64,000 nucleotides of DNA from Winogradskyella eximia (GTDB lineage Bacteria > Bacteroidota > Bacteroidia > Flavobacteriales > Flavobacteriaceae). The notes under the pieces were generated by a model, which was not told where the DNA came from, made no database searches, and saw nothing but the letters and a program-made list of their open reading frames with translations. Shown one piece after another: positions 1 to 64,000 of the stretch; within the stretch, counting starts at the first letter, position 1, and each line of letters starts with the position of its first letter. The stretch is taken from contig NZ_QRDV01000002.1 in the NCBI RefSeq assembly GCF_003386165.1, positions 1-64,000 of the forward strand. The letters are read 5' to 3'. The translations under genes and the position numbers were made by a program.

Positions 1-2
1 TA

Positions 3-59
3 GCTAAATCAGGATTAATATATGATGGAAATTATAAAAGTACTTTAGTGAAAAATTAA
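3..59 (+). CDS. Possible 3' end of a gene entering from the left edge
   Basis: Reading from base 3, the plus strand is open for 18 codons and stops with TAA at 57-59. The peptide ends GLIYDGNYKSTLVKN, which has a natural-looking composition. The other two plus frames stop at once. It would converge on the lipoprotein gene at 110-649. Eighteen residues cannot identify a family, and the reading may be chance. Confidence 0.3.
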   Translation, partial: AKSGLIYDGNYKSTLVKN

Positions 60-92
60 TACATTTTTACTTGTTTTTTACCACAGTACTTT

Positions 93-101
93 GTTGGCAA
101 A
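93..101. repeat. Left copy of a 9-bp inverted repeat bracketing a lipoprotein gene
   Basis: GTTGGCAAA here is the exact reverse complement of TTTGCCAAC at 706-714. The two copies lie just outside the stop and the start of the gene at 110-649, so that gene sits between them almost without spare DNA. It may be a recombination site used by the neighbouring tyrosine recombinase; that is inference. Confidence 0.5.
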
Positions 102-109
102 TCGTTTTT

Positions 110-649
110 TTAATATTTCATATCAAATTCTCCATCTCTTATTTCTACAATTACACCGTTTTCATCAATTGCGTCATATTCAAAAGTTCCGCCTAATATT
201 CTGTTTTCTAAATCGTGAAAAACAATTTCCAATTCTCCAATGTTTTGGTCGTTCGTAGAGTAATTGAAGTCTATTCCTCCATAACTATATTTTCCATAGT
301 TTGAATTTTGTTCGTTATCAAGTATGTAAATATCTCCTACTTGAACAGACTCAGGAACTACATCAATAATTTTCATTCTAACTGATTGAGAAATAAAATC
401 AGGTGATTCACCACCATTCAAAAAATCCACACTTAAATATTCTTCGTTGTTCCAAGAAATAAATTCAACATCTGCTGCTAGTCCAGTTCCACTAAAACTT
501 ACTTTTGGCTTGATTAATTTTCCGTCAACTTTACATTTTATTCCGCCTCTTCCATCAAATACATAGTTTTCGTCAGATACGTCCACAGACGATACTTCAC
601 AACTTATCATGGCAAATACAGAAAGTAGTAATATCAGTTTCTTTTTCAT
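110..649 (-). CDS. Small lipoprotein, DUF6252-like
   Basis: A 179-residue protein with a lipoprotein signal (MKKKLILLLSVFAMISC, Cys17 as the acylated residue), so it is probably anchored in the outer membrane or facing the periplasm. The rest is acidic and beta-rich. The C-terminal pattern GGTFEYDA...IRDGEFDMKY resembles the small flavobacterial lipoprotein family DUF6252, whose function is unknown; I am moderately sure of that match. It lies just downstream of, and on the same strand as, a tyrosine recombinase, and is bracketed by an inverted 9-bp repeat. That suggests it could be a captured cassette rather than part of a recombinase operon. No catalytic motif is visible. Confidence 0.75.
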   Translation of the reverse strand: MKKKLILLLSVFAMISCEVSSVDVSDENYVFDGRGGIKCKVDGKLIKPKVSFSGTGLAADVEFISWNNEEYLSVDFLNGGESPDFISQSVRMKIIDVVPESVQVGDIYILDNEQNSNYGKYSYGGIDFNYSTNDQNIGELEIVFHDLENRILGGTFEYDAIDENGVIVEIRDGEFDMKY

Positions 650-705
650 TATAATTCAATTTATAATTAATAGATGCAGTTTCTCTCGAAAGGTTGCGTC
701 AAATG

Positions 706-714
706 TTTGCCAAC
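706..714. repeat. Right copy of the 9-bp inverted repeat
   Basis: TTTGCCAAC is the reverse complement of 93-101. It lies between the recombinase stop (742) and the start of the lipoprotein gene (649). It is followed on the plus strand by a GGTTATAT...ATATAACC hairpin, so this 90-base gap is unusually structured. Confidence 0.5.
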
Positions 715-715
715 T

Positions 716-739
716 GGTTATATAAAAACAAATATAACC
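716..739. terminator. Hairpin directly after the recombinase stop codon
   Basis: GGTTATAT (716-723) and ATATAACC (732-739) form an 8-bp stem with an A-rich 8-base loop. It begins two bases past the recombinase stop on the minus strand. It could end recombinase transcription, although no clean U-run follows, or be part of a folded recombination site together with the adjoining TTTGCCAAC. Confidence 0.4.
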
Positions 740-741
740 GT

Positions 742-1947
742 TTATATATTATAATTACGGGATAACAAAACTTCTGTATTGTTTTTATGAGATTTTGTTA
801 TTGACTGAATTATAGTATCTAAAGGACTACTAATTTGCATTAAATCTCTATGAGCAACATGTGTGTAAATCATAGTCGTCTCTGGCTTAGCATGACCTAA
901 TAACAATTGTATATGACGTAAATCCACTCCGTTTTCCATTAAATGTGTAGCATAACTATGGCGTAATACATGAGGTGTCACTTGCTTTTTTATACCAGCA
1001 TACCCGCAACTTTTCTTTAAAAACTGACGTACGCTAGTTGCAGAATATGGCACTCCGTCACGCCCTTCAATGATAAAAATGTTTGGCTTGTAGGTGTTTA
1101 AATAATTAAATATTAAAGGTTTTAAAACTTCGCTCATTACAACACTGCGGTCTTTTCTTCCTTTACCTTCATTTACTCGCAATAAATTCCTGTCAAAGTC
1201 TAAAGCACTGATTTTTAAATCTAATAATTCTCCAATCCTTAAGCCACAAGAATATAAAAGTCCAATAATAGCTCTATGCTTTAGATTTTTAGTCACCTGT
1301 ATAAGATCAATAATTTCCTCCTTTGATAACACTATTGGCAGTTTTTTACTTTTTTTTGGACGCTTTAAGTCATCGGGTTCCAATGAAGGTAAATCACAAT
1401 ATTCAATAAAATATTTTAAAGCACTAACACATTGCCTATGACTACTAATATTAAAATTCTCACCTGCAAATACAATTTCAAAAAAGTAATCGATATCTTT
1501 CTTCTTAATGGCTTTTATGGCTTTTGGTTTATAGAAATTCATAAACCGCAATACAAAATAACCATAGGAACGAACCGTACTTTCACTTAAACGCTTGCCT
1601 CTAAGAAATCCGGCATAATCCTTTAATAACTCCTTATATGTTATGGGAAGAACCTTAAACATCTCTGCCATGTTAAGACTCGGTTTAATTTTTTTTACAG
1701 GTTGATATGTGTTTCGAATAGGTTTTTTAAACTGACTATAATCGACAAAATAGCTTTTGCTTCTAAAATAATTGAATAACGTATGTATAGTATTTTTTGA
1801 ATATAGAACGTAATACGTCTCGTGGGTCTGTGACCACTTAATTCCTTCAATTGCCTTAACAATTGCTTTTGTTATTTCTTTATCATCAAAACCAATTGCA
1901 ATTTGATTATCATTATTATGATGCAATTTAGATAATATAACTCTCAT
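742..1947 (-). CDS. Tyrosine recombinase (XerC/D-type integrase)
   Basis: A 401-residue site-specific recombinase. Residues 1-75 form an extra N-terminal domain with a basic, Trp/Tyr-rich pattern (GIKWSQTHETYYVLY), followed by a SAM-like core-binding domain (about 105-185) and the catalytic domain (about 205-375). All expected catalytic residues are visible: Arg237 (GLRIGE), Lys262 (GKGRKD), His326 and Arg329 (HVLRH), His352 (LLGHA) and Tyr361 (MIYTHV). It should therefore be active in cutting and rejoining DNA through a Tyr-DNA intermediate. It is not the housekeeping XerC/D type, because of the extra N-terminal domain and the setting. No phage or conjugation genes are nearby. The gene downstream is bracketed by inverted repeats, and palindromes lie upstream, suggesting a small mobile or integron-like unit. 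Confidence 0.9.
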   Translation of the reverse strand: MRVILSKLHHNNDNQIAIGFDDKEITKAIVKAIEGIKWSQTHETYYVLYSKNTIHTLFNYFRSKSYFVDYSQFKKPIRNTYQPVKKIKPSLNMAEMFKVLPITYKELLKDYAGFLRGKRLSESTVRSYGYFVLRFMNFYKPKAIKAIKKKDIDYFFEIVFAGENFNISSHRQCVSALKYFIEYCDLPSLEPDDLKRPKKSKKLPIVLSKEEIIDLIQVTKNLKHRAIIGLLYSCGLRIGELLDLKISALDFDRNLLRVNEGKGRKDRSVVMSEVLKPLIFNYLNTYKPNIFIIEGRDGVPYSATSVRQFLKKSCGYAGIKKQVTPHVLRHSYATHLMENGVDLRHIQLLLGHAKPETTMIYTHVAHRDLMQISSPLDTIIQSITKSHKNNTEVLLSRNYNI

Positions 1948-1974
1948 GATATTAATCGTTTACATTGTTGTTCC

Positions 1975-1984
1975 TTACATGTAA
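1975..1984. promoter_or_regulatory. Palindrome upstream of the recombinase
   Basis: TTACATGTAA is a perfect 10-bp palindrome 27 bases upstream of the recombinase start codon. It may be an operator or a recombinase binding site; the sequence alone cannot decide. Confidence 0.35.
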
Positions 1985-2025
1985 ATTACATTAAAATCAT
2001 GACTTATTTGGGGTATAAATAAAGA

Positions 2026-2042
2026 AGCTACAAATTGTAGCT
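2026..2042. repeat. 17-bp perfect inverted repeat upstream of the recombinase
   Basis: AGCTACAA, a single A, then TTGTAGCT form a perfect dyad. It lies between the yebC terminator (2059-2076) and the recombinase gene. Candidate roles are a core recombination site (att-like) or a repressor operator. It lacks a U-run, so it is not an obvious terminator. Confidence 0.4.
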
Positions 2043-2051
2043 ATATATGAA

Positions 2052-2076
2052 ACAAAAAAGAGGGCAGAAGCCCTCT
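2052..2076 (-). terminator. Rho-independent terminator of yebC
   Basis: AGAGGGC (2059-2065), AGAA loop, GCCCTCT (2070-2076) form a 7-bp GC-rich stem. On the minus strand it is followed by a U-run (A-tract 2052-2058 on the plus strand). It lies 24 bases after the yebC stop codon and separates yebC from the recombinase gene. Confidence 0.85.
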
Positions 2077-2099
2077 CGTAATTGTAAAGATTTAAATTG

Positions 2100-2846
2100 T
2101 TATTCAGCACTTTCTTCCATAGTGTGATATACGTTCTGTACATCATCATCTTCTTCTAACTTTTCTAAAAGCTTTTCAACATCCTCAGCTTGTTCTGCGG
2201 TAATTTTTTTTGTCACTTGCGGAATACGTTCAAAACCAGAAGAAATAATTTCAATATCATTGGCTTCTAAATAAGATTGAATGCTACCAAAACTTTCGAA
2301 AGGCGCATAAATCATAATGCTCTTTTTCTCATTACCTTCTTCATCCTCATCAATATCTTCAAAAATTTCATCTACACCGAAATCAATCAGTTCTAACTCT
2401 AATTCTTCCAAATCAAAATCTTTATCTTCAATTTTAAAGTTACACGTATGGTCAAACATAAAAACTACAGAGCCAGAAGTGCCTAAACTACCGTCTGTTT
2501 TATTAAAATAAGATCTTACATTAGCTACCGTACGCGTATTATTATCCGTTGCTGTTTCAATAAGTACTGCAATACCGTGTTGCGCATAACCTTCAAAAAG
2601 CACTTCTTTATAATCACCTTGATCTTTTTCGCTCGCTTTTTTAATGGCGCGTTCCACGTTATCCTTAGGCATATTTACAGCTTTTGCATTCTGTATAACA
2701 GCTCTAAGACGTGAGTTACTATCAGGATCAGGACCACCTTCTTTTACAGCCATTACAATGTCTTTACCAATACGCGTAAAGGCTTTGCTCATGGCAGACC
2801 AACGTTTCATTTTTCTTGCTTTTCTAAATTCGAAAGCTCTTCCCAT
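2100..2846 (-). CDS. yebC: YebC/PmpR family protein
   Basis: A 248-residue protein of the YebC/TACO1 family, the usual length. The N-terminus begins MGRAFEFRKARKMKRWSAM, and family blocks such as NMPKDNVERAIKKA and the GTSGSVVFMF segment follow. The acidic loop near residues 145-170 and the terminal KITAEQAEDVEKLLEKLEEDDDVQNVYH block also fit. Members are described as DNA-binding regulators and, in more recent work, as ribosome-associated factors that help translation through difficult peptide stretches. It is transcribed alone: a TAAATTTG -7 box lies upstream (2902-2909) and a terminator follows. Confidence 0.95.
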   Translation of the reverse strand: MGRAFEFRKARKMKRWSAMSKAFTRIGKDIVMAVKEGGPDPDSNSRLRAVIQNAKAVNMPKDNVERAIKKASEKDQGDYKEVLFEGYAQHGIAVLIETATDNNTRTVANVRSYFNKTDGSLGTSGSVVFMFDHTCNFKIEDKDFDLEELELELIDFGVDEIFEDIDEDEEGNEKKSIMIYAPFESFGSIQSYLEANDIEIISSGFERIPQVTKKITAEQAEDVEKLLEKLEEDDDVQNVYHTMEESAE

Positions 2847-2901
2847 AGTAAAAAAAGTTATAAATTGTTAAGTATTTTACATGCCTAAAGTTAGGTACAA
2901 G

Positions 2902-2909
2902 CAAATTTA
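2902..2909 (-). promoter_or_regulatory. Putative -7 box for yebC
   Basis: On the minus strand this reads TAAATTTG, matching the Bacteroidota -7 consensus TAnnTTTG. It is 56 bases upstream of the yebC start. I see no convincing -33 TTTG at the expected spacing. Confidence 0.5.
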
Positions 2910-2973
2910 AGAAAATATTAAAAATGCCGAAAAAAGATTAAACTTAATTATCAATATAATATTGGTAAAAAAA

Positions 2974-3261
2974 CTAATCTTCCTCTTCCACAATAGTCTC
3001 TATTGCTTGTGCTAGCTGAAAATCTTTATCAGTAACTCCATCAGCATCATGCGTAGAAAGTGATATTTTAAGAACATTATAAATATTACTCCAATTAGGA
3101 TGGTGATTTAAAGCTTCACACTCAAAAGCAATTCGGCTCATAGCACTAAAGCAATCTTTAAAATTCTCAAATTCATATTCAGTATGAATGGCATTATCGT
3201 AATACTCCCATTCCGGAAGCTGAGATAATTTTTTTTCTATGGTGTTATCGTCTAATTTCAT
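2974..3261 (-). CDS. 4a-hydroxytetrahydrobiopterin dehydratase (pterin carbinolamine dehydratase)
   Basis: A 95-residue protein of the DCoH/PhhB family, the usual length. It carries the signature EALNHHPNW (two adjacent His in the active site) and the later THDADGVTDKD motif. It dehydrates 4a-hydroxytetrahydropterin to quinonoid dihydropterin, a recycling step needed by pterin-dependent hydroxylases, and is cytoplasmic. No aromatic amino-acid hydroxylase is visible in the window. It lies 74 bases after the SDR gene on the same strand and is probably in the gcvT-SDR transcription unit. Confidence 0.9.
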   Translation of the reverse strand: MKLDDNTIEKKLSQLPEWEYYDNAIHTEYEFENFKDCFSAMSRIAFECEALNHHPNWSNIYNVLKISLSTHDADGVTDKDFQLAQAIETIVEEED

Positions 3262-3335
3262 AATATATTTTTGATAGCTTAAAATTAATAAAATTTGAAG
3301 TATTATTGTTTTAAAATGACTAATGTTTTTAGCAC

Positions 3336-4175
3336 TTACTTAGAGAGTTCTTCTAAGACTTCCTCACTAGTAATATGAAGATGTTTAGGTAATTTACTAT
3401 ACTTACCAAGCACAGCTAAATACCTATCGTCATTTGTTGTAAATACATTTTTTAAAACCACTTTTTTTTCTGTAATAATGGCTAAAACATTGGATATAAA
3501 TTCATCATGATGTACTAAATCTGAACTGCCTAAATGAAAAATCCCTTGTTTATTGCGGTTAATGATATAATGAATTTGTTGCGTGAGTTTTTTATCGAGC
3601 ATCACATTCATGATTAAATTTGGGAAAACTTCAACCGATTCATTTTCCGATATAAATGTTTTCATTTCTTGTATTCTAGGTGAATTTGCACCAAATACCA
3701 TAGGTAATCTAATAATAACAACTTGCTTTTTAGGCAAGCGTAACAACATGTTTTCGATTTTTATTTTGAAGTGACCATAAACACTATGACTTAAGGTTTT
3801 GTCTAATTCGTAACTCGGAAATTTACTATAAGCATCAAAAACATTAGCCGAAGACAAAAAGATAAATTTACAGCCTGTAGCCACTACATATTCAGCAATG
3901 TGTTGATGCGAAATTACTTGAGCGTTAAAATCACCACGAAGTGCAGAAATAATTATTGTAGGTTTAGTGACTTCTAAAATCTCATAGACATCATCTTCCT
4001 CTAAATTATAATGAAAGAATTGTTGATTAGCATCGTGCACTTTTTTGGGAGTACGATACGTTCCATAAGTTTTAAAATAGGGTCCTAATTCCTTATAAAT
4101 GGCATTGCCAATATAACCGCTTGCTCCAAGTATTAATATACGGTGTTTTTGAGGATCTAAATGTTTCTTCGTCAT
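3336..4175 (-). CDS. SDR-family NAD(P)-dependent reductase/epimerase, RmlD-like
   Basis: A 279-residue extended short-chain dehydrogenase. The N-terminal Rossmann motif is GASGYIG (residues 17-23). The catalytic region has SSANVFDAYSKFPSY followed by YGHFK (YxxxK, near residues 135-140), and a substrate-side motif IIRLPMVFGANSPR follows. This layout fits dTDP-4-dehydrorhamnose reductase-like (RmlD) proteins and NDP-sugar epimerases. No other rml or sugar-nucleotide genes are nearby, so the substrate is unknown. It starts 24 bases after the gcvT stop and is likely co-transcribed with it. Confidence 0.8.
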   Translation of the reverse strand: MTKKHLDPQKHRILILGASGYIGNAIYKELGPYFKTYGTYRTPKKVHDANQQFFHYNLEEDDVYEILEVTKPTIIISALRGDFNAQVISHQHIAEYVVATGCKFIFLSSANVFDAYSKFPSYELDKTLSHSVYGHFKIKIENMLLRLPKKQVVIIRLPMVFGANSPRIQEMKTFISENESVEVFPNLIMNVMLDKKLTQQIHYIINRNKQGIFHLGSSDLVHHDEFISNVLAIITEKKVVLKNVFTTNDDRYLAVLGKYSKLPKHLHITSEEVLEELSK

Positions 4176-4199
4176 TAATCAAACTACACACTTAAAAAT

Positions 4200-5282
4200 T
4201 TAGCCCTTGTAAAAAGGAGCCTTTACAACCGTTGCAGGAATGGCTTTTTTACGCACTTGAATAAATATTTTACTATCCACTTTAGAAAATACAGTCGGTA
4301 CATAACCCATACCAATACCAATGCCTAAACTAGGACTCATAGTACCAGAAGTAACAACACCAATCGTTTTTCCGCTGCTATCTACAATATCGTAACCATG
4401 ACGCGGAATACCACGTTCATCTAATTTAAAGGCCACTAATTTACGTTCTGGAGTGTGTTCTTTTTCAGCCTTTAAAGCGTCGCTATTGGTAAAGTCTTTG
4501 TTAAATTTACAAACCCAACCTAAACCAGCTTCAATTGGCGATGTGGTATCGTCAATATCATTACCATATAAGCAGTAACCCATTTCCAAACGCAACGTAT
4601 CTCTTGCTGCTAAACCTATTGGTTTAATGCCAAAATCAGCTCCAGCTTCAAAAACTTTGTCCCAAACTTGTTTCACTTCTGAATTTTTACAGTAAATCTC
4701 AAAGCCACCACTTCCAGTATAACCTGTAGCAGAAATGATCACATTTTCAACACCTGCAAAATCACCAACTACAAAATTGTAGAATTTTATGGCAGATAAA
4801 TCATGACTCGTTAAAGATTGCATCGCTTCAACAGCCTTTGGACCTTGAATCGCTAATAACGAATAATCTTCGCTTAAATCGCGCATCTCAGCACCTACAT
4901 CATTTTTAGACGATATCCAGTTCCAATCTTTTTCAATATTACTAGCATTAACGACTAATAAATACGTTTCTTCTTTTAATTTGTATATGATTAAATCATC
5001 TACAACACCACCATCATCATTTGGTAAACAGCTGTATTGTGCTTTTCCAACTTCTAATTTAGACGCATCATTACTCGATACTTTTTGAATCAATTCTAAA
5101 GCATGTGGACCTTCAATTAAAAATTCACCCATATGAGAGACATCAAACACACCAACAGCTTTTCTTACTGTTTCATGTTCTATATTTACACCTTCATATT
5201 GTACAGGCATATTATAGCCAGCAAAAGGAACCATTTTAGCACCAAGTGCTTCGTGAGTAGAGGATAAAGCAGTATCTTTCAT
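4200..5282 (-). CDS. gcvT: Glycine cleavage system aminomethyltransferase (T protein)
   Basis: A 360-residue GcvT of normal length. It begins [28 protein letters not shown], and contains the folate-binding block [10 protein letters not shown] and the conserved [15 protein letters not shown] segment near residue 230. It transfers the methylene group from the aminomethylated H protein to tetrahydrofolate, releasing ammonia. The P and H genes are not in the window, so the system is split, as is common in this phylum. I see no glycine riboswitch in the 135 bases upstream, only a TAGTTTTG -7-like box at 5309-5316. It heads a likely unit with the SDR gene and the pterin dehydratase, giving the unit a one-carbon/pterin flavour. 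Confidence 0.96.
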
Positions 5283-5308
5283 TGTGAATTGTTTTAATTT
5301 TAGATGTG

Positions 5309-5316
5309 CAAAACTA
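5309..5316 (-). promoter_or_regulatory. Putative -7 box for gcvT
   Basis: On the minus strand this reads TAGTTTTG, fitting TAnnTTTG, 27 bases upstream of the gcvT start codon. No matching -33 element is evident. Confidence 0.4.
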
Positions 5317-5417
5317 CATAAATTTTACGAAGAATTTCATAATTTAATGCTAAGGAAATTGAGGATTTTTCAAATAAATCAGTCTCAAGTTTTAAGGTCG
5401 AAATTATATCGTAAATT

Positions 5418-5927
5418 TTAAAAATCCATAATCCAATCGTCAATAGCTTTATCATCAGCTCCGTGTAATACGGAAATATCACCAGTTGATTCAAATACAA
5501 CCGCTTTAACTTCCGATAGTTGAATCACATTCGCTTCACGCAATTTGGCCTTTACATCAGATTCGGTCACTTTACATTTCTTTAAATTGTCTTTAATAAG
5601 TTTGCCGTTTTGCATTAATAAGGTGGGTTTATTATCGACTAAATTTCTAATAGGTTTATAATGTCTTGCAGCAGCAACGACCATTTGTAAACTATAAATA
5701 AGCACTAAACCAATAATACCATATTGAAGCGAAACAGATTTCGAAACAATAACTGTTGCTAATATGGAACCAATAGAAACCGTCATGGCAAAATCGAAAC
5801 TAGACATTTTCGAAAAACTGCGTTTGCCACTAATGCGTGTTAAAATGACTAAGGCCATATAAATACCAATAGCAGTAAGTATTATCGCCAAAAGTCCGTC
5901 TGTAGAAAATTTAAACCAATCATTCAT
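5418..5927 (-). CDS. DUF421 (YetF-like) membrane protein
   Basis: A 169-residue protein with three hydrophobic segments in the N-terminal half and a soluble C-terminal domain. The diagnostic DUF421 motif RISGKRSFSKMSSFDFAMTV follows the first membrane helix, and the C-terminal half has the expected PTLLMQNGKLIKDNL and KLREANV blocks. YetF-type proteins are inner-membrane proteins implicated in spore or membrane physiology in Bacillus; their function in Bacteroidota is unknown. This is a shorter family version. It is divergent from the copper-type protein gene at 6115. Confidence 0.85.
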   Translation of the reverse strand: MNDWFKFSTDGLLAIILTAIGIYMALVILTRISGKRSFSKMSSFDFAMTVSIGSILATVIVSKSVSLQYGIIGLVLIYSLQMVVAAARHYKPIRNLVDNKPTLLMQNGKLIKDNLKKCKVTESDVKAKLREANVIQLSEVKAVVFESTGDISVLHGADDKAIDDWIMDF

Positions 5928-6114
5928 ATCCTTAATATTTTAGAATTTTATTAGCCTCAATATGTCACTAATTATAATGATGTTTTAACTCATTTCAAGT
6001 TTAAATTACTCTGAAAGCATTTTTACTAAATGGGTTAATTCTTTTCCGAATCGCAGTAATCGTTTTGGAAGCAATATTGGATATTAGTAGAAATTAATTC
6101 TAAATACAATTAAT

Positions 6115-6432
6115 ATGAAAGCGACTTATAGAAATGCGATTGAAGCCTGTCAGAAATGTATAGTGGATTGTAGAATATGCCTAACCGAAATGGCAGGAAA
6201 AGAAAGCAGGAACGATTGCCCAAAATGTTGTATACAATGTATTGATGCCTGTGATGCTTTACTTAAAATGATGACTTCAGATAGTGCATACGTTAAGCAA
6301 TATGCCTTATTATGTGCCGAAATTTGTGAGTATTGTGCAGATCATTGTGAAGAACACAAACACGAACATTGTAAAGAATGTGCTAAATCGTGTAGAGCAT
6401 GTGCTGAAGCTTGTAGAAAAATTGCAGCATAA
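6115..6432 (+). CDS. Cys-rich four-helix bundle copper-binding protein
   Basis: A 105-residue protein with 18 cysteines spaced along helices (CQKCIVDCRIC, CPKCCIQC, CAEICEYCADHC, CKECAKSCRAC) plus a His-rich loop (EEHKHEHC). This fits the DUF326/Csp-type four-helix bundle family, whose studied members store Cu(I) in a Cys-lined core. There is no signal peptide, so it is a cytosolic version. The GH3-like gene follows by 28 bases on the same strand and may be co-transcribed, although no functional link is known. Confidence 0.85.
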   Translation: MKATYRNAIEACQKCIVDCRICLTEMAGKESRNDCPKCCIQCIDACDALLKMMTSDSAYVKQYALLCAEICEYCADHCEEHKHEHCKECAKSCRACAEACRKIAA

Positions 6433-6460
6433 TTATAGAATCAATAATTGAAATTAAAAA

Positions 6461-7987
6461 ATGGCCATACTAGGAAACATTATAAAAGGAGTGATTGAAC
6501 TGAAGGATACGTTTACGTCTGAAGTTATTCATGAAGAAGCTCAAGAACAAGTGCTCAAAGAATTACTTGAAACAGCTAAGAGTACCCAATTCGGAAAGTT
6601 TTATGATTTTGAAAGCATTCTTGAAACTTCTAATTTACAGCAAAGCTTTGCGAAGCATGTGCCGTATTTTGATTACAATAAAATAAACAAAAAATGGTGG
6701 CACAAGTATCACGAAGGCGAAAGTAACATCACATGGCCAGGAAAGCCATCTTATTTTGCATTGAGTTCTGGTACCACAGGAAAAACAAGTAAACGCATTC
6801 CGGTAACAGATGCCATGATTGATGCCATAAGAAATGCAGGAATTAAACAGGTGTTTGCCTTAAAGAATTTTGATTTACCTGCAGATTTTTTCGAAAAGGA
6901 AATTATGATGCTCGGTAGTTCTACTGATTTGGAGGAAAACAACGATCACCTCGAAGGTGAAATTAGTGGCATTAGTGCGAGTAATATTCCGTCTTGGTTT
7001 AGAGGTTATTACAAACCTGGTGAAGAAATATCGCAAATTGAAGATTGGGACGAACGTGTGCAGCGTATTGCAGAACGTGCTAAAGATTGGGATATTGGTG
7101 CGTTAAGTGGAATTCCATCGTGGATAGAGTTGATGCTTCAAAAAGTGATAAACTACCATAACTTGAATAATATTCATGAAATTTGGCCCAACCTACAAGT
7201 CTATACCTCTGGAGGAGTTGCTTTTGGTCCATATGAGAAAAGTTTTAATGCCTTATTAGGAAAACCAATCACAGTTATCGATACCTATTTAGCGTCCGAA
7301 GGGTACATAGCAACCCAAGTGCGTCCAGAAACGGATGCCATGCAACTGAACACTGATAATGGCATTTATTTTGAATTTGTGCCTTTTAAACCCGAATATA
7401 TCAACGAAGATGGTTCGTTAACAGATGAAGCACCAGCTTTAACTTTAGATCAAGTTGAATTGAATCAAGATTACGTTTTAATCATTAGTACCGTTAGCGG
7501 AGCGTGGAGATATCTTATTGGTGATACCATTGAATTCACGAACATTGAACGTGCCGAAATTAAAATTACAGGACGTACAAAATTCTTTTTAAATACAGTA
7601 GGTTCGCAATTATCAGTGAACAAAATGGATGCAGCCATGCGCGAATTAGAGGAGCAATTCGATACTACAATTCCTGAATACACCATCTGTGCCAAACGTG
7701 GCGACGATGATGAATTTTATCACTATTGGTATTTAGGTTCGGACGTAAAAGGAGTTGATAATTCGACTATTGCAGAGGCCTTAGACGAAAGTTTAAAATC
7801 CGCCAATAAGAATTACAAAGTGGCTAGAAGTAAAGCGCTAAAAGGTGTGAAGGTAAAAGTGATTGCTCCAGAACGTTTTCATGATTGGAGTGAATGGAAT
7901 AAGAAAAAAGGAGGTCAAGTAAAAATGGAACGCGTTATGGGAGAAGAAAAGTTTGCGGACTGGGAAGCGTTTATTAAAGAGTCTTAG
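6461..7987 (+). CDS. GH3 auxin-responsive promoter family acyl-adenylating enzyme
   Basis: A 508-residue member of the GH3 family, which belongs to the adenylate-forming (ANL) superfamily. The ATP-binding block is FALSSGTTGKTSKRIPVT (near residues 100-117). Later blocks include VYTSGGVAFGPYEKSF, YLASEGYIATQ and the terminal KITGRTKFFLNTVGSQLS. Plant relatives join amino acids to acyl acids such as auxin. Bacterial members are widespread in Bacteroidota with unknown substrates, so plant hormone conjugation should not be assumed. It has no signal peptide and is probably cytoplasmic. A strong bidirectional terminator follows 23 bases after the stop. Confidence 0.88.
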   Translation: MAILGNIIKGVIELKDTFTSEVIHEEAQEQVLKELLETAKSTQFGKFYDFESILETSNLQQSFAKHVPYFDYNKINKKWWHKYHEGESNITWPGKPSYFALSSGTTGKTSKRIPVTDAMIDAIRNAGIKQVFALKNFDLPADFFEKEIMMLGSSTDLEENNDHLEGEISGISASNIPSWFRGYYKPGEEISQIEDWDERVQRIAERAKDWDIGALSGIPSWIELMLQKVINYHNLNNIHEIWPNLQVYTSGGVAFGPYEKSFNALLGKPITVIDTYLASEGYIATQVRPETDAMQLNTDNGIYFEFVPFKPEYINEDGSLTDEAPALTLDQVELNQDYVLIISTVSGAWRYLIGDTIEFTNIERAEIKITGRTKFFLNTVGSQLSVNKMDAAMRELEEQFDTTIPEYTICAKRGDDDEFYHYWYLGSDVKGVDNSTIAEALDESLKSANKNYKVARSKALKGVKVKVIAPERFHDWSEWNKKKGGQVKMERVMGEEKFADWEAFIKES

Positions 7988-8010
7988 AAGATTTCAACTG
8001 AATTAAACAT

Positions 8011-8044
8011 AAAAAAAAGCTATTATTTTTATAATAGCTTTTTT
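8011..8044. terminator. Bidirectional rho-independent terminator
   Basis: AGCTATTAT (8018-8026), a four-T loop and ATAATAGCT (8031-8039) form a 9-bp stem. An A-tract lies on the left and a T-tract on the right, so it works for both the GH3 gene and the convergent gene at 8078-8686. Confidence 0.88.
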
Positions 8045-8077
8045 GTTTTTACCATTTTAAATTGCTGTGATTAATTA

Positions 8078-8686
8078 TTAATCAATGTCTTTTTCTGCAT
8101 CACGATGTTCTACCAATTCTATAATCTCTTCAGGCGATAAATAATACTTTTGAATCCGATCTTTATACGATTGGGTGATATCTGCATTATTCAATATAAA
8201 ATCTTTGGTTTTTAAAATGTAATCTTCCATACCATGTGCAACAGCAAATGAATCTGCGGCACGTTCGGCTTCAACAATATGATTCTGCGAAAACAAATAC
8301 TTTAGTCCAAACCAAATGAGGTTGAGCTTGCTTCGATTTTGATAATCCATAATATGACCTAATTCATGACCAATCCACCCAATAAAAATAGCATCTGGAA
8401 TATGTCGTGTTAAAAATTCCTTATCTGCAATCTTGAATTTTTCACTAATAAGAATCACATAATGTCGATTTTTTCTACTCTTAAGGAAACTGCCAAATGT
8501 TGGTCTGGCTTGCATAGTCGATTTCTTAATGTTTTTCTTAAACCGAAATTCTATTTTGGTGTCCTTCAACTGCGGATAATATGCTAAAGCTTTATTAACA
8601 GTTGTCTTTATATCTTCTGGTATCTTGTGCTGTGCACTCATAGTGTGGTTTAGGCTTAGAATAATGATGATTATGAAATGTTTCAT
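8078..8686 (-). CDS. Secreted HExxH metallopeptidase-like protein
   Basis: A 202-residue protein with an N-terminal export signal (about residues 1-18, ending SAQ). It carries a zinc-peptidase motif HELGH at residues 107-111, followed about 28 residues later by EAERAAD (139-145). That can supply the third, Glu, ligand of a gluzincin-type site. A possible membrane-contacting stretch (LIWFGLKYLF) lies between them. It is short for an M48 peptidase and lacks the multi-helix membrane part, so it is probably a small periplasmic or secreted peptidase of unknown substrate. It is monocistronic and convergent with the GH3 gene. Confidence 0.7.
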   Translation of the reverse strand: MKHFIIIIILSLNHTMSAQHKIPEDIKTTVNKALAYYPQLKDTKIEFRFKKNIKKSTMQARPTFGSFLKSRKNRHYVILISEKFKIADKEFLTRHIPDAIFIGWIGHELGHIMDYQNRSKLNLIWFGLKYLFSQNHIVEAERAADSFAVAHGMEDYILKTKDFILNNADITQSYKDRIQKYYLSPEEIIELVEHRDAEKDID

Positions 8687-8824
8687 ATGTTAGAAAATTA
8701 AGGCTTAAATCTGTTGTTGTTTACATGATATCATCAAAATATTAACCCATTTGAATTCCTAATAATTAACATTTTGAAATAAGCATTAATTTTTAGATTA
8801 CTACAAATGGAAGCAATCATAAGC

Positions 8825-8875
8825 TACTATATGTAGTATTTTTGTGGTTAAGATTTTAACTTAAGATTTAGGAGG
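8825..8875 (+). promoter_or_regulatory. Promoter, dyad and strong Shine-Dalgarno for the radical-SAM gene
   Basis: TATTTTTG at 8837-8844 fits the -7 consensus TAnnTTTG and overlaps a small dyad TACTA-TATG-TAGTA (8825-8838). A full AGGAGG (8870-8875) sits 7 bases before the TTG start at 8883. Strong Shine-Dalgarno sequences are uncommon in this phylum and here support the non-ATG start. Confidence 0.6.
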
Positions 8876-8882
8876 AAAATAT

Positions 8883-10145
8883 TTGTCTTTTCAACGTACC
8901 CAAGAAAAATTAAAAATACTAGCAGATGCTGCAAAGTATGACGTATCGTGTTCGTCTAGCGGAAGTAAACGCGCTAACACCAATAAAGGATTAGGAGATG
9001 CTACAGGCATGGGAATTTGTCATTCCTATACGGAAGATGGTCGCTGTGTATCTTTATTAAAAATTCTATTAACTAACCATTGCATTTTTGATTGTGCTTA
9101 TTGCGTTACCCGAAAAAGTAATGATGTAAAACGTGCCGCTTTTAAAGTGCAAGAAGTGGTGGATTTAACCATTAATTTTTACCGCAGAAATTATATTGAA
9201 GGGCTTTTTCTCAGTTCAGGTATTTTTAAAAGTGCGGATTATACCATGGAACGTTTGGTGGCTGTTGCAAAGAAATTAAGACTTGAAGAAAATTTTAACG
9301 GCTATATTCATCTAAAATCTATTCCTGGAGCGTCGGATGAATTGATGCGTGAAGCCGGACTCTACGCAGATCGGTTAAGTGTGAATATTGAAATTCCGAC
9401 CGAAGCCGGACTCAAAAAATTAGCGCCAGACAAAAAGCGTGAAGATTTTATAAAACCGATGGTGAAGGTGAAAAATGAAATCATTCAATATAATGCCGAA
9501 AAGAAAATCATTAAAAGCACACCAAAATTTGCGCCTGCTGGTCAGAGCACACAAATGATTATTGGAGCTAGTGGTGAGAATGATTTTCAGATTATGCAAA
9601 CCTCAAATCACTTTTACAAAAGCTATAATTTAAAACGTGTGTATTATTCAGGTTATGTACCTATTAGTTATGATGATCGTTTACCACAAATTGGCAGTGC
9701 TGTACCAATGCTTCGTGAAAATAGATTGTATCAAACCGATTGGCTCATGCGTTTTTATGGTTTTGATGTCAGTGAAATTTTAAACGAACAACATCAAAAT
9801 TTAGATTTAGATGTAGATCCTAAATTGAGTTGGGCATTACGGAATCTTCATGAATTTCCTGTTGATGTGAATACAGCGGACCAGCGTATGTTAGCCAGAA
9901 TTCCTGGTTTAGGAATGAAATCGGTGTTTAAAATTATAAATGCCAGACGCTTTAGAAAATTGAATTGGGAACATCTTAAAAAAATAGGAGTGGCGTTAAA
10001 TAGAGCACAATACTTTATGGTCTGTGATAGCAATCAGTTTGAAAAACGGGATTTAACTTCAGAAAAGATCAAAGGCTTAATCCTTCAAAATTCAACGAGT
10101 AAGTATCAGAAAATGTTGAGTAATCAATTAAGCTTATTCGGATAG
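8883..10145 (+). CDS. Putative DNA modification/repair radical SAM protein
   Basis: A 420-residue radical SAM protein of the TIGR03916 type (rSAM linked to a UDG-like partner). The 4Fe-4S/SAM motif CxxxCxxC is CIFDCAYC (Cys67, Cys71, Cys74). The C-terminal part carries a helix-hairpin-helix DNA-binding segment (ARIPGLGMKSVFKIINARRF, near residues 335-360), as in DNA repair enzymes. Translation starts at TTG, supported by an AGGAGG seven bases upstream and by the family start. The stop codon abuts the ATG of the next gene, its constant partner. A DNA-repair role is suggested for the pair by domain content, but the reaction is not established as far as I know. Confidence 0.9.
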   Translation: MSFQRTQEKLKILADAAKYDVSCSSSGSKRANTNKGLGDATGMGICHSYTEDGRCVSLLKILLTNHCIFDCAYCVTRKSNDVKRAAFKVQEVVDLTINFYRRNYIEGLFLSSGIFKSADYTMERLVAVAKKLRLEENFNGYIHLKSIPGASDELMREAGLYADRLSVNIEIPTEAGLKKLAPDKKREDFIKPMVKVKNEIIQYNAEKKIIKSTPKFAPAGQSTQMIIGASGENDFQIMQTSNHFYKSYNLKRVYYSGYVPISYDDRLPQIGSAVPMLRENRLYQTDWLMRFYGFDVSEILNEQHQNLDLDVDPKLSWALRNLHEFPVDVNTADQRMLARIPGLGMKSVFKIINARRFRKLNWEHLKKIGVALNRAQYFMVCDSNQFEKRDLTSEKIKGLILQNSTSKYQKMLSNQLSLFG

Positions 10146-10919
10146 ATGCAAGCTAAAAACCTCATATACGACGGCACTTTTGATGGTTTTCTATCCACTA
10201 TTTTTTATGTATTTGAACATAAATTAAAAACGGTAACCATTCAAAATGAATTTACGGTGCAGCAAGGTTTGTTTTCGGAAAATGAATCAATTCATACTGA
10301 TGAAGTTAAGGCGAATCGTGTGTGGAAAGGTATCAAATCGAAGTTGTCATCTAACGGAAGTTACCAACTCTATTATGCTTTTTTAAGTGAAGAGGTAGGA
10401 GTAGAGGACTTACTTTTAGATTATATACAGTATGCGCTTTCGCAACAAAAGAAAGTAGATAAAGATTATTCACATCCTTCCATTTTAAAAATTGCACAAA
10501 TAGCAAAATCTGTAGGACGAGAAAAGCATCGTATGGAAGCTTTTGTACGTTTTCGGTTAACTAAAGATGACATCTATTTCGCAAGTATAGAACCCGATTT
10601 TAATGTGTTGCCTTTAATTGAAAAGCATTTTAAGAGACGTTATGCCGATCAAAAATGGGTGATTTATGATATAAAACGTGGTTATGGATTATTCTATGAT
10701 TTGAAAACAGTTGAACTTATAAATATGGATTTTCCTGAGAATTTCAACTTTACTAAAACCGACAATGCATTTTTTGCCACTCAAGAATTTGAATTTCAAA
10801 AGCTATGGCAAGATTATTTTAAAGCCACCAATATTGCCTCTCGAAAAAACATGAAACTTCATATTAGACACGTGCCAAAACGGTATTGGAAGTATTTAAG
10901 TGAAAAGCAACCTAATTAG
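10146..10919 (+). CDS. TIGR03915/DUF4130 family putative DNA repair protein
   Basis: A 257-residue partner of the radical SAM protein; its ATG directly follows that gene's stop. Family features include the opening YDGTFDGFLSTIFYVFEHK, the middle KSVGREKHRMEAFVRFR block, and the ending ARKNMKLHIRHVPKRYWKYL-like stretch (here SRKNMKLHIRHVPKRYWKYL). The family is described as SAM-linked DNA repair, and in many bacteria is fused or paired with a uracil-DNA-glycosylase-like domain; no separate UDG domain is recognisable to me here. It overlaps the convergent FAD protein gene by 8 bases at the 3' ends. Confidence 0.88.
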   Translation: MQAKNLIYDGTFDGFLSTIFYVFEHKLKTVTIQNEFTVQQGLFSENESIHTDEVKANRVWKGIKSKLSSNGSYQLYYAFLSEEVGVEDLLLDYIQYALSQQKKVDKDYSHPSILKIAQIAKSVGREKHRMEAFVRFRLTKDDIYFASIEPDFNVLPLIEKHFKRRYADQKWVIYDIKRGYGLFYDLKTVELINMDFPENFNFTKTDNAFFATQEFEFQKLWQDYFKATNIASRKNMKLHIRHVPKRYWKYLSEKQPN

Positions 10920-12633
10920 CGTTTAGACGCTTCACGTAAGCTTTTGCCCAATCTTCAATACGTGGTCCAAAACATTCTAAAATAGCATCCACACCAATCA
11001 CGCTACCTTTGGCCAAACGACCTAAAACAGCAATAGGCGCATCGTCTTTAGCTTCTGGTGTAATGACATAACTATCAGCAGTTGTTTCGATGCCTAATTT
11101 TGAATGGATAGGTTGTATTAAATCATTTTGAAGTAAATCTTTAATTAAAGGAGTGTTGACTTCAAGTAATTTTGGGGAATCTAAAACACTATTAATCATT
11201 ACAGAACAGGTGATGGTTTTATTATTAGAGTTTTTTAAAGTCCAGCCTTCCGCTGTCAACTCTATATCAGGATCAGTGATAAAGTCCAATATCAATATAT
11301 CTGCATCAACCAAAGCTAAAACTTGCTGCATACTTTCAATCGGTGGTCCGTAAGAATAACGTTTACTGCGTTCGTCTAAGGCAATCACTTTTTCTATAAT
11401 GTCATTATTCACATTAGAATGCGAAAAAGCTTTGTATAAGGTCGGCTGACAATGACGCCAAACTTGTCCGATGCAATAATCGAGAGAAACAGGAATGGTG
11501 CCTAAAGCCATTTCAATATAATTCTGAATCAGTTGATACGTTGAATTATTAGAATCTTGAATTAATGGATGGTTATAATGGTCATCATTTAACCAATTTA
11601 AGATTATGGCCTCTAATTCAGAAGAACTTAAATCATGCAAAATACCGTTCGATTTTAAGTCTAAATAGACACGCGATATAATTTTAGCAATAGGATGCGT
11701 TAAAAAATCAATGGTATCTGTTTCAGTGGTTTGGTGTGAAACGGCTTCGATTTCAGATTTAAAACTATCTAATTCTTCTTTCGTAGGTTGGTACCACGAA
11801 TCAGTACTTTCGTTTAGAGGCTTCGGAACTAATGGTAAGCCGTCTAATGAAAACGGAATTAGTTTTAAATCTTGAGACTTGCTCTTATAATAAATGGTTT
11901 CAAAAGTGTCATTATTTATCACTTTAAAATTTCCAAAATCATTAATGGTAAGATAACGCATTACATCAATCATAGCTAGGCCAAAACCTCTAATGCCAAT
12001 ATTGATATTCGTATTATTTCTAATAGACTTAAGTTGCGTAATTGGGTAAGCATTTTCAAAAAGCGTTAAAGAATTATGCGATGCTACATGCCATTGCCAT
12101 TTTTGTAATTGGTCAGAAAGTGTTGTGGATTGGTGCCCAATAGTTAAAAGTATATCATCACATTGCAAAGAACCTTTATTGGTTATGATCTCTAGTTTTT
12201 CGTTTTTTAGATTAATGTTTTTTACTTCCGCTTTCTTAAACTTATAAGTTTCTAATTCCTTTAAAGCAATCTCTATTGATTTGTATCGTGCATTAAGATA
12301 ATTTCCGAGTTTGTTTCGTGCCGGAAAAGTATCAGGTTCATCACTGTTTTGAGAAAATTGACACCAATCATGATAGGACGGAAAAGATTCAATTGTCTGA
12401 TTACTATATTTAATTTTAGGTCGTCTTTCAATACCAACTAAAGCACGTTCCGTAATATTAATCCAATTGGAATCGGGTTGCGATTTATCCCAAACATTTC
12501 CGGTGCCTGGACTCCTAGTTGCATCAAAAACATATATACCAATGATTTTATTGGCGTTGCTAAGCGCATTGAGAAGCTGCTCTAAAGCGTATAGACCTCG
12601 TGGTCCCATGCCTATAATTGCAAGTTGTTTCAT
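10912..12633 (-). CDS. FAD/NAD(P)-binding protein
   Basis: A roughly 573-residue flavoprotein-like protein. It starts with a dinucleotide-binding motif, IIGMGPRGLYALEQL (GxGxxG at residues 8-13), and has the large inserted helical region typical of COG4529-type FAD/NAD(P)-binding proteins. A second conserved block near the end reads APIAVLGRLAKGSVIGVDAI. The substrate is unknown, and no partner reductase is nearby. I set the start at the ATG at 12631-12633, not the one 27 bases upstream. The upstream one abuts a terminator hairpin (12653-12678), and the Rossmann strand begins right after the inner Met. Confidence 0.75.
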   Translation of the reverse strand: MKQLAIIGMGPRGLYALEQLLNALSNANKIIGIYVFDATRSPGTGNVWDKSQPDSNWINITERALVGIERRPKIKYSNQTIESFPSYHDWCQFSQNSDEPDTFPARNKLGNYLNARYKSIEIALKELETYKFKKAEVKNINLKNEKLEIITNKGSLQCDDILLTIGHQSTTLSDQLQKWQWHVASHNSLTLFENAYPITQLKSIRNNTNINIGIRGFGLAMIDVMRYLTINDFGNFKVINNDTFETIYYKSKSQDLKLIPFSLDGLPLVPKPLNESTDSWYQPTKEELDSFKSEIEAVSHQTTETDTIDFLTHPIAKIISRVYLDLKSNGILHDLSSSELEAIILNWLNDDHYNHPLIQDSNNSTYQLIQNYIEMALGTIPVSLDYCIGQVWRHCQPTLYKAFSHSNVNNDIIEKVIALDERSKRYSYGPPIESMQQVLALVDADILILDFITDPDIELTAEGWTLKNSNNKTITCSVMINSVLDSPKLLEVNTPLIKDLLQNDLIQPIHSKLGIETTADSYVITPEAKDDAPIAVLGRLAKGSVIGVDAILECFGPRIEDWAKAYVKRLNAN

Positions 12634-12650
12634 GTGAATTAAAAATAATA

Positions 12651-12678
12651 AAAAAACCACCTCATTAAAGGTGGTTTT
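12651..12678 (-). terminator. Terminator between the outer-membrane protein gene and the FAD protein gene
   Basis: AAAACCACCT (12653-12662), a 6-base loop and AGGTGGTTTT (12669-12678) form a 10-bp stem followed on the minus strand by a U-run. It closes the gene at 12700-13197, 21 bases after its stop. Confidence 0.88.
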
Positions 12679-12699
12679 GATATATAATTTATAAAAATT

Positions 12700-13197
12700 T
12701 TAAAATTGATATCTTACACCTAATGCAATATCGAGATCAAGATTGTTGTTGTCATAATCCTTATCTCCAAATCCAAGCTCTGGCCTAAAATCTAAGGATA
12801 GCAATAAAGGGAAATCAAAACTGTATTCTATACCAATATCTCCTGCAATAAAAGCAAAGGTTTCATTATAATCTTTATTGTTGTTATTGTAATTGTCAAA
12901 ACTGTAAGAGCCAAATCCACCTCCAGCACCTGCATACCAATTAAATCCACCTTCAATGTTCCAAACCCATTGGTAAAGCCCAGCTAATTTAAAGCCGCTG
13001 TATTTATCTCGACTTCTCCATCCCAAATCTACTTCTAATCTATTGTTGTCACCTAAAGCACGTTGGTAAGAAACTTCTGTGCCAAAGCCGTCACTATCTC
13101 CAAGTCTTAAACCGATGGCATTTTTTGAAATGTCTTGAGCCATAGTGACAGTTGTAAATGCAAAAAGTGATATCCCTAATAAAAATAATTTCTTCAT
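12700..13197 (-). CDS. Small outer-membrane beta-barrel-like protein
   Basis: A 165-residue protein with a signal peptide (MKKLFLLGISLFAFTTVTMA, cut before QDISK). Alternating aromatic/polar strands and a terminal phenylalanine (GVRYQF) are the usual hallmarks of an outer-membrane barrel. Loops are rich in Asn and Asp. At this length it would make about eight strands. No known ligand or enzymatic role can be assigned. A TAATTTTG -7 box lies upstream (13259-13266, minus) and a terminator follows, so it forms its own unit. Confidence 0.75.
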   Translation of the reverse strand: MKKLFLLGISLFAFTTVTMAQDISKNAIGLRLGDSDGFGTEVSYQRALGDNNRLEVDLGWRSRDKYSGFKLAGLYQWVWNIEGGFNWYAGAGGGFGSYSFDNYNNNNKDYNETFAFIAGDIGIEYSFDFPLLLSLDFRPELGFGDKDYDNNNLDLDIALGVRYQF

Positions 13198-13258
13198 ATT
13201 AATTTTAAGTTTAAATTCTTAGTTTTAGCAATCTTAAAATTGCTTTTCGTTATAACGT

Positions 13259-13266
13259 CAAAATTA
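13259..13266 (-). promoter_or_regulatory. Putative -7 box for the beta-barrel protein gene
   Basis: The minus strand reads TAATTTTG (TAnnTTTG), 62 bases upstream of the start codon. A small hairpin GCAAT-CTTAAA-ATTGC lies between box and gene (13228-13243). Confidence 0.42.
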
Positions 13267-13337
13267 TGAGTAAATTGAGTGATTAGCTTTAATTTTAAGA
13301 TATAATTATAACTCGATTCAATCGATTATTAACGCTT

Positions 13338-16265
13338 ATGCAAAATGTAAATCTTAAGACACTTGAAAGCCTTAAATCTAAACTAGATGGCGAGTTACAT
13401 TTTAATGATTTAATGCGCAAACTATATGCTACAGATGCGTCTGTCTATAGAAAATTACCCTTGGCCGTTGCTTTACCAAAAAGCAAAGCAGATATTAAAC
13501 TATTAATAGATTTTGCTAAAAACCATAAGACGTCTTTAATACCAAGAACTGCTGGTACATCTTTAGCTGGACAATGTGTTGGAGAAGGTATTGTAGTTGA
13601 TGTCTCAAAACACTTTACAAGAATTTTAGATATTAATGAATCTAAGAAAACGGTAACCGTTCAGCCAGGAGTTGTACGTGATGAGTTGAATAATTATCTT
13701 AAACCATTTGGCTTATTTTTTGGTCCCAATACATCAACGTCTAATCGCTGTATGATTGGCGGAATGGTTGGCAATAATTCATCTGGAACCACTTCTATTC
13801 AATATGGTGTTACTCGTGATAAGGTTTTAAATCTGAAAACTATTTTAAGCGATGGAAGTGAAGTTGAATTTTCAAGTTTAACCTCTGTTGAATTTCATAA
13901 AAAAACAAAATTACAAACGCTTGAAGGTGATATTTATAACACTATTTTTAAAGAATTAGAGCCAAAAACTGTACAGCAAGAAATAAAAGCGAATTTCCCT
14001 AAACCTAGCATTCACCGAAGAAACACAGGTTATGCTATTGATGAGCTGATTAAATCTTCTGTTTTTACAGATTCTGATTCTGATTTTAATATGTGTCAAT
14101 TGTTAGCAGGAAGTGAAGGTACTTTAGCGTTTACAACCGAAATCACATTACAATTAGATGATTTGCCACCAATTAAAAGCGCAATGGTTGCGCTTCATTT
14201 TGAAAGTATTGAAACCTGTTTAAAATCCGTGTCGCAAGTGATGCAGCACAATTTGCATACCTGTGAAATGATGGATGATACCATTCTGAATCTCACAAAA
14301 CACAATAAAACACAGCAAGAAAACAGAGCGTTTATAGAGGGAAATCCGACTGCAATTTTAATGTGTGAGCTTAAAGCAGATTCAGATAATGAGCTTCAAA
14401 CACAAATAGATGCATTTTTAAAAACTGTTAAAGGCCTGAATTTAAGTTATGCTAGCCCTGTTTTAAAAGGTGATGATATCAATAAAGCTGTAGAGTTAAG
14501 AAAAGCAGGATTAGGACTTTTAGGAAATATTATTGGCGATAAAAAAGCAGTCGCTTGTATTGAAGACACTGCTGTTGCAATTGAAGATTTAGAGAATTAT
14601 ATATCTGAATTCACGGCATTGATGGCTGCATATCATCAAAATGCGGTTTACTATGCGCATGCTGGCGCAGGCGAGTTGCATTTACGACCAATCCTAGATT
14701 TAAAGCAAACTGAAGATGTTGTTTTATTTAGAAAGATAACGACTGATGTTGCAAAATTAGTAAAGAAGTATAACGGTTCCATGTCTGGAGAACATGGTGA
14801 TGGTATAGTGAGGGCAGAGTTTATTCCGTTAATGATTGGTGAAGCTAATTATCAAATTTTAAAACGAATTAAATCGGCTTTTGATTCTGAAAACATCTTT
14901 AATCCTCATAAAATAGTTGATGCTTATCCTATGGATAAAAATCTACGCTATGAAGTGGACAGAAAAGAACCAGAAATTGAAACATTATTAGATTTTTCGA
15001 GTTCGCAAGGTATTTTACGCGAAGCAGAAAAATGTAATGGTTCTGGTGATTGCAGAAAATTACCCGAATTTGGTGGTACTATGTGTCCTAGTTTTAGAGC
15101 TACCAGAAACGAAAAAGATACCACTAGAGCGAGAGCAAATGCACTAAGAGAATTCTTAACGCATTCTGAAAAAGCAAACAAGTTTAACCACGAAGAATTA
15201 AAGCAAGTTTTCGATTTATGTTTAAGTTGTAAAGCTTGCGCAAGCGAATGTCCAAGTAGTGTAAATGTAGCGAGTTTAAAAGCTGAATTTCAGTACCAAT
15301 ATCAAAAAGCAAATGGTGTGCCTTTTAGAACAAAATTATTTGCTTATAACAATAAAATTAATGATTTTGCGAGTCGTGTACCAAGGCTTACAAATTTTAT
15401 GTTTTCTAATGGTTTTACAAGTTCAATTATAAAATCTATTGGAGGCATTGCTAAAGAAAGAAGTATTCCTTTAATTTCGATTAAAAGTTTAGATAAAGAG
15501 TTTAAGTTATTTAAAAACGAGTTAGTTAAAAAAAATCACATAAAAGAAGTGTATCTGTTTAACGACGAATTCACAAATCATTTAGATACAGAAATTGGTA
15601 TTGATGCTATTGAACTTTTAAGTCGTTTAAATTATAAAGTTTCTATCATTTCTCATGCAGAATCAGGTAGAGCAATGCTCTCAAAAGGCTTGGTTGCAGA
15701 GGCGAAAAAAATGGCGAATAATAATGTTTTAAAATTTAAAAACTTAGTATCAGAAAACACACCATTAATTGGTATTGAACCTTCGGCTATTTTAACTTTT
15801 AAAGATGAATATATTAAATTGGCTGATGACAAAGAATCTGCAAAATCTATTGCAAAAAACACCTTTATTATTGAAGAATTTATTGAGCAAGAAATCGGAT
15901 TAGGAAACATAACATCAGAACAATTTACCAAAGAAGAAAAGATCATTAAATTTCATGGTCATTGCCATCAAAAGGCATTAGCGAATCAAAAGTCGAGTTT
16001 TGATGTTTTAAACTTACCAGAAAACTACAAAGTAACCATTATCCCGAGTGGTTGTTGCGGAATGGCAGGAAGTTTTGGTTACGAAAAAGAACATTATGAA
16101 GTCAGTATGCAAATAGGCGAGCAAACGTTATTTCCTGCGGTAAGAAAAGCTTCAAAAGCGACTTGTATTTCTGCTAACGGAACAAGTTGCAGACATCAAA
16201 TAAAAGACGGAACTGGCAGAGTGGCTAAGCATCCTATCTCTATTTTAAAGGAGGCTTTACTTTAA
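13338..16265 (+). CDS. FAD-linked and Fe-S-binding D-2-hydroxyacid dehydrogenase, YdiJ/Dld-II type
   Basis: A 975-residue three-part oxidoreductase. The N-terminal FAD_binding_4 domain (about 30-270) has PRTAGTSLAGQCVGEGIVVD and the GGMVGNNSSGTTS loop. The FAD-oxidase C domain (270-535) has SGEHGDGIVRAEF. A ferredoxin-like part follows with Cys clusters CNGSGDC (near 565) and CLSCKACASECP (near 627). The C-terminal heterodisulfide-reductase-like CCG domain has HCHQKA (near 875) and SGCCGMAGSFG (near 905). Fused enzymes of this layout oxidise D-2-hydroxyacids such as D-2-hydroxyglutarate, D-lactate or glycolate and pass electrons on through the clusters; the substrate here is not determined. 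It has no signal peptide and is probably cytoplasmic at the membrane. Its 3' end overlaps the convergent phosphoesterase gene by 9 bases. Confidence 0.9.
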   Translation: MQNVNLKTLESLKSKLDGELHFNDLMRKLYATDASVYRKLPLAVALPKSKADIKLLIDFAKNHKTSLIPRTAGTSLAGQCVGEGIVVDVSKHFTRILDINESKKTVTVQPGVVRDELNNYLKPFGLFFGPNTSTSNRCMIGGMVGNNSSGTTSIQYGVTRDKVLNLKTILSDGSEVEFSSLTSVEFHKKTKLQTLEGDIYNTIFKELEPKTVQQEIKANFPKPSIHRRNTGYAIDELIKSSVFTDSDSDFNMCQLLAGSEGTLAFTTEITLQLDDLPPIKSAMVALHFESIETCLKSVSQVMQHNLHTCEMMDDTILNLTKHNKTQQENRAFIEGNPTAILMCELKADSDNELQTQIDAFLKTVKGLNLSYASPVLKGDDINKAVELRKAGLGLLGNIIGDKKAVACIEDTAVAIEDLENYISEFTALMAAYHQNAVYYAHAGAGELHLRPILDLKQTEDVVLFRKITTDVAKLVKKYNGSMSGEHGDGIVRAEFIPLMIGEANYQILKRIKSAFDSENIFNPHKIVDAYPMDKNLRYEVDRKEPEIETLLDFSSSQGILREAEKCNGSGDCRKLPEFGGTMCPSFRATRNEKDTTRARANALREFLTHSEKANKFNHEELKQVFDLCLSCKACASECPSSVNVASLKAEFQYQYQKANGVPFRTKLFAYNNKINDFASRVPRLTNFMFSNGFTSSIIKSIGGIAKERSIPLISIKSLDKEFKLFKNELVKKNHIKEVYLFNDEFTNHLDTEIGIDAIELLSRLNYKVSIISHAESGRAMLSKGLVAEAKKMANNNVLKFKNLVSENTPLIGIEPSAILTFKDEYIKLADDKESAKSIAKNTFIIEEFIEQEIGLGNITSEQFTKEEKIIKFHGHCHQKALANQKSSFDVLNLPENYKVTIIPSGCCGMAGSFGYEKEHYEVSMQIGEQTLFPAVRKASKATCISANGTSCRHQIKDGTGRVAKHPISILKEALL

Positions 16266-17123
16266 TTTATTTTTTTTCTTCTTTTTAGATTTAGGTTGCT
16301 CAACTATAGTAATTGCAGCTATTAAATCATTCATGTTCATGTCTTTTATATCTTCATCAGCATAAAAAGCGGATAATTTATCTTTGTTGTAGTTGTAGAT
16401 TTTCCAGCGTTTAAATTGATATTCTAAAGCGGTAAAGTTTTCAACCCAATCACCAGAATTCAAATACATTGTTTTACCGCGTTTGTTTCCTACTTGTAAC
16501 ATTTTAGGTTGGTGAATATGACCACAAATCACATAATCATATCCATTTTCAATAGCCAAATCTGTCGCTACTTTTTCAAAATCATTGATATATTTTACGG
16601 CACCTTTTACACTGTTTTTTATCTTTTGAGATAAGGAATAACGCTCTTTTCCTAATTTATCGGAACACCAATTCATCACTCGATTGATAAGTATAAGAAA
16701 ATCGTAGCCATAACCACCAAGTTTAGCGAGCCATTTGGCATTTTGTATAGAAATATCAAAAACGTCACCATGGAAAAACCAAGCACGTTTTCCGTCTAAC
16801 TCTAAAACTAGTTTATTCACTATAGAAATGTTTCCAATTTCGGTATCTGCAAATTTTCGTAACATTTCGTCATGGTTGCCAGTAATATAAATGACTTCAG
16901 TACCATTAGCTGCAAAATCCATAATCTTTTTTATAACAGAGAGATGAGATTTAGGAAAGTATCGCTTTTTGAATTGCCAAATATCTACAATGTCACCATT
17001 TAAAATCAGTTTTTTAGGCTCAATACTATTTAGATATGTTAATAGTTGCTTAGCGTGACAGCCATATGTGCCAAGATGCACATCAGATATAACCGCAATT
17101 TCAACCTTTCGTTTTATTTTCAC
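16257..17123 (-). CDS. LpxH-like UDP-2,3-diacylglucosamine diphosphatase family metallophosphoesterase
   Basis: A 288-residue calcineurin-like phosphoesterase with all metal-binding blocks: SDVHLGTYG near the N-terminus, LNGDIVDIWQF, ITGNHDEML, FFHGDVFD and ICGHIHQPKM. The order and the HGD block match the LpxH group, which cleaves the pyrophosphate of UDP-diacylglucosamine in lipid A synthesis at the cytoplasmic membrane face. The Lys-rich tail (residues 278-288) is unusual and could aid membrane binding. LpxH-like paralogues of other function exist in Bacteroidota, so the exact substrate is not certain. Confidence 0.82.
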   Translation of the reverse strand: MKIKRKVEIAVISDVHLGTYGCHAKQLLTYLNSIEPKKLILNGDIVDIWQFKKRYFPKSHLSVIKKIMDFAANGTEVIYITGNHDEMLRKFADTEIGNISIVNKLVLELDGKRAWFFHGDVFDISIQNAKWLAKLGGYGYDFLILINRVMNWCSDKLGKERYSLSQKIKNSVKGAVKYINDFEKVATDLAIENGYDYVICGHIHQPKMLQVGNKRGKTMYLNSGDWVENFTALEYQFKRWKIYNYNKDKLSAFYADEDIKDMNMNDLIAAITIVEQPKSKKKKKNKLK

Positions 17124-17266
17124 GATATTAAAATTATTATGACAAAGAACTTTAATCTTTTTAAGATTTGGGTTAACCTATAATTAACTAATTATGAGTT
17201 AATTGTTATTATTATATTACCTAAAGATTAATAACATAAAAGCATAAATATTTAGTTGACAACAGA

Positions 17267-17288
17267 GGAAATACAGTGTGGTATTTCC
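17267..17288 (+). promoter_or_regulatory. Hairpin in the aroC leader
   Basis: GGAAATAC (17267-17274), loop AGTGTG, GTATTTCC (17281-17288) form a perfect 8-bp stem followed by ATTTTT, 43 bases before the aroC start. It could be an operator dyad or a weak attenuator; I cannot tell which. Confidence 0.4.
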
Positions 17289-17331
17289 ATTTTTATAATA
17301 ATACAATTACATTAGCGTAAAATAAATTGTA

Positions 17332-18399
17332 ATGGCAGGAAATACAATCGGGAAATTATTTAAACTTACCACATATGGTGAATCGCACGGAAAAGCAATT
17401 GGAGGTATAATTGATGGTTGTCCTTCTGGATTAACACTCGATTTTGACGCTATTCAAGATGAATTGAATCGAAGAAAACCAGGTCAATCTAAAATTGTAA
17501 CCCAACGTAAAGAGCCAGATTCTGTAGAATTTTATTCAGGCATTTTTGAAGGTGTAACTACCGGAACACCAATTGGTTTTGTGATTCATAATACCAATCA
17601 GAAATCAAAAGACTACTCACATATTAAAGATGTGTATCGTCCTAGTCATGCAGATTACACTTACGAAAAAAAATATGGTGTAAGGGATTATAGAGGAGGA
17701 GGACGCAGTTCTGCTCGCGAAACTGCTTCTAGGGTTGTTGCAGGTGCTATTGCAAAACAAATGCTAGCGTCAATTGAAATTAATGCATTTACCTCTTCAG
17801 TAGGTGATATTTTTATAGATAAACCTTATCAAGATTTAGATTTTAGTAAAACAGAATCTAATATTATTCGCTGTCCTGATGAAGCTACAGCGGAAAAAAT
17901 GATTGCTAAAGTAGAAGAAATCAAAAAACAAGGGGATACTATTGGTGGCACAATAACGTGTGTGATAAAGAATGTACCTGTAGGACTTGGAGAGCCTGTT
18001 TTTGATAAGTTACATGCCGAATTAGGCAAAGCGATGCTGTCCATAAATGCTGTAAAAGGCTTTGAATATGGTAGTGGATTTTGTGGTGCAAAAATGAAAG
18101 GAAGCGAGCATAACGATTTGTTTAATAAAGATGGAACAACAAAAACTAACTTGTCTGGAGGCATACAAGGTGGAATTTCTAACGGAATGGACATTTATTT
18201 TAGAGTAGCGTTTAAACCAGTAGCAACCGTAATTCAAAAACAAGACGCTTTAAATAGTGCTGGTGAAATTGTAGAAATGCAAGGAAAAGGCAGACATGAT
18301 CCTTGTGTAGTACCGAGAGCAGTACCTATCGTAGAAGCTATGGCAGCTTTGGTAATTGCTGACTATATGTTGTTAAGGAGACAGGAGACTAATAAATGA
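17332..18399 (+). CDS. aroC: Chorismate synthase
   Basis: A 355-residue protein of usual length with the three family signatures: [18 protein letters not shown] (from residue 16), [20 protein letters not shown] (near 120-140) and [17 protein letters not shown] near the C-terminus. It converts 5-enolpyruvylshikimate 3-phosphate to chorismate using reduced FMN, the last shared step of aromatic amino-acid synthesis, in the cytoplasm. It is not clustered with other aro genes. Its last bases overlap the start of a lipoprotein gene (ATGA), which suggests translational coupling. A hairpin lies in its leader. Confidence 0.97.
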
Positions 18400-19022
18400 T
18401 AATTAATTTGAGAAGGATATTTTTGTTTTTTGTATTTGTTACTTTTTTGAATTGTAACTCTAAGAAGAATTCTGAGTCCACTGAAAGTTCAAATGCAAAA
18501 TTGCAACGTATTGAATTGCTTAATCTCAAAATGAAAATTCCTAATAATTATGATAAAATAAGTTCTGACTATTTCAGTGATATATTAGAAAAATCAATCT
18601 ATAGAAATAAATTTACTGAATTCGAGTTGAAGAGTATGGATCGATATAGAAAATTTGGATCTAATGCTGAAATTTTTGTTGATAATGATGATATAACTAA
18701 CGTTATAATTTTTCATGGGGCAGATTACATTAAAATGTCAAAGGAAGCATTAGAACTCTACATAGAAATGGTTGATGGTAATATATTTGCTGACGCTGAA
18801 TTAAAAGGTATAGAGTATAAAAGACTTGAAGGTGAATTTTTAAACTACGGATTAGCTGAAGTAGTGAAGGTGAAATTTTCTCAAACATATCATCAAGATG
18901 AAAGTACTAAAACATATTTGACAAATTACCTTGTAAGTCATAATTTGAAATCATTCGGAATTATAGTTATAAATAAAGAAAATATAGATTTTCAGTATGT
19001 TTTAGATAATTTTAAGTTATAA
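18396..19022 (+). CDS. Hypothetical lipoprotein coupled to aroC
   Basis: A 208-residue protein whose ATG overlaps the aroC stop (ATGA). It has a lipoprotein signal with LNC (Cys20), then a Ser/Asn-rich linker and a mixed alpha/beta domain of about 170 residues. I recognise no family. The length and charge are typical of flavobacterial envelope lipoproteins. The overlap suggests shared translation with aroC rather than a shared pathway. Base composition is more AT-rich than aroC. Confidence 0.75.
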
Positions 19023-19091
19023 AAATTAAGTTTAATAAATAAAAAATTCCCGTTTTCAGGGGAAAAGATTACTTAAATAAATTCAGCATAA

Positions 19092-20537
19092 ATGAAAAAA
19101 CTAGCTTTACACTGGAAGATTATAATAGGAATGGTTCTAGGAATCATATGGGCTTTAATATCGAGCACCATGGGTTGGAGTCAATTTACCATCAATTGGA
19201 TCGATCCATTTGGGACTATTTTTATCAATTTATTAAAACTTATTGCAGTTCCGCTAGTGTTATTTTCAATAATTAGTGGTGTCGCTAATATTGGTGATCC
19301 CAAAAGCCTTGGAAGAATGGGTGGTAAAACTTTAGGGATTTATCTACTAACTACAATAATGGCGATTTCCTTAGGATTGCTTTTAGTAAATGTAATTAAA
19401 CCAGGTGAACTTATTGATGAGCAAAGCAGAATCGATAACCGTATAAGCTACGAAATTTGGGCAGATAGCGAAGGGCATAAAATAAAAGATGGTATTAATT
19501 ACCTACAAGATCCAGAATTTTTTGAACGTGCTCAAGAGATTTCAGAATTATCTAAAAGTGAATTAAAGCAAGCTGCTGTGGCAGATAAAATGGAAACCGT
19601 TAAAAATCGTAAAGAAACGACACCATTGCAGCCTTTGGTAGATATTGTACCTAGTAACTTTTTTCATTCACTTTCTAATAACGGGTTAATGCTTCAAATT
19701 ATATTTTTTGCCATTTTCTTTGGAGTGTGTTTGTTGTTTGTACCATCAAAGTCAGCGCAACCAGTCTTAAATTTAGTCAATGGAGTTAATGAGGTCTTTC
19801 TTAAGATGGTAGATATTGTTATGCAAGGTGCACCATTCTTCGTTTTTGCTTTATTGGCAGGAGTTGTAAGTAAAATGGCTGGAGATGATATTGGTAAAGT
19901 AGTTGAAATTTTTAAAGGCTTAAGTTGGTATTCGCTTACAGTGCTGTTAGGCTTATTGTTAATGATATTTGTTATTTACCCTTTAATTTTAAAAGTATTT
20001 GTAAAGCAAATACCTTATAAAGGTTTTTTTAAATCGATGAGTCCTGCGCAGACCTTAGCATTTTCAACATCGAGTAGTGCGGCTACATTACCTGTTACTA
20101 TGGAATGTGTTGAAGAAAACTTAGGCGTAGATAAAAAAATTAGCAGTTTTGTGCTACCTATTGGAGCAACTGTTAATATGGATGGTACAAGTATGTACCA
20201 AGCTATTGCGGTTATATTTTTGGCTCAAATGCATATGATTGATTTAACTTTAGGACAGCAAATAACTGTAGTGTTAACGGCAACTTTAGCATCTATTGGC
20301 TCGGCTGCTGTGCCAAGTGCAGGTTTGGTAATGTTAATTATTGTATTGAGTTCTGTAGGATTAAATCCGGCTTGGATTGCCATTATATTTCCGGTTGATA
20401 GAATTTTAGACATGTTTAGAACTGTTGTTAATGTTACAGGTGATGCTACCGTATGTTCTATTATAGCAGATGGTGAAAATATGTTGGAATATCAAGAACA
20501 TGATAATCCGACAGAAACTTTTGATCTAGATTCATAA
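19092..20537 (+). CDS. Dicarboxylate/amino acid:cation symporter (DAACS family)
   Basis: A 481-residue inner-membrane transporter of the GltP/DctA/SDF family with about eight membrane spans. Diagnostic motifs are the serine-rich hairpin STSSSAATLPVTMECVE, the PIGATVNMDGTSMYQA block (NMDGT motif that binds cation and substrate) and the final DRILDMFRTVVNVTGDA helix. It imports glutamate, aspartate or C4-dicarboxylates with H+ or Na+. An extra hydrophilic insert of about 70 residues (115-185) between early helices is longer than in well-known members and is common in Bacteroidota. The sulfurtransferase gene follows after 10 bases. Confidence 0.93.
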   Translation: MKKLALHWKIIIGMVLGIIWALISSTMGWSQFTINWIDPFGTIFINLLKLIAVPLVLFSIISGVANIGDPKSLGRMGGKTLGIYLLTTIMAISLGLLLVNVIKPGELIDEQSRIDNRISYEIWADSEGHKIKDGINYLQDPEFFERAQEISELSKSELKQAAVADKMETVKNRKETTPLQPLVDIVPSNFFHSLSNNGLMLQIIFFAIFFGVCLLFVPSKSAQPVLNLVNGVNEVFLKMVDIVMQGAPFFVFALLAGVVSKMAGDDIGKVVEIFKGLSWYSLTVLLGLLLMIFVIYPLILKVFVKQIPYKGFFKSMSPAQTLAFSTSSSAATLPVTMECVEENLGVDKKISSFVLPIGATVNMDGTSMYQAIAVIFLAQMHMIDLTLGQQITVVLTATLASIGSAAVPSAGLVMLIIVLSSVGLNPAWIAIIFPVDRILDMFRTVVNVTGDATVCSIIADGENMLEYQEHDNPTETFDLDS

Positions 20538-20547
20538 TTGTGGTATT

Positions 20548-21360
20548 ATGATAATTAAAGACATCAAGCCGTTAGTTTCAGTAGACTGGTTAAACACAAA
20601 CCTTGAGGCATCAAATTTAATAGTTTTGGATGCTACAATTAATAAAGTGATTGACACAACTTCCGAAAGATTACCGAACGCTAGATTTTTCGATATTAAG
20701 AAAAAGTTTAGTGATGTTTCTGCACCTTTTCCAAGCACATTACCTTCAAAAGAACAATTTGAAACTCAGGCTCGAATCTTAGGAATAAACAATGATTCTT
20801 GCATTGTGGTTTATGATGATAAAGGAGTTTACTCAAGCGCTAGAGTTTGGTGGTTATTTAGAGTTTTTGGATTTAAAAATGTAGCCGTTTTAGATGGTGG
20901 ATTACCAGAATGGAAACTCAATAATTTTCCTGTTGAAAAATATAAAAACGAAACTTATACTAAAGGTAACATTGAAGTCCACTATAATTCAAAATTAATG
21001 ACGAATTTTGAAGGTGTGAAGCAACTTTCAACCAACCAAAACACGTTAATATTAGATGCACGCTCAGAGGCGAGATTTAAATGTTTAGTTGATGAACCTA
21101 GAGAAGGTTTGCGAAGAGGTACTATTCCTAATTCAGAAAGCTTACCTTACACGGACTTGTTTAAAGGAAATACTTTTAAACCAATTGAAGAGCTTTCAAT
21201 AATCTTTAGTAAATTGGAAGTAGGTAATAGAACTTTAGTTTTTAGTTGTGGTTCTGGTATTACGGCTTGTATTTTAGCTTTAGCAGCTACACTTTGTAAT
21301 TATAAGAACTTAATAGTCTATGATGGCTCATGGACAGAATATGGAAGCTTAACTGAATAA
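20548..21360 (+). CDS. Two-domain sulfurtransferase (rhodanese/3-mercaptopyruvate type)
   Basis: A 270-residue tandem rhodanese protein. The N-terminal domain (about 5-125) has the inactive-type fold with YDDKGVYSSARVWWLFR. The C-terminal domain carries the active Cys234 in FSCGSGITACI. A CG[ST]GxTA-type loop fits 3-mercaptopyruvate sulfurtransferase rather than thiosulfate sulfurtransferase, and LDARSEARF and RRGTIPNSESLPY also fit. It moves sulfane sulfur to thiol acceptors or cyanide, probably in the cytoplasm since no signal peptide is seen. It is likely co-transcribed with the symporter. Confidence 0.92.
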   Translation: MIIKDIKPLVSVDWLNTNLEASNLIVLDATINKVIDTTSERLPNARFFDIKKKFSDVSAPFPSTLPSKEQFETQARILGINNDSCIVVYDDKGVYSSARVWWLFRVFGFKNVAVLDGGLPEWKLNNFPVEKYKNETYTKGNIEVHYNSKLMTNFEGVKQLSTNQNTLILDARSEARFKCLVDEPREGLRRGTIPNSESLPYTDLFKGNTFKPIEELSIIFSKLEVGNRTLVFSCGSGITACILALAATLCNYKNLIVYDGSWTEYGSLTE

Positions 21361-21455
21361 ATAATAAACGAGCAAGTTTAATGCATTAATTCCCAATGGA
21401 AATGATTAATTGCAAGCAGCTTGTAACAATAAAATAAAACTATACAATACTACTC

Positions 21456-21791
21456 ATGAAAACAATAGATTGGACAAAAGACGAACTTGTCGCTTACATT
21501 TTACTTTTCGCAGCAAATGCAGATTTTAAAGAATCCGCAAAAGAACGTGAGTTAATCATTTCTAAAGTAGATAAGCAAACATTTCAGGAAATTCATGAAG
21601 AATTTGATGCTGATAATGATTATCAAGGTCTTAAAAAAATTATGATTAGCCTTGAGCAACATCAATATACTAAAGAAGATGTAGACTTGCTTATGGAAGA
21701 TATAAAAGCATTGTTTTTTGTAGATGATGATTTTGATATTACAGAGCAAAACATGCTAAAAAGTCTTAATCGTTTATTTAAGATAGCATAA
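21456..21791 (+). CDS. Small acidic helical protein, TerB-like
   Basis: A 111-residue, acidic, all-helical protein: WTKDELVAYILLFAANADFKESAKERELI, then ALFFVDDDFDITEQNMLKSLNRLFKI at the end. The paired acidic helices and overall pattern resemble TerB-like domains found widely in Bacteroidota; I hold this weakly. It has no signal peptide or membrane segment. It ends 14 bases before the convergent pseudouridine synthase stop. A hairpin lies in its leader (21382-21414). Confidence 0.65.
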   Translation: MKTIDWTKDELVAYILLFAANADFKESAKERELIISKVDKQTFQEIHEEFDADNDYQGLKKIMISLEQHQYTKEDVDLLMEDIKALFFVDDDFDITEQNMLKSLNRLFKIA

Positions 21792-21805
21792 CCGAGTAGT
21801 CTTTT

Positions 21806-22384
21806 CTAAGGGTATAATTCATTTATGGGTTGTATCTCTAAAACAGAAGCAGGAGTCATAGTATCTAATTTATAATTACCAATCCGTACTCTCACTAATC
21901 TCAAAGTTGGGAAGCCAGCTTTTGCGGTCATTTTACGGACTTGTCTAAATTTTCCTTCTGTTAACGTAATAGATAGCCACGATGTTGGACCATGCTTTTC
22001 ATGTCTAACAAAACGGTCTATGATATGAGACGTGTCTTTTAAGATTTCGGCTTTACATGGTTTCGATTTGTACGGTTTTCCGTCTACGGATATTTCAATG
22101 CCATTTTGTAGTTCTATAATAGCTTCACCTGTAACGTTCCCATCTACCATTACGTGATATTCTTTTTCAATTTTAGAACTTGTAATGTAATTACTAAACT
22201 TTCCATTGGTTGTTAATAGTAATAAACCCTCAGATTTTTCATCTAATCTACCTACAGCCATAACATTATCTGTAAAATCATAAAGCTCATTTAAAAGTTT
22301 TTTATTTCGTCTTTTGTTCTGATGATTTACAAACTGACTTAAGTAGCCGTAAGGTTTATATATTTTATAATAGCTATGTTCCAT
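21806..22384 (-). CDS. 23S rRNA pseudouridine synthase, RluE-like (RsuA family)
   Basis: About 192 residues. It lacks an S4 domain and starts with YYKIYKPYGYLSQF, the usual RluE-type opening. The catalytic motif is GRLDEKSEGLLLLT with the nucleophile Asp48, and the later block LTEGKFRQVRKMTAKAGFPTLRLVR matches the family. RluE isomerises a uridine in the peptidyl-transferase region of 23S rRNA. I place the start at the ATG at 22382-22384, seven codons inside the longest frame. It then overlaps the upstream DUF1853 stop as TAATG, a translational-coupling arrangement, and matches the family start. Confidence 0.9.
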   Translation of the reverse strand: MEHSYYKIYKPYGYLSQFVNHQNKRRNKKLLNELYDFTDNVMAVGRLDEKSEGLLLLTTNGKFSNYITSSKIEKEYHVMVDGNVTGEAIIELQNGIEISVDGKPYKSKPCKAEILKDTSHIIDRFVRHEKHGPTSWLSITLTEGKFRQVRKMTAKAGFPTLRLVRVRIGNYKLDTMTPASVLEIQPINELYP

Positions 22385-23196
22385 TACCACCAAGTTATAA
22401 AACATTTTTGAAGTTCATTGTTCCTTTTAATCCAGCATAAGGGTGAGCGCTGATCTTTAATATATGTTTCAATGTCACTTTTAGCATCTTCAAATTCTAA
22501 CCAATTAACAGAGGTTTTTGGCAAAGAAAGCCATTCTAATTTTTTGGGAATATAAAATTGAAAGTCCTTTAGTTCATCAATATTTTTGGCGTTTAAATAC
22601 CAACCTACAACACAATCAGAATTTAATGGTGCTACATTAATATTTTGATTTTTATAAGGCAAAAATAATTGTGCTTTAAAACAAACATTTTGAATTATGG
22701 CATTAATATGAAATGGGTAATGCTCTAAAACATCTTTTGTTTTAGGATGATAGAGTAGTGGTAACTGTTTTTCTTTTAGTTTTTTAAGTTTATAAACTAA
22801 CGCGTCACTTCGGTTAGGTCCTACCCAATTATTTAGCGAATTAACATCATTTTGTTTAGAGTCGTATAAGTAAAATTTATAAACAATTTCTAAGTGAATC
22901 GGTTTCTCATTCTGTAAAAACAAGAGGTCTAACTCGCCTATTGTAATCTTATTATCTTTGATTTGTAAATTTTCTTCAAGAAGTTTAATACCATTTTGAT
23001 GCTTTAATTGGTAAGCTACAAAATTTTCAACCCATTTACCTAAACGCAATTTTTTTGATTCATTTTCTATAGGAAATTGATTCAATGTAGGTTCAGGGGA
23101 ATACTGTTTAAGGTGATATACAGTAGATCCTTTCCAGAGATATGGTGTGCTCTGAAAACCTTCAAATAAATCCTGAAAATCTAATGTTTTATCCAA
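22384..23196 (-). CDS. DUF1853 family protein
   Basis: A 270-residue cytoplasmic protein. The KLRLGKWVENFVAYQL, GELDLLFLQNEKPIHLEIVYKFYLY and NWVGPNRSDAL blocks match DUF1853. The GELD...HLE(I)VYK pattern looks like the D-ExK metal-binding core of the PD-(D/E)XK nuclease fold, so it may act on nucleic acid; that is inference and the family has no known role to me. It is translationally coupled to the pseudouridine synthase gene by a TAATG overlap, which hints at an RNA-linked job. Confidence 0.82.
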   Translation of the reverse strand: MDKTLDFQDLFEGFQSTPYLWKGSTVYHLKQYSPEPTLNQFPIENESKKLRLGKWVENFVAYQLKHQNGIKLLEENLQIKDNKITIGELDLLFLQNEKPIHLEIVYKFYLYDSKQNDVNSLNNWVGPNRSDALVYKLKKLKEKQLPLLYHPKTKDVLEHYPFHINAIIQNVCFKAQLFLPYKNQNINVAPLNSDCVVGWYLNAKNIDELKDFQFYIPKKLEWLSLPKTSVNWLEFEDAKSDIETYIKDQRSPLCWIKRNNELQKCFITWW

Positions 23197-23332
23197 GTGG
23201 TTGTAATTCTATGCTAAGTACTCTTTAAAAATATTCAAAACCTAACTTATGTCATATTTTTTCTTTTGAAGTAAAAGTATCTTTAAAGGTATAAAATTTA
23301 AGGAAACCTAATCATTCTAAATCACATAGCTT

Positions 23333-25453
23333 ATGAAAGTATTTGATAATAAACACATTAAGAATGTGGCGTTTGTTGGTACCCATCGTGCTGGCAAAAC
23401 CACCTTGTCTGAGACCATGCTGTTTGAAGCAGGCCTAATAAACAGGAGAGGTACCGTAGAACAGCAAAATACAATATCGGATTACCATGAATTTGAGCAC
23501 CAACGCGGTGCTTCTGTTTTTTCAACCCCTTTGCATACTGAATGGCGTAATTATAAAATTAATATTCTAGATACTCCAGGATTAGATGATTTTATAGGAG
23601 AAATAATGTCTTCTATTCGAGTAGCAGATACTATTGTTACAGTGATTAATGCAAAACATGGAGCAGATATTGGAACAGAAATCATTTGGAATTATGTAGA
23701 TAAGTATCACAAACCAACACTTTTTGTAATCAATAAAATTGATAGTGAAAAAGCTAATTTTGAAATGAGTTTTAATAGTCTCAAGGAATTAGTAGGAAAT
23801 AATGCGGTATTAATTCAATATCCTATAAAAATAGATGGTGCGCAATGTATTATTGATGTGCTTAAAATGAAATGTTACAAATTTGGACCAGAAGGTGGTA
23901 AGCCAGAGAAATTAGCTATTCCTAAAGATCAACAAGACTATGCCAAAAAATTACATAATGAGCTTGTGGAAAAAGCAGCTGAGAATGATGAAGCACTTAT
24001 GGAGCTTTATTTTGAAAAAGGAACACTAAATGAAGATGAGCTAAGACAAGGCATAAAATTAGGAATGTTAAACCATGATATGTTTCCTGTATTTTGTGTT
24101 TCAGCCTTAAAAGATATGGGAACAGGGCGTTTAATGGGCTTTATAGATAACGTTGCACCAGCAGCTGCTGATTTAAACCCAGAACAAACTATTGAAGGTA
24201 AAATAATAAAACCAGAAATGAATGCAGATACGTCACTTTTTGTATTTAAGAATGTACATCAACCTAATTTGGGACAAATTACTTTTTTTAAAGTAATGTC
24301 AGGTGAAGTTAAGTTTAATGATAAGCTTTATAATACGAGAACTGGTGAAATTGAGACACTAAACCAACTTTATATAATGGATGGAAAGCAAAAACATGCT
24401 GTACAAAAATTAACTGTTGGTGATATAGGTGCTACTACAAAACTAAAGTTTACAGAAACAAATGACACTTTAGCTTCTAACCCAAAATCAGGGACCATAA
24501 AACCTATTAAATTTCCTCAACCTAGATTAGTAAAAGCGGTTTTTGCAGAAAGTAACACGGAAGAAGAGAAGTTAAGTGACGCACTAAAACGTATGAGTAG
24601 CCAAGATTTAACTATAGATCTAAGCTACAATAGTGAAACACACCAAACCTTAATAGGTACACAAGGAGAATTACATCTCTCAACTATAGAATGGATATTA
24701 GAGCATATTTATGATGTAAAAGCGCGTTTTGAAGCACCAAAAATTTCATATCGAGAAACTATTCAACGAAGTGCAACAGCAAATTATAGACATAAAAAGC
24801 AGAGTGGAGGCTCAGGACAATTTGGTCAAGTGCATCTAAAAATAGAACCATATTATGAAGGTATGCCAGAACCAGAAGGGTTCTCGTTAAGAGGTAAAGA
24901 GGTTGTTGATTTACCATGGGATGGAAAACTAGTATTCTATAATTGTATCGTTGGCGGTGTTATAGATCAACGTTATTTACCTTCAATAATGAAAGGCATT
25001 TTAGACGTTATGGAATCTGGTCCATTAACTGATTCTTATATTAGAGATATAAGAGTTATGGTTTATGACGGAAAAATGCATGCTGTAGATTCTAATGATA
25101 TTTCGTTTAAAATAGCAGGATCTTATGCATTCAAAGAAGCCTTTTTAAATGCTAATCCTAAATTATTAGAGCCTATTGAGCAAATGCAATTGCGAGTGCC
25201 TGATGAAATGATTGGTAATGTAATGACAGAGTTACAGAGCAGACGAGCTATTATTCAAGGTATAGAAAATGAAGCACATTATCAAATATTAAAATGTGCA
25301 ATTCCTTCTGTAGAATTGACAGATTTTTCAAGTCAACTACGCTCATTAACTCAAGGTAGAGCAACTTATTCTTCAAGTTTTGATAGTTATAGTGCAGTGC
25401 CAAGTCATATACAAAAACAATTAATAAAAGAACAAGAATTAGTAACCACATAA
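23333..25453 (+). CDS. Elongation factor G-like GTPase (EF-G paralogue)
   Basis: A 706-residue five-domain EF-G homologue. GTPase motifs are G1 GTHRAGKTT (residues 16-24), G3 DTPG, G4 NKID and a G5-like SALKD. Domain IV has YRHKKQSGGSGQFGQVHLKIEP, and the end matches domain V. The P-loop residues HRA are unusual, and the HQRGASV switch-I region replaces the usual ERGITI of canonical EF-G. This fits the second, EF-G-like class found beside canonical FusA in Bacteroidota, so it is probably not the main translocase. A short coiled-coil gene follows after 11 bases. In Bacteroides a second EF-G is known to work under starvation; whether this is its counterpart cannot be told. Confidence 0.88.
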   Translation: MKVFDNKHIKNVAFVGTHRAGKTTLSETMLFEAGLINRRGTVEQQNTISDYHEFEHQRGASVFSTPLHTEWRNYKINILDTPGLDDFIGEIMSSIRVADTIVTVINAKHGADIGTEIIWNYVDKYHKPTLFVINKIDSEKANFEMSFNSLKELVGNNAVLIQYPIKIDGAQCIIDVLKMKCYKFGPEGGKPEKLAIPKDQQDYAKKLHNELVEKAAENDEALMELYFEKGTLNEDELRQGIKLGMLNHDMFPVFCVSALKDMGTGRLMGFIDNVAPAAADLNPEQTIEGKIIKPEMNADTSLFVFKNVHQPNLGQITFFKVMSGEVKFNDKLYNTRTGEIETLNQLYIMDGKQKHAVQKLTVGDIGATTKLKFTETNDTLASNPKSGTIKPIKFPQPRLVKAVFAESNTEEEKLSDALKRMSSQDLTIDLSYNSETHQTLIGTQGELHLSTIEWILEHIYDVKARFEAPKISYRETIQRSATANYRHKKQSGGSGQFGQVHLKIEPYYEGMPEPEGFSLRGKEVVDLPWDGKLVFYNCIVGGVIDQRYLPSIMKGILDVMESGPLTDSYIRDIRVMVYDGKMHAVDSNDISFKIAGSYAFKEAFLNANPKLLEPIEQMQLRVPDEMIGNVMTELQSRRAIIQGIENEAHYQILKCAIPSVELTDFSSQLRSLTQGRATYSSSFDSYSAVPSHIQKQLIKEQELVTT

Positions 25454-25464
25454 ACACCACCGTT

Positions 25465-25845
25465 ATGCAAAGTAAAGTAATGTATTTAAGCGATTTAAAA
25501 TTTAATATAGACACTTGGAAACGCGAATTAAGATTTCACTTTAATGAAATGGATACGTTTCAAGAGAAACTAGAAGAGATTGTGCCTCGTGTAGAAGGTG
25601 ATATTTCTAAGAAAAAACTAGAAGTATTTCAGAATCGAATATTGATAGAAAAAGATGCCATTTCTAAACTAATGCACAGATGTAGAAATAAAATAGCTAA
25701 TATTAATAATGCTGATTTTAATGAAAATATAGATGGACGTCTTCAAAATGAACAACGTACGCTTAAAGAGGATATGCGCACTTATATAAAACTACATTAT
25801 GATTTAAAAGAAGAGCTTATGGATTTCTTTTTAGAAGTATTATAG
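25465..25845 (+). CDS. Coiled-coil protein following the EF-G paralogue
   Basis: A 126-residue, charged, all-helical protein with no signal peptide. The composition and heptad-like spacing (FHFNEMDTFQEKLEEIV, ISKLMHRCRNKIANI, LKEDMRTYIKLHYDLKEEL) suggest a coiled coil of two or three helices. No family is recognised. It begins 11 bases after the EF-G-like gene and shares its terminator, so it may regulate or accompany that GTPase. Confidence 0.72.
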   Translation: MQSKVMYLSDLKFNIDTWKRELRFHFNEMDTFQEKLEEIVPRVEGDISKKKLEVFQNRILIEKDAISKLMHRCRNKIANINNADFNENIDGRLQNEQRTLKEDMRTYIKLHYDLKEELMDFFLEVL

Positions 25846-25870
25846 GTTTAAGTTTAATAGATGAATTAAT

Positions 25871-25906
25871 AAAAAAAACCACGAGGTCTAAACCTGTGGT
25901 TTTTTT
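25871..25906. terminator. Bidirectional terminator
   Basis: ACCAC (25878-25882) pairs with GTGGT (25896-25900), with an inner AGGT/ACCT stem (25884-25887, 25892-25895) and one bulged G. It is flanked by an A-tract and a T-tract. It serves the EF-G unit on the plus strand and the converging phosphatase gene on the minus strand. Confidence 0.85.
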
Positions 25907-25972
25907 ATTAGTCATATAGAATAGGATAGAATTTACAATTTATATCTTACAAATCGTTTTCGAAAAATAATT

Positions 25973-28900
25973 TTAATTAATTATTAATTTTTGAGTACGT
26001 TTTTCATTGGTATCAGATATTAACTTAATGATATAAATTCCTGATGATAATTGTGAAACATCTATAGAGTTTATTCTAGTACTACTATCTAAATCGTTAT
26101 TTATAAGCACTCTTCCGTTAAGATCGTACAATTCATAGCTAGTTTCTGTTTGTAACTGCCCTTCAATAATTATTGATTTTTCATTAGGTTTTTTGTAAAT
26201 ACTTAAACCAGCTAAATCTTCTTTAATTAAACCAAGTGTTTCCAATTCAAATCTTAAATAAAAACGGCCAATTCCAGAAATATCGCTTGGTGCTGTAAAC
26301 GTATAATTTTGGTTAGATAATAAGGTAAACGTATTGGTAAATCTATCTTCTAAATATACTTTAGTAGCATTAGGAAGTGTAGATTCTGAAATAGAAACAG
26401 TGACTTCTTCCCCTTGCAACGCATTTACACCAAGTGCTATTATAGTATTATTGATGGTTTGACTTCCTAAAGCTTGAATCGCCATAAATGATTCTGAATT
26501 ACTTTCTACTAAATTAGAGTAGACTGAGAATTCTGGTACATTGCCTTGAAACATAGCAGCATCATAACCTGGATCTAAACCTGAAGTTGCATTTTCGTTA
26601 AAATAAATAGCTGTGCTATAGGCTTCTAAAATTGTATTGTTGATTTGAAGATTAATGTAGCCTTCTGTAGAACCATTATTAGAACTTCTTCCTAATATAA
26701 AATCATCTGTTGCTCCTTTTACTCGCATTGCTGGTGTAAAAGATATTGTTCCACCTCCTGATTTTACTTTAACAAAGAATCCTTGTCCTGGCGCAATTAG
26801 TTGTCCTGTACTTAGATTATTTAAGATAGTCCATCCGTTAGTCGCATTTCCATCAAATCCATATATTGCTTGATAAGCACCTAAGTCTAACTGTGTTTTA
26901 TTAAGGTTAAAGAAAGTTGTGAAATCCATATAGGAAGGGTATGGGTTTCCTATTAAATTCCAACCGTTATAAGATCCAGAAGATTCTGTTATTGGTATTG
27001 TGAAACTACCTGTTTCTACATTACCCGTAAATGTAATGGTGGTTCCGCTAACACCATCTTCAGCAGCATCTCTTGCAGCTCTATAACCAACACCTTTGTC
27101 TAAAGTCGTAGCCGCATTGGTTGTTGTAGAATAGATTTGATAAGATCCTGTTGGCTCACTGAATGGTCCAAATAGTTTTTGTGTAGCATTGTTTGGATTC
27201 TCATAAATATTAGGGTTTACAGACGCAAAATCCCCAAAATTTTGACCTGAGAATGGTGATGACACTAAGTCGTTACCGGTAGCACCATTGCTATAAGCAT
27301 TTATGTGACGTTTATAAGAAACATTTCCGGTACTTGTCCCTTCAACAATTAAACTAGAATATTTAGTAGAAATAGATTCTAAAATTAGATCACCATTATT
27401 AACTAAATTTCCATTAACAGTTAAGCTCGCTCCTTCTTCAACAATAACAGATGCTCCACTTAAAATTTCTAAGTCATTAACTTCAACATCTTGATCTGCA
27501 GTTATGGTGTAAGTACCATCAGCGATAATCGTATTTTTAGTTCCAGTTGTGTCATTTGGATTATCTGTATTAATCCAAGAGCCGTTGCAATATAAAATTG
27601 AGTTAGCAGGTATGGTTACACCACAACTATTGCCAGGTGATAAATATTGAATTAATGTGGCTTTAGTTGTTGTTGCACTGTCGTTGTTACTATTAGCAAC
27701 ACCTCCTCTTCCTCTTAAATGAATGCTTACTAAGTCGTTAGTGCCGTCACTATAAACTTGGACTCTTAAAGCATCTGCTTCTATAGGATCAAAAGTTGGT
27801 CCTCCCCATTCAAAAATTCCGTCATCTATCCAGCCACCTTGACCTTGAGCAAGTGTCGTCCAAACTCCATCTTTTCTATAACTTATAATCCACATAGAAT
27901 CTGCTTGATCTTGGTTAGAATAAGAACCTCCAAATGTTACATAATTCATGTATTTTACATTTGGCCAATTTACTTGCCATTTAAAACCTTCATCTGCAGT
28001 AGGCTTTCCTAAATTCTCACCAAAACTAACTCCATATTCGTTGTATGCAGTAACTGTTTTATAATTATCTGTAACTGGATCATATAATATATCTCCAGGC
28101 ACTCCTCTACCATTAGTTGAAGAGCCATACAATATAGCTTCTGGTAGTAATGCTAAGTTTGAATTATCATCAGGACTATTATCAGGAAGACCTTCTAAAC
28201 TACATTGACTAGGCGCATCGAAAGCTCTCTCTACAGTGTAATCACATGCTTCAGCTGTAAAATGAGCAGATATATCTACATCTAATCCATCTGCGGCTAA
28301 ACCCGTAAGGGTTACAGTTTGTGGACTTGTACCAATAGGGAATGATTGTCCATTTACCATTAAAGAACCTGATGCAGGTGGAGAAACATATTCTACAATC
28401 AAGTCTTGAGAATACGTATCATCAATATCATTACATATAGTTTGAGTACCAACAGTTACATTTGTAATTGGACAATTTGCATTATAAAAGACAACCAATT
28501 TAGGAGAGTTATTTACAGATCCATTTCTAGATTCTGCGACACGTCTACCTGAACCTGAAACAATAAAAGTTACTGCATTTCCTACTTCCCAGCCTGGTTG
28601 GGTTATAATTTCATTAATAATAGATTGAAGATAAGGTGAACGTTGTTTATATCCGTTTTGCCCAATATAATCCCATGCTTCAACGTTACTCCAAGCTTCT
28701 GAATTAGAGGTTAGTGATCTTGATGAAATATTGTAAGAACTTGAGTTAAAGCCATTACTATCATCTGCTAATTCCCCATGGAAAGTTAAATTTGTCACGT
28801 CAGAACTTACCTCATCAGCTTGAAATTGAATATATGCTCGATGAATTGTTGCTCCTTTAGGAATACTAATATTATTAAACCTAAGACCAATAATTTGGTC

Positions 28901-30379
28901 ATAATTAGTTGCATTATCAGTATCGGTCACAAATTCTAAATCGCCACTAGTATAGCTTACAGCTCCAGTTGAAATAAACTCTTCTGCATCATCTCCAGAA
29001 GCTATAATTGAATAAGTTTCGTTAGTTGTAGATAATTCATCAACTCCTAGACAATTACAGTTACCGTCTTCTTCGTCATTTACTGTGGTTGGATCATTAT
29101 CATCACAGGCAACACCTCTTGGTGGGCAATTAACATCTGGTGTATTAGATATTGTTACAACGGCACCTGTTGAAGGTGAAAAAACATTTAAGTTTGCTGG
29201 TAGTGTAAATGGATCTGTGTTAGAAACTGATCCAACCGAACTCGCATTACTTACGTCGATTGTTCTTAATTCTATTTTAAGGGCATCTACAAATACGAGC
29301 TTAAACTGGTTAAATGATCCAGAGTTTCTTGTCCATGTTTTAACGTCATTTGCTGCTCTTAATGGTGCTCCCCAACAGCCTTCGCCTGTGTAAACAGTAC
29401 CGTTAATTTGTTCTATAACAAAACCTTCGTCATTTCCAGAATAAGCTGAAGGTTTTACAGGCCAAGTTGTTTTAGCAGTATGAGAATCGCAATCAACGAC
29501 TAAACGGACACCTTCATCATAGAAAAGTTGAGCCCAAGCATCATATTGATTATTGTTTTCAGCTTTCCATGATACGTGTGGACGCATTGGTTTATGATAC
29601 TGAGCCATTTTCCATTTCAAGTTAGGAGAAGCTGTAGATAGGTCATTTTCTAACCATGTTTTTTGATCACCTAAAACTGAAATTTCGGAATTTAAGGTGT
29701 AAGCTTTTATTAAATCATTACCAAATGTTACAGAATAATAAGAATCAGCATTAGGTGTGTCAAATAATTTGTAAATAGTTTCAGAATCTGTTTCGTGATT
29801 TCCTCTAGCAGGTATAATTGGGAACATTCTTCCATCACTTGCTATAGTTAATTGCCAATCATCAAACCAATCTTGCCATTCCCCAGATCCATTAGTATCC
29901 GTCATGTCTCCTGCAAAGAATATACCATGCGGTTTTAATTTAGAAACTAAAAGATTGGCAGCTTGTCTAGGTGTTCTATTGTTTCTAGAGTCTCCACCTG
30001 CAATAAAAGATAAACGACTAAGATCGTTCGGTGCTGTTCTAAACCAAAAACGTTGACTCGTACTATTGCTATCATTTATAACAAAATAATAGTTGGTGTT
30101 TGGAGTTAAGCCAGTAAGTCTTACAAAGCGATTATCCATGCCTTTGAAAGATTCTGTTCTATCAACGGTTTTAGTATTAGTGTATAATGTATGGTCTGTA
30201 CCATGATCCATTGTATCATAATAAACAACTGGTGAAGTGCCTGATATCTGATTCCAACCAATGGTAATCGTAGTAGATGGATCATCCATTATCATAATAC
30301 GATATTTATCATTATTAGCAAAACCTAAAGAAATACTCAATAAGAGTAGTAGATAGGTTAAATGTAATTTATATGTCAT
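25973..30379 (-). CDS. Giant secreted purple-acid-phosphatase-like protein with T9SS type A sorting domain
   Basis: A 1,468-residue exported protein. After the signal peptide (about 1-21) comes a fibronectin-like purple-acid-phosphatase N-domain (PSTTITIGWNQISG), then a metallophosphoesterase domain (about 120-350) with GGDSRNN, FFAGDMTD, ARGNHET, AQYHKPMRP and VVDCDSHTAK. A beta domain (about 450-620) and several lectin- or adhesin-like regions follow. The last 75 residues are a type A T9SS sorting domain (GLSIYKKPNEKSI ... GIYIIKLISDTNEKRTQKLIIN), so it is moved across the outer membrane and attached to the surface or released. The probable role is phosphate release from organic phosphate. 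The final GHxH motif is altered to CDSH, so activity should be tested. Its start overlaps the upstream membrane gene (ATGA). Confidence 0.88.
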   Translation of the reverse strand: MTYKLHLTYLLLLLSISLGFANNDKYRIMIMDDPSTTITIGWNQISGTSPVVYYDTMDHGTDHTLYTNTKTVDRTESFKGMDNRFVRLTGLTPNTNYYFVINDSNSTSQRFWFRTAPNDLSRLSFIAGGDSRNNRTPRQAANLLVSKLKPHGIFFAGDMTDTNGSGEWQDWFDDWQLTIASDGRMFPIIPARGNHETDSETIYKLFDTPNADSYYSVTFGNDLIKAYTLNSEISVLGDQKTWLENDLSTASPNLKWKMAQYHKPMRPHVSWKAENNNQYDAWAQLFYDEGVRLVVDCDSHTAKTTWPVKPSAYSGNDEGFVIEQINGTVYTGEGCWGAPLRAANDVKTWTRNSGSFNQFKLVFVDALKIELRTIDVSNASSVGSVSNTDPFTLPANLNVFSPSTGAVVTISNTPDVNCPPRGVACDDNDPTTVNDEEDGNCNCLGVDELSTTNETYSIIASGDDAEEFISTGAVSYTSGDLEFVTDTDNATNYDQIIGLRFNNISIPKGATIHRAYIQFQADEVSSDVTNLTFHGELADDSNGFNSSSYNISSRSLTSNSEAWSNVEAWDYIGQNGYKQRSPYLQSIINEIITQPGWEVGNAVTFIVSGSGRRVAESRNGSVNNSPKLVVFYNANCPITNVTVGTQTICNDIDDTYSQDLIVEYVSPPASGSLMVNGQSFPIGTSPQTVTLTGLAADGLDVDISAHFTAEACDYTVERAFDAPSQCSLEGLPDNSPDDNSNLALLPEAILYGSSTNGRGVPGDILYDPVTDNYKTVTAYNEYGVSFGENLGKPTADEGFKWQVNWPNVKYMNYVTFGGSYSNQDQADSMWIISYRKDGVWTTLAQGQGGWIDDGIFEWGGPTFDPIEADALRVQVYSDGTNDLVSIHLRGRGGVANSNNDSATTTKATLIQYLSPGNSCGVTIPANSILYCNGSWINTDNPNDTTGTKNTIIADGTYTITADQDVEVNDLEILSGASVIVEEGASLTVNGNLVNNGDLILESISTKYSSLIVEGTSTGNVSYKRHINAYSNGATGNDLVSSPFSGQNFGDFASVNPNIYENPNNATQKLFGPFSEPTGSYQIYSTTTNAATTLDKGVGYRAARDAAEDGVSGTTITFTGNVETGSFTIPITESSGSYNGWNLIGNPYPSYMDFTTFFNLNKTQLDLGAYQAIYGFDGNATNGWTILNNLSTGQLIAPGQGFFVKVKSGGGTISFTPAMRVKGATDDFILGRSSNNGSTEGYINLQINNTILEAYSTAIYFNENATSGLDPGYDAAMFQGNVPEFSVYSNLVESNSESFMAIQALGSQTINNTIIALGVNALQGEEVTVSISESTLPNATKVYLEDRFTNTFTLLSNQNYTFTAPSDISGIGRFYLRFELETLGLIKEDLAGLSIYKKPNEKSIIIEGQLQTETSYELYDLNGRVLINNDLDSSTRINSIDVSQLSSGIYIIKLISDTNEKRTQKLIIN

Positions 30380-31239
30380 GCTACGCGTATTTTAGGGGTT
30401 GTTTTGTTCATTTCTAGCAAAAGAACTATTAAGGGGATAATTCCATGTGCCAATCTGTAAACTGTTAGATAGGCAGAACCATGAATTGAACTTGATATAA
30501 AATCTATATTAAAACCAGATACTATTCTGGCAAAAGCTGTGGCAAAGCCCCAAATTATCATATACCATAATGCATATTTAGATAACTTAGGAACAAATAA
30601 TAAAAGCGCACATAAAACATCTAAAAAGCCAACAACAAATAAAAATTGTGTGGCTTGAGTTTCATTAACACCAAGAATTATAATTGTCATATCTATAAAA
30701 TGACCAGGACGATACGGAAATCCCATAGCTAATAAACCATGAGGAATAAAGGTGAGGCCTATGGCAATCTTTAAACCATTGATTAATTTTTTATTATTTG
30801 AATCTATTCTAATATTTTTCCATAACAGAAATGGTGCCGATAATTGAATGCTCATTTCAAAAAGTTGCAGAAAATCATAGTTTCTATCTTTTACCATACA
30901 TATTCCAAGAAGGATTAATAGAAAAAGACCTAATCCCATTATAAAACGTTTTGGTTTTATCCATTTTATTTTGTCCCAAAACAAACTGAACAAAGCGGCT
31001 ATTAAGAATATTAAACTATTAAGTTTTGTGAATCTTTCTATCCAACTATCTACTGTTGTGCTTGTTGCGTAGTCATACCATGTATAATTAAAAAGACCTT
31101 CGACAATAGGAGTTAATAAACTCTCATCCCATAGAATAGCTCTATATGGACCACCAAAAAAATACAACTGATATGCTCTACCGATAAAAACGGTAAAAGC
31201 ACATATTTTAATGAGTGATATTAATTTCAGTTTATTCAT
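30376..31239 (-). CDS. Polytopic membrane protein coupled to the phosphatase
   Basis: A 287-residue protein with about seven predicted membrane helices (near 10-25, 70-90, 100-118, 130-142, 155-172, 195-222 and 262-280). The pattern GLTFIPHGLLAMGFPYRPGHFIDM and the helix spacing are reminiscent of DoxX-like proteins, but I am not sure of the family. It precedes the exported phosphatase and overlaps its start by 4 bases (ATGA), so the two are translated together. It may handle a membrane step for the product or be a redox or uptake partner. Confidence 0.7.
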   Translation of the reverse strand: MNKLKLISLIKICAFTVFIGRAYQLYFFGGPYRAILWDESLLTPIVEGLFNYTWYDYATSTTVDSWIERFTKLNSLIFLIAALFSLFWDKIKWIKPKRFIMGLGLFLLILLGICMVKDRNYDFLQLFEMSIQLSAPFLLWKNIRIDSNNKKLINGLKIAIGLTFIPHGLLAMGFPYRPGHFIDMTIIILGVNETQATQFLFVVGFLDVLCALLLFVPKLSKYALWYMIIWGFATAFARIVSGFNIDFISSSIHGSAYLTVYRLAHGIIPLIVLLLEMNKTTPKIRVA

Positions 31240-31809
31240 ACGGAGCGGTTAAAATTAGCCATTTCAATACCAAATAAATTTTATAATCGACTAATTGAAT
31301 ATAAATCCTTTGAATTGGTGAATTTTAACAAATTATGCTTTCTTAAACCCTTTAAAACATTGAATTTACAATTAAAAAATACGATTCAAGTTTATATAAG
31401 TTTACTGATTTTTAGAGTCAAATATTTCAGTGAAGTCACAACCTTTAGTCACTTATTTGATGAACTACAATTTTATACGTTAAACGTATCAATTATTCTA
31501 AAACTCTAACATTTAAAATTTAGAATAATAAAGAATTAATAAGACAATTATATTGTCTGTTAACATATACATAAGTGATTCTATTTAAAGCAAAAATAAT
31601 AGATAGTTTTAATTTTTTAAATATTGTGTTAAGTGACTGTATTTTAGATTTTTAATAGCTTCTATTTAATACATTAATTGGGCGCGTTTTTTGATTATAA
31701 ATAGAATAAAGTAAGAGATCAAAAATTTCAAAAAGTGTCAAAAAAATGTAAAATAACTGTCAACTCTTCTAAATTGTCACAGAATTGTATGTTATTTACA
31801 TTAATATAT
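31240..31809. other. Long AT-rich divergent intergenic region
   Basis: About 570 bases between the minus-strand membrane protein gene and the plus-strand regulator. I see no RNA gene and no convincing protein. A 64-codon plus frame at 31315-31509 has low-complexity composition and is judged spurious. The last 75 bases hold repeats described separately (31736-31802). Confidence 0.6.
31736..31802 (+). promoter_or_regulatory. Repeat cluster just upstream of the membrane regulator gene
   Basis: AATGTAAAATAAC (31745-31757) is nearly the reverse complement of GTTATTTACATT (31791-31802), with one extra A. Three TGTCA direct repeats sit at 31736, 31758 and 31775. The cluster ends 8 bases before the chosen start codon. 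It could be an autoregulatory operator; the role is inferred. Confidence 0.4.
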
Positions 31810-32673
31810 ATGAAGCGTATTCTCTTTTACTCAATAGAAAAAATATTTATTTGCTTAGTAATTGTTTTGTTATCTTCTTGTTCTTCTGTAGAGCACGAAG
31901 ATTTTTCTAAGCGTACTAAAATAGCATTGCGAGATGTTGGTAATCAATTGTTGTTATCTAATCAAGATTCTACATCTCTAATATTGCCGGTTTTGGAATT
32001 AAACTCAAATACGTTTCAAATATCTTTTAGTAATCCTTTAGCTTTTGAGCCAAGTACTTTGGTGTCTATAATTCAAAAAAGTTTTAAATCTGCACAGTTA
32101 CCAGAACAGTATAGGGTAGAGGTTTTACAATGTAATGATTTAGAAGTTGCTTATAGCTATCAAATTACTGATAATAAGGAAAGAACAATTATTCCTTGTT
32201 CTGGCAGACATTTACCAAACGCTTGTTACTTGATAGAGATACAATTTACAAATAGACCATTAAGTTTTGAAAACCATCAATTGATTTCTTTTACTATTAT
32301 TTTTCTTGGACTATTAGGTATTGGGTATTTATTTTTTAATAAAACAAAAGATAAAAGGTTGAAATCAGAAAATGGAGTCAGCGAAAAAATAGGCAGTTAT
32401 TACTTTTATCCAGAACAAAATAAACTCGTTAAGGAAGAAAAAGAGATCGCTTTGTCTAAAAAAGAATGCGAATTATTAGCCCTTTTTGTAGCACACCCAA
32501 ATCAAATTATTAAACGTGATGAACTTACCAAACGTGTATGGGAAGATAATGGCGTTTTTGTCGGTAGAAGCTTAGATACATATATCTCGAAACTACGAAA
32601 GAAACTGAAATCAGATACCTCCGTAAAATTAACTAATGTGCACGGAGTAGGATATAAGTTAGAAATAGACTAG
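31810..32673 (+). CDS. Membrane-tethered winged-helix transcriptional regulator
   Basis: 287 residues from the ATG at 31810. I prefer this to the in-frame ATG at 31735, because a signal/anchor with lipobox-like LSSC (Cys24) then starts the protein. A periplasmic domain of about 155 residues follows (with Cys near 110-145, possibly disulfide-bonded), then one membrane helix (LISFTIIFLGLLGIGYLFF, about 182-200), a strongly basic stop-transfer, and a C-terminal OmpR-type winged helix (SKKECELLALFVAHPNQIIKRDELTKRVW ... GRSLDTYISKLRKKL). This is a ToxR-like one-component layout: outside sensing, inside DNA binding, without a kinase. It lies next to and converges on the T9SS adhesin locus, a plausible target. 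Confidence 0.82.
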   Translation: MKRILFYSIEKIFICLVIVLLSSCSSVEHEDFSKRTKIALRDVGNQLLLSNQDSTSLILPVLELNSNTFQISFSNPLAFEPSTLVSIIQKSFKSAQLPEQYRVEVLQCNDLEVAYSYQITDNKERTIIPCSGRHLPNACYLIEIQFTNRPLSFENHQLISFTIIFLGLLGIGYLFFNKTKDKRLKSENGVSEKIGSYYFYPEQNKLVKEEKEIALSKKECELLALFVAHPNQIIKRDELTKRVWEDNGVFVGRSLDTYISKLRKKLKSDTSVKLTNVHGVGYKLEID

Positions 32674-32691
32674 CAATAAAAATCCTAAATA

Positions 32692-33675
32692 TTATCTATA
32701 ATAACTCTGACTCGTTCCTCTTGTACAAGCACAATTGCTTACACCTTGTAAAAAATCTATTCCTATAGTTACCATGTGTGTACCAGAATTATAGCCAGAT
32801 AAATCGTTTATGGTGAGTTGATAAGAATATGCAAAAAACCACTTGTTAAATGTAATTCCAGCCATCGGACCAACATTTAAAGGTTTAAAAAACTGATCAT
32901 TAAGAAAACGGTAAGATGCTCCAACAAAATAATAATCACCTTTTCTGTTAAACTTCCTGTACTTAAAATTTACGTCTGTGCTAGAACGTTTATCACTATC
33001 AAACATTTGAAAAAATAAAGATGGCTCAAATTCCACATCTTTATTTTGCTTACTTTTTATAACCAGACCTGTATATAATTGATAATTTAATAATTGAATT
33101 GGTTCTACTCCTTCATATTTATCAATATCTTTTTTCATGATGTTATTAGCATTCAAACTCAAATAGAATGCTTTCCATCTGTATAAAATACCAGCATCAA
33201 AGTTGTTATTTGAAAGACCTCTGTCGTTTGTAATCGCAGGATCTAATATTGGAATTTCATAAGTGGTATTAAAGTCTTCAATAGCTACTCTAAAGTTATT
33301 AATGTTATAAGATAATCCAAAAGATAGATATTGCTTAGATTTATAATCTAAAGTTAAGTGATGCGCAAACGAAAATTTAACCCCTTTTTGAATTGTATTT
33401 CCATTTCTATCATTGTAAGCTGATATTCCAACACCAGAACGATTTCCTATTCTAAAATCACCATAAACGGATTGATTATCAGGTGCGTTTTTTATCCCAA
33501 CCCATTGCGTTAATCCGTTGGCTCTAATTTTTAGATTATCTCCAATTCCTGCATAAGTAGGTGATATAACAAAATCATTATCTGCTAAGTATTGTGTAAA
33601 TACAGGTAAGTTTAATTCTTGTCCATAACTCTGTGCAAGGACCAAAAAAAGAATATATAGTGTGATTTTTTTCAT
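32692..33675 (-). CDS. PorP/SprF family type IX secretion protein
   Basis: A 327-residue outer-membrane barrel protein of usual family length. A signal peptide (to SYGQ) is followed by the typical LPVFTQYLADNDFVISPTYAGIGDNLKIRAN opening and repeated barrel strands. PorP/SprF proteins sit in the outer membrane and help export or anchor specific type B CTD cargo; SprF serves the gliding adhesin SprB in Flavobacterium johnsoniae. It is the last gene of the operon, 26 bases after the giant adhesin, which is probably its client. The C-terminus holds two extra cysteines (NCAC). Its stop is 18 bases from the convergent regulator gene. Confidence 0.92.
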   Translation of the reverse strand: MKKITLYILFLVLAQSYGQELNLPVFTQYLADNDFVISPTYAGIGDNLKIRANGLTQWVGIKNAPDNQSVYGDFRIGNRSGVGISAYNDRNGNTIQKGVKFSFAHHLTLDYKSKQYLSFGLSYNINNFRVAIEDFNTTYEIPILDPAITNDRGLSNNNFDAGILYRWKAFYLSLNANNIMKKDIDKYEGVEPIQLLNYQLYTGLVIKSKQNKDVEFEPSLFFQMFDSDKRSSTDVNFKYRKFNRKGDYYFVGASYRFLNDQFFKPLNVGPMAGITFNKWFFAYSYQLTINDLSGYNSGTHMVTIGIDFLQGVSNCACTRGTSQSYYR

Positions 33676-33701
33676 AATGTTATCTTTTTGTGTTCTTGCT
33701 A

Positions 33702-36700
33702 TTATCTGTATAGTGTAAAATGTCCAACAAATTCTTTATCATGTGACGAGTCATTTGTTTTAACAACAAACCAATAATCTCCCATCGGTAATTCTTTGCC
33801 ATTATATTTACCGTCCCAAACTTCACCAACATGATATTGGGCTACTTTTCGTCCGTAGCGATCAAAAATATCGTAGGTTAGGTTCGGATAATTTTCTGTA
33901 CAACCAGGAGACCAAGTATCGTAAGAACCATCTCCGTTTGGCGTAAACCAGTTTGGAATACAAATATCCTCAAACTCTAATTCTATTTGTGCTGTAGCAT
34001 AGCAACCAGAGCTATCAGTTACGGTTACAGTATACAGACCTGATTCAAAAATGATATAAGAATTTGTATCACCATAATCTTCGTCGTTCATTGTAAATTG
34101 ATATCCACCTTCACCACCTGAAGCCGTCGCTATAAATTCGTTAAGCTCTCCTTCTGTTAAGGTTAAGGTAATTGGATCAGTTGCTTCAATATCGAAGAAT
34201 TCTGTAGATTGAATACAGCCATTAGTATGTCTAACTTCTATAATATGATCTGTCCCTACAGGTACATTATAAAAGATGTTACTTTCTTGATAAGTTCCAC
34301 CATTTAATGAGTAATCTAATTGAGAAAGATCTTCAATAGAAGCATCAACTGTAACCGTAACCGCATTTCCTTGTGTATTATTTTCACAAATGTTTTCAAT
34401 TAAAATCTCTGGTAAAATGCTAACTGATTCTGGGAATGTAATATTCCACTCAGATTCGCAACCTTCAGCATCTCTAACAAACACAATATGGTCTCCACCA
34501 ACTAAATCTGTAAAATCAAATTCGGTTTGTGTAGCATTTCCTGTTGTATAGACTCCTTCGTAATCGTCTAAACTTACACTATATGGCAATGTTCCTCCAG
34601 AAATAGCGATACTAAATTCTCCATCAGCATTTCCTGTACAAACTTCAGGGAAGAAAGAATCTGCCACGATACTTAATATCACAGGATCTGGTTCAGAGAT
34701 TTCGAAGTTAAATGTTAAATAACATCCTAATTCATCTTGAACAATGATTTCGTAATTTCCTGGAGATAAATTTTCAAACGTATTTGTCTCAAAAAACTGA
34801 TTGAGTTGTGGTGAGATAGCATATCTAATAGTTCCAGTACCTCCCGTAGCTGTAATTTCAACCATTCCGTTATTATTCCCTGCACAACTTACATTGTTTA
34901 CAATAATAGTGGCATCAATCGGAGCATCTGGTTCTGTAATACTAATTGGTGCAGATGTGGCTTCACAATCTCCACTTTCTACATACACTACATAGTTTCC
35001 GGCAAAGAGTTCTGTGAAATATCCAGGTGTCGTTTGAGTCGCTGTTACAGGATTTCCTAAATTATCTTGTAACGTGTAAGTGTAATTACCTAAGCCACCT
35101 ATAGCAGTTGCTAAAATTGATCCGTTGTTGTCTCCAGCACAATTAATAGTTGGGTTAGAGGATTGTAAGGTTACCTCTAAAGTTGGTAATGGATCTACAG
35201 TAATTTCATTAGAAATATTGGTAACACAACCGTTAGCGTCTCTTACAAAATAAGAATAAGTACCATCTGAAACATTAAACGTTGTTGAGGTTGAGAAAGT
35301 TCCTAAAATTGGTGTAAATGAGGCATTTTCACTATAAGAATATATACCAGTACCACCTGTAGCACTTAGAGTTAATGTAGATTCTGTTAAACAAGTTTGT
35401 GTTGTTGTTCTTACTAGGCTCGCTTCAATAGGAGTTGGCTCAGTAATAACAATGTTAACAGAAGAAAACTCACAATCAAAACCATCCGTAATTCTTACAA
35501 AATAAGTACCAGGACCTAAGTTTTCAAATACATTAGAGGTTTGAGGACCAGAAACACTTGGTGTTGGTAGAAGAGTATTTAAAGTATACGTGTAATTTGT
35601 GCCTTGTCCACCAGTAACATTAGTAATAGTAATGCTTGCATCTTGATCTCCAAAACAAGATAAAACAGTTGTATTTGGAGTAAAGGTAGCATTGATAGGT
35701 GTTGGTGTTTCTAAAGTGATCGTTTCCGAAACGATACAACCTCCTGCATCCATAACGTTAACAGTATAGTCGCCAGCTGAAAGACCTGTAAATGATCCGT
35801 TAGAAGAATAGGCAACTGTAGCATCACCTGTTAATTCATATTGATAATCTCCCCAACCACCTGTTGCAACAGATGTAATTGTACCTTCATTGTCATTACA
35901 AGTTACGTTTGAAGTTTCCGAAACACTAAGTGTCATAGCTTCTAATGGTGATACAATAGTAACATTTGTGATTGCCGAACAGAATGGAATATCAGTTTCT
36001 GTAATTTCTACAGTAAATGTTCCTGCTTCCATACCAGTTACTGTTTCAGGATTAGTAGAGGTGTTAGCATTTACAATTCCTGTAACAGATGTTCCTGAGC
36101 TATTAAATACTTCATAAGTATACGCTCCAGAATAATTTTCAATATTGATATCAAATGATCCTGAGTTGTCACCAAAACAAGTAATTTCATTTGGAGTTAA
36201 TGTAAATACAGGAGATACAGCTTCAGAAACTGAAATTGAAACGTCTTCAGTACAAGAGGTTACTGTATCTGTGATAGTTATGGTATAACTTCCAGATGGT
36301 ACACCAGAAAAAACATTTCCTGTAATACTAATAGAAGCTGGGTTTGGAAGAATGCTGTAAGCATACGATCCAGATCCACCAGAACCTGTAATGGTAATTT
36401 CACCATCATCATTATTACAAGATGGTAATGCTGTAATTTCTGGAGTTAAAGCAATAGGAGCTACAACATTTAAAGAAACGGTGTTACCACAACCATTGAT
36501 ATCTTTTATAGCTACAGTATGTGTACCAGAATATAAGTTTGAAATTGAAAAAGGAAAGGTTTGAGTTTGAAACGCACCTCCATTAATACTCACACTGTAA
36601 GGTGGTATTCCAACCATATCTAGTGTCACGTCTATTTCAAATTCACCTTCTACAACCGTACATTGATTGTTTATAGTTGCTGAAATAGCAGGTGTTGGAT

Positions 36701-39700
36701 CCATGTCTAAAACTTGAACAGGACTAGTAACAATACAATTATAAGCATCAATAACATGAACATAATAACTTCCTGCATCCATATTAAATGTACTTGAAGT
36801 ATCCCAAGCAGTATCAGTAGCAAGAGGAGCAGAAGCAGAGGTTGTTATTTGATATTGATAAGGAGGTGTTCCGTTTGAACCTATAGCACTTATAACACCA
36901 GAATTGGCTTCACAATTTGCATTGTTATCTATTGAAACAGCTAATTCTAAAAGAAATGCAGATTCAGTAATATTAAATGGAACTGTTACAATACCACAAC
37001 CAGCATTAGAGCCAGAGGTTTCGCTAATAGAAACAAAATAGTTTCCAAAAGCTAATGGTCCTAAATCTGTTACAGTTATTGAACCATTTGCTGGCACAGT
37101 ACCAGAATTTGATATACCAGTTGAAGTTAAACTTAAAGAATCAAAAATTTCATAATTAACATCTACAGCATTAGCATAAATACTGTTAACTGTAAATGAT
37201 ACATTACCATCTGCACTACCAGTACAAGTAATGTTATTAGCACTAACCGCTGTTGCTGTTAATGTAGAACTTGTAGGAATTGGCACAGTTGCAGGCTCAT
37301 AATAACTACAGTTTGTAGATTGGTCATACACAATAAATGTATAAAGTACTCCAGGTATTAGACCAGTAAATGTAGCAGACTCACTTCCTAGAGAATCTTC
37401 TGCTAACCATGTACCTGCAGGATATACTGTACTTGGACCTTCATAAATACTAAAGAAAAATGGTCCAGCACTAGTTAAAGTTGAGCCTATACTTACTTCG
37501 GCTTCTCCACCTGTAGAACAATCAACTGTAGCAGTAATATCAATATTTAAATCTGTTGGAGGTGAAGCAACCAATACATCTTGAACTAATACAGAACAAC
37601 CATTTGCATCAACTACGTTAATTTGGTATAATCCAAAATCAACAACATCAAAGCTTACAGATGTTGAACCTATATTATTAAGTTCAGAATTTGAATACCC
37701 ATTTGTTCCTGTTACAAAATAGTTATAAGGTGATGTTCCTCCAACAACTGAGTTGATAATAACAGAACCTTGAGAAACTCCTCCAATATCACATGTAATA
37801 TCCACAGCGTCATAATCTACAATGATAGCATCTGGTTGGTTAATGATTACGGTTTCGGTTGCAGTACAAGATTTTGAATCTGTAACTGTAACAGTATATG
37901 TACCTGCTGGCAGACTAGATGTTTGTGTCCCAAAATCTGTTCCAGTAGTATCATTATTCACATTAATAACAAAAGGAGGTGTGCCTACTGAAGTATCAAT
38001 TGTAACCTCAATAGCTCCATTAGTATCTCCATTACACAAAATAGGTTGAGTTTGAACAACTAAACTCAAAGCAGGTAATGATAATGGGTTCACTGTAATT
38101 ATTGATGATTCTGCAGTACAACCGTTTGCATCTGTAATTTGAAGTTGGTATGTTCCTGCCGTTCCAGTTGAATAAGTGAATGGTGTTCCGGTTGCACCTA
38201 AAGACGTGAAAGCGCCTCCGTTAATTGATACCGCATGTGTATATGGTGCAGGACCAGTAATAGTTCCTGTAATTACCGCATCTGGTGAAGCTGTACAATC
38301 CAAGTCTTCCGTTAAAACAACAGCTAAAGTTGGAGTAGGTATAGGGTCAATGGTATAAGATTCACTATAAACACAATCATTTTCATCTTTTACTTGAAAT
38401 GTGTAAGTTCCAGGTTCTAAACCTGAAAAGTCAGTAGAGGTTTGATAAGTCGTTGTTGCCGAAGCAGGTGCTGTAATTTGATATTCTAATGTTCCTATAC
38501 CACCAGTTGTTCCAGTAATTGTAACTGTTGCTGCATTTGAAGGACAAGTTACAGGTGAATTATCAAACATTAAATCCGTTGGAGGATTTAACGCTTCAAC
38601 TGTTATTTGATTCATTGCAGAAGAACATCCGCTAGCATCTTTTACAATGACAGTATATGTTCCTGCTGATAAATTATTAAAACTGTTACTGTTCTGAAAA
38701 GTTACACCATCAATACTGTAAGAATATGGTGAACTTCCTCCGGTTACTCCTGTTACAGTTATAGTTCCATCTGAGATACAAGTATATGGTGCAGATAATG
38801 TCGCAGTTCCTACTATAGCAGCTGCTGAATTTATAGCAATCGTTTGTGGAGTTGTTTCACAAACATCAGTGCCAGAAGTGTATTGTAATACAACATCATA
38901 ATTTCCTACAGCTAATCCTGTAAATACATTTGAATTAACAAAAGTACCTCCTCCGTCAATACTATAAGCTATACTATTTCCATTAGCATTAGTTACATTA
39001 ACTGTTAATGCTCCAGAATTGTCAGCATCAGCACATGCAATATCTGTTACATCTACTGTGAAATCTGGCTGAGAAATGGCATCAACATCTATTGTTACTT
39101 CTGTACTACAGTTATTAGAATCGGTAACTAAAACAGTATAGAGTCCTGCAGAAGTGACTACAATTTGAGGTACAGACTGAAAATCAGTCGCGCCATTTAC
39201 GAAGTAATAGTAAGGTGGTGTTCCTCCAACCGGGTAAACTGTAAGCTCTCCATCGGTACAGTTTAGAGGACTTGTTAGAGCTATGGTTGCTGTTAATAAA
39301 GGTGGTTCAACAATTGTGATGTCTTCAGTAAACGTACAACCATTTTCAGATTCAATTGTGGCAGTATATGTTCCAGGATTTAAATTTTGAAACGTATAAT
39401 TATTGTCCATAATTGGACCAACACTATTTACCACAGTTGCTCCCTGAGATATTGAAAATAAATATTGAGGATCTACATCATTAGCCGATAAATGAATACT
39501 TCCTTTATCGTCATGACAAAGTGGTTGCGTTACAGTAGCAGAACCGGTAAACTCACGATCTCTAATTTGAACACTAGGAACTGTAAATACACAAGGATTG
39601 GTAGATATACCTACTTGTCTCACATAGATTGTATACGTACCAGCTGTATCCACAGAAAATACATTACTAGATTGAAAGTTTGTTCCATCTATACTGTATT

Positions 39701-41915
39701 CGTAACCTGATGGCACATTATTCACAGTAATACTCCCATTTGTGTTACAGATAATATCGGTAGCTTCAACTGTTGGGTTTAATACGTTTTCATAAACATT
39801 AAAGTAAAACTGAACAAAACAACCACCTGGATAATTAATTGTTATACGGTATTGTCCGGCTGTATCTACTAAAAATCCAGATTCACTTGGAATAGCATTC
39901 CATACACAATCTGTATTTTCATTGGCACAATCTGAATCTGAAACAGCATCACAACTTGTTTCATCAAGTACTTCCCAAATTATAGAAGTAGAATCTGAAA
40001 TATTAGTTTGTATGACTCTTGAATCATCTGCACCACACAAAAATATATTTGGTAATAATTTACCATCATTAGGACACACAACCACTTCATCTGCGTATGG
40101 TATCACAGGGTTTGTAGTGTTAGCACCAAAAAGCTGCACATTAAATTGTTGTACAATAGATTGACAGGGTGCAATTGCTGTGTTGTATGAATAATATGTT
40201 CCTGTTTCAGTAACGGTTATTGTTTGTGAGTTTCCAATAACAGGAGTTCCAGTTGGGCTAGTAGACCATGCATAAGAATCATAACCATCAGCAGCTGTTA
40301 ATACTAAACTATCTCCACAAAGAATTTCACTGTATTCAAAAGAACAGTCAAGGTCTGCCAAAAAGTTTGTGGCCTGAGGTGTAATTAAACAACCTGTATT
40401 GGTACTTAAACTTGGGTCATCCGTGATGGTAAAATCTGGATTGATAGTTCCTTGATACGTAGCAAAAGCTTGATTGTTTATAATATTAGAACACGCATCT
40501 TCTAGCTGACCACAATCGTCAACCACTTGTACTTCAATACGTATTTCGTATACAGGATCATTCTCTTCAACCAAAGAATCATCAATACTTAAAACTAGTT
40601 CTCTTGTTGTTGGATTATAACTAACAACTGTTACACCAGTTGGTAAGACTAAGTCTGTTGGATGATTGTATATAATATTGATAGGAAGAACATCTCTAAT
40701 CGTAAAGTTAGTAGCATCGTCATTTCCTGTATTTTGAAAACCAATCACATAATTTAAAGAGGATCCTAAGCCTACAAGTTCTCCTCCAATATCATTTCCT
40801 AAATCGTCTTCAACAATTTTTGTTAGTACAATATTAGGAGCAATAATCTCAATAGCAAAAGCACTAAAATAGTAATAGTAGATATCTAAGTTACTACCTA
40901 AACTAATATTAGCTGAGGTTGCATTATTAGCAATAAGTGAATTCCCTGGATTTGGAATATTAATGATACCAGCATCAAAACCTAAAGTATTAGAACTGTT
41001 TGGTGTTCTGTTGGTAAATAATTCTGAGGTGTTTGTTACAGGATTAATATCTGAAACAGAACTATTAAAAAAGTTATTACCAGGACGTATTGTTGTACCA
41101 GCATTATTTGTTACACTAATTGTACTTCCATTAAGTCTTAAATAATCACCAGAATAACCTCTATCACCTTCAATTGTACTAAAAGCAAATTTTGCACGTA
41201 CAGGACCTGTTGGTATAGTGTTAAAGCCACTTACAGGAAAAGTCTCATTAATAGAACTTGTAATTTTTGTAAACCCATCAAAAGAAGTAATGTACTTACT
41301 TGGCAAAAGTGGATCTTCATAAACTACAAATAAAGACCAACCAGCTGAAAGACCTTCTGAATTTGGTTTTGGACCTACTAAAGTTGAAATATTAGCAACA
41401 GAATATGTGCCTTCCGGATCTGGTAAAGCGGTAAGCATATCTGTTACATCATGATAATAGGCATATGTATTTGATTGATTATTGTTAGTAGCATTTTGAT
41501 AGTAGATCTCGGTTCCTGTTATATCTTCATAGGCACCTCCTGGTACTTTAAATTTGATATCAGAAATTGGCTCGTCTCCATCAACTACAGCACTCCAATA
41601 TAAACCAGCATAAACGATAACATAACAGCTATCGTCACTTGGTACATCTAAGTCTGCACTACTGGAGTTAAATGTACTAGAGTCGCCATCTATATCTACA
41701 TAAACTGCGGCATTTACTCCATCATTGGTAGAATTTCCATTGTATGGGTTAGAAACATGTAATCCCACATTACTGTTTCCTATTAGAAGGATGTCTCCTT
41801 TTATGGCTTGATCGTATCTTGGCGAAAATGGCACAAGGTTCTGAGCAAACATTTGCTGTCCGATTATTAGGAATAGGACAATTTGGGCTATTCTAGAAAA
41901 AGTAGGTTTTTTCAT
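33702..41915 (-). CDS. Giant SprB-repeat surface adhesin with T9SS type B sorting domain
   Basis: A 2,737-residue exported protein. After the signal peptide (to MFAQ) comes an N-terminal region of about 350 residues, then a DUF11-like domain (APNIVLTKIVEDDLGNDIG) and roughly twenty SprB-like Ig repeats of 70-110 residues. Most repeats begin near a TC..DNGS-type motif (for example ITCFGDNSGSFDI, VSCAGNNNGMVEI, LSCFGDQDASITI) and end in GTYTVTVTD-like strands. The last 90 residues are a type B gliding-associated CTD (CIPNWFTPNGDGSYDTW ... YWFVVKTNDS). It resembles the mobile adhesin SprB, so gliding, adhesion or polymer capture is likely; ligand unknown. It is flanked by two PorP/SprF-type genes on the same strand. 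Confidence 0.92.
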   Translation of the reverse strand: MKKPTFSRIAQIVLFLIIGQQMFAQNLVPFSPRYDQAIKGDILLIGNSNVGLHVSNPYNGNSTNDGVNAAVYVDIDGDSSTFNSSSADLDVPSDDSCYVIVYAGLYWSAVVDGDEPISDIKFKVPGGAYEDITGTEIYYQNATNNNQSNTYAYYHDVTDMLTALPDPEGTYSVANISTLVGPKPNSEGLSAGWSLFVVYEDPLLPSKYITSFDGFTKITSSINETFPVSGFNTIPTGPVRAKFAFSTIEGDRGYSGDYLRLNGSTISVTNNAGTTIRPGNNFFNSSVSDINPVTNTSELFTNRTPNSSNTLGFDAGIINIPNPGNSLIANNATSANISLGSNLDIYYYYFSAFAIEIIAPNIVLTKIVEDDLGNDIGGELVGLGSSLNYVIGFQNTGNDDATNFTIRDVLPINIIYNHPTDLVLPTGVTVVSYNPTTRELVLSIDDSLVEENDPVYEIRIEVQVVDDCGQLEDACSNIINNQAFATYQGTINPDFTITDDPSLSTNTGCLITPQATNFLADLDCSFEYSEILCGDSLVLTAADGYDSYAWSTSPTGTPVIGNSQTITVTETGTYYSYNTAIAPCQSIVQQFNVQLFGANTTNPVIPYADEVVVCPNDGKLLPNIFLCGADDSRVIQTNISDSTSIIWEVLDETSCDAVSDSDCANENTDCVWNAIPSESGFLVDTAGQYRITINYPGGCFVQFYFNVYENVLNPTVEATDIICNTNGSITVNNVPSGYEYSIDGTNFQSSNVFSVDTAGTYTIYVRQVGISTNPCVFTVPSVQIRDREFTGSATVTQPLCHDDKGSIHLSANDVDPQYLFSISQGATVVNSVGPIMDNNYTFQNLNPGTYTATIESENGCTFTEDITIVEPPLLTATIALTSPLNCTDGELTVYPVGGTPPYYYFVNGATDFQSVPQIVVTSAGLYTVLVTDSNNCSTEVTIDVDAISQPDFTVDVTDIACADADNSGALTVNVTNANGNSIAYSIDGGGTFVNSNVFTGLAVGNYDVVLQYTSGTDVCETTPQTIAINSAAAIVGTATLSAPYTCISDGTITVTGVTGGSSPYSYSIDGVTFQNSNSFNNLSAGTYTVIVKDASGCSSAMNQITVEALNPPTDLMFDNSPVTCPSNAATVTITGTTGGIGTLEYQITAPASATTTYQTSTDFSGLEPGTYTFQVKDENDCVYSESYTIDPIPTPTLAVVLTEDLDCTASPDAVITGTITGPAPYTHAVSINGGAFTSLGATGTPFTYSTGTAGTYQLQITDANGCTAESSIITVNPLSLPALSLVVQTQPILCNGDTNGAIEVTIDTSVGTPPFVINVNNDTTGTDFGTQTSSLPAGTYTVTVTDSKSCTATETVIINQPDAIIVDYDAVDITCDIGGVSQGSVIINSVVGGTSPYNYFVTGTNGYSNSELNNIGSTSVSFDVVDFGLYQINVVDANGCSVLVQDVLVASPPTDLNIDITATVDCSTGGEAEVSIGSTLTSAGPFFFSIYEGPSTVYPAGTWLAEDSLGSESATFTGLIPGVLYTFIVYDQSTNCSYYEPATVPIPTSSTLTATAVSANNITCTGSADGNVSFTVNSIYANAVDVNYEIFDSLSLTSTGISNSGTVPANGSITVTDLGPLAFGNYFVSISETSGSNAGCGIVTVPFNITESAFLLELAVSIDNNANCEANSGVISAIGSNGTPPYQYQITTSASAPLATDTAWDTSSTFNMDAGSYYVHVIDAYNCIVTSPVQVLDMDPTPAISATINNQCTVVEGEFEIDVTLDMVGIPPYSVSINGGAFQTQTFPFSISNLYSGTHTVAIKDINGCGNTVSLNVVAPIALTPEITALPSCNNDDGEITITGSGGSGSYAYSILPNPASISITGNVFSGVPSGSYTITITDTVTSCTEDVSISVSEAVSPVFTLTPNEITCFGDNSGSFDINIENYSGAYTYEVFNSSGTSVTGIVNANTSTNPETVTGMEAGTFTVEITETDIPFCSAITNVTIVSPLEAMTLSVSETSNVTCNDNEGTITSVATGGWGDYQYELTGDATVAYSSNGSFTGLSAGDYTVNVMDAGGCIVSETITLETPTPINATFTPNTTVLSCFGDQDASITITNVTGGQGTNYTYTLNTLLPTPSVSGPQTSNVFENLGPGTYFVRITDGFDCEFSSVNIVITEPTPIEASLVRTTTQTCLTESTLTLSATGGTGIYSYSENASFTPILGTFSTSTTFNVSDGTYSYFVRDANGCVTNISNEITVDPLPTLEVTLQSSNPTINCAGDNNGSILATAIGGLGNYTYTLQDNLGNPVTATQTTPGYFTELFAGNYVVYVESGDCEATSAPISITEPDAPIDATIIVNNVSCAGNNNGMVEITATGGTGTIRYAISPQLNQFFETNTFENLSPGNYEIIVQDELGCYLTFNFEISEPDPVILSIVADSFFPEVCTGNADGEFSIAISGGTLPYSVSLDDYEGVYTTGNATQTEFDFTDLVGGDHIVFVRDAEGCESEWNITFPESVSILPEILIENICENNTQGNAVTVTVDASIEDLSQLDYSLNGGTYQESNIFYNVPVGTDHIIEVRHTNGCIQSTEFFDIEATDPITLTLTEGELNEFIATASGGEGGYQFTMNDEDYGDTNSYIIFESGLYTVTVTDSSGCYATAQIELEFEDICIPNWFTPNGDGSYDTWSPGCTENYPNLTYDIFDRYGRKVAQYHVGEVWDGKYNGKELPMGDYWFVVKTNDSSHDKEFVGHFTLYR

Positions 41916-41985
41916 GATATTTTAATTTATGTCTTCACTTTTTTCCTCAGGGCAGAGAAGAAAGTAAAGGCTGGCTTAACACTTA

Positions 41986-44670
41986 TTAATTTTCAATTTT
42001 TACTATTGACATTTTTCCATTGTATGGTCTATTTCCTTTAGATTCTAAGGCTTTATTAGCATTTCCGATATCCTCGAATTTATCATAGAATATATAATAT
42101 TTACTTGTTGCAACATCGTGGAAGAAATCAACATCCGTTCTGCCAGAGGCAACCACATTAGTTAAAAATTCATTTCTTCTTTTTGTATCACTATGCACTG
42201 CAATGATTAGGTAATAACCGCTATCAACATTATCTATATTTTTTAAAATTTTAATGTTATTTCCTAAAGGTTCCCCAAAGTCAAAATCGGTTTCTTTTAA
42301 AGGTTCATCGCTTAATACTGTAGTTTGCTTTATATTATTAAGCATGGCTCTGTCTTGACTATATCTATCTTCTTCATTATTAAAAGCAGCACGTTTAATA
42401 CGTCTTCTTTTTTCAACTTCCGTTGCTATTCTAATAGCATCAAGCTTTGTGTTTAATTGTGCATTTACTTCATTAGCTTTTAATTGTTCGGCTTTTAATC
42501 GTTTAATTTCCTTTTTATAAAATAATGCAACTTCATCTAATCCGTAGGTACTGTTTGCAATACGATCTTCATAAAGTTTATTTAAATCATCAATTTTTTC
42601 GCTTCTTGATTTTATAATGTTTTCTAAATCAACCTTAATTGCGTTAAGTGCATTGTTTTCTGCAGTAACACTTTTAAATGGTTTTGGTTGTACTGTAATA
42701 CCTTGATCGCTTAAATCATTTTCTTCTTTTAAATCTTTTAGATCTTGATCCTTAATGGCAACAATATCATCGAATTGTTTTAGTAATTCGTTTTGTACAG
42801 CTTTAGAGTCTTCAGTTGAGTTTGCAATAGTTTGCATAGACTTAGCTAACTCATCCGTAGGGTTTGAAATAATATCATCGTTGTTATTTTCCTCTGCTAA
42901 TAGTTTTGCTTGTGCTTCAGCTTTAGCTTTTTGTTCTGCTAATAATTTTGCTTGTGCATCAGCTTCAGCTTTTTGTTCTGCTAATAGTTTCGCTTGTGCA
43001 TCAGCTTCTGCTTTGGCTTTTTGTTCTGCTAATAATTTTGCTTGTGCATCAGCTTCAGCTTTTTGTTCTGCTAATAGTTTCGCTTGTGCATCAGCTTCTG
43101 CTTTGGCTTTTTGTTCTGCTAATAATTTTGCTTGTGCATCAGCTTCAGCTTTTTGTTCTGCTAATAGTTTCGCTTGTGCATCAGCTTCTGCTTTGGCCTT
43201 TTGTTCTGCTAATAATTTTGCTTGTGCATCAGCTTCGGCTTTGGCCTTTTGTTCTGCTAATAGTTTTGCTTGTGCATCAGCTTCAGTTTTTTGTTCTGCT
43301 AATAGTTTTGCTTGTGCATCAGCTTCAGCTTTGGCTTTTTGTTCTGCTAATAGTTTTGCTTGTGCATCAGCTTCTGCTTTAGCTTTTTGCTCGGCTAATA
43401 GTTTTGCTCTTGTTTCTGCTCTTTCAGCCGCTTTTTTATCTGCTTCAATTTTATCAAGCTCAGCCTGTACTTCAGCTAATTCTTTTGCTTGTTGTTCTTC
43501 AATTAACTTAGTTTGAGCTTCATTATCTTGTGCAGTCTTTTTCTGTTCTGCTAATGCTTTAGCTTGAGACTCAGTTTCTGTTTGTAATTTTGCATTTTGC
43601 TCAGTTAATGTGTTAGCTTGTGTATTAGTTTTACGTTTAGATGTATTAGAGGTTTTATTATTTGCCACTCTTGATTTAGACGTTTTTGAAACGCGACGTC
43701 TTTTGTTTCCACTAGAAAGAATACTACTTACCTCGTCTTCTCGGCTATAATCATAATAATTATTATTTATGAATCTGTAAGCTAATGTGATTTCATGTGA
43801 AGATCCAAAATTGTTTAAGTCTCCAAAGGCTTTTTCATAATTATACTCTAGAGCAATTTGCTTTGTGATGTTAATACCTACACCAGCTGAAGCTCCATAA
43901 AGTGTGTTGTAACCTGCTTGTGCCCAAATACCCTTAGGTACTGTAACCATAGCAACACCAGAAATGATGGTTTCATCTTTCTGAAAATCTGATCGTAATA
44001 AAGCCGTAAATTTACTATTGTCAAAAAATCCTCTGCTACTCATGTACCCTGTGTACATAAAATGAGCTTGAATGCTTTGTTGTGGATTATCTTCAACTAA
44101 GAGAGAAGATTCAAAATTATATAAAGCTAAATTTTTAAATGACAATCCGAAATCTAAAAATTCTGTTCCGTAGTTAATGCTAGGATTAATAGATAGTAAG
44201 AAATTTTCTGGAACATTTTGTAAGGATGGATCTTCAAAATTTGTAACAACATTACCTGTATTTACACCACTTTTATAAGCACCAATATTGATACCAAAAG
44301 TTAGGTTACTATCTTGACCTAATCTTGCATTGTATGCAAAATTCAAAATACCACCAAAGGTGGTAAGTACTCCATAATTTTGTTGAAACAATCCTAATCC
44401 TGCACCAATATTTTCTCCAAAACGACCAGAGTAACTTGCCAAATAGGTGAGTGGTGCGTTATCAAAAGACACCCATTCTCTTTTGTTATAGATGCTTACA
44501 TATTTTGTTTGTTCTCTTACAAAACTGAATGTTGGGTTTAAAGTATATTTATTAAAGGTTAGAGAATTACGAGTTGGTATTGCAAGCGAAACCACTCCGT
44601 CATCTTCTTGAGAGTAGAATGTCTGTGTAAAACAGATACATAATATAAAAAGTAAAAAACGTGCTTTCAT
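41986..44670 (-). CDS. PorP/SprF protein fused to a TolA-like helical repeat and a SPOR-like end
   Basis: An 894-residue chimera; ordinary PorP/SprF proteins are near 300. Residues 1-20 are the signal peptide, and 25-305 are the PorP/SprF barrel (NSLTFNKYTLNPTFSFVREQ). A basic linker follows (about 320-350, KRRRVSKTSKSR), then a long helix rich in Ala, Lys, Gln and Glu (350-600). It contains about twelve AKLLAE units, with the repeat AKAEADAQAKLLAEQK, as in TolA domain II. A second coiled-coil stretch (605-780) and a C-terminal domain (about 813-894, SGYYLIIAVHSDTKRRNEFL ... YYIFYDKFEDIGNANKAL) that looks SPOR-like complete it. I infer an outer-membrane barrel with a periplasm-spanning arm that could reach peptidoglycan or the gliding motor. 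It starts one base after the type B CTD gene. Confidence 0.85.
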   Translation of the reverse strand: MKARFLLFILCICFTQTFYSQEDDGVVSLAIPTRNSLTFNKYTLNPTFSFVREQTKYVSIYNKREWVSFDNAPLTYLASYSGRFGENIGAGLGLFQQNYGVLTTFGGILNFAYNARLGQDSNLTFGINIGAYKSGVNTGNVVTNFEDPSLQNVPENFLLSINPSINYGTEFLDFGLSFKNLALYNFESSLLVEDNPQQSIQAHFMYTGYMSSRGFFDNSKFTALLRSDFQKDETIISGVAMVTVPKGIWAQAGYNTLYGASAGVGINITKQIALEYNYEKAFGDLNNFGSSHEITLAYRFINNNYYDYSREDEVSSILSSGNKRRRVSKTSKSRVANNKTSNTSKRKTNTQANTLTEQNAKLQTETESQAKALAEQKKTAQDNEAQTKLIEEQQAKELAEVQAELDKIEADKKAAERAETRAKLLAEQKAKAEADAQAKLLAEQKAKAEADAQAKLLAEQKTEADAQAKLLAEQKAKAEADAQAKLLAEQKAKAEADAQAKLLAEQKAEADAQAKLLAEQKAKAEADAQAKLLAEQKAEADAQAKLLAEQKAKAEADAQAKLLAEQKAEADAQAKLLAEQKAKAEAQAKLLAEENNNDDIISNPTDELAKSMQTIANSTEDSKAVQNELLKQFDDIVAIKDQDLKDLKEENDLSDQGITVQPKPFKSVTAENNALNAIKVDLENIIKSRSEKIDDLNKLYEDRIANSTYGLDEVALFYKKEIKRLKAEQLKANEVNAQLNTKLDAIRIATEVEKRRRIKRAAFNNEEDRYSQDRAMLNNIKQTTVLSDEPLKETDFDFGEPLGNNIKILKNIDNVDSGYYLIIAVHSDTKRRNEFLTNVVASGRTDVDFFHDVATSKYYIFYDKFEDIGNANKALESKGNRPYNGKMSIVKIEN
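42931..43236. repeat. 90-bp tandem repeat inside the SprF-fusion gene
   Basis: Three tandem 90-bp units, 42931-43020, 43021-43110 and 43111-43200. The first two are identical and the third differs by one base (C for T at 43198), followed by a partial copy to 43236. Each unit encodes 30 residues made of a 16- and a 14-residue sub-repeat, so copy number can change without a frameshift. Near identity suggests recent expansion. Confidence 0.93.
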
Positions 44671-44671
44671 A

Positions 44672-46135
44672 TTATTTTACTACGGTTATTGAACCTTTTT
44701 TAATTTTATTATCTTCTGTGGTTATGATGTAATAATACACCTGATTTATGCTGGTTAAGTTGAGATCGGTTTCTGGCCAATTGTTTTGATAATCATTAGT
44801 CTTTAATACTACTTCACCACGATTAGTCATAATAATCACTTCAGTATTTGTGCCACTTACATAAGCTGGTGGAATAATCCATGTATCATTAATTAGATCT
44901 CCATTAGGACTAATAAGGTTCGGTATTTTTTCTACATCAGGAAAAAGATCTAATGCTTCTTCTACGGTAAACAAATATTCTATTGAAGCTTCGCAACCAG
45001 TAGTTTCTGAGATGATGACACTATAGTCACCAAATTCTGTCGCTTCAAACGAAGATTCAGTTGCACCTGAAATTATAGTATTGTTTAAATACCAATTATA
45101 ATTTGGGTTTTGAGCTGTTGAGGTTACATTAACAAATAATGATTCACCTGACAAAATCTCATTATATTCTGGCACATCAATTGAACTTTCAAATAACTCG
45201 CTTACTAATTCTATACTACCAGAAGCAGAACAATCTCCTAAATCTACTTGTACTGAAAAAGTTGCTGATTCATTAGTTTGATACATTTGACTTGTAGCAT
45301 CTGGAATAATGTTTCCGTTTTTAAACCATTGGTAGCTATTACCTCCTATAGTACTTAAAGTGGTATAACCTTGTTCAGGACAAAATGGATTACCTAAGCT
45401 TGAGGCTATAGTAGCATTGGCTTCACCAGAAATGGCTTCACTGATAGTAACACGATTAGAGAATGAATCTGAAGTACAACTTCCGTAATTGGTTTTTACA
45501 AAATAAGTACCATTTGTGTTTACAGATAACGTTGGTCCATCTGCTACATATGCTGAGGTTGTTGGACTTGTTTCTTTATACCACTTATATGTAAGGTTAG
45601 GATATTGTAATGGAGAATCATTAGTTCCGTTGCCAGGATTATCTATAGTTAATAAGTAGCTACCACCTGTACAAAAGGCACCAGTAGAAACTAAATTATT
45701 AATAGTAAATGGTGAATCCTGAATTTTATAATAAGCAGCAAATGCTACCGACTTAGAACTTGTTGCTATAGGAGCACTACTTTTAATTCGAATTTTATAA
45801 TTTTCTCCAGCTGTTGTGTTTGGTATTGAGAATTCTAATGTTGCTGGTGAAACTGTAACTGATCCTGCTGCTGATGTATATATTGTAGTTGCATTAGTAA
45901 AATCACCATCCGCATCAGACATTTCAATGCTAAACTGGTTAGAAGAATCTAAAGCAGATTCTGGTGAAAAAATAAACGTAGTAGTATAAGTGTTAAATGA
46001 TGCGCTTGCACAAGCCTGACTAAATCCTAAATTTGGCGTACCAATAACTATTTGCGCATTGGCACGTTCTGACATGGAAATGGCAACAAGGCATACTGCA
46101 AATATTATTTGTGATAGGTAGGTAGGTTTAAGCAT
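44672..46135 (-). CDS. Secreted Ig-like protein with T9SS type B sorting domain
   Basis: A 487-residue protein with an N-terminal signal (to ERANAQ). Beta domains follow, including two or three Ig-like modules marked by Trp/Cys (LTYKWYKETSP, NSYQWFKNGNIIP, NYNWYLNNTIISG). The type B CTD lies at the end (IPNLISPNGDLINDTWIIP ... YYYIITTEDNKIKKGSITVVK). Family members are common in Flavobacteriaceae just upstream of PorP/SprF genes. It starts the tightly packed part of the adhesin operon, with a one-base gap to the fusion gene, so it is likely to be exported with the help of, or to bind, that protein. Confidence 0.87.
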   Translation of the reverse strand: MLKPTYLSQIIFAVCLVAISMSERANAQIVIGTPNLGFSQACASASFNTYTTTFIFSPESALDSSNQFSIEMSDADGDFTNATTIYTSAAGSVTVSPATLEFSIPNTTAGENYKIRIKSSAPIATSSKSVAFAAYYKIQDSPFTINNLVSTGAFCTGGSYLLTIDNPGNGTNDSPLQYPNLTYKWYKETSPTTSAYVADGPTLSVNTNGTYFVKTNYGSCTSDSFSNRVTISEAISGEANATIASSLGNPFCPEQGYTTLSTIGGNSYQWFKNGNIIPDATSQMYQTNESATFSVQVDLGDCSASGSIELVSELFESSIDVPEYNEILSGESLFVNVTSTAQNPNYNWYLNNTIISGATESSFEATEFGDYSVIISETTGCEASIEYLFTVEEALDLFPDVEKIPNLISPNGDLINDTWIIPPAYVSGTNTEVIIMTNRGEVVLKTNDYQNNWPETDLNLTSINQVYYYIITTEDNKIKKGSITVVK

Positions 46136-46215
46136 TAGGTTTAGGGGTTGTAGTTTTAGTCTATAAGCTGTTTGGGGTTTGAGTTTAAGGTTGACGATCG
46201 TTTTAAGATTATAGT

Positions 46216-47532
46216 CTAATCATCATCATCGTCATATAAATCATTAGAAGCAATTATTTTGTTAATTCTTAATCTAAAATCTGGATATTTACTATTATTA
46301 GAGTCGATAAAAGTTTCTGAGTCTGGACCTTTTGAGTACACATTGTCAAAAGCTCTGCTGCCATACCAACTTTCTAAGTCATCATTATTAGAATAGTCTT
46401 TTCTGTAAATATTACCTTTACAGTTATTAAAATATAATCTTGTAAATTTTATCTTTTGTAAATTTTCACTGTTTATATCAATACGTCCATCAAAGATTAC
46501 AGCAGGTTTAAATCCAGAAATTACACTTTTATTAATTGTGAACTTTACATCTGGTCCTATGTAAATCGCTTCTTGTACCAAACCAACATTAATATCTGAT
46601 TTTAAATCTTTACTAACATTAACAAGAGTAAGGTTCTCTGCATTAACATATGTTTCCTTTTTAGAAGTATCCGCTTTTTCTTTTATGTCATAAGATTTAA
46701 TTGACATACAACGTGATCCGTCTGGACTAGAAATATAAGGTGATCTAATTGCTAATGAATTAATAATGTGACATTGTGCTCCATAATTAAATTCATAATC
46801 ATTTTTATTAGATCTATAAGATACTGTTTGAATTAATTCAACTTCACCACCCAAAACATTAAATGAGTTTCCTTGGCAGTAACTCACCATTACGTTGTTT
46901 ACGTTAGTTTGAAGTCCTATACCAGCAAGAGTAAGTCCGCTGAAGTTTCCAAATTCTTTTGTGTTTTTACCAGCATACTCAATTCTTACATACTTTAAAG
47001 TACCAGAATTTCCGTTAGAGTTATCTCCACCATAACTAATACTTTCTGTTGACGATGGGTTTAATCCGTAATTAAGTGAAGCGACTTTGCCAAAAGTATT
47101 GATAGGTGCATCTCCTAAAATAAAAAGGCCTCCCCAATCTCCTGGTTTTTTATCAGTTCTACTTGAAGTAAAAATAATTGGATCTGTTGGTTTTCCTTCA
47201 GCAAATATTTTAGATCCATTACTGATTGTTAATGATCCTTTAGTATTAAAGTCACCAAGAATTACTGTTCCTGCTTCTATAGTTAGTGTTGTACTATCAG
47301 TAACATAAACATCTCCTAGAAGAAGATAAGTGTTCCTTTTGGTTAAAGTAGTGTTTTCTGTTATGTTACCTGTTAAGATTTGTGTTGGCTCTTCGTAGTT
47401 TTCTTTATTAGGCTGAAAATCCGTCCATGAGTCTAGCCAATTATTGTAGCCAGTAATGCCTTTTTCTTGTTGGGCATTTATGTTGCTAATCACTAAAAAA
47501 AAGAGCAGTGCGGTTAGAGTAAAATTTTTCAT
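46216..47532 (-). CDS. Secreted right-handed beta-helix-like surface protein
   Basis: A 438-residue exported protein (signal to NINA, then QQEKG). The core has the turn-rich pattern of a family frequent in Bacteroidota surface proteins: TYLLLGDVYVTDSTTLTIEA, GTVILGDFNTKGSLTI, GDWGGLFILGDAPINTFG and LKYVRIEYAGK, which suggests a right-handed beta-helix. Unlike many relatives, I see no T9SS sorting domain; it ends in five aspartates. It lies 80 bases upstream of the type B CTD gene on the same strand, behind a good TAnnTTTG promoter, and probably opens the adhesin transcription unit. Confidence 0.75.
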   Translation of the reverse strand: MKNFTLTALLFFLVISNINAQQEKGITGYNNWLDSWTDFQPNKENYEEPTQILTGNITENTTLTKRNTYLLLGDVYVTDSTTLTIEAGTVILGDFNTKGSLTISNGSKIFAEGKPTDPIIFTSSRTDKKPGDWGGLFILGDAPINTFGKVASLNYGLNPSSTESISYGGDNSNGNSGTLKYVRIEYAGKNTKEFGNFSGLTLAGIGLQTNVNNVMVSYCQGNSFNVLGGEVELIQTVSYRSNKNDYEFNYGAQCHIINSLAIRSPYISSPDGSRCMSIKSYDIKEKADTSKKETYVNAENLTLVNVSKDLKSDINVGLVQEAIYIGPDVKFTINKSVISGFKPAVIFDGRIDINSENLQKIKFTRLYFNNCKGNIYRKDYSNNDDLESWYGSRAFDNVYSKGPDSETFIDSNNSKYPDFRLRINKIIASNDLYDDDDD

Positions 47533-47579
47533 AGTAGGTAAATTCTATAATTAGATTAAGGGCTATTAATTATTTAGCC

Positions 47580-47611
47580 CAAACATATGATTAAAATCCA
47601 TGAAACACAAA
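47580..47611 (-). promoter_or_regulatory. Promoter of the T9SS surface-protein locus
   Basis: On the minus strand: TTTG (47608-47611), 20 bases, then TATGTTTG (47580-47587), a good match to the Bacteroidota TTTG/TAnnTTTG promoter. It is 48 bases before the start of the gene at 46216-47532. A GATGAAATACAT motif lies just upstream of the -33 box (47619-47630). Confidence 0.72.
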
Positions 47612-47618
47612 TAATATC

Positions 47619-47692
47619 GATGAAATACATACATTAGTGTAAATTTGGTGCATTTACCTACAAAAAACGTTAGTTAATCAGTGAAATATGTA
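47619..47692. promoter_or_regulatory. GAAATACAT-type motifs upstream of the T9SS promoter
   Basis: GATGAAATACAT (47619-47630) abuts the -33 box, and a related CAGTGAAATATGTA occurs at 47679-47692. The same word recurs at 48391-48422 in the next intergenic region. Their position fits an activator site, but no binding protein is known. Confidence 0.4.
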
Positions 47693-47740
47693 AAAAAAAA
47701 ATAAATATAACCTTTTTGATTGTTTCAGTTTACAGCATAA

Positions 47741-47775
47741 AAAAACCTTGACATATTCTCAATGTCAAGGTTTTT
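47741..47775. terminator. Strong bidirectional terminator
   Basis: A 14-bp perfect stem: AAAAACCTTGACAT (47741-47754) and ATGTCAAGGTTTTT (47762-47775) with a 7-base loop. It ends the minus-strand gene at 47803-48255 before the T9SS promoter region. Confidence 0.9.
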
Positions 47776-47802
47776 ACAAACACATAATAATTAAAAAACT
47801 AA

Positions 47803-48255
47803 CTAATCTTTTTTAAAGTCGTCATAGGTATGTAATGCTTTAAGAGTTGATTCGTAAAATAAAATAGCTGCTATTAAATCTTTAGTATCAGAATAAGGCA
47901 GAATTGATTTTTGAAACTCTATTGTACTATCAAAATAGGATGTAGAAGCATCAATATTATCTTCTAAAGCCTTTATATTATCTTTTGTCTCAGGTATACC
48001 TAAAGATTCCATAGTTACTCCAGGCTTTGTTGCAAATGCAATATTTGGAAGAATATTTACAATCACTTCAATTCGTTCTATATATAAAACTAATAAGTCT
48101 CCCTTCGACATCTTTTTTAAGTCTTCACGACTATGATATTTTGAGATGTTTACTTTGCCACTAATAATACTTTGAGATTCTTTCTTTTTTTGAGCAAAAC
48201 CCATGCTTATCATTAGGAAAAAAAAGGCACAAAATAAGGTAGATTTGGTATTCAT
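47803..48255 (-). CDS. Small exported hypothetical protein
   Basis: A 150-residue protein with a signal peptide (to MGFA, then QKKKES). The mature part is helical (MSKGDLLVLYIERIEVIVNILPNIAF ... DLIAAILFYESTLKALHTYDDF). No family is recognised. It has its own promoter (TTG, 19 bases, TAGATTTG at 48286-48315, minus) and a strong terminator. It lies just upstream of the T9SS adhesin locus on the same strand but is transcriptionally separate. Confidence 0.75.
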   Translation of the reverse strand: MNTKSTLFCAFFFLMISMGFAQKKKESQSIISGKVNISKYHSREDLKKMSKGDLLVLYIERIEVIVNILPNIAFATKPGVTMESLGIPETKDNIKALEDNIDASTSYFDSTIEFQKSILPYSDTKDLIAAILFYESTLKALHTYDDFKKD

Positions 48256-48285
48256 ATTTACACTTTTTAATTAATCTTAGTGCAA

Positions 48286-48315
48286 CAAATCTATACATTT
48301 TATTAAATAAAACAA
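48286..48315 (-). promoter_or_regulatory. Promoter of the small exported protein gene
   Basis: The minus strand reads TTG (48313-48315), 19 bases, TAGATTTG (48286-48293), matching the flavobacterial pattern, about 30 bases before the start codon. Confidence 0.62.
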
Positions 48316-48390
48316 CTATATTTTTACATTTTTACGAAAACTTTTTTATATATTAAATGCAGATTTTTACGTTAAACTGCGTGTTTGCTT

Positions 48391-48422
48391 GATAAAATAC
48401 ATATTTCACCGATGAAATACAT
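48391..48422. promoter_or_regulatory. Dyad with GAAATACAT motifs
   Basis: GATAAAATACAT (48391-48402) is followed by ATTTCA-CCGA-TGAAAT (48403-48418), a perfect 6-bp dyad whose right half continues as GATGAAATACAT (48411-48422). The same 12-base word sits at the T9SS promoter (47619-47630). A shared regulator site is plausible. Confidence 0.42.
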
Positions 48423-48803
48423 TGTGTGTTTTTCTCCTTAATATTCACTTTATAATCACTTATTTTTGGAAAATACTCATAATTTCTGTTGAACTTAAGT
48501 GTTAATTCTATAATTGTATGGACTATTTATTCAGTCAAAATCAAACATCAATTTTTTACATTCTTTCAGAGTATTTATTTTTATTAAATAGCGTTTTATT
48601 ATGTGGTTATTTCAAGAGTTATTAAGTAAAAATATGAGATATAAATACAGTTTATAAATTGATGGCTTGATAAAAATGAGCGTATTACGTCGGAATTTTT
48701 AGTTATTTTTTTCGGTTTATCGTGAAAAAATAGCATTGGTGAGATTTTTATGGTGTTGTTATTAATAAGTACCAATTTAGAGGTGTTGTTAATTAATATT
48801 CTC

Positions 48804-49403
48804 ATGAAAAATTCAATTTATTTATTTAGTTTTATTTGCTTTTTAGGAGCAAGCTGTTTGGTATCTGCTCAAGATTCAATTAAACAACTTCCAATTTATG
48901 ATTCTACAGAACTTAATTTAATGAGTTCAGATACTATTCCAGATTACGAGACTAAAATCAATAAACTTAAAATTACAGGAACTATATACGAAAATGATGG
49001 TGTTACTCCTGCAAAAGATGTGATTCTTTATGTTGAACAACCAGACGAGAATGGTGATTTCGATTTAAGAGAAACCAATGACAAGCGCTATGTTTATCAT
49101 AGAAGTTGGGTAAAAACAGATGCAAACGGACGTTATACTCTATATACATTTGTTCCGGGAGGAGATAGACGATTTAATCAATTACAACAAGTATATCCTA
49201 TAATAAAAGAAGCTACTAAAGAAGCATACGTTATTGAAACATTTTTATTTGATGAAGATCCATTACTTACTAAAACATGTCGTAAGCGTATGGCTAAAAA
49301 AGGTGATCCAACTAGAATACTTAAATTAAAATCTGAAGATGGTATTTTTGTCGCTGAGCGAAATATTACATTAAAAAAAGATGTTGTTATAGCCAAATCA
49401 TAA
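48804..49403 (+). CDS. Exported intradiol-dioxygenase-fold protein, probably non-catalytic
   Basis: 199 residues from the ATG at 48804; earlier in-frame starts would precede the signal peptide (MKNSIYLFSFICFLG ... SAQ). The body matches the Bacteroidota intradiol ring-cleavage dioxygenase-like family: LKITGTIYENDGVTPAKDVI, WVKTDANGRYTLYTFVPGG and the ETFLFDEDPLLT block. Active enzymes have a HIH-type iron-binding motif after the PG turn; here that place reads LQQVY (residues 127-131). At least two metal ligands thus seem lost, and a binding or structural role is more likely than dioxygenase activity. It is monocistronic, with a strong terminator. Confidence 0.75.
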   Translation: MKNSIYLFSFICFLGASCLVSAQDSIKQLPIYDSTELNLMSSDTIPDYETKINKLKITGTIYENDGVTPAKDVILYVEQPDENGDFDLRETNDKRYVYHRSWVKTDANGRYTLYTFVPGGDRRFNQLQQVYPIIKEATKEAYVIETFLFDEDPLLTKTCRKRMAKKGDPTRILKLKSEDGIFVAERNITLKKDVVIAKS

Positions 49404-49424
49404 TTAAAATTAGTTAAAATATAT

Positions 49425-49457
49425 AACGTTCTAAATGACTATTTAGGACGTTTTTTT
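49425..49457 (+). terminator. Rho-independent terminator
   Basis: A 12-bp stem (49425-49436 with 49441-49452, one G-U pair, GACT loop) followed by a seven-T run. It ends the dioxygenase-like gene. Confidence 0.9.
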
Positions 49458-49573
49458 GTGCATTAAAATTCTAAACTGAATTAAGATTGTAATCTTATTT
49501 TATTTATTTTGAAAAAAGAATAATGTAATTTCATCGTTCTAATAAATTCTTGACTTCAAAATACCAGATTATA

Positions 49574-51307
49574 ATGAGTAAACAGACATTTCATTTAGGA
49601 CTATCCATGGCAGGAGCTGTTTCTGCAGGTGCTTATACAGCTGGTTTTATGGATTATTTATTAGAAGCATTATCTGAATGGGAAAATGCAAAACAGCAAC
49701 AATTAAATAATTCAGACAGTAATATTCCTACTCACAATGTCATTATTGATGCCATTGGAGGCGCCTCTGCAGGAGGCATGGTTGGTATGATTGCGACACT
49801 TGCACTTTACGCTGGTAATTGGAAACCAGTTAAGAAAGTATCAAATGTAAAAACAGGCAATATCCTTTATGATAGTTGGGTGTTTTTAGACGATGATGAA
49901 AATCTATATTCAGAAAAGGCTAGTGGAAAAGGTACATTTGAAAAAATGTTAGATATTTCAGATATCAATCCAGAAGTTGGTGCTCCTTCTCTTTTAAATT
50001 CCACACCAATCGATGCTATTGCAGAGCGTGTATTTAATGAGTTGCCAAAAGAGGCTGGTTTAGATAACTTTCCGAAATATATATCTAAAGATTTAAGATT
50101 GCTTATTACTCTAACAAGCCTTAGACCGTTAGACTATAAGGTGAAAATGAGTAGAATTAAATCTAAATTTTTAGATGAAACGCCATCACATCGTGTAAGT
50201 AGCCATGATGTATTGGCACATTTTAAATTAAACTTTGACGATACAAAAGATAAAAATCAATATTTACCGTTTCATCCACATAATTTAGACTCACGCCAAT
50301 TTTTAATTAAAGTAACAAAAGCCACTGGAGCATTTCCTATAGGATTAAAATCCCGTTATTTTGATAACGAGTTTACAACAAGCTATTTAAATAATAGTTT
50401 AAAGGTTCGTAAATCATTAATTAAAGATTTAGATATACTCATAGATGCAGAACAAACATCAAATTTTCAGTTTACAGCTATTGATGGAGGTACTATAAAT
50501 AATGAACCATTTGATGAAGTATTGCGACATCTCGTTAAAAAACACGGAGAACCAAATTTAGACAACCCAAAGTTTGGAACAGTGCATATAGATCCGTTTC
50601 CTAATTTTTTCGATGCTAAAGTAACGGATGACGTAAACCATAAAGTCTCTAGTATTGTTGGGATTCTTGGAGCTATTGTACCAACAATTCTTAGTCAAGC
50701 ACGTTACAAACAAACAGATACTTATGGTGTTGGTTTGTTTAAACTAATGTCTTTTCCAAGAAAGTTGAAATCTGGAAAAATGGAAATTAGAGAGCATCCA
50801 CCTTTAGCAACAGGAGCTTTAGAAGGTTTTGGAGGTTTTCTTGATATTAAATTTAGACAGCATGATTTTTTTCTAGGGAGAGATAACGCACGTAATTTTT
50901 TACGAGGAATTTTATTTTTAGAATGTGACAAAGACAATCCTAATAATTTGTTTTATGGTGTTAGTGATGCGGCCATTGCCGAATTTAAACGGAACGTGAA
51001 ACAAAAAGATGGTAGCGAGAAAATTTATATGCCAATTATACCAGACATCAGTAAAATTGAAGGAGATTCCAATCCAACTAAATATGAGGTTGAGGACTTC
51101 CCTAAGTTTAATGGTAAAGCTTTCCGAGAATTAAAAAAGCCAATAAAGAAAAGGGTTAATGCTATTTTAAAGGCAGAACTAAAAGGACGAGTTAAGAGTT
51201 GGTGGTTAAAACCAATTATAGCTGCTTTTAGAGGTATCATTGCTAGTAAGATAACCAATTGGGTCATTGAGCAAGTAGAATTAGACTTTAAAAATCGTAA
51301 GATGTAA
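49574..51307 (+). CDS. Patatin-like phospholipase
   Basis: 577 residues from the ATG at 49574 (SKQTFHLGLSMAGAVSAGAYTAG). An in-frame ATG 24 bases earlier adds an unlikely extension. The oxyanion-hole glycines (AGAVSAGAY), the nucleophile motif GASAG (near residues 62-66, Ser in the middle) and the catalytic Asp in IDGGTINNEP (near 302) form the patatin Ser-Asp dyad. It is longer than typical patatins, with a large C-terminal region found in Bacteroidota homologues. It probably hydrolyses membrane lipids or lipid-like esters. No signal peptide is seen, so location is cytoplasmic or membrane-associated. It has no obvious partner. Confidence 0.88.
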   Translation: MSKQTFHLGLSMAGAVSAGAYTAGFMDYLLEALSEWENAKQQQLNNSDSNIPTHNVIIDAIGGASAGGMVGMIATLALYAGNWKPVKKVSNVKTGNILYDSWVFLDDDENLYSEKASGKGTFEKMLDISDINPEVGAPSLLNSTPIDAIAERVFNELPKEAGLDNFPKYISKDLRLLITLTSLRPLDYKVKMSRIKSKFLDETPSHRVSSHDVLAHFKLNFDDTKDKNQYLPFHPHNLDSRQFLIKVTKATGAFPIGLKSRYFDNEFTTSYLNNSLKVRKSLIKDLDILIDAEQTSNFQFTAIDGGTINNEPFDEVLRHLVKKHGEPNLDNPKFGTVHIDPFPNFFDAKVTDDVNHKVSSIVGILGAIVPTILSQARYKQTDTYGVGLFKLMSFPRKLKSGKMEIREHPPLATGALEGFGGFLDIKFRQHDFFLGRDNARNFLRGILFLECDKDNPNNLFYGVSDAAIAEFKRNVKQKDGSEKIYMPIIPDISKIEGDSNPTKYEVEDFPKFNGKAFRELKKPIKKRVNAILKAELKGRVKSWWLKPIIAAFRGIIASKITNWVIEQVELDFKNRKM

Positions 51308-51380
51308 GTTTTCATTTATAGACAAACAAAGTGATAAAAAATCTATTTAATACATATATAAGCAATAGAAAGCGCCTACG

Positions 51381-51412
51381 TTTGTTTGGGTAAAAACAAA
51401 ACGTTAATTTTG
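51381..51412 (+). promoter_or_regulatory. Promoter of the cold-shock protein gene
   Basis: TTTG (51381-51384), 20 bases, TAATTTTG (51405-51412): a clear flavobacterial promoter, with the start codon 25 bases downstream of the -7 box. Confidence 0.72.
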
Positions 51413-51437
51413 TCGCAAACTATTTAAAACAATACTA

Positions 51438-51686
51438 ATGATTTTAGACTTTATAAAAAGATTGTTCAACTCTGATAAAGTAAGTGGTACAAAAGAAGGG
51501 ACCGTTAAATTTTTCAATGCTAAAAAAGGATTTGGATTTATAATTATAAATGATACTAACGAAGAGATTTTTGTGCACACCACAAACGTAGTAGGTAAAA
51601 TTAAAGAAAAAAATAAAGTGACATTTAACGTTGAGAAAAGCGATAAAGGTCCAATAGCTACAAATGTAAAAGCTGTAAAAAATTAG
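51438..51686 (+). CDS. Cold-shock domain protein
   Basis: An 82-residue protein. A short basic N-terminal extension (about 18 residues, ILDFIKRLFNSDKVSG) precedes a cold-shock domain with RNP1 KGFGFI and RNP2 IFVHT. It should bind single-stranded RNA or DNA and may melt mRNA structure. The extension is unusual for CspA-type proteins and may be amphipathic. The next gene is a DEAD-box helicase behind its own -7 box, a common functional pairing, with a terminator between them. Confidence 0.92.
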   Translation: MILDFIKRLFNSDKVSGTKEGTVKFFNAKKGFGFIIINDTNEEIFVHTTNVVGKIKEKNKVTFNVEKSDKGPIATNVKAVKN

Positions 51687-51701
51687 AATTACAATTTACT
51701 T

Positions 51702-51726
51702 AACCATCTTAACTGATGGTTTTTTT
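51702..51726 (+). terminator. Terminator of the cold-shock gene
   Basis: AACCATC (51702-51708), 6-base loop, GATGGTT (51715-51721) then a T-run to 51726. A plus-strand in-frame extension of the helicase runs through it, which argues against the longest helicase start. Confidence 0.86.
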
Positions 51727-51791
51727 ATGTTTAGATGTTTGGCTTTGTAGTAATGATAACTATTTTACCTCTTTCCCAACAACAGTATTCT

Positions 51792-51799
51792 TACCTTTG
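51792..51799 (+). promoter_or_regulatory. Putative -7 box of the DEAD-box helicase gene
   Basis: TACCTTTG matches TAnnTTTG and lies 15 bases before the chosen ATG (51815). The -33 element is not convincing. Confidence 0.5.
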
Positions 51800-51814
51800 C
51801 AAAAATTATTTTTT

Positions 51815-53158
51815 ATGTCCAAGCATTTTTCCGATTTAGGAATTAATAAATCTATTCAACAGAGTTTAGCCGAATTAAATATTACTGTACCTACAGATAT
51901 TCAAGAAAAGGCCATTCCAATAATTCTTCAACAAAAAGAAGATGTTGTTGCAATAGCTAAAACCGGAACAGGGAAAACGGCAGCATTCGGATTGCCGTTA
52001 TTACAGTTAATAGATACGGAAGACACTAACGTGCAAGCAGTAATCTTAGCTCCAACCCGCGAACTAGGACAACAAATTTGCGCTAACTTAACGTCGTTTG
52101 CCAAGCAAAGTCCTATGATTTCTATTGCGGCAACGTTTGGAGGTATTCCGATAAAGCCACAAATAGAACGTTTAACAGAAACTACACATATTATAGTAGC
52201 CACACCAGGACGTTTGGTAGATTTAATAAATCGAGGTACTGTAAGTCTAAAACATTTAAAATTCTTGGTTTTAGATGAAGCTGACGAAATGGTCAGTGCT
52301 TTAAAAACGGATTTAGACCTTATTATAAAAGGTATTCCAAAAGCTAGACGTACATTTTTGTTTACTGCAACCTTATCTGGAGCTATAAAACAATTGGTTC
52401 AGAATTACATGTCTAAACACGTGGTTCAGGTTGAAGCAGATATGGCTACCGTTGGACACCAAGGTATAGATCATCAATATGTAGTAGTAGAACCTATAGA
52501 GAAATTAGACGTTTTACTTCATTTTTTAAATAGTAAAGAAGGACAACGAGGTATTATTTTTTGTAAAACAAAAGCCGCTGTAAATAAATTAGCTAAGAAT
52601 TTAGCCATCAATAAATTTTCTTCTGGTGCGTTACATGGTAGTTTGTCTCAAGGGATTAGAGATCGTATAATGGGACAATTTAGAGAAGGACATATCTCTA
52701 TTTTAATTGCTACAGATTTAGCCGCTCGTGGTATTGATGTAAAAGATGTCGCATTTGTGGTTAATTATCACTTACCAGACACTTATGATGCTTATGTGCA
52801 TAGAAGTGGAAGAACAGCTAGAGCAGGAGCAAAAGGTTTATCGTTAACTGTTTTGCAGCAAGAAGAAGTTATAGATATTGCTGATTTTGAAAATGAATTA
52901 GGAATCACTTTCCACGAAATTAAAAAAGCAGATGCTCAAAGTATAGAAGAGAATAATACGTTATTGTGGGCGAAAAAAATATTTAAAACGAAACCCAATC
53001 GTACGATTTCTGAAACACTAAGAAGAGATGTACGTACTATTTTTCATCATCTAACAAAAGAAGAATTAATAGAAAAAATATTAGCACATCAAGTGGCAGA
53101 AACTACATTGGGCAAGGCAGCCTCAGAAGATTCTAAAAAGAAGAAAAAGAAACATTAA
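51815..53158 (+). CDS. DEAD-box RNA helicase
   Basis: 447 residues from the ATG at 51815 (SKHFSDLGINKSIQQSLAEL), chosen because the longer frame crosses a terminator and the -7 box. It carries a Q motif (TDIQEKAIP), motif I AKTGTGKT, Ia PTREL, Ib TPGRL, II DEAD, III TAT instead of the usual SAT, V ATDLAARGID and VI HRSGRTARAG. The tail is Lys-rich (KKKKKKH). It resembles RhlE/CsdA-type helicases acting in ribosome assembly or mRNA turnover, with cold-shock use likely given the neighbour. Confidence 0.93.
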   Translation: MSKHFSDLGINKSIQQSLAELNITVPTDIQEKAIPIILQQKEDVVAIAKTGTGKTAAFGLPLLQLIDTEDTNVQAVILAPTRELGQQICANLTSFAKQSPMISIAATFGGIPIKPQIERLTETTHIIVATPGRLVDLINRGTVSLKHLKFLVLDEADEMVSALKTDLDLIIKGIPKARRTFLFTATLSGAIKQLVQNYMSKHVVQVEADMATVGHQGIDHQYVVVEPIEKLDVLLHFLNSKEGQRGIIFCKTKAAVNKLAKNLAINKFSSGALHGSLSQGIRDRIMGQFREGHISILIATDLAARGIDVKDVAFVVNYHLPDTYDAYVHRSGRTARAGAKGLSLTVLQQEEVIDIADFENELGITFHEIKKADAQSIEENNTLLWAKKIFKTKPNRTISETLRRDVRTIFHHLTKEELIEKILAHQVAETTLGKAASEDSKKKKKKH

Positions 53159-53169
53159 TTTAATCCTTT

Positions 53170-53874
53170 TTACTTAGTAATTATAGGTTTTAAAACATCC
53201 CAAACAGTGTCTGCGACTATTTTATGACCTTCAACAGTAGGGTGAATGCCATCATCTTGATTTAAGTCAGCAACACCACCAACGTCTTTTAAAATAAAAG
53301 GAATAAAGGCTAGTTTATTTTTTTCTGCTAAGTCTGCAAAAATTTGTCTGAATTCATTGGTATAATCTTGTCCCATGTTAGGTGGCAATTCCATACCAGC
53401 CAGTATAATTGTTGTTTTTGGACTTTTCTTTTGAACCACATCAATAATGGTTTGTAAGTTTGCACGTGTTTCTGATAAAGGCACACCTCGCAAACCATCG
53501 TTAGCACCTAATTCTAACAAGAAAATATCAACTTTTTGGTTTAAAATCCAATTAATACGATTTTTTCCTCCAGATGTCGTTTCACCGCTTAAACCTGAGT
53601 TAATTACAGTATAATTTAGGCCTAAGGCATCTATTTTTTGTTGTAAAACGGCAGGATATGCATCATTACTATCTTCCAATCCCATGCCAGCCGTGATACT
53701 ATCACCAAAACATAAAATCGTTTTTGTATCATTTGTAATGACATCATTTTGTTCGGTGTCGTTTGTTGCTTCTTTCACCTGTTTTGTTTCTACTGTTTTT
53801 TCAGCTTTATCATTACCGCAACTAAATAATAAAAGGGTAAAAATAAAATAACAAAACTTTAAGAGTTTAGGCAT
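53170..53874 (-). CDS. SGNH/GDSL esterase lipoprotein, TesA-like
   Basis: 234 residues from the ATG at 53872-53874 (MPKLLKFCYFIFTLLLFSC, lipobox Cys19); the longest frame starts 17 codons earlier without a signal. SGNH blocks are present: FGDSITAGMGL (block I), SGLSGETTSGG (II), ELGANDGLRGVP (III) and DGIHPTVEGH (V). It is like TesA/arylesterase, a thioesterase/lysophospholipase on the periplasmic side. It diverges from an ABC transporter pair, the same grouping as E. coli tesA-ybbA-ybbP. It is anchored as a lipoprotein, unlike E. coli TesA. Confidence 0.87.
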   Translation of the reverse strand: MPKLLKFCYFIFTLLLFSCGNDKAEKTVETKQVKEATNDTEQNDVITNDTKTILCFGDSITAGMGLEDSNDAYPAVLQQKIDALGLNYTVINSGLSGETTSGGKNRINWILNQKVDIFLLELGANDGLRGVPLSETRANLQTIIDVVQKKSPKTTIILAGMELPPNMGQDYTNEFRQIFADLAEKNKLAFIPFILKDVGGVADLNQDDGIHPTVEGHKIVADTVWDVLKPIITK

Positions 53875-53952
53875 GGTTGAGATTGGTGAAATTAAATGCA
53901 AATGATTATTTTGAGCCTTCGACATAAGTTGTCATTTAAATTAAAAATTAAT

Positions 53953-54642
53953 ATGCCAAAGATATTAAAGATTACTGGGCTAGAAAAGACATATTCTAGT
54001 GGTAACAAACAATTAACGGTTTTACATAACATTTCTTTCGATGTAGAAAAAGGACAAACTTTTTCAATCGTTGGTCCTTCAGGAAGTGGGAAAACAACAT
54101 TATTAGGCTTATGTGCAGGCTTAGACGAACCAAATGCTGGTAGTGTTGAGTTGTGTGGGCAAGATTTAAATACTTTAAACGAAGACCAACGTGCTCAACT
54201 ACGGAATAAGGAAGTTGGTTTTATATTTCAAAATTTTCAATTACTACCAACGCTTACCGCATTAGAAAATGTAAGTGTACCCTTAGAATTGCAAGGAGAT
54301 AAAGAGGCTGTTAAAAAAAGCAAAGTCTTATTGGAAAAAGTAGGCTTAGCAGATCGTTATCATCATTACCCTTCTCAGCTTTCTGGAGGCGAGCAACAAC
54401 GTGTTGCTTTAGCTAGAGCTTTTGCTAATGCACCTTCTATACTTTTTGCAGATGAACCCACAGGTAATCTAGATGAAGAAACTGGTGAAAAAGTGATAAA
54501 GTTATTGTTTGATTTGAATAAAGAAGCAGGAACTACATTAGTTATTATTTCTCATGATTTGGATTTAGCCAACCGAACACAACAAATATTACGACTTAAA
54601 GGCGGACAAATTTTAACCAACCAACGTACGCAAGTGCTGTAA
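53953..54642 (+). CDS. ABC transporter ATP-binding protein, YbbA/LolD-type
   Basis: 229 residues from the ATG at 53953 ([20 protein letters not shown]). It has a complete ABC core: Walker [12 protein letters not shown], signature [14 protein letters not shown], Walker [15 protein letters not shown] and the ISHD switch. It energises the FtsX-type permease encoded 19 bases downstream. YbbA-type partners are not the classical Lol system; in E. coli the pair is linked to lipid or hydrophobic compound handling, and details here are unknown. Confidence 0.9.
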
Positions 54643-54661
54643 TTTCATTCTTATCCTTATT

Positions 54662-57184
54662 ATGAATCAAAAAACAAAATGGCTATTTAAAATGGCATGG
54701 AGAGATGCCAAGGCAAGTAGAGTGCGATTGCTTTTGTTTATGGCTTCTATCATTTTAGGTATTGCAGCTGTAGTTTCCATACAATTATTTAGTACCAACC
54801 TTAAGGAAAATATTTACATCCAATCAAAAGCATTGATGGGAGCGGATTATATTATTGATACTAGACAAGTGCCAACAGAGCGAGCTAAGGTCATTATTGA
54901 TTCTCTAAAACCAGATGCTTCTGAAGTGAATTTTGTATCTATGATTGCCTTTCCAAAAAATGGAGGCACCAAACTAGTTAAAGTTAGAGGTCTTGATGGA
55001 GACTTTCCTTTTTACGGAACTATAGATACAGAACCATCCTCGGCTGCAGATACTTATCAAAAGTCAGGTGGAGCTTTAGTTGATGCAACTTTGCTACTTC
55101 AATTTAATGTAAAACCAGGTGATTCTATAAAAATTGGAGAATTAGTTCTTCCAATTGCAGGCACATTAAATGCGATTCCTGGCAGTACAGCAGTATCATC
55201 TTCAGTCGCACCTCCAATCATAATTCCGTATCGCTTTATTAAAAATACGGAACTGCTTCAGTTTGGAAGCCGTAAGGAATATCAATTCTTTTATAAAGCG
55301 TCTGACACTTTAAATTTAGATACGCTTGAAAAAAAGTTACAACCAATGCTTGAAGCTGAGAATGCAGATTTAGATACGCACACTAGTACAAGCAGACGCT
55401 TAGGACAACGCTACGATAATGTTGGAAAGTTTTTAAATTTAGCTGCTTTTATTGCCTTATTGCTAGGTTGTATTGGGATTGCGAGTTCCGTTCATATTTA
55501 TATAAAAGAGAAATTAAGAGCTATTGCTGTTTTAAAATGCATGGGAGCATCTAGACGTCAAAGTTTTCTTATTTTTCTTGTTCAGATTGCAGGTATTGGT
55601 ATTGTTGGTGGTTTAATTGGCGCACTTATAGGAATTGGACTTCAAGGATTATTCCCTTATCTTCTGCAAGAATTTCTTCCTTTTACAGTGACCGTAAATA
55701 TTTCAGCACAACCTATAATTATTGGAGTTTTTCTTGGGCTGTTTATGTCTGTATTATTCGCGTTATTACCATTGCTTAGAACGTGGTATGTTTCACCATT
55801 AGAAGTATTGCGTGTAGATGAACAGGCTGCACAAGAACCTATGAAAGTTCGGTTAATAGTATTTTCTACTATTTTAATTTTTCTGTTTTTATTTTCATTT
55901 TGGTTACTTAACAGTGCAATATATGCTTTGGTATTTGTGCTCGCTTCACTTATTACTTTTGCAGTATTGGCTGGTGTTGCATTATTATCGATAAGAAGTA
56001 TAAGACGGTTTTTTCCAAAAAGTTGGAGTTTTACGGCACGCCAAAGTTTATTGAATTTATTTAGACCTAATAATCAAACGGTTGTACTGGTTGTTGCAAT
56101 AGGTTTGGGTACGTTTTTAATTAGTACGTTATATTTTACAAAGGATATTTTATTGACAAAATCAGAAATTGATACTACTGAAAATGCTAATATGATTATT
56201 CTAGACGTGCAAACAGGGCAACGCGATGCATTAGAAGAAATGATAAAGGCTCAAGGTTTACCTGTGCTAGATAATATTCCTTTAGTAACCATGCGCATGC
56301 ACAGTATAAAAGGGCAATTGGTTAATGAATTACGACAAGATACTACCAAACAAATTAAACGTTGGGTTTTAAACCATGAGTTTAGATCAACCTATCGTGA
56401 TTCTATAACGAGCTCAGAAGAATTAATAGAAGGAGAGTGGACACCAGAATTAAAGGCTGGTGATCCTGTGGTGATTTCTCTTTCAGATAATCTGGCTTTA
56501 GATATTAATGTTGGAGTTGGAGATGCTATTGTATTTAATATACAAGGTGTGCTTATGGAAACCACTATAGGTAGTATTCGTAAAGTAGATTGGAGACAAT
56601 TAAAACCAAATTTTGCTATTGTATTTCCTAAAGGTGTTTTAGAGGAAGCTCCACAGTTTAATGTTATGGCAACTAATGTGTCTGATGAAAAACGTTCTGC
56701 AGATTTACAACGAGATTTGGTAGCTAAATTTCCAAATGTGTCTATTATTGATTTGCGCCAAGTCTTTACTATAGTCGAAGATATTTTAGATAAAGTCACT
56801 TGGATTATCAATTTTATGGCTTTCTTTAGTATTCTAACAGGCATCATTGTACTCATTGGCTCAGTAAGAACAAGCAAGTACCAAAGGATTAAAGAAAGTG
56901 TTTTATTGAGAACACTTGGAGCAAAGAACACTCAGATATTAAAAATTTCTGCTTTAGAATATCTATTTCTAGGTTTATTAGGTAGTCTCGTAGGTATTTT
57001 ATTGGCCTTAGTGAGTAGTCTATGTTTAGCTTTATTTGTTTTTAAAGAACCTTTTGCACCATCTATAATTCCATTTGTGGTGTTTTTACCAGGAATCACA
57101 CTTTTGATAATGGCAATTGGTTTGAGTAATATACGAACGGTATTAAAGAGTTCTCCTTTAGCGGTATTACGTAGAGAAGGATAG
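54662..57184 (+). CDS. ABC transporter permease, FtsX-domain (YbbP-like)
   Basis: An 840-residue membrane protein of YbbP type. The N-terminal anchor helix (about 20-42) precedes a long periplasmic part. A first FtsX domain has three helices (about 255-280, 305-330, 350-375), a middle anchor pair follows (about 400-440 and 470-492), and a second FtsX domain (about 710-735, 755-785, 795-820) ends in SSPLAVLRREG. Coupling-helix sequences such as AVLKCMGASRRQSFLIFLV and LLRTLGAKNTQILKISALEY contact the ATPase. With the YbbA-like protein it should move or extract lipids or lipoproteins at the inner membrane. Confidence 0.9.
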   Translation: MNQKTKWLFKMAWRDAKASRVRLLLFMASIILGIAAVVSIQLFSTNLKENIYIQSKALMGADYIIDTRQVPTERAKVIIDSLKPDASEVNFVSMIAFPKNGGTKLVKVRGLDGDFPFYGTIDTEPSSAADTYQKSGGALVDATLLLQFNVKPGDSIKIGELVLPIAGTLNAIPGSTAVSSSVAPPIIIPYRFIKNTELLQFGSRKEYQFFYKASDTLNLDTLEKKLQPMLEAENADLDTHTSTSRRLGQRYDNVGKFLNLAAFIALLLGCIGIASSVHIYIKEKLRAIAVLKCMGASRRQSFLIFLVQIAGIGIVGGLIGALIGIGLQGLFPYLLQEFLPFTVTVNISAQPIIIGVFLGLFMSVLFALLPLLRTWYVSPLEVLRVDEQAAQEPMKVRLIVFSTILIFLFLFSFWLLNSAIYALVFVLASLITFAVLAGVALLSIRSIRRFFPKSWSFTARQSLLNLFRPNNQTVVLVVAIGLGTFLISTLYFTKDILLTKSEIDTTENANMIILDVQTGQRDALEEMIKAQGLPVLDNIPLVTMRMHSIKGQLVNELRQDTTKQIKRWVLNHEFRSTYRDSITSSEELIEGEWTPELKAGDPVVISLSDNLALDINVGVGDAIVFNIQGVLMETTIGSIRKVDWRQLKPNFAIVFPKGVLEEAPQFNVMATNVSDEKRSADLQRDLVAKFPNVSIIDLRQVFTIVEDILDKVTWIINFMAFFSILTGIIVLIGSVRTSKYQRIKESVLLRTLGAKNTQILKISALEYLFLGLLGSLVGILLALVSSLCLALFVFKEPFAPSIIPFVVFLPGITLLIMAIGLSNIRTVLKSSPLAVLRREG

Positions 57185-57372
57185 TTGTATTTTTATATTA
57201 TTGAGAGTGCTTTAAATGTTAATTTTTGTTTGAAGTAGGAATGTCACTTTTCATAATACTGAACTTCTGAAGGTTTTTTTAAGGCTTACGTTTTATTAAA
57301 GTCTTCTTCTAGTTTATATTGTTACTTTAAAAAATTAGGTATATTTAGGGTATCCTAACCTATTGATAATTA

Positions 57373-59130
57373 ATGTTTAAGTATTACGCATCACTATTGT
57401 TTTTGTGCAGTATGGCCATACCTCAGTTGTGGTCTCAAAGCACAGCAATTACTAGTGAATCAGCTTTTAAGGAATACCAACAGATTAGTGACTCTATGTC
57501 TTCTGTATTTCCAGAAGATGATATAAAAACATACCGACGCGCATCATTTTCGGATGTTCAAATGCAAAGGTATTTATCACTTCACTTTAAGCGTTTAGAT
57601 AAATTAAATCACATTGAAGGACATGTTAAATTTGTTTTAGACAGTTATCTACATTCAGGAAATTGGTTTAGAGAAGTAGGGTTTCCTAAAGAGTCTATTA
57701 AATCTTATCTCAACTTTTTTAATTACTATAAAGATCATGAAGGTGAATTAGGTATAGCTGAGCGCAATAAATATATGGAAATGCGAAGTTATGCGCGAAG
57801 CATGCTTGCAGAGAGTTATGCAAAGCTTGGTTTGTTAGATAACGCAGCAATGCAGCATAAAACAAATATGGCGTTTACTAAGAACCTAAATTATATTTAC
57901 CATCCGTCTTCAATAAACAATTATGGCCTCTTTTTTTATTGGTTTAAAAAAGACCTCGATTCTGCGATGTATTTCTTTGAACGTGCTTATGCGCTTACGA
58001 AGTCTAAATTCCCTAAGCATACTTTAAATGGTAGCATACGCGATAATATTGCAGATATTTATATTGACCAGCAAGATTATAAAAAGGCACAGCCATTATA
58101 TCAGCAAAATTTTGAGTATTTCAAAACAGCCATTAATGAAGAAACCTTAGCTAAAGATATTCCTAGGTTAATTAGTGCAGGATCACAATTAGTAACTACC
58201 AATACACAATTAAGTCAGTTAGACGTAGCACAACGGGTTTTTAAAGAGTTAGAAACCGTTGTAAAGCTTCAAGAATTGAATAACAATATAACGTCTAGTT
58301 CTAAATTAGAGTTTTTAAGAGCCAAAGAGCGTTTGTTAAGTGCTCAAAACAATATTTTAGAAGCCTATACTACAGTAAAAGCGATTGAGCGTTTTTCGGA
58401 TAGTCTTCAGGCCATATCTAATCATGCTGATAAAAAATGGCAAGAAGAATTGAATGATATTACGATAGACAAAATTGAATTAAATTTTAAAATAGATCGC
58501 ATTCAAAAAGAGAATATGATTAAAAATCAGCGCGCTAAACTTTGGTTTATTGGGCTTTTATCGTCTATTTTCATTATTCTATTAATGACACTTATTATTA
58601 GTAGAAGGCAACACCTTATCAATGCAAAAAATAAACAATTGTTAGCTGAACAGAAGCTAGAAAATTCAGCTTTAAAGGTTGAACAGCTTAATTCAGAGAT
58701 TAAATCTAAAGAACGTGATTTGTCTGATTTTGCTATAAAACTTACCCAAGATCAAGATTGGGCAAAAGAATTAGCAGAGCAATTAGAGGCCATAAAGCAA
58801 ACTTCGTCAGAAGAACGCGAATCCTTAATAAAAACCTTAGATCTGGCTATTGCTAATAAAATTAATGTAGATAGTGATACGCAAGATTTCTTTGAACGCT
58901 TAGACAAATTAAGTCATACCTTTTATAGTAAACTCACACACAGTTACCCAAACTTGAGTAAAAATGAAATTAGACTTTGCTCATTAATTCGCTTAAAAAT
59001 TGAAAGTCGTAGTATTGCCACACTTCAAAATATAACTTTAGCGTCACTTAATACGAGTCGTTATCGCTTAAGAAAAAAACTAAATCTTTCAGAAGATGTC
59101 GATTTAGACTTTTTTATTCAAAATATATAA
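57373..59130 (+). CDS. TPR sensor protein with membrane helix and LuxR-like HTH
   Basis: A 585-residue protein. The signal peptide (to LWSQ) is followed by periplasmic TPR-like helices (about 90-370), one membrane helix (about 391-412, LWFIGLLSSIFIILLMTLII) with a basic inner flank, a cytoplasmic coiled coil (415-475) and a C-terminal HTH (LSKNEIRLCSLIRLKIESR, TSRYRLRKKLNLSEDVDL). This is a Bacteroidota one-component regulator layout: TPR input outside, DNA binding inside. It differs from the winged-helix regulator at 31810 in both input and output domain. The target is unknown. Confidence 0.8.
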   Translation: MFKYYASLLFLCSMAIPQLWSQSTAITSESAFKEYQQISDSMSSVFPEDDIKTYRRASFSDVQMQRYLSLHFKRLDKLNHIEGHVKFVLDSYLHSGNWFREVGFPKESIKSYLNFFNYYKDHEGELGIAERNKYMEMRSYARSMLAESYAKLGLLDNAAMQHKTNMAFTKNLNYIYHPSSINNYGLFFYWFKKDLDSAMYFFERAYALTKSKFPKHTLNGSIRDNIADIYIDQQDYKKAQPLYQQNFEYFKTAINEETLAKDIPRLISAGSQLVTTNTQLSQLDVAQRVFKELETVVKLQELNNNITSSSKLEFLRAKERLLSAQNNILEAYTTVKAIERFSDSLQAISNHADKKWQEELNDITIDKIELNFKIDRIQKENMIKNQRAKLWFIGLLSSIFIILLMTLIISRRQHLINAKNKQLLAEQKLENSALKVEQLNSEIKSKERDLSDFAIKLTQDQDWAKELAEQLEAIKQTSSEERESLIKTLDLAIANKINVDSDTQDFFERLDKLSHTFYSKLTHSYPNLSKNEIRLCSLIRLKIESRSIATLQNITLASLNTSRYRLRKKLNLSEDVDLDFFIQNI

Positions 59131-59332
59131 AACACTTATTTATAGTAGGTTATATTTGTTTTTCTTCCGTTGTCTATTAATTGTCTATTGCTTGTTCATT
59201 AGCAGTCTATCTCAAATTTATGGTTAGGAGTATCATGTCTAGTAACTTCGTCATGTCCTAATATCTTATTAATTACAGCCTGTATATAAAACATCATAAA
59301 TAATAAGTATAACCCATAAAATTGTATCACTC

Positions 59333-59845
59333 ATGAAAAAAATTCTTCTTGGTTTATGTATTTTAGGTTTAACCAACCTTATCTCTGCGCAGAATGACTT
59401 AGCTATGGCAACAGATAATGATAACGACATTACTATTAAAACTTCAAAAATTAAAAATGAATCATATTTAATGAGTAATACTAATGAAACTAAGCAATTG
59501 GCTGTACGTATTAAAAAATTACAAAAGATAGCAGCTGCTTACGACATTTCTAAGGAGTCTATATATAGCAAAAAGAAATCTATTACATATGATGTTGTAT
59601 TTGAAGCCAGCGAAAATTATATTAAAGCTGTGTATGACCATAATGGTGTAATTATAAGTTCAGAAGAGTATTATGAGGATGTGAGAATACCTTATGTCTT
59701 AACAAGTCAATTGGCTAAAGACTATCCAGGATGGTCATTTGATAAGAGCAATTGTAAGATTTTCTATTCTAAAGAAGGGGCATCAAAATTCACCTATAAA
59801 ATAGTACTTAAAAAAGGAAATAAATCTAAATTGATTACAAGATAA
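59333..59845 (+). CDS. Exported small protein, PepSY-like
   Basis: A 170-residue protein with a signal peptide (to LISA, then QNDLA). The C-terminal part (about 80-165) has a beta-sheet pattern with YDVVFEASENYIKAVYDHNG and PGWSFDKSNCKIFY that recalls small PepSY-like (BLF) modules of Bacteroidota. No partner is seen. A separate terminator follows (59877-59902). Confidence 0.7.
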   Translation: MKKILLGLCILGLTNLISAQNDLAMATDNDNDITIKTSKIKNESYLMSNTNETKQLAVRIKKLQKIAAAYDISKESIYSKKKSITYDVVFEASENYIKAVYDHNGVIISSEEYYEDVRIPYVLTSQLAKDYPGWSFDKSNCKIFYSKEGASKFTYKIVLKKGNKSKLITR

Positions 59846-59876
59846 CCTTAACCGTTATTAATAGCTTGTTAAGAAG

Positions 59877-59902
59877 GCAACATCTTTTAAGGTGTTGCTT
59901 TT
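59877..59902 (+). terminator. Terminator of the PepSY-like gene
   Basis: GCAACATC (59877-59884) pairs with GGTGTTGC (59891-59898) with one G-U, followed by TTTT and further Ts. Confidence 0.78.
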
Positions 59903-59904
59903 GT

Positions 59905-59939
59905 TTTGTTAATTCACAAGAATGATATACCTATCTTTG
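59905..59939 (+). promoter_or_regulatory. Putative promoter of the DbpA-like helicase gene
   Basis: TTTG (59905-59908), 23 bases, TATCTTTG (59932-59939): an acceptable -33/-7 pair at the long end of the usual spacing, 57 bases before the start codon. Confidence 0.5.
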
Positions 59940-59995
59940 TCCGATAATTCAGAAAGTTCTACATCAGACAATTCTAAAATAAACAAGAAATAGCA

Positions 59996-61309
59996 ATGGC
60001 TAATAACATTAAAGCGCAACAAGAAATTCTAGAAAAACTAAGCATCTATGCGCTAAATTCAATGCAAACATCTGCTATTGAGTCAATTGAAAAAAACGAA
60101 AAAACCATATTATTATCACCTACAGGCACCGGAAAAACCTTAGCCTTTTTATTACCATTATTAGAGGCTTTAGATCCAGAAATTGAAGAAGTACAAGCTT
60201 TAATCGTTGTCCCTTCAAGGGAATTGGCCATACAAATAGAAACGGTAATACGAAATATGGGTTCTGGTTATAAAGCAAATGCCATTTATGGAGGTCGTTC
60301 TATCGCTAAAGATAAAATAGAATTAAAACATACACCTGCTATATTAATTGGAACTCCAGGACGGTTAGCAGATCATTTTGAACAAGCTCGTTTTACAACT
60401 AAGTTCATAAAAACTTTAGTGATAGATGAGTTTGATATTTCTATAGAAGTTGGAGCAGGTGGTGAGATGAAATTTATTATGAGCTATTTAGCCAATGTAA
60501 ATAAACGCATTCTAACGTCAGCGACCCAAGGAGCTTCTATTCCTAAATATTTAAATATGGAAGGAGCCAAAACCTTAAATTTCTTAACCGAAAAACCAAG
60601 CTCTAAATTAGAAGTTAAGACCGTTGTTTCTCCATCTGAAAATAAGCACAATACTTTAGTTGATTTATTGCACCATGTGGGTAATGAGCCTGGTATTGTA
60701 TTTTGTAACAAAAAAGAACGACTTGAAGATTTAAGTCGTTTCCTAGATAAAAAGAACATTTCACATACTTGTTTTCATGGAGGTATGGAACAACGTGATC
60801 GCGAACGTGCTTTAATAAAATTAAGAAATGGTTCTGTAACTGTACTTGTGGCTAGTGATTTGGCAGCTCGTGGTATTGATATTCCGGAGATGAGTTATAT
60901 TATTCACTATGAAATTCCTGAAGCGATTCAAGAGTATACACATAGAAATGGAAGAACAGCAAGAGTGAATTCTAAAGGCACAGCATATTTAATTAAAGGT
61001 GATCGCGAAGTGTTTCCAGATTTTGTTGGGAAGTCACAAACCATTCGTGTTAATGCGGCTAAAGATATAAAACCACCATTCTGGACGACGTTATTTATTT
61101 CTGGTGGTAGAAAAGATAAAATTTCTAAAGGAGATATTGCAGGTCTGTTTTTTAAACAAGGAGGCATTTCTCAAGATCAGTTGGGAGTTATAGAATTAAA
61201 GCCAGATTGTGCTTTCGTTGCTGTTCCTCTAGTTATTGCTGATAGTTTGGTTGAGAAATTAAATAATGTACGCCTTAAAAAGAAGAAGGTTAGGGTGACT
61301 GTTATCTAG
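59996..61309 (+). CDS. DbpA-like RNA helicase with DEFD motif II
   Basis: A 437-residue SF2 helicase. Motif I is PTGTGKT, Ia PSREL, Ib TPGRL, III SAT, V ASDLAARGID and VI HRNGRTAR. Motif II reads DEFD (in LVIDEFDISIEVG) where most relatives read DEAD; the third position is usually Ala. The C-terminal 75 residues (TLFISGGRKDKISKGDIAGL ... KKKKVRVTVI) match the DbpA RNA-binding domain, which recognises 23S rRNA hairpin 92. So it probably acts in large-subunit assembly. It is separate from the first DEAD-box gene at 51815. Confidence 0.88.
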   Translation: MANNIKAQQEILEKLSIYALNSMQTSAIESIEKNEKTILLSPTGTGKTLAFLLPLLEALDPEIEEVQALIVVPSRELAIQIETVIRNMGSGYKANAIYGGRSIAKDKIELKHTPAILIGTPGRLADHFEQARFTTKFIKTLVIDEFDISIEVGAGGEMKFIMSYLANVNKRILTSATQGASIPKYLNMEGAKTLNFLTEKPSSKLEVKTVVSPSENKHNTLVDLLHHVGNEPGIVFCNKKERLEDLSRFLDKKNISHTCFHGGMEQRDRERALIKLRNGSVTVLVASDLAARGIDIPEMSYIIHYEIPEAIQEYTHRNGRTARVNSKGTAYLIKGDREVFPDFVGKSQTIRVNAAKDIKPPFWTTLFISGGRKDKISKGDIAGLFFKQGGISQDQLGVIELKPDCAFVAVPLVIADSLVEKLNNVRLKKKKVRVTVI

Positions 61310-61401
61310 ATAAAAGTAACGTCTTGTTATTGATTATAATCATTAATACGCGTTTAAATTAATCTTATATTTACTACATAAACTACCCCATAATTTTGGT
61401 T

Positions 61402-62247
61402 ATGCAATCATTACAAAACATCTTGGATTACGTTATTTTCACTGTGGGAGACTATTCCTTGAAAGTTAGCATGATTGTGAAGATCTTATTGATTATCATC
61501 ATTACAAGATTGCTTGTGTATGTTATAAAAAGGATGCTTTTTAGACGTACTGAAGTTGATGAACATGAAAAGGGGAATATTCAAGCCATCTATCAAATTA
61601 TCCGCTATATTGTATGGATTATCACTTTTGGGCTGGTATTAGAAACCATGGGTATAAAGGTGACACTTTTACTAGCAGGTTCTGCTGCCTTATTAGTTGG
61701 TATTGGTCTTGGTTTACAACAAACCTTTAATGATGTTATATCTGGTATTATTTTGCTCACAGAGCGTTCTATTAAAATCAATGATGTCTTAGAAATTGAT
61801 GGAAATGTGGTAAAAATCCAAACCATTGGTATAAGAACTTCGAAAGGTCTAAATACTGATGATATTTCTATCATCATTCCAAATTCACTAATTACAACGA
61901 GCAAAGTTATAAACTGGAGTCACCAAAACGATAAAACACGTTTTAGGATTGATGTTGGTGTTGCTTATGGTAGCAATGTAGATGATGTTATCCGTATTTT
62001 AGAAGAAAGCGCTTTTGAACATCCAGATGTGTATGACCGAGAATTGACGCAAGGAAGACTCATGGGTTTTGGAAGTTCTTCTTTAGACTTTCAATTGTTG
62101 TTTTTTAGTAAGAATACCTTTGGAATAGGATCAGTGAAAAGTGATATAAGACGAATTATTGTTAAGAAGTTTGATGAAAATGATATCGTTATTGCGTTTC
62201 CACAATTAGATGTTTATATCAAGCCAAATGAGCCTGCTTTTAAATAG
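61402..62247 (+). CDS. Mechanosensitive ion channel, MscS family
   Basis: 281 residues from the ATG at 61402; a TTG two codons earlier is possible but less likely. It has three N-terminal membrane helices, the third lining the pore, with GSAALLVGIGLGLQQTFNDVISGIILLTER (split motif Gly/Ala-rich helix, then FNDVISG). A cytoplasmic beta domain and a C-terminal alpha/beta part (FRIDVGVAYGSNVDDV, FPQLDVYIK) follow. The channel opens at high membrane tension to release solutes. A TAATTTTG box at 61391-61398 lies unusually close to the start. Confidence 0.92.
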   Translation: MQSLQNILDYVIFTVGDYSLKVSMIVKILLIIIITRLLVYVIKRMLFRRTEVDEHEKGNIQAIYQIIRYIVWIITFGLVLETMGIKVTLLLAGSAALLVGIGLGLQQTFNDVISGIILLTERSIKINDVLEIDGNVVKIQTIGIRTSKGLNTDDISIIIPNSLITTSKVINWSHQNDKTRFRIDVGVAYGSNVDDVIRILEESAFEHPDVYDRELTQGRLMGFGSSSLDFQLLFFSKNTFGIGSVKSDIRRIIVKKFDENDIVIAFPQLDVYIKPNEPAFK

Positions 62248-62283
62248 TTTAGTGTTTAGAGACATAAAGATTAAAACTCAAAA

Positions 62284-63618
62284 TTAGATCTCTAATAAAC
62301 GCGTTCGTAATATCTTCTGAATATCTATACTGTTTTTCTGTGGAATGAGGAAAGCGTTTAAATCATCAATATGGCTGATTTGTTCTTCCTTATCAATAAA
62401 TCCGTAGCCCAAATATTCACCACCTTTTATCATTACAAAGGCTTCCTCATTGCTGTGCCTGCCTTTTTCTCTCATAATAACATCTTCTTTTTGGTTAGAC
62501 ATAGCGTGTATGGCTTCTAAGACTCTATTATTATAAGCTTCTGTAGATTCTTCATTCCTACAAACCCCTTTACAGTTTGTGATACTGTAATGCGAACACT
62601 CAGAGACAGATTCTTGTAAATGACAATATTTTGGACATAAGTTGTATTGTGCACAAAGCTTTTCCATGTACGTACGCACATCTCTTACATTAAAAAACGT
62701 AAGGATAGGATTTGGTGTCAGTCGTGCTTTATTACTAGCTAAATGTAGAATTCCATTTCGGTCTTCATAAGAAAAAATGGCAAAGGATTGAATGGTGCGC
62801 TTGGCGACTTTATTATACACAGGAAAGTGGTGCTTTATAGCAGCATCTTCCATGAGTAATGCTATTAATTCACTTCCAGAGTTTTCAAAATCGATATCGC
62901 GCGTTTCTCTTACCATATCTTGTGCCTTTTTAGTCTTGCTATAAAAATGACTAAGGACTCTTTTTTTAATGTTTATGGCTTTACCTACATAAATGACTGT
63001 TCCTTTTTTGTCCTTAAAATAATAGATACCAGCAGTATTTGGTAAAGATTCAAAACTTTCTTTAGGTAGGTTAGGAGGTAAGGTCGCTTCTTTAGAATTC
63101 TTGTTTAAGAATTCTTTAAATACTTCTGTCGCTTCTGGTTGTTGTAGTAATAACTCAAATAGAATGACTGTAGCTTGTACATCACCTCTGGCTCTGTGTC
63201 TATTCTGTAGATCTATATTAAGCGCATTACATAACTTTCCTAAACTGTAGGAACGATGGCCTGGTAATAGTTTTCTAGACAAACGCACTGTACATAGTTT
63301 CTTTCTAGTAAACTCTATGCCAATACGTTCAAATTCTCCGCTAATCACTTTGTAATCAAAGTTAACGTTGTGGGCTACAAATATGGTACCTTCTGTAATA
63401 TTAAGAATGTCTTGTGCTATATCTGCAAAACGTGGAGCATCAGCTACCATATCATCATCAATACCTGTAAGTGCTGTGATGTGCTGTGGAATGTAGGTTT
63501 CAGGATTTACCAATGATGTAAACTCATCAATTACGGTTTCACCATCGTATTTAAACACCGAAATTTCGGTCATACGATTGCTTTGTCCTGTAGTTTCAAC
63601 ATCAATAATAGTATACAT
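62284..63618 (-). CDS. DnaQ-like exonuclease fused to a GIY-YIG nuclease domain
   Basis: 444 residues from the ATG at 63616-63618 (the preceding codon is also Met). The first half is a DEDDh 3'-5' exonuclease: IIDVETTG (ExoI), VAHNVNFDYKVI (ExoII) and HRARGDVQAT (ExoIII). The middle is a GIY-YIG domain (TAGIYYFKDKKGTVIYVGKA, then IKKRVLSHF) followed by a UvrC/Cho-like stretch (SGSELIALLMEDAAIK) and a Cys cluster (CPKYCHLQESVSECSHYSITNC). Proteins of this layout are taken to act in DNA repair: an endonuclease cut plus exonuclease trimming. No uvrA/B genes are in the window. It is one of several repair-type genes here. Confidence 0.9.
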   Translation of the reverse strand: MYTIIDVETTGQSNRMTEISVFKYDGETVIDEFTSLVNPETYIPQHITALTGIDDDMVADAPRFADIAQDILNITEGTIFVAHNVNFDYKVISGEFERIGIEFTRKKLCTVRLSRKLLPGHRSYSLGKLCNALNIDLQNRHRARGDVQATVILFELLLQQPEATEVFKEFLNKNSKEATLPPNLPKESFESLPNTAGIYYFKDKKGTVIYVGKAINIKKRVLSHFYSKTKKAQDMVRETRDIDFENSGSELIALLMEDAAIKHHFPVYNKVAKRTIQSFAIFSYEDRNGILHLASNKARLTPNPILTFFNVRDVRTYMEKLCAQYNLCPKYCHLQESVSECSHYSITNCKGVCRNEESTEAYNNRVLEAIHAMSNQKEDVIMREKGRHSNEEAFVMIKGGEYLGYGFIDKEEQISHIDDLNAFLIPQKNSIDIQKILRTRLLEI

Positions 63619-63733
63619 CATGCTTGGTACTTGTACTTTTAGTACCCACAATTTACAATATGTATGTGAGAACTTTTATAGAACCAGCAAGATACAGACT
63701 TTTAGTGAAAATTTGAAATCAAGATACAATCAA

Positions 63734-64000
63734 CTATGCTTTTATCTTTATTGGTTTTAAACGAATAATACCAAAGGCATTAAGTAATTTTATAATTACA
63801 TAAGTCATATCTATTTCATACCATTTTACACCAAAATTAGCTCTGCTTGCAAACTTATGGTGGTTGTTATGGTAGCCTTCGCCCATCATTAGAAAATCGA
63901 AACGAAATAAGTTTTTACTCGTGTTTTTCATCTTAAAATTAACATAGCCATAAATATGACCAAACCAATTAATAATCACGCCATGAATAGGTGCCATTAA
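63734..64000 (-). CDS. Acyl-CoA desaturase, 3' end (partial)
   Basis: The minus-strand frame is open to the right edge, so the N-terminal part lies outside the window. The visible 89 residues contain the last histidine box GYHNNHHKF in GEGYHNNHHKFASRANFGVKWYEID and the NWFGHIYGYVNF segment of membrane fatty-acyl desaturases. These di-iron enzymes introduce a double bond (usually delta-9) into acyl chains in the inner membrane, tuning fluidity. Base 63997 is an internal Met, not the true start. Confidence 0.9.
   Translation of the reverse strand, partial: LMAPIHGVIINWFGHIYGYVNFKMKNTSKNLFRFDFLMMGEGYHNNHHKFASRANFGVKWYEIDMTYVIIKLLNAFGIIRLKPIKIKA

Follow-up and report, generated by a model that had tools for sequence, protein, structure and literature searches.

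Introduction

In Flavobacterium johnsoniae, sprD is required for gliding, as stated in the available text of two papers (PMC9389320, PMC11885536), and the review among them, in the same portion, lists the role of SprC and SprD as not known (PMC9389320). Movement of SprC along the gliding track has been reported, and the tail of SprF, described as periplasmic, bears a Cys-X-Cys motif that bonds by disulfide to the track protein GldK (both in the accessible part of PMC12635249). According to excerpts of two further sources, PorE-type anchoring has been published for PorP (PMC9143113) and proposed for Fjoh_3952 (PMC12618676). Our literature search found no paper combining SprD, SPOR, gliding motility and SprB. 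Here, we analyzed a window of 64,000 nucleotides from Winogradskyella eximia (contig NZ_QRDV01000002.1, positions 1 to 64,000) that contains a sprD locus. That sprD is a gliding gene is already known; the fold predicted at the tip of the SprD arm, of a type that binds cell wall, suggests how the protein may link gliding machinery and wall.

Identification of sprD and its operon

The gene at 41986..44670 (minus strand, as are all genes described below unless noted) encodes 894 amino acids from an ATG start and was called from its open reading frame, Pfam and NCBIfam matches, and orthology to F. johnsoniae sprD. Because both gene order and sequence agree with F. johnsoniae, we identify it as the sprD of the sprC-sprD-sprB-sprF gliding operon. 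The initial annotation had seen here a candidate for an undescribed mechanism; the gene is instead the orthologue of a known gliding gene. A 3' primer published for F. johnsoniae sprD (given in the available text of PMC9870892) matched exactly in one of 249 genomes of one genus, taken to be Flavobacterium, and the matching genome is presumably that of F. johnsoniae; the primer pattern with one mismatch allowed had no match in 397 genomes of the window's family. The operon marked by this primer encodes, in order, proteins of 150, 432, 483 (SprC), 1588 (SprD), 6497 (SprB) and 356 (SprF) residues, which is the order of the window gene for gene. The window SprD matched the primer-marked frame with an E value of 2.5e-161, with 48% identity across window residues 4-586 (barrel and arm) and 47% across 343-894 (arm and tail), and the two proteins have the same domains and similar C-terminal ends (GKMAIVKVEN against GKMSIVKIEN). 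They differ in that the SprD arm has 1001 residues in F. johnsoniae and about 300 in the window; SprB has 6497 and 2737, respectively.

At the head of the window's operon stand two conserved genes of 150 aa (47803..48255) and 438 aa (46216..47532), 48% and 54% identical in F. johnsoniae, respectively. Both keep their positions in F. johnsoniae and in every named locus that reaches them (67/67 and 69/69) among the best 80 of 217 relatives. They are followed by sprC (44672..46135), whose 487-aa product has an Ig-like domain and a type-B-like C-terminal signal of the type IX secretion system (T9SS), and then by sprD. The 2737-aa neighbor on the other side of sprD (33702..41915) is indeed, as annotated initially, a SprB-type adhesin, with PF13573 (SprB) in 10 stretches and a type B C-terminal signal (TIGR04131, 86.9 bits). 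Its carrier, by orthology, is the 327-aa PorP/SprF protein SprF (32692..33675; PF11751, 220.8 bits), which is 65% identical to F. johnsoniae SprF.

Domain organization and topology of SprD

The signal peptide of SprD, delimited by eye (residues 1-21; 44608..44670), holds the only two cysteines of the protein, residues 11 and 13; F. johnsoniae SprD likewise has cysteines at 12 and 16 only. An outer-membrane beta-barrel follows at residues 22-301 (43768..44607), delimited by PF11751 and a model in which 14 predicted strands span residues 55-301. Membership in the PorP/SprF family is supported by Pfam PF11751 over residues 33-298 (157.1 bits against a cut-off of 22.3) and by TIGR03519 over residues 2-300 (171.3 against 90.55). 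The barrel is continued by an Ala/Lys/Glu/Gln helix, the variable arm (residues 302-601; 42868..43767), by a conserved helical block (602-804; 42259..42867), and by a C-terminal domain with a predicted SPOR fold (805-894; 41989..42258), so that the initial description of a single protein joining barrel, repeat helix, helical block and SPOR-like end was borne out by the open reading frame, the Pfam and NCBIfam matches, and the model. Residues ~416-598 of the arm form a tandem repeat of 14/16-residue units, encoded by a DNA tandem repeat at 42893..43408 with units of 48/90/138 bases (TRF). Two plus-strand open reading frames within sprD (42755-43516 and 42948-43382) were rejected as genes and taken for shadows of this repeat.

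Lengths and cysteines were counted in 69 SprD proteins, those of the window and of 68 loci from the best 80 of 217 relatives; the other 12 loci were left out because nine were cut by a contig end and three (L063, L078, L093) had split frames. In these proteins, the helical block is near-constant, at 201-204 residues, and the arm ranges from 181 to 401; the arm has 1001 residues in F. johnsoniae and about 51 in one further locus (L040). The spacer that the arm forms thus varies in length from about 50 to 1001 residues. A by-eye comparison of arm length with SprB length in a few genomes led nowhere.

The 14 predicted strands place both ends of the barrel on one side, and a periplasmic location has been described for the tail of SprF (PMC12635249); the arm is therefore assigned to the periplasm and not to the cell exterior, in line with the initial annotation. 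That annotation also likened the arm to TolA domain II and thought it able to reach an inner-membrane motor. The likeness stands as one of composition, and homology was rejected: the TolA model TIGR02794 scored 30.0 bits, under its cut-off of 59.45, the weak TolA matches covered the repeat only, and Pfam and NCBIfam gave SprD no match beyond the helical domain of TolA. No hydrophobic segment was found after the barrel in the 69 sequences (maximum 19-residue Kyte-Doolittle mean, 1.02). SprD thus appears to have neither the inner-membrane helix nor domain III that go with domain II in TolA, and a TolA-like motor link is unsupported at the level of sequence.

A predicted SPOR fold at the SprD tip

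An AlphaFold2 model of residues 790-894, built with 57 sequences, had a mean pLDDT of 93.9 and showed the beta-alpha-beta-beta-alpha-beta order of SPOR. In VIA-align comparisons, four SPOR proteins (DamX, Z 6.2; RlpA, 6.0; DedD, 5.7; CwlC, 4.8) were listed together with a top row for a Burkholderia exported protein (6ozd, Z 7.5), and all other rows started at Z 3.4. As a Z under 8 may by itself reflect a common arrangement, weight was placed on the gap between the four SPOR proteins and the rows that follow; the four agree with the SPOR-like end first noticed in the sequence. Foldseek alone gave no match of the tip model to the PDB at E <= 0.001. Pfam SPOR (PF05036) did not match SprD of the window at E 0.1 or of F. 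johnsoniae at E 0.01, and five relatives (L049, L050, L054, L057, L058) matched it over cut-off. Because the window's domain falls below the Pfam cut-off, we term it a predicted SPOR fold rather than a Pfam SPOR member. A profile of the SprD SPOR end had no match among PDB sequences at E 10, and a broader SPOR profile found CwlC at 5.3e-5.

In RlpA, Q270 binds denuded glycan, and R302, R309 and R311 are further glycan-binding residues (PMC6895207, as far as its available text goes). In the profile alignment to CwlC, the column of the CwlC Gln that corresponds to Q270 holds Ile822 in the window SprD, and that of the CwlC Phe that corresponds to RlpA F274 holds His826. By eye, and going by FtsN and RlpA motifs, R309 and R311 presumably align with Tyr859 and Phe861. 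Because the glycan-binding Gln of RlpA is not kept, the ligand of the SprD tip is best called putative; the same Gln is also missing from HU-CCDC81 SPOR domains that do match Pfam. Relatives of the SprD-type SPOR variant are placed after a canonical SPOR domain or after four LysM domains, which are wall-binding contexts. The SPOR fold makes contact of the tip with the cell wall plausible, and it is this half of the linker role first proposed for the protein that survives; the inner-membrane motor is unsupported, as no hydrophobic segment was found after the barrel.

SprC as likely partner and the links of type B carriers

The initial annotation pointed to the SprB-type adhesin beside SprD. We rejected this adhesin as SprD cargo because it has its own carrier, SprF, encoded downstream, and the best partner is SprC, whose gene ends 1 nt upstream of sprD. 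Among the best 80 of 217 relatives, a SprC-type gene lies directly upstream of SprD in all 71 loci where the preceding gene is visible, with a gap of 1 nt in 64 of them; a SprB-type gene follows SprD in 80/80, and SprF is seen in 68/80, the other loci mostly ending before it. Window SprC matched the type B signal model CHU_C with 45.9 bits (cut-off, 27) and TIGR04131 with 30.1 bits, under the cut-off of 35. At E <= 0.001, the type-B-like signal was found in SprC by CHU_C in 25/25 proteins and by TIGR04131 in 24/25; F. johnsoniae SprC scored 21.3 for the type IX signal, below the Pfam cut-off of 27, and had no TIGR04131 match at E 0.01. SprD thus adjoins the gene of a protein with a type-B-like signal, and SprC is its likely cargo.

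No cysteine occurs after the barrel in any of the 69 SprD proteins, whereas Cys-X-Cys is present in the tail of 68/68 whole SprF proteins from the same best 80 loci, 57 loci being common to both sets. In the window, the track-linking motif is Cys-Ala-Cys at SprF residues 315-317 (32725..32733), and SprD lacks it. Pfam found no OmpA-type (PorE) gene in the window's operon. When the carriers of two genomes were sorted, 17 of 18 had exactly one of three links, namely a cysteine-pair tail, a PorE neighbor or a fused SPOR arm, in a scheme devised after the data were seen and pooling Cys-X-X-Cys (two carriers) with Cys-X-Cys (four); one F. johnsoniae carrier (L192) had none of the three. PorV, an eighth and weak PorP match in the window's genome, was excluded from the sorting.

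Occurrence in the Bacteroidota

The C-terminal 300 residues of SprD were found in 34/37 genomes of the genus, its own included, the three others being 83-85% complete, and at E <= 2.3e-38 in 50/149 genomes drawn across the family, again including its own. Because these residues recur across genus and family, the architecture is not a product of chance. A further 16 family genomes had weak matches only; in eight of these, picked by hand, a PorP barrel ending in a SPOR-like domain was read each time, and a SprB-type gene lay within the stretch read in seven. The gliding marker gldJ matched 148/149 genomes (143 over cut-off) and gave no discrimination. In a draw across the phylum, PorP and SPOR occurred in one gene in at least 9/118 genomes, its own included: seven as the same open frame, one (G186) in two nearby frames, and G378, which was also counted. 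PorP-SPOR and PorP-OmpA fusions are present in other Bacteroidota, and a PorP/SprF protein extending beyond ~300 residues is less unusual than was supposed at first.

Proposed mechanism and alternatives

We propose, with a probability of roughly 0.58, that SprD is a dedicated SprC carrier whose SPOR-tipped tail couples SprC non-covalently to machinery under the outer membrane. SprC would be exported by the type IX system, and the SprD barrel would take its C-terminal signal and retain it on the cell surface, by analogy with SprF and SprB. From the C-terminus of the barrel, a periplasmic helical spacer of variable length would lead to the 203-residue helical block and the SPOR-fold tip, with peptidoglycan or the track as candidate target. 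This tail would replace, non-covalently, the cysteine tail (disulfide to GldK) or the separate PorE (peptidoglycan) of other carriers, and would thereby couple the surface protein to the machinery beneath the membrane. If fully extended, the arm would be 27-60 nm long in relatives and 150 nm in F. johnsoniae, and long arms should therefore lie along the membrane, not across the periplasm. Since SprC reportedly travels along the track, the hold would be reversible, sliding or track-directed rather than a fixed wall bolt. The identity of SprD, its barrel, the predicted fold, the lack of cysteine, the pairing of the genes and the variability of the spacer come from the data; the cargo role of SprC, the target of the tip and non-covalent riding are inferred.

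Alternatively, but less likely, SprD might be a one-piece PorP-PorE whose SPOR tip on peptidoglycan fixes the SprC complex, together with part of the gliding apparatus, at one place within the arm's reach. The SPOR fold seen in the model and by VIA-align, the existence of PorP-OmpA fusions, and the PorE-type anchoring of PorP (PMC9143113) and, as proposed, of Fjoh_3952 (PMC12618676), each as given in the available text, speak for such an anchor; however, it fits badly with SprC moving on the track (PMC12635249, in the part accessible), and the glycan-binding Gln of RlpA is not conserved. It is rather improbable that SprD instead aids folding, export or stability of the giant SprB in the periplasm, with the arm as scaffold and SPOR as protein-binding module: SprD does share an operon with SprB in all of the best 80 of 217 loci, but SprB has its own carrier SprF, and in L052, L057, L058 and L150 a PorP-SPOR gene is also preceded by a SprC-like or type-B gene, and the 8-15 kb read there contain no SprB-type gene. 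An arm that reaches the inner membrane and transmits motor force to the outer membrane, as its composition and weak TIGR02794 match might hint, can be set aside as very improbable, given that no membrane segment follows the barrel, that the match covers only the helical part of TolA under cut-off, and that SprD, fixed in the outer membrane, would have the reverse polarity.

The dedicated-carrier reading may be extended, more speculatively, to three mechanical kinds of T9SS type B carriers: disulfide track-riders, PorE-anchored static carriers, and SprD, a flat arm of tens to 150 nm whose SPOR tip and block would grip wall and/or track non-covalently, SprC-SprD acting as a sliding bearing that registers the track to peptidoglycan. 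The underlying three-way sorting may serve as a sequence-based rule for predicting which surface proteins move and which are static; published observations of SprB as moving and of Fjoh_3952 as static agree with it. Together, the domain map, tip fold and likely cargo make the role of SprD, listed as unknown in the available part of a review (PMC9389320), directly testable.

Comparison with known systems

TolA domain II and SprD both have a long Ala/Lys/Glu-rich helix. TolA is anchored at the inner membrane, whereas SprD has no inner-membrane helix after its barrel and matches the TolA model under cut-off. SprF and SprD both have a PorP/SprF barrel, and each gene lies directly downstream of its cargo gene (the likely one, for SprD), but the SprF tail is short and bears Cys-X-Cys, and that of SprD is long and free of cysteine. 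With the SPOR domains of FtsN, DamX, DedD, RlpA and CwlC, residues 805-894 share the predicted fold, FtsN not being among the matches listed; the SPOR-fold domain of SprD differs in that it lies below Pfam detection, lacks the RlpA Gln, and is carried on an outer-membrane barrel instead of by a division protein. In Porphyromonas gingivalis PorP with PorE and the F. johnsoniae PorP-PorE operons, a type B carrier is combined with a periplasmic wall-binding module, as SprD may do. There, the module is PorE, a lipoprotein in its own right that ends in an OmpA-type domain (PMC9143113, available text), whereas in SprD the SPOR-fold module is fused to the carrier. A PorP-OmpA fusion from another family offers a parallel to PorP-SPOR.

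Identity of the gene in the gliding operon

The 894-residue ORF at 41986-44670 (-) belongs to an operon whose order is common to 80 named loci, the best of 217 relatives and chiefly Winogradskyella, Psychroserpens, and related Flavobacteriaceae: a 150-aa protein, a 438-aa protein, a 487-aa protein bearing a type-B-like signal, sprD, an SprB-type adhesin, and a 327-aa PorP. The 487-aa type lies directly upstream of sprD in all 71 loci showing the upstream gene (1-nt gap in 64), and an SprB-type gene follows sprD in 80/80. This order equals sprC-sprD-sprB-sprF, as described for Flavobacterium johnsoniae in a section of PMC5879114, and the correspondence was tested by primer match. A primer covering the final 33 bp of sprD in F. 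johnsoniae, given in an extract of PMC9870892, reads GKMAIVK in frame; among 249 genomes of one genus, a single one matched it exactly. The order in that genome is 150, 432, 483, 1588, 6497, and 356 aa; the 1588-aa protein ends in GKMAIVKVEN and matches the window protein at E 2.5e-161. From the primer and an SprB of 6497 residues, the known F. johnsoniae length, we infer that this genome is F. johnsoniae. The shared order and the primer-marked 1588-aa match identify the window protein, at the sequence level, as SprD. gldJ is present in the window's own genome, and complete sets of gliding homologues were reported in two Winogradskyella genomes (PMC7440613, in part).

Two genes at the operon head, upstream of sprC, encode the 438-aa protein (46216-47532) and the 150-aa protein (47803-48255). 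Each type is in its place in every named locus that reaches it (69/69 and 67/67, respectively), and the F. johnsoniae counterparts are 54% and 48% identical. Neither gave a Pfam match at E 0.1, and both look like unlisted gliding-operon members. Elsewhere in the window, 25973-30379 (-) encodes a 1468-aa protein of the purple acid phosphatase type that carries a T9SS sorting domain, Por_Secre_tail.

Domain layout and predicted fold

SprD begins with a signal peptide and a PorP/SprF barrel (residues 33-298; PF11751, 157.1 bits; TIGR03519, 171.3 bits), from which a long arm rich in Ala/Lys/Glu/Gln leads to a helical block (602-804) and, at the C-terminus, to a further domain (805-894). Structure prediction of residues 790-894, with 57 sequences as input, gave a mean pLDDT of 93.9, and its strands and helices follow one another as in SPOR. 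VIA-align scored this model against DamX at 6.2, RlpA at 6.0 and 5.8, DedD at 5.7, and CwlC at 4.8; rows below these SPOR proteins scored 3.4 and lower, and one other row, 6ozd, scored 7.5. Foldseek alone returned no match at E <= 0.001, with CwlC ranking first. The C-terminal region also aligns with PorP proteins of another family (2.2e-8 in genome G055, 8.9e-6 in G042), whose ends are Pfam SPOR over cut-off (2.6e-9 at locus L057, 1.1e-8 at L058), and these bridges agree with the predicted SPOR fold. In the full-length model (mean pLDDT 68.7), the barrel has 14 strands, the arm is helical, with confidence falling in the repeat to block means of about 40-54 (residues 421-560), and the helical block forms mostly confident helices. 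The barrel, arm, and SPOR-like end proposed in the initial annotation are thus confirmed, the last as a predicted fold.

Lengths were counted on 69 intact proteins, one from the window and the others from 68 of the 80 loci, with 12 loci dropped. Median length is 300 residues for the barrel region (257-340), 203 for the helical block (201-204), and 90 for the SPOR domain (89-91), and the arm spans 181-401. The arm reaches 1001 residues in F. johnsoniae and only about 51 in the 645-aa protein of a relative, L040; that of the window is encoded by DNA tandem repeats. Such variation against a near-fixed helical block and SPOR domain shows the arm to be a spacer of free length, conservation being confined to the other two. 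If straight, the arm would measure 27-60 nm in the 69 proteins and 150 nm in F. johnsoniae (0.15 nm per residue). Since the periplasm is some 20-40 nm wide, long arms must lie along the membrane or double back on themselves. At L063, L078, and L093, the sprD ORF is broken in or close to the repeat arm, and a contig edge falls inside it at nine other loci, reflecting either repeat frameshifts or assembly error.

Spread of the PorP-SPOR architecture

Among 149 family genomes, 50 gave strong matches to the C-terminal 300 residues of SprD and a further 16 gave weak ones. Eight of these 16 were inspected, and each has a PorP with one to three SPOR-like domains after a gene called SprC-like from 27-30% identity to the window SprC; an SprB-type gene lies in the inspected stretch at 7/8 loci. 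The 901-aa protein at L050 6509-9214 (-) joins the barrel to three SPOR-like domains, and L052 carries three consecutive genes of the PorP-SPOR-like type. The suggested link to SprB-repeat genes held for sprD at every named locus. For the wider architecture, the inspected stretches contain no SprB-type gene at L052, L057, and L058, where PorP-SPOR follows an SprC-like gene, or at L150, where it follows a TIGR04131 gene. Because PorP-SPOR persists beside an SprC-like gene in this way, the unit kept longest would be the SprC-like protein with PorP-SPOR.

Possible target of the SPOR tip

In HU-CCDC81 proteins (36-42% identical), the same SPOR variant stands behind a canonical SPOR domain; by profile match, it also stands behind four LysM domains and a coiled region in two Flavobacterium-type genus proteins (L155 1428-3419 (+); L156 3098-5041 (-)), on whose C-terminal domains Pfam SPOR found no match. 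These two are possibly a barrel-less cousin of the SprD tail. In another family, a PorP/SprF barrel with thrombospondin-3 repeats and an OmpA domain (L148 4533-6254; L149 4643-6445) directly follows a type B gene in each case and reads as a putative one-piece PorP-PorE. The SPOR fold, the SPOR/LysM contexts, and these fusions speak in favour of the cell wall as target. Against it count the missing RlpA-type residues: the column of the glycan-binding Gln of RlpA (reported in part of PMC6895207) holds Ile822 in the window SprD, by profile alignment to CwlC, and R309 and R311, placed by eye, fall at Tyr859 and Phe861, so that the Arg patch seems lost. On the Gln-side strand face, with facing taken from alternation in RlpA, Tyr820, Ala824, and His826 are invariant (57/57), which may fit a conserved ligand of other chemistry, but conservation is equally high on the opposite face (means 0.89 and 0.86; all positions 0.78).

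SprD as a probable carrier of SprC, compared with known carriers

In the literature searched, SprD, SPOR, gliding motility, and SprB were not found together; the original study by Rhodes et al. 2011 lies outside this scope and may already cover some of these features. Searching for SPOR domains with type IX secretion surfaced only a paper on a type 2 system, and an SprD, TolA, and gliding search surfaced PMC9389320, a passage of which gives the role of SprD as not known. Most likely, SprD would carry SprC and its tail would couple SprC non-covalently to the wall and/or the track. The type-B-like signal of SprC matched CHU_C in 25/25 and TIGR04131 in 24/25 proteins at E <= 0.001; the window SprC scores under the curated TIGR04131 cut-off, and F. 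johnsoniae SprC falls under the Pfam cut-off for the type IX signal, with no TIGR04131 match at E 0.01. A permanent wall anchor through the SprD tail conflicts with the movement of SprC on the gliding track, stated with a thesis as source in an excerpt of PMC12635249. The inner-membrane motor link once considered is unsupported, there being no hydrophobic segment after the barrel.

According to sections of PMC12618676, type B proteins each use a PorP/SprF carrier of their own, in most cases encoded by an adjacent gene; some are mobile and some static, and PorE is proposed as the static anchor. The main text of that paper names neither SprC nor SprD. We sorted carriers by periplasmic link in two genomes, a scheme of our own devised after viewing the sequences. 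The window genome has seven carriers over cut-off: a PorE-like gene follows three (each with OmpA and beta-propeller over cut-off, two also with TPR hits under it), another three carry a tail with a cysteine pair (CAC, CNC, CRSC), and the remaining one is SprD. F. johnsoniae has 11 with SprD (against 10 PorP-like proteins in an extract of PMC9143113); a PorE-like gene follows six (against five PorE operons in PMC12618676), another three carry a tail with a cysteine pair (CPC, CNC, CFGC), one is SprD, and L192 has none of the three links. The L192 carrier (3641-4555 (+)) has a shortened C-terminus, and the large ORF upstream of it has an end that, judged by eye, resembles a type IX signal. SPOR matched no carrier other than SprD in either genome, and 17/18 carriers show one link and no more. 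A disulfide between the Cys-X-Cys tail of SprF and GldK ties SprF to the moving track (PMC12635249, same excerpt), and Cys-X-Cys is present in 68/68 whole SprF of the 80 loci, whereas a cysteine follows the barrel in 0/69 SprD (57 loci common to both sets). As read from sequence, SprD lacks each of the two known links, the cysteine tail and the PorE neighbour.
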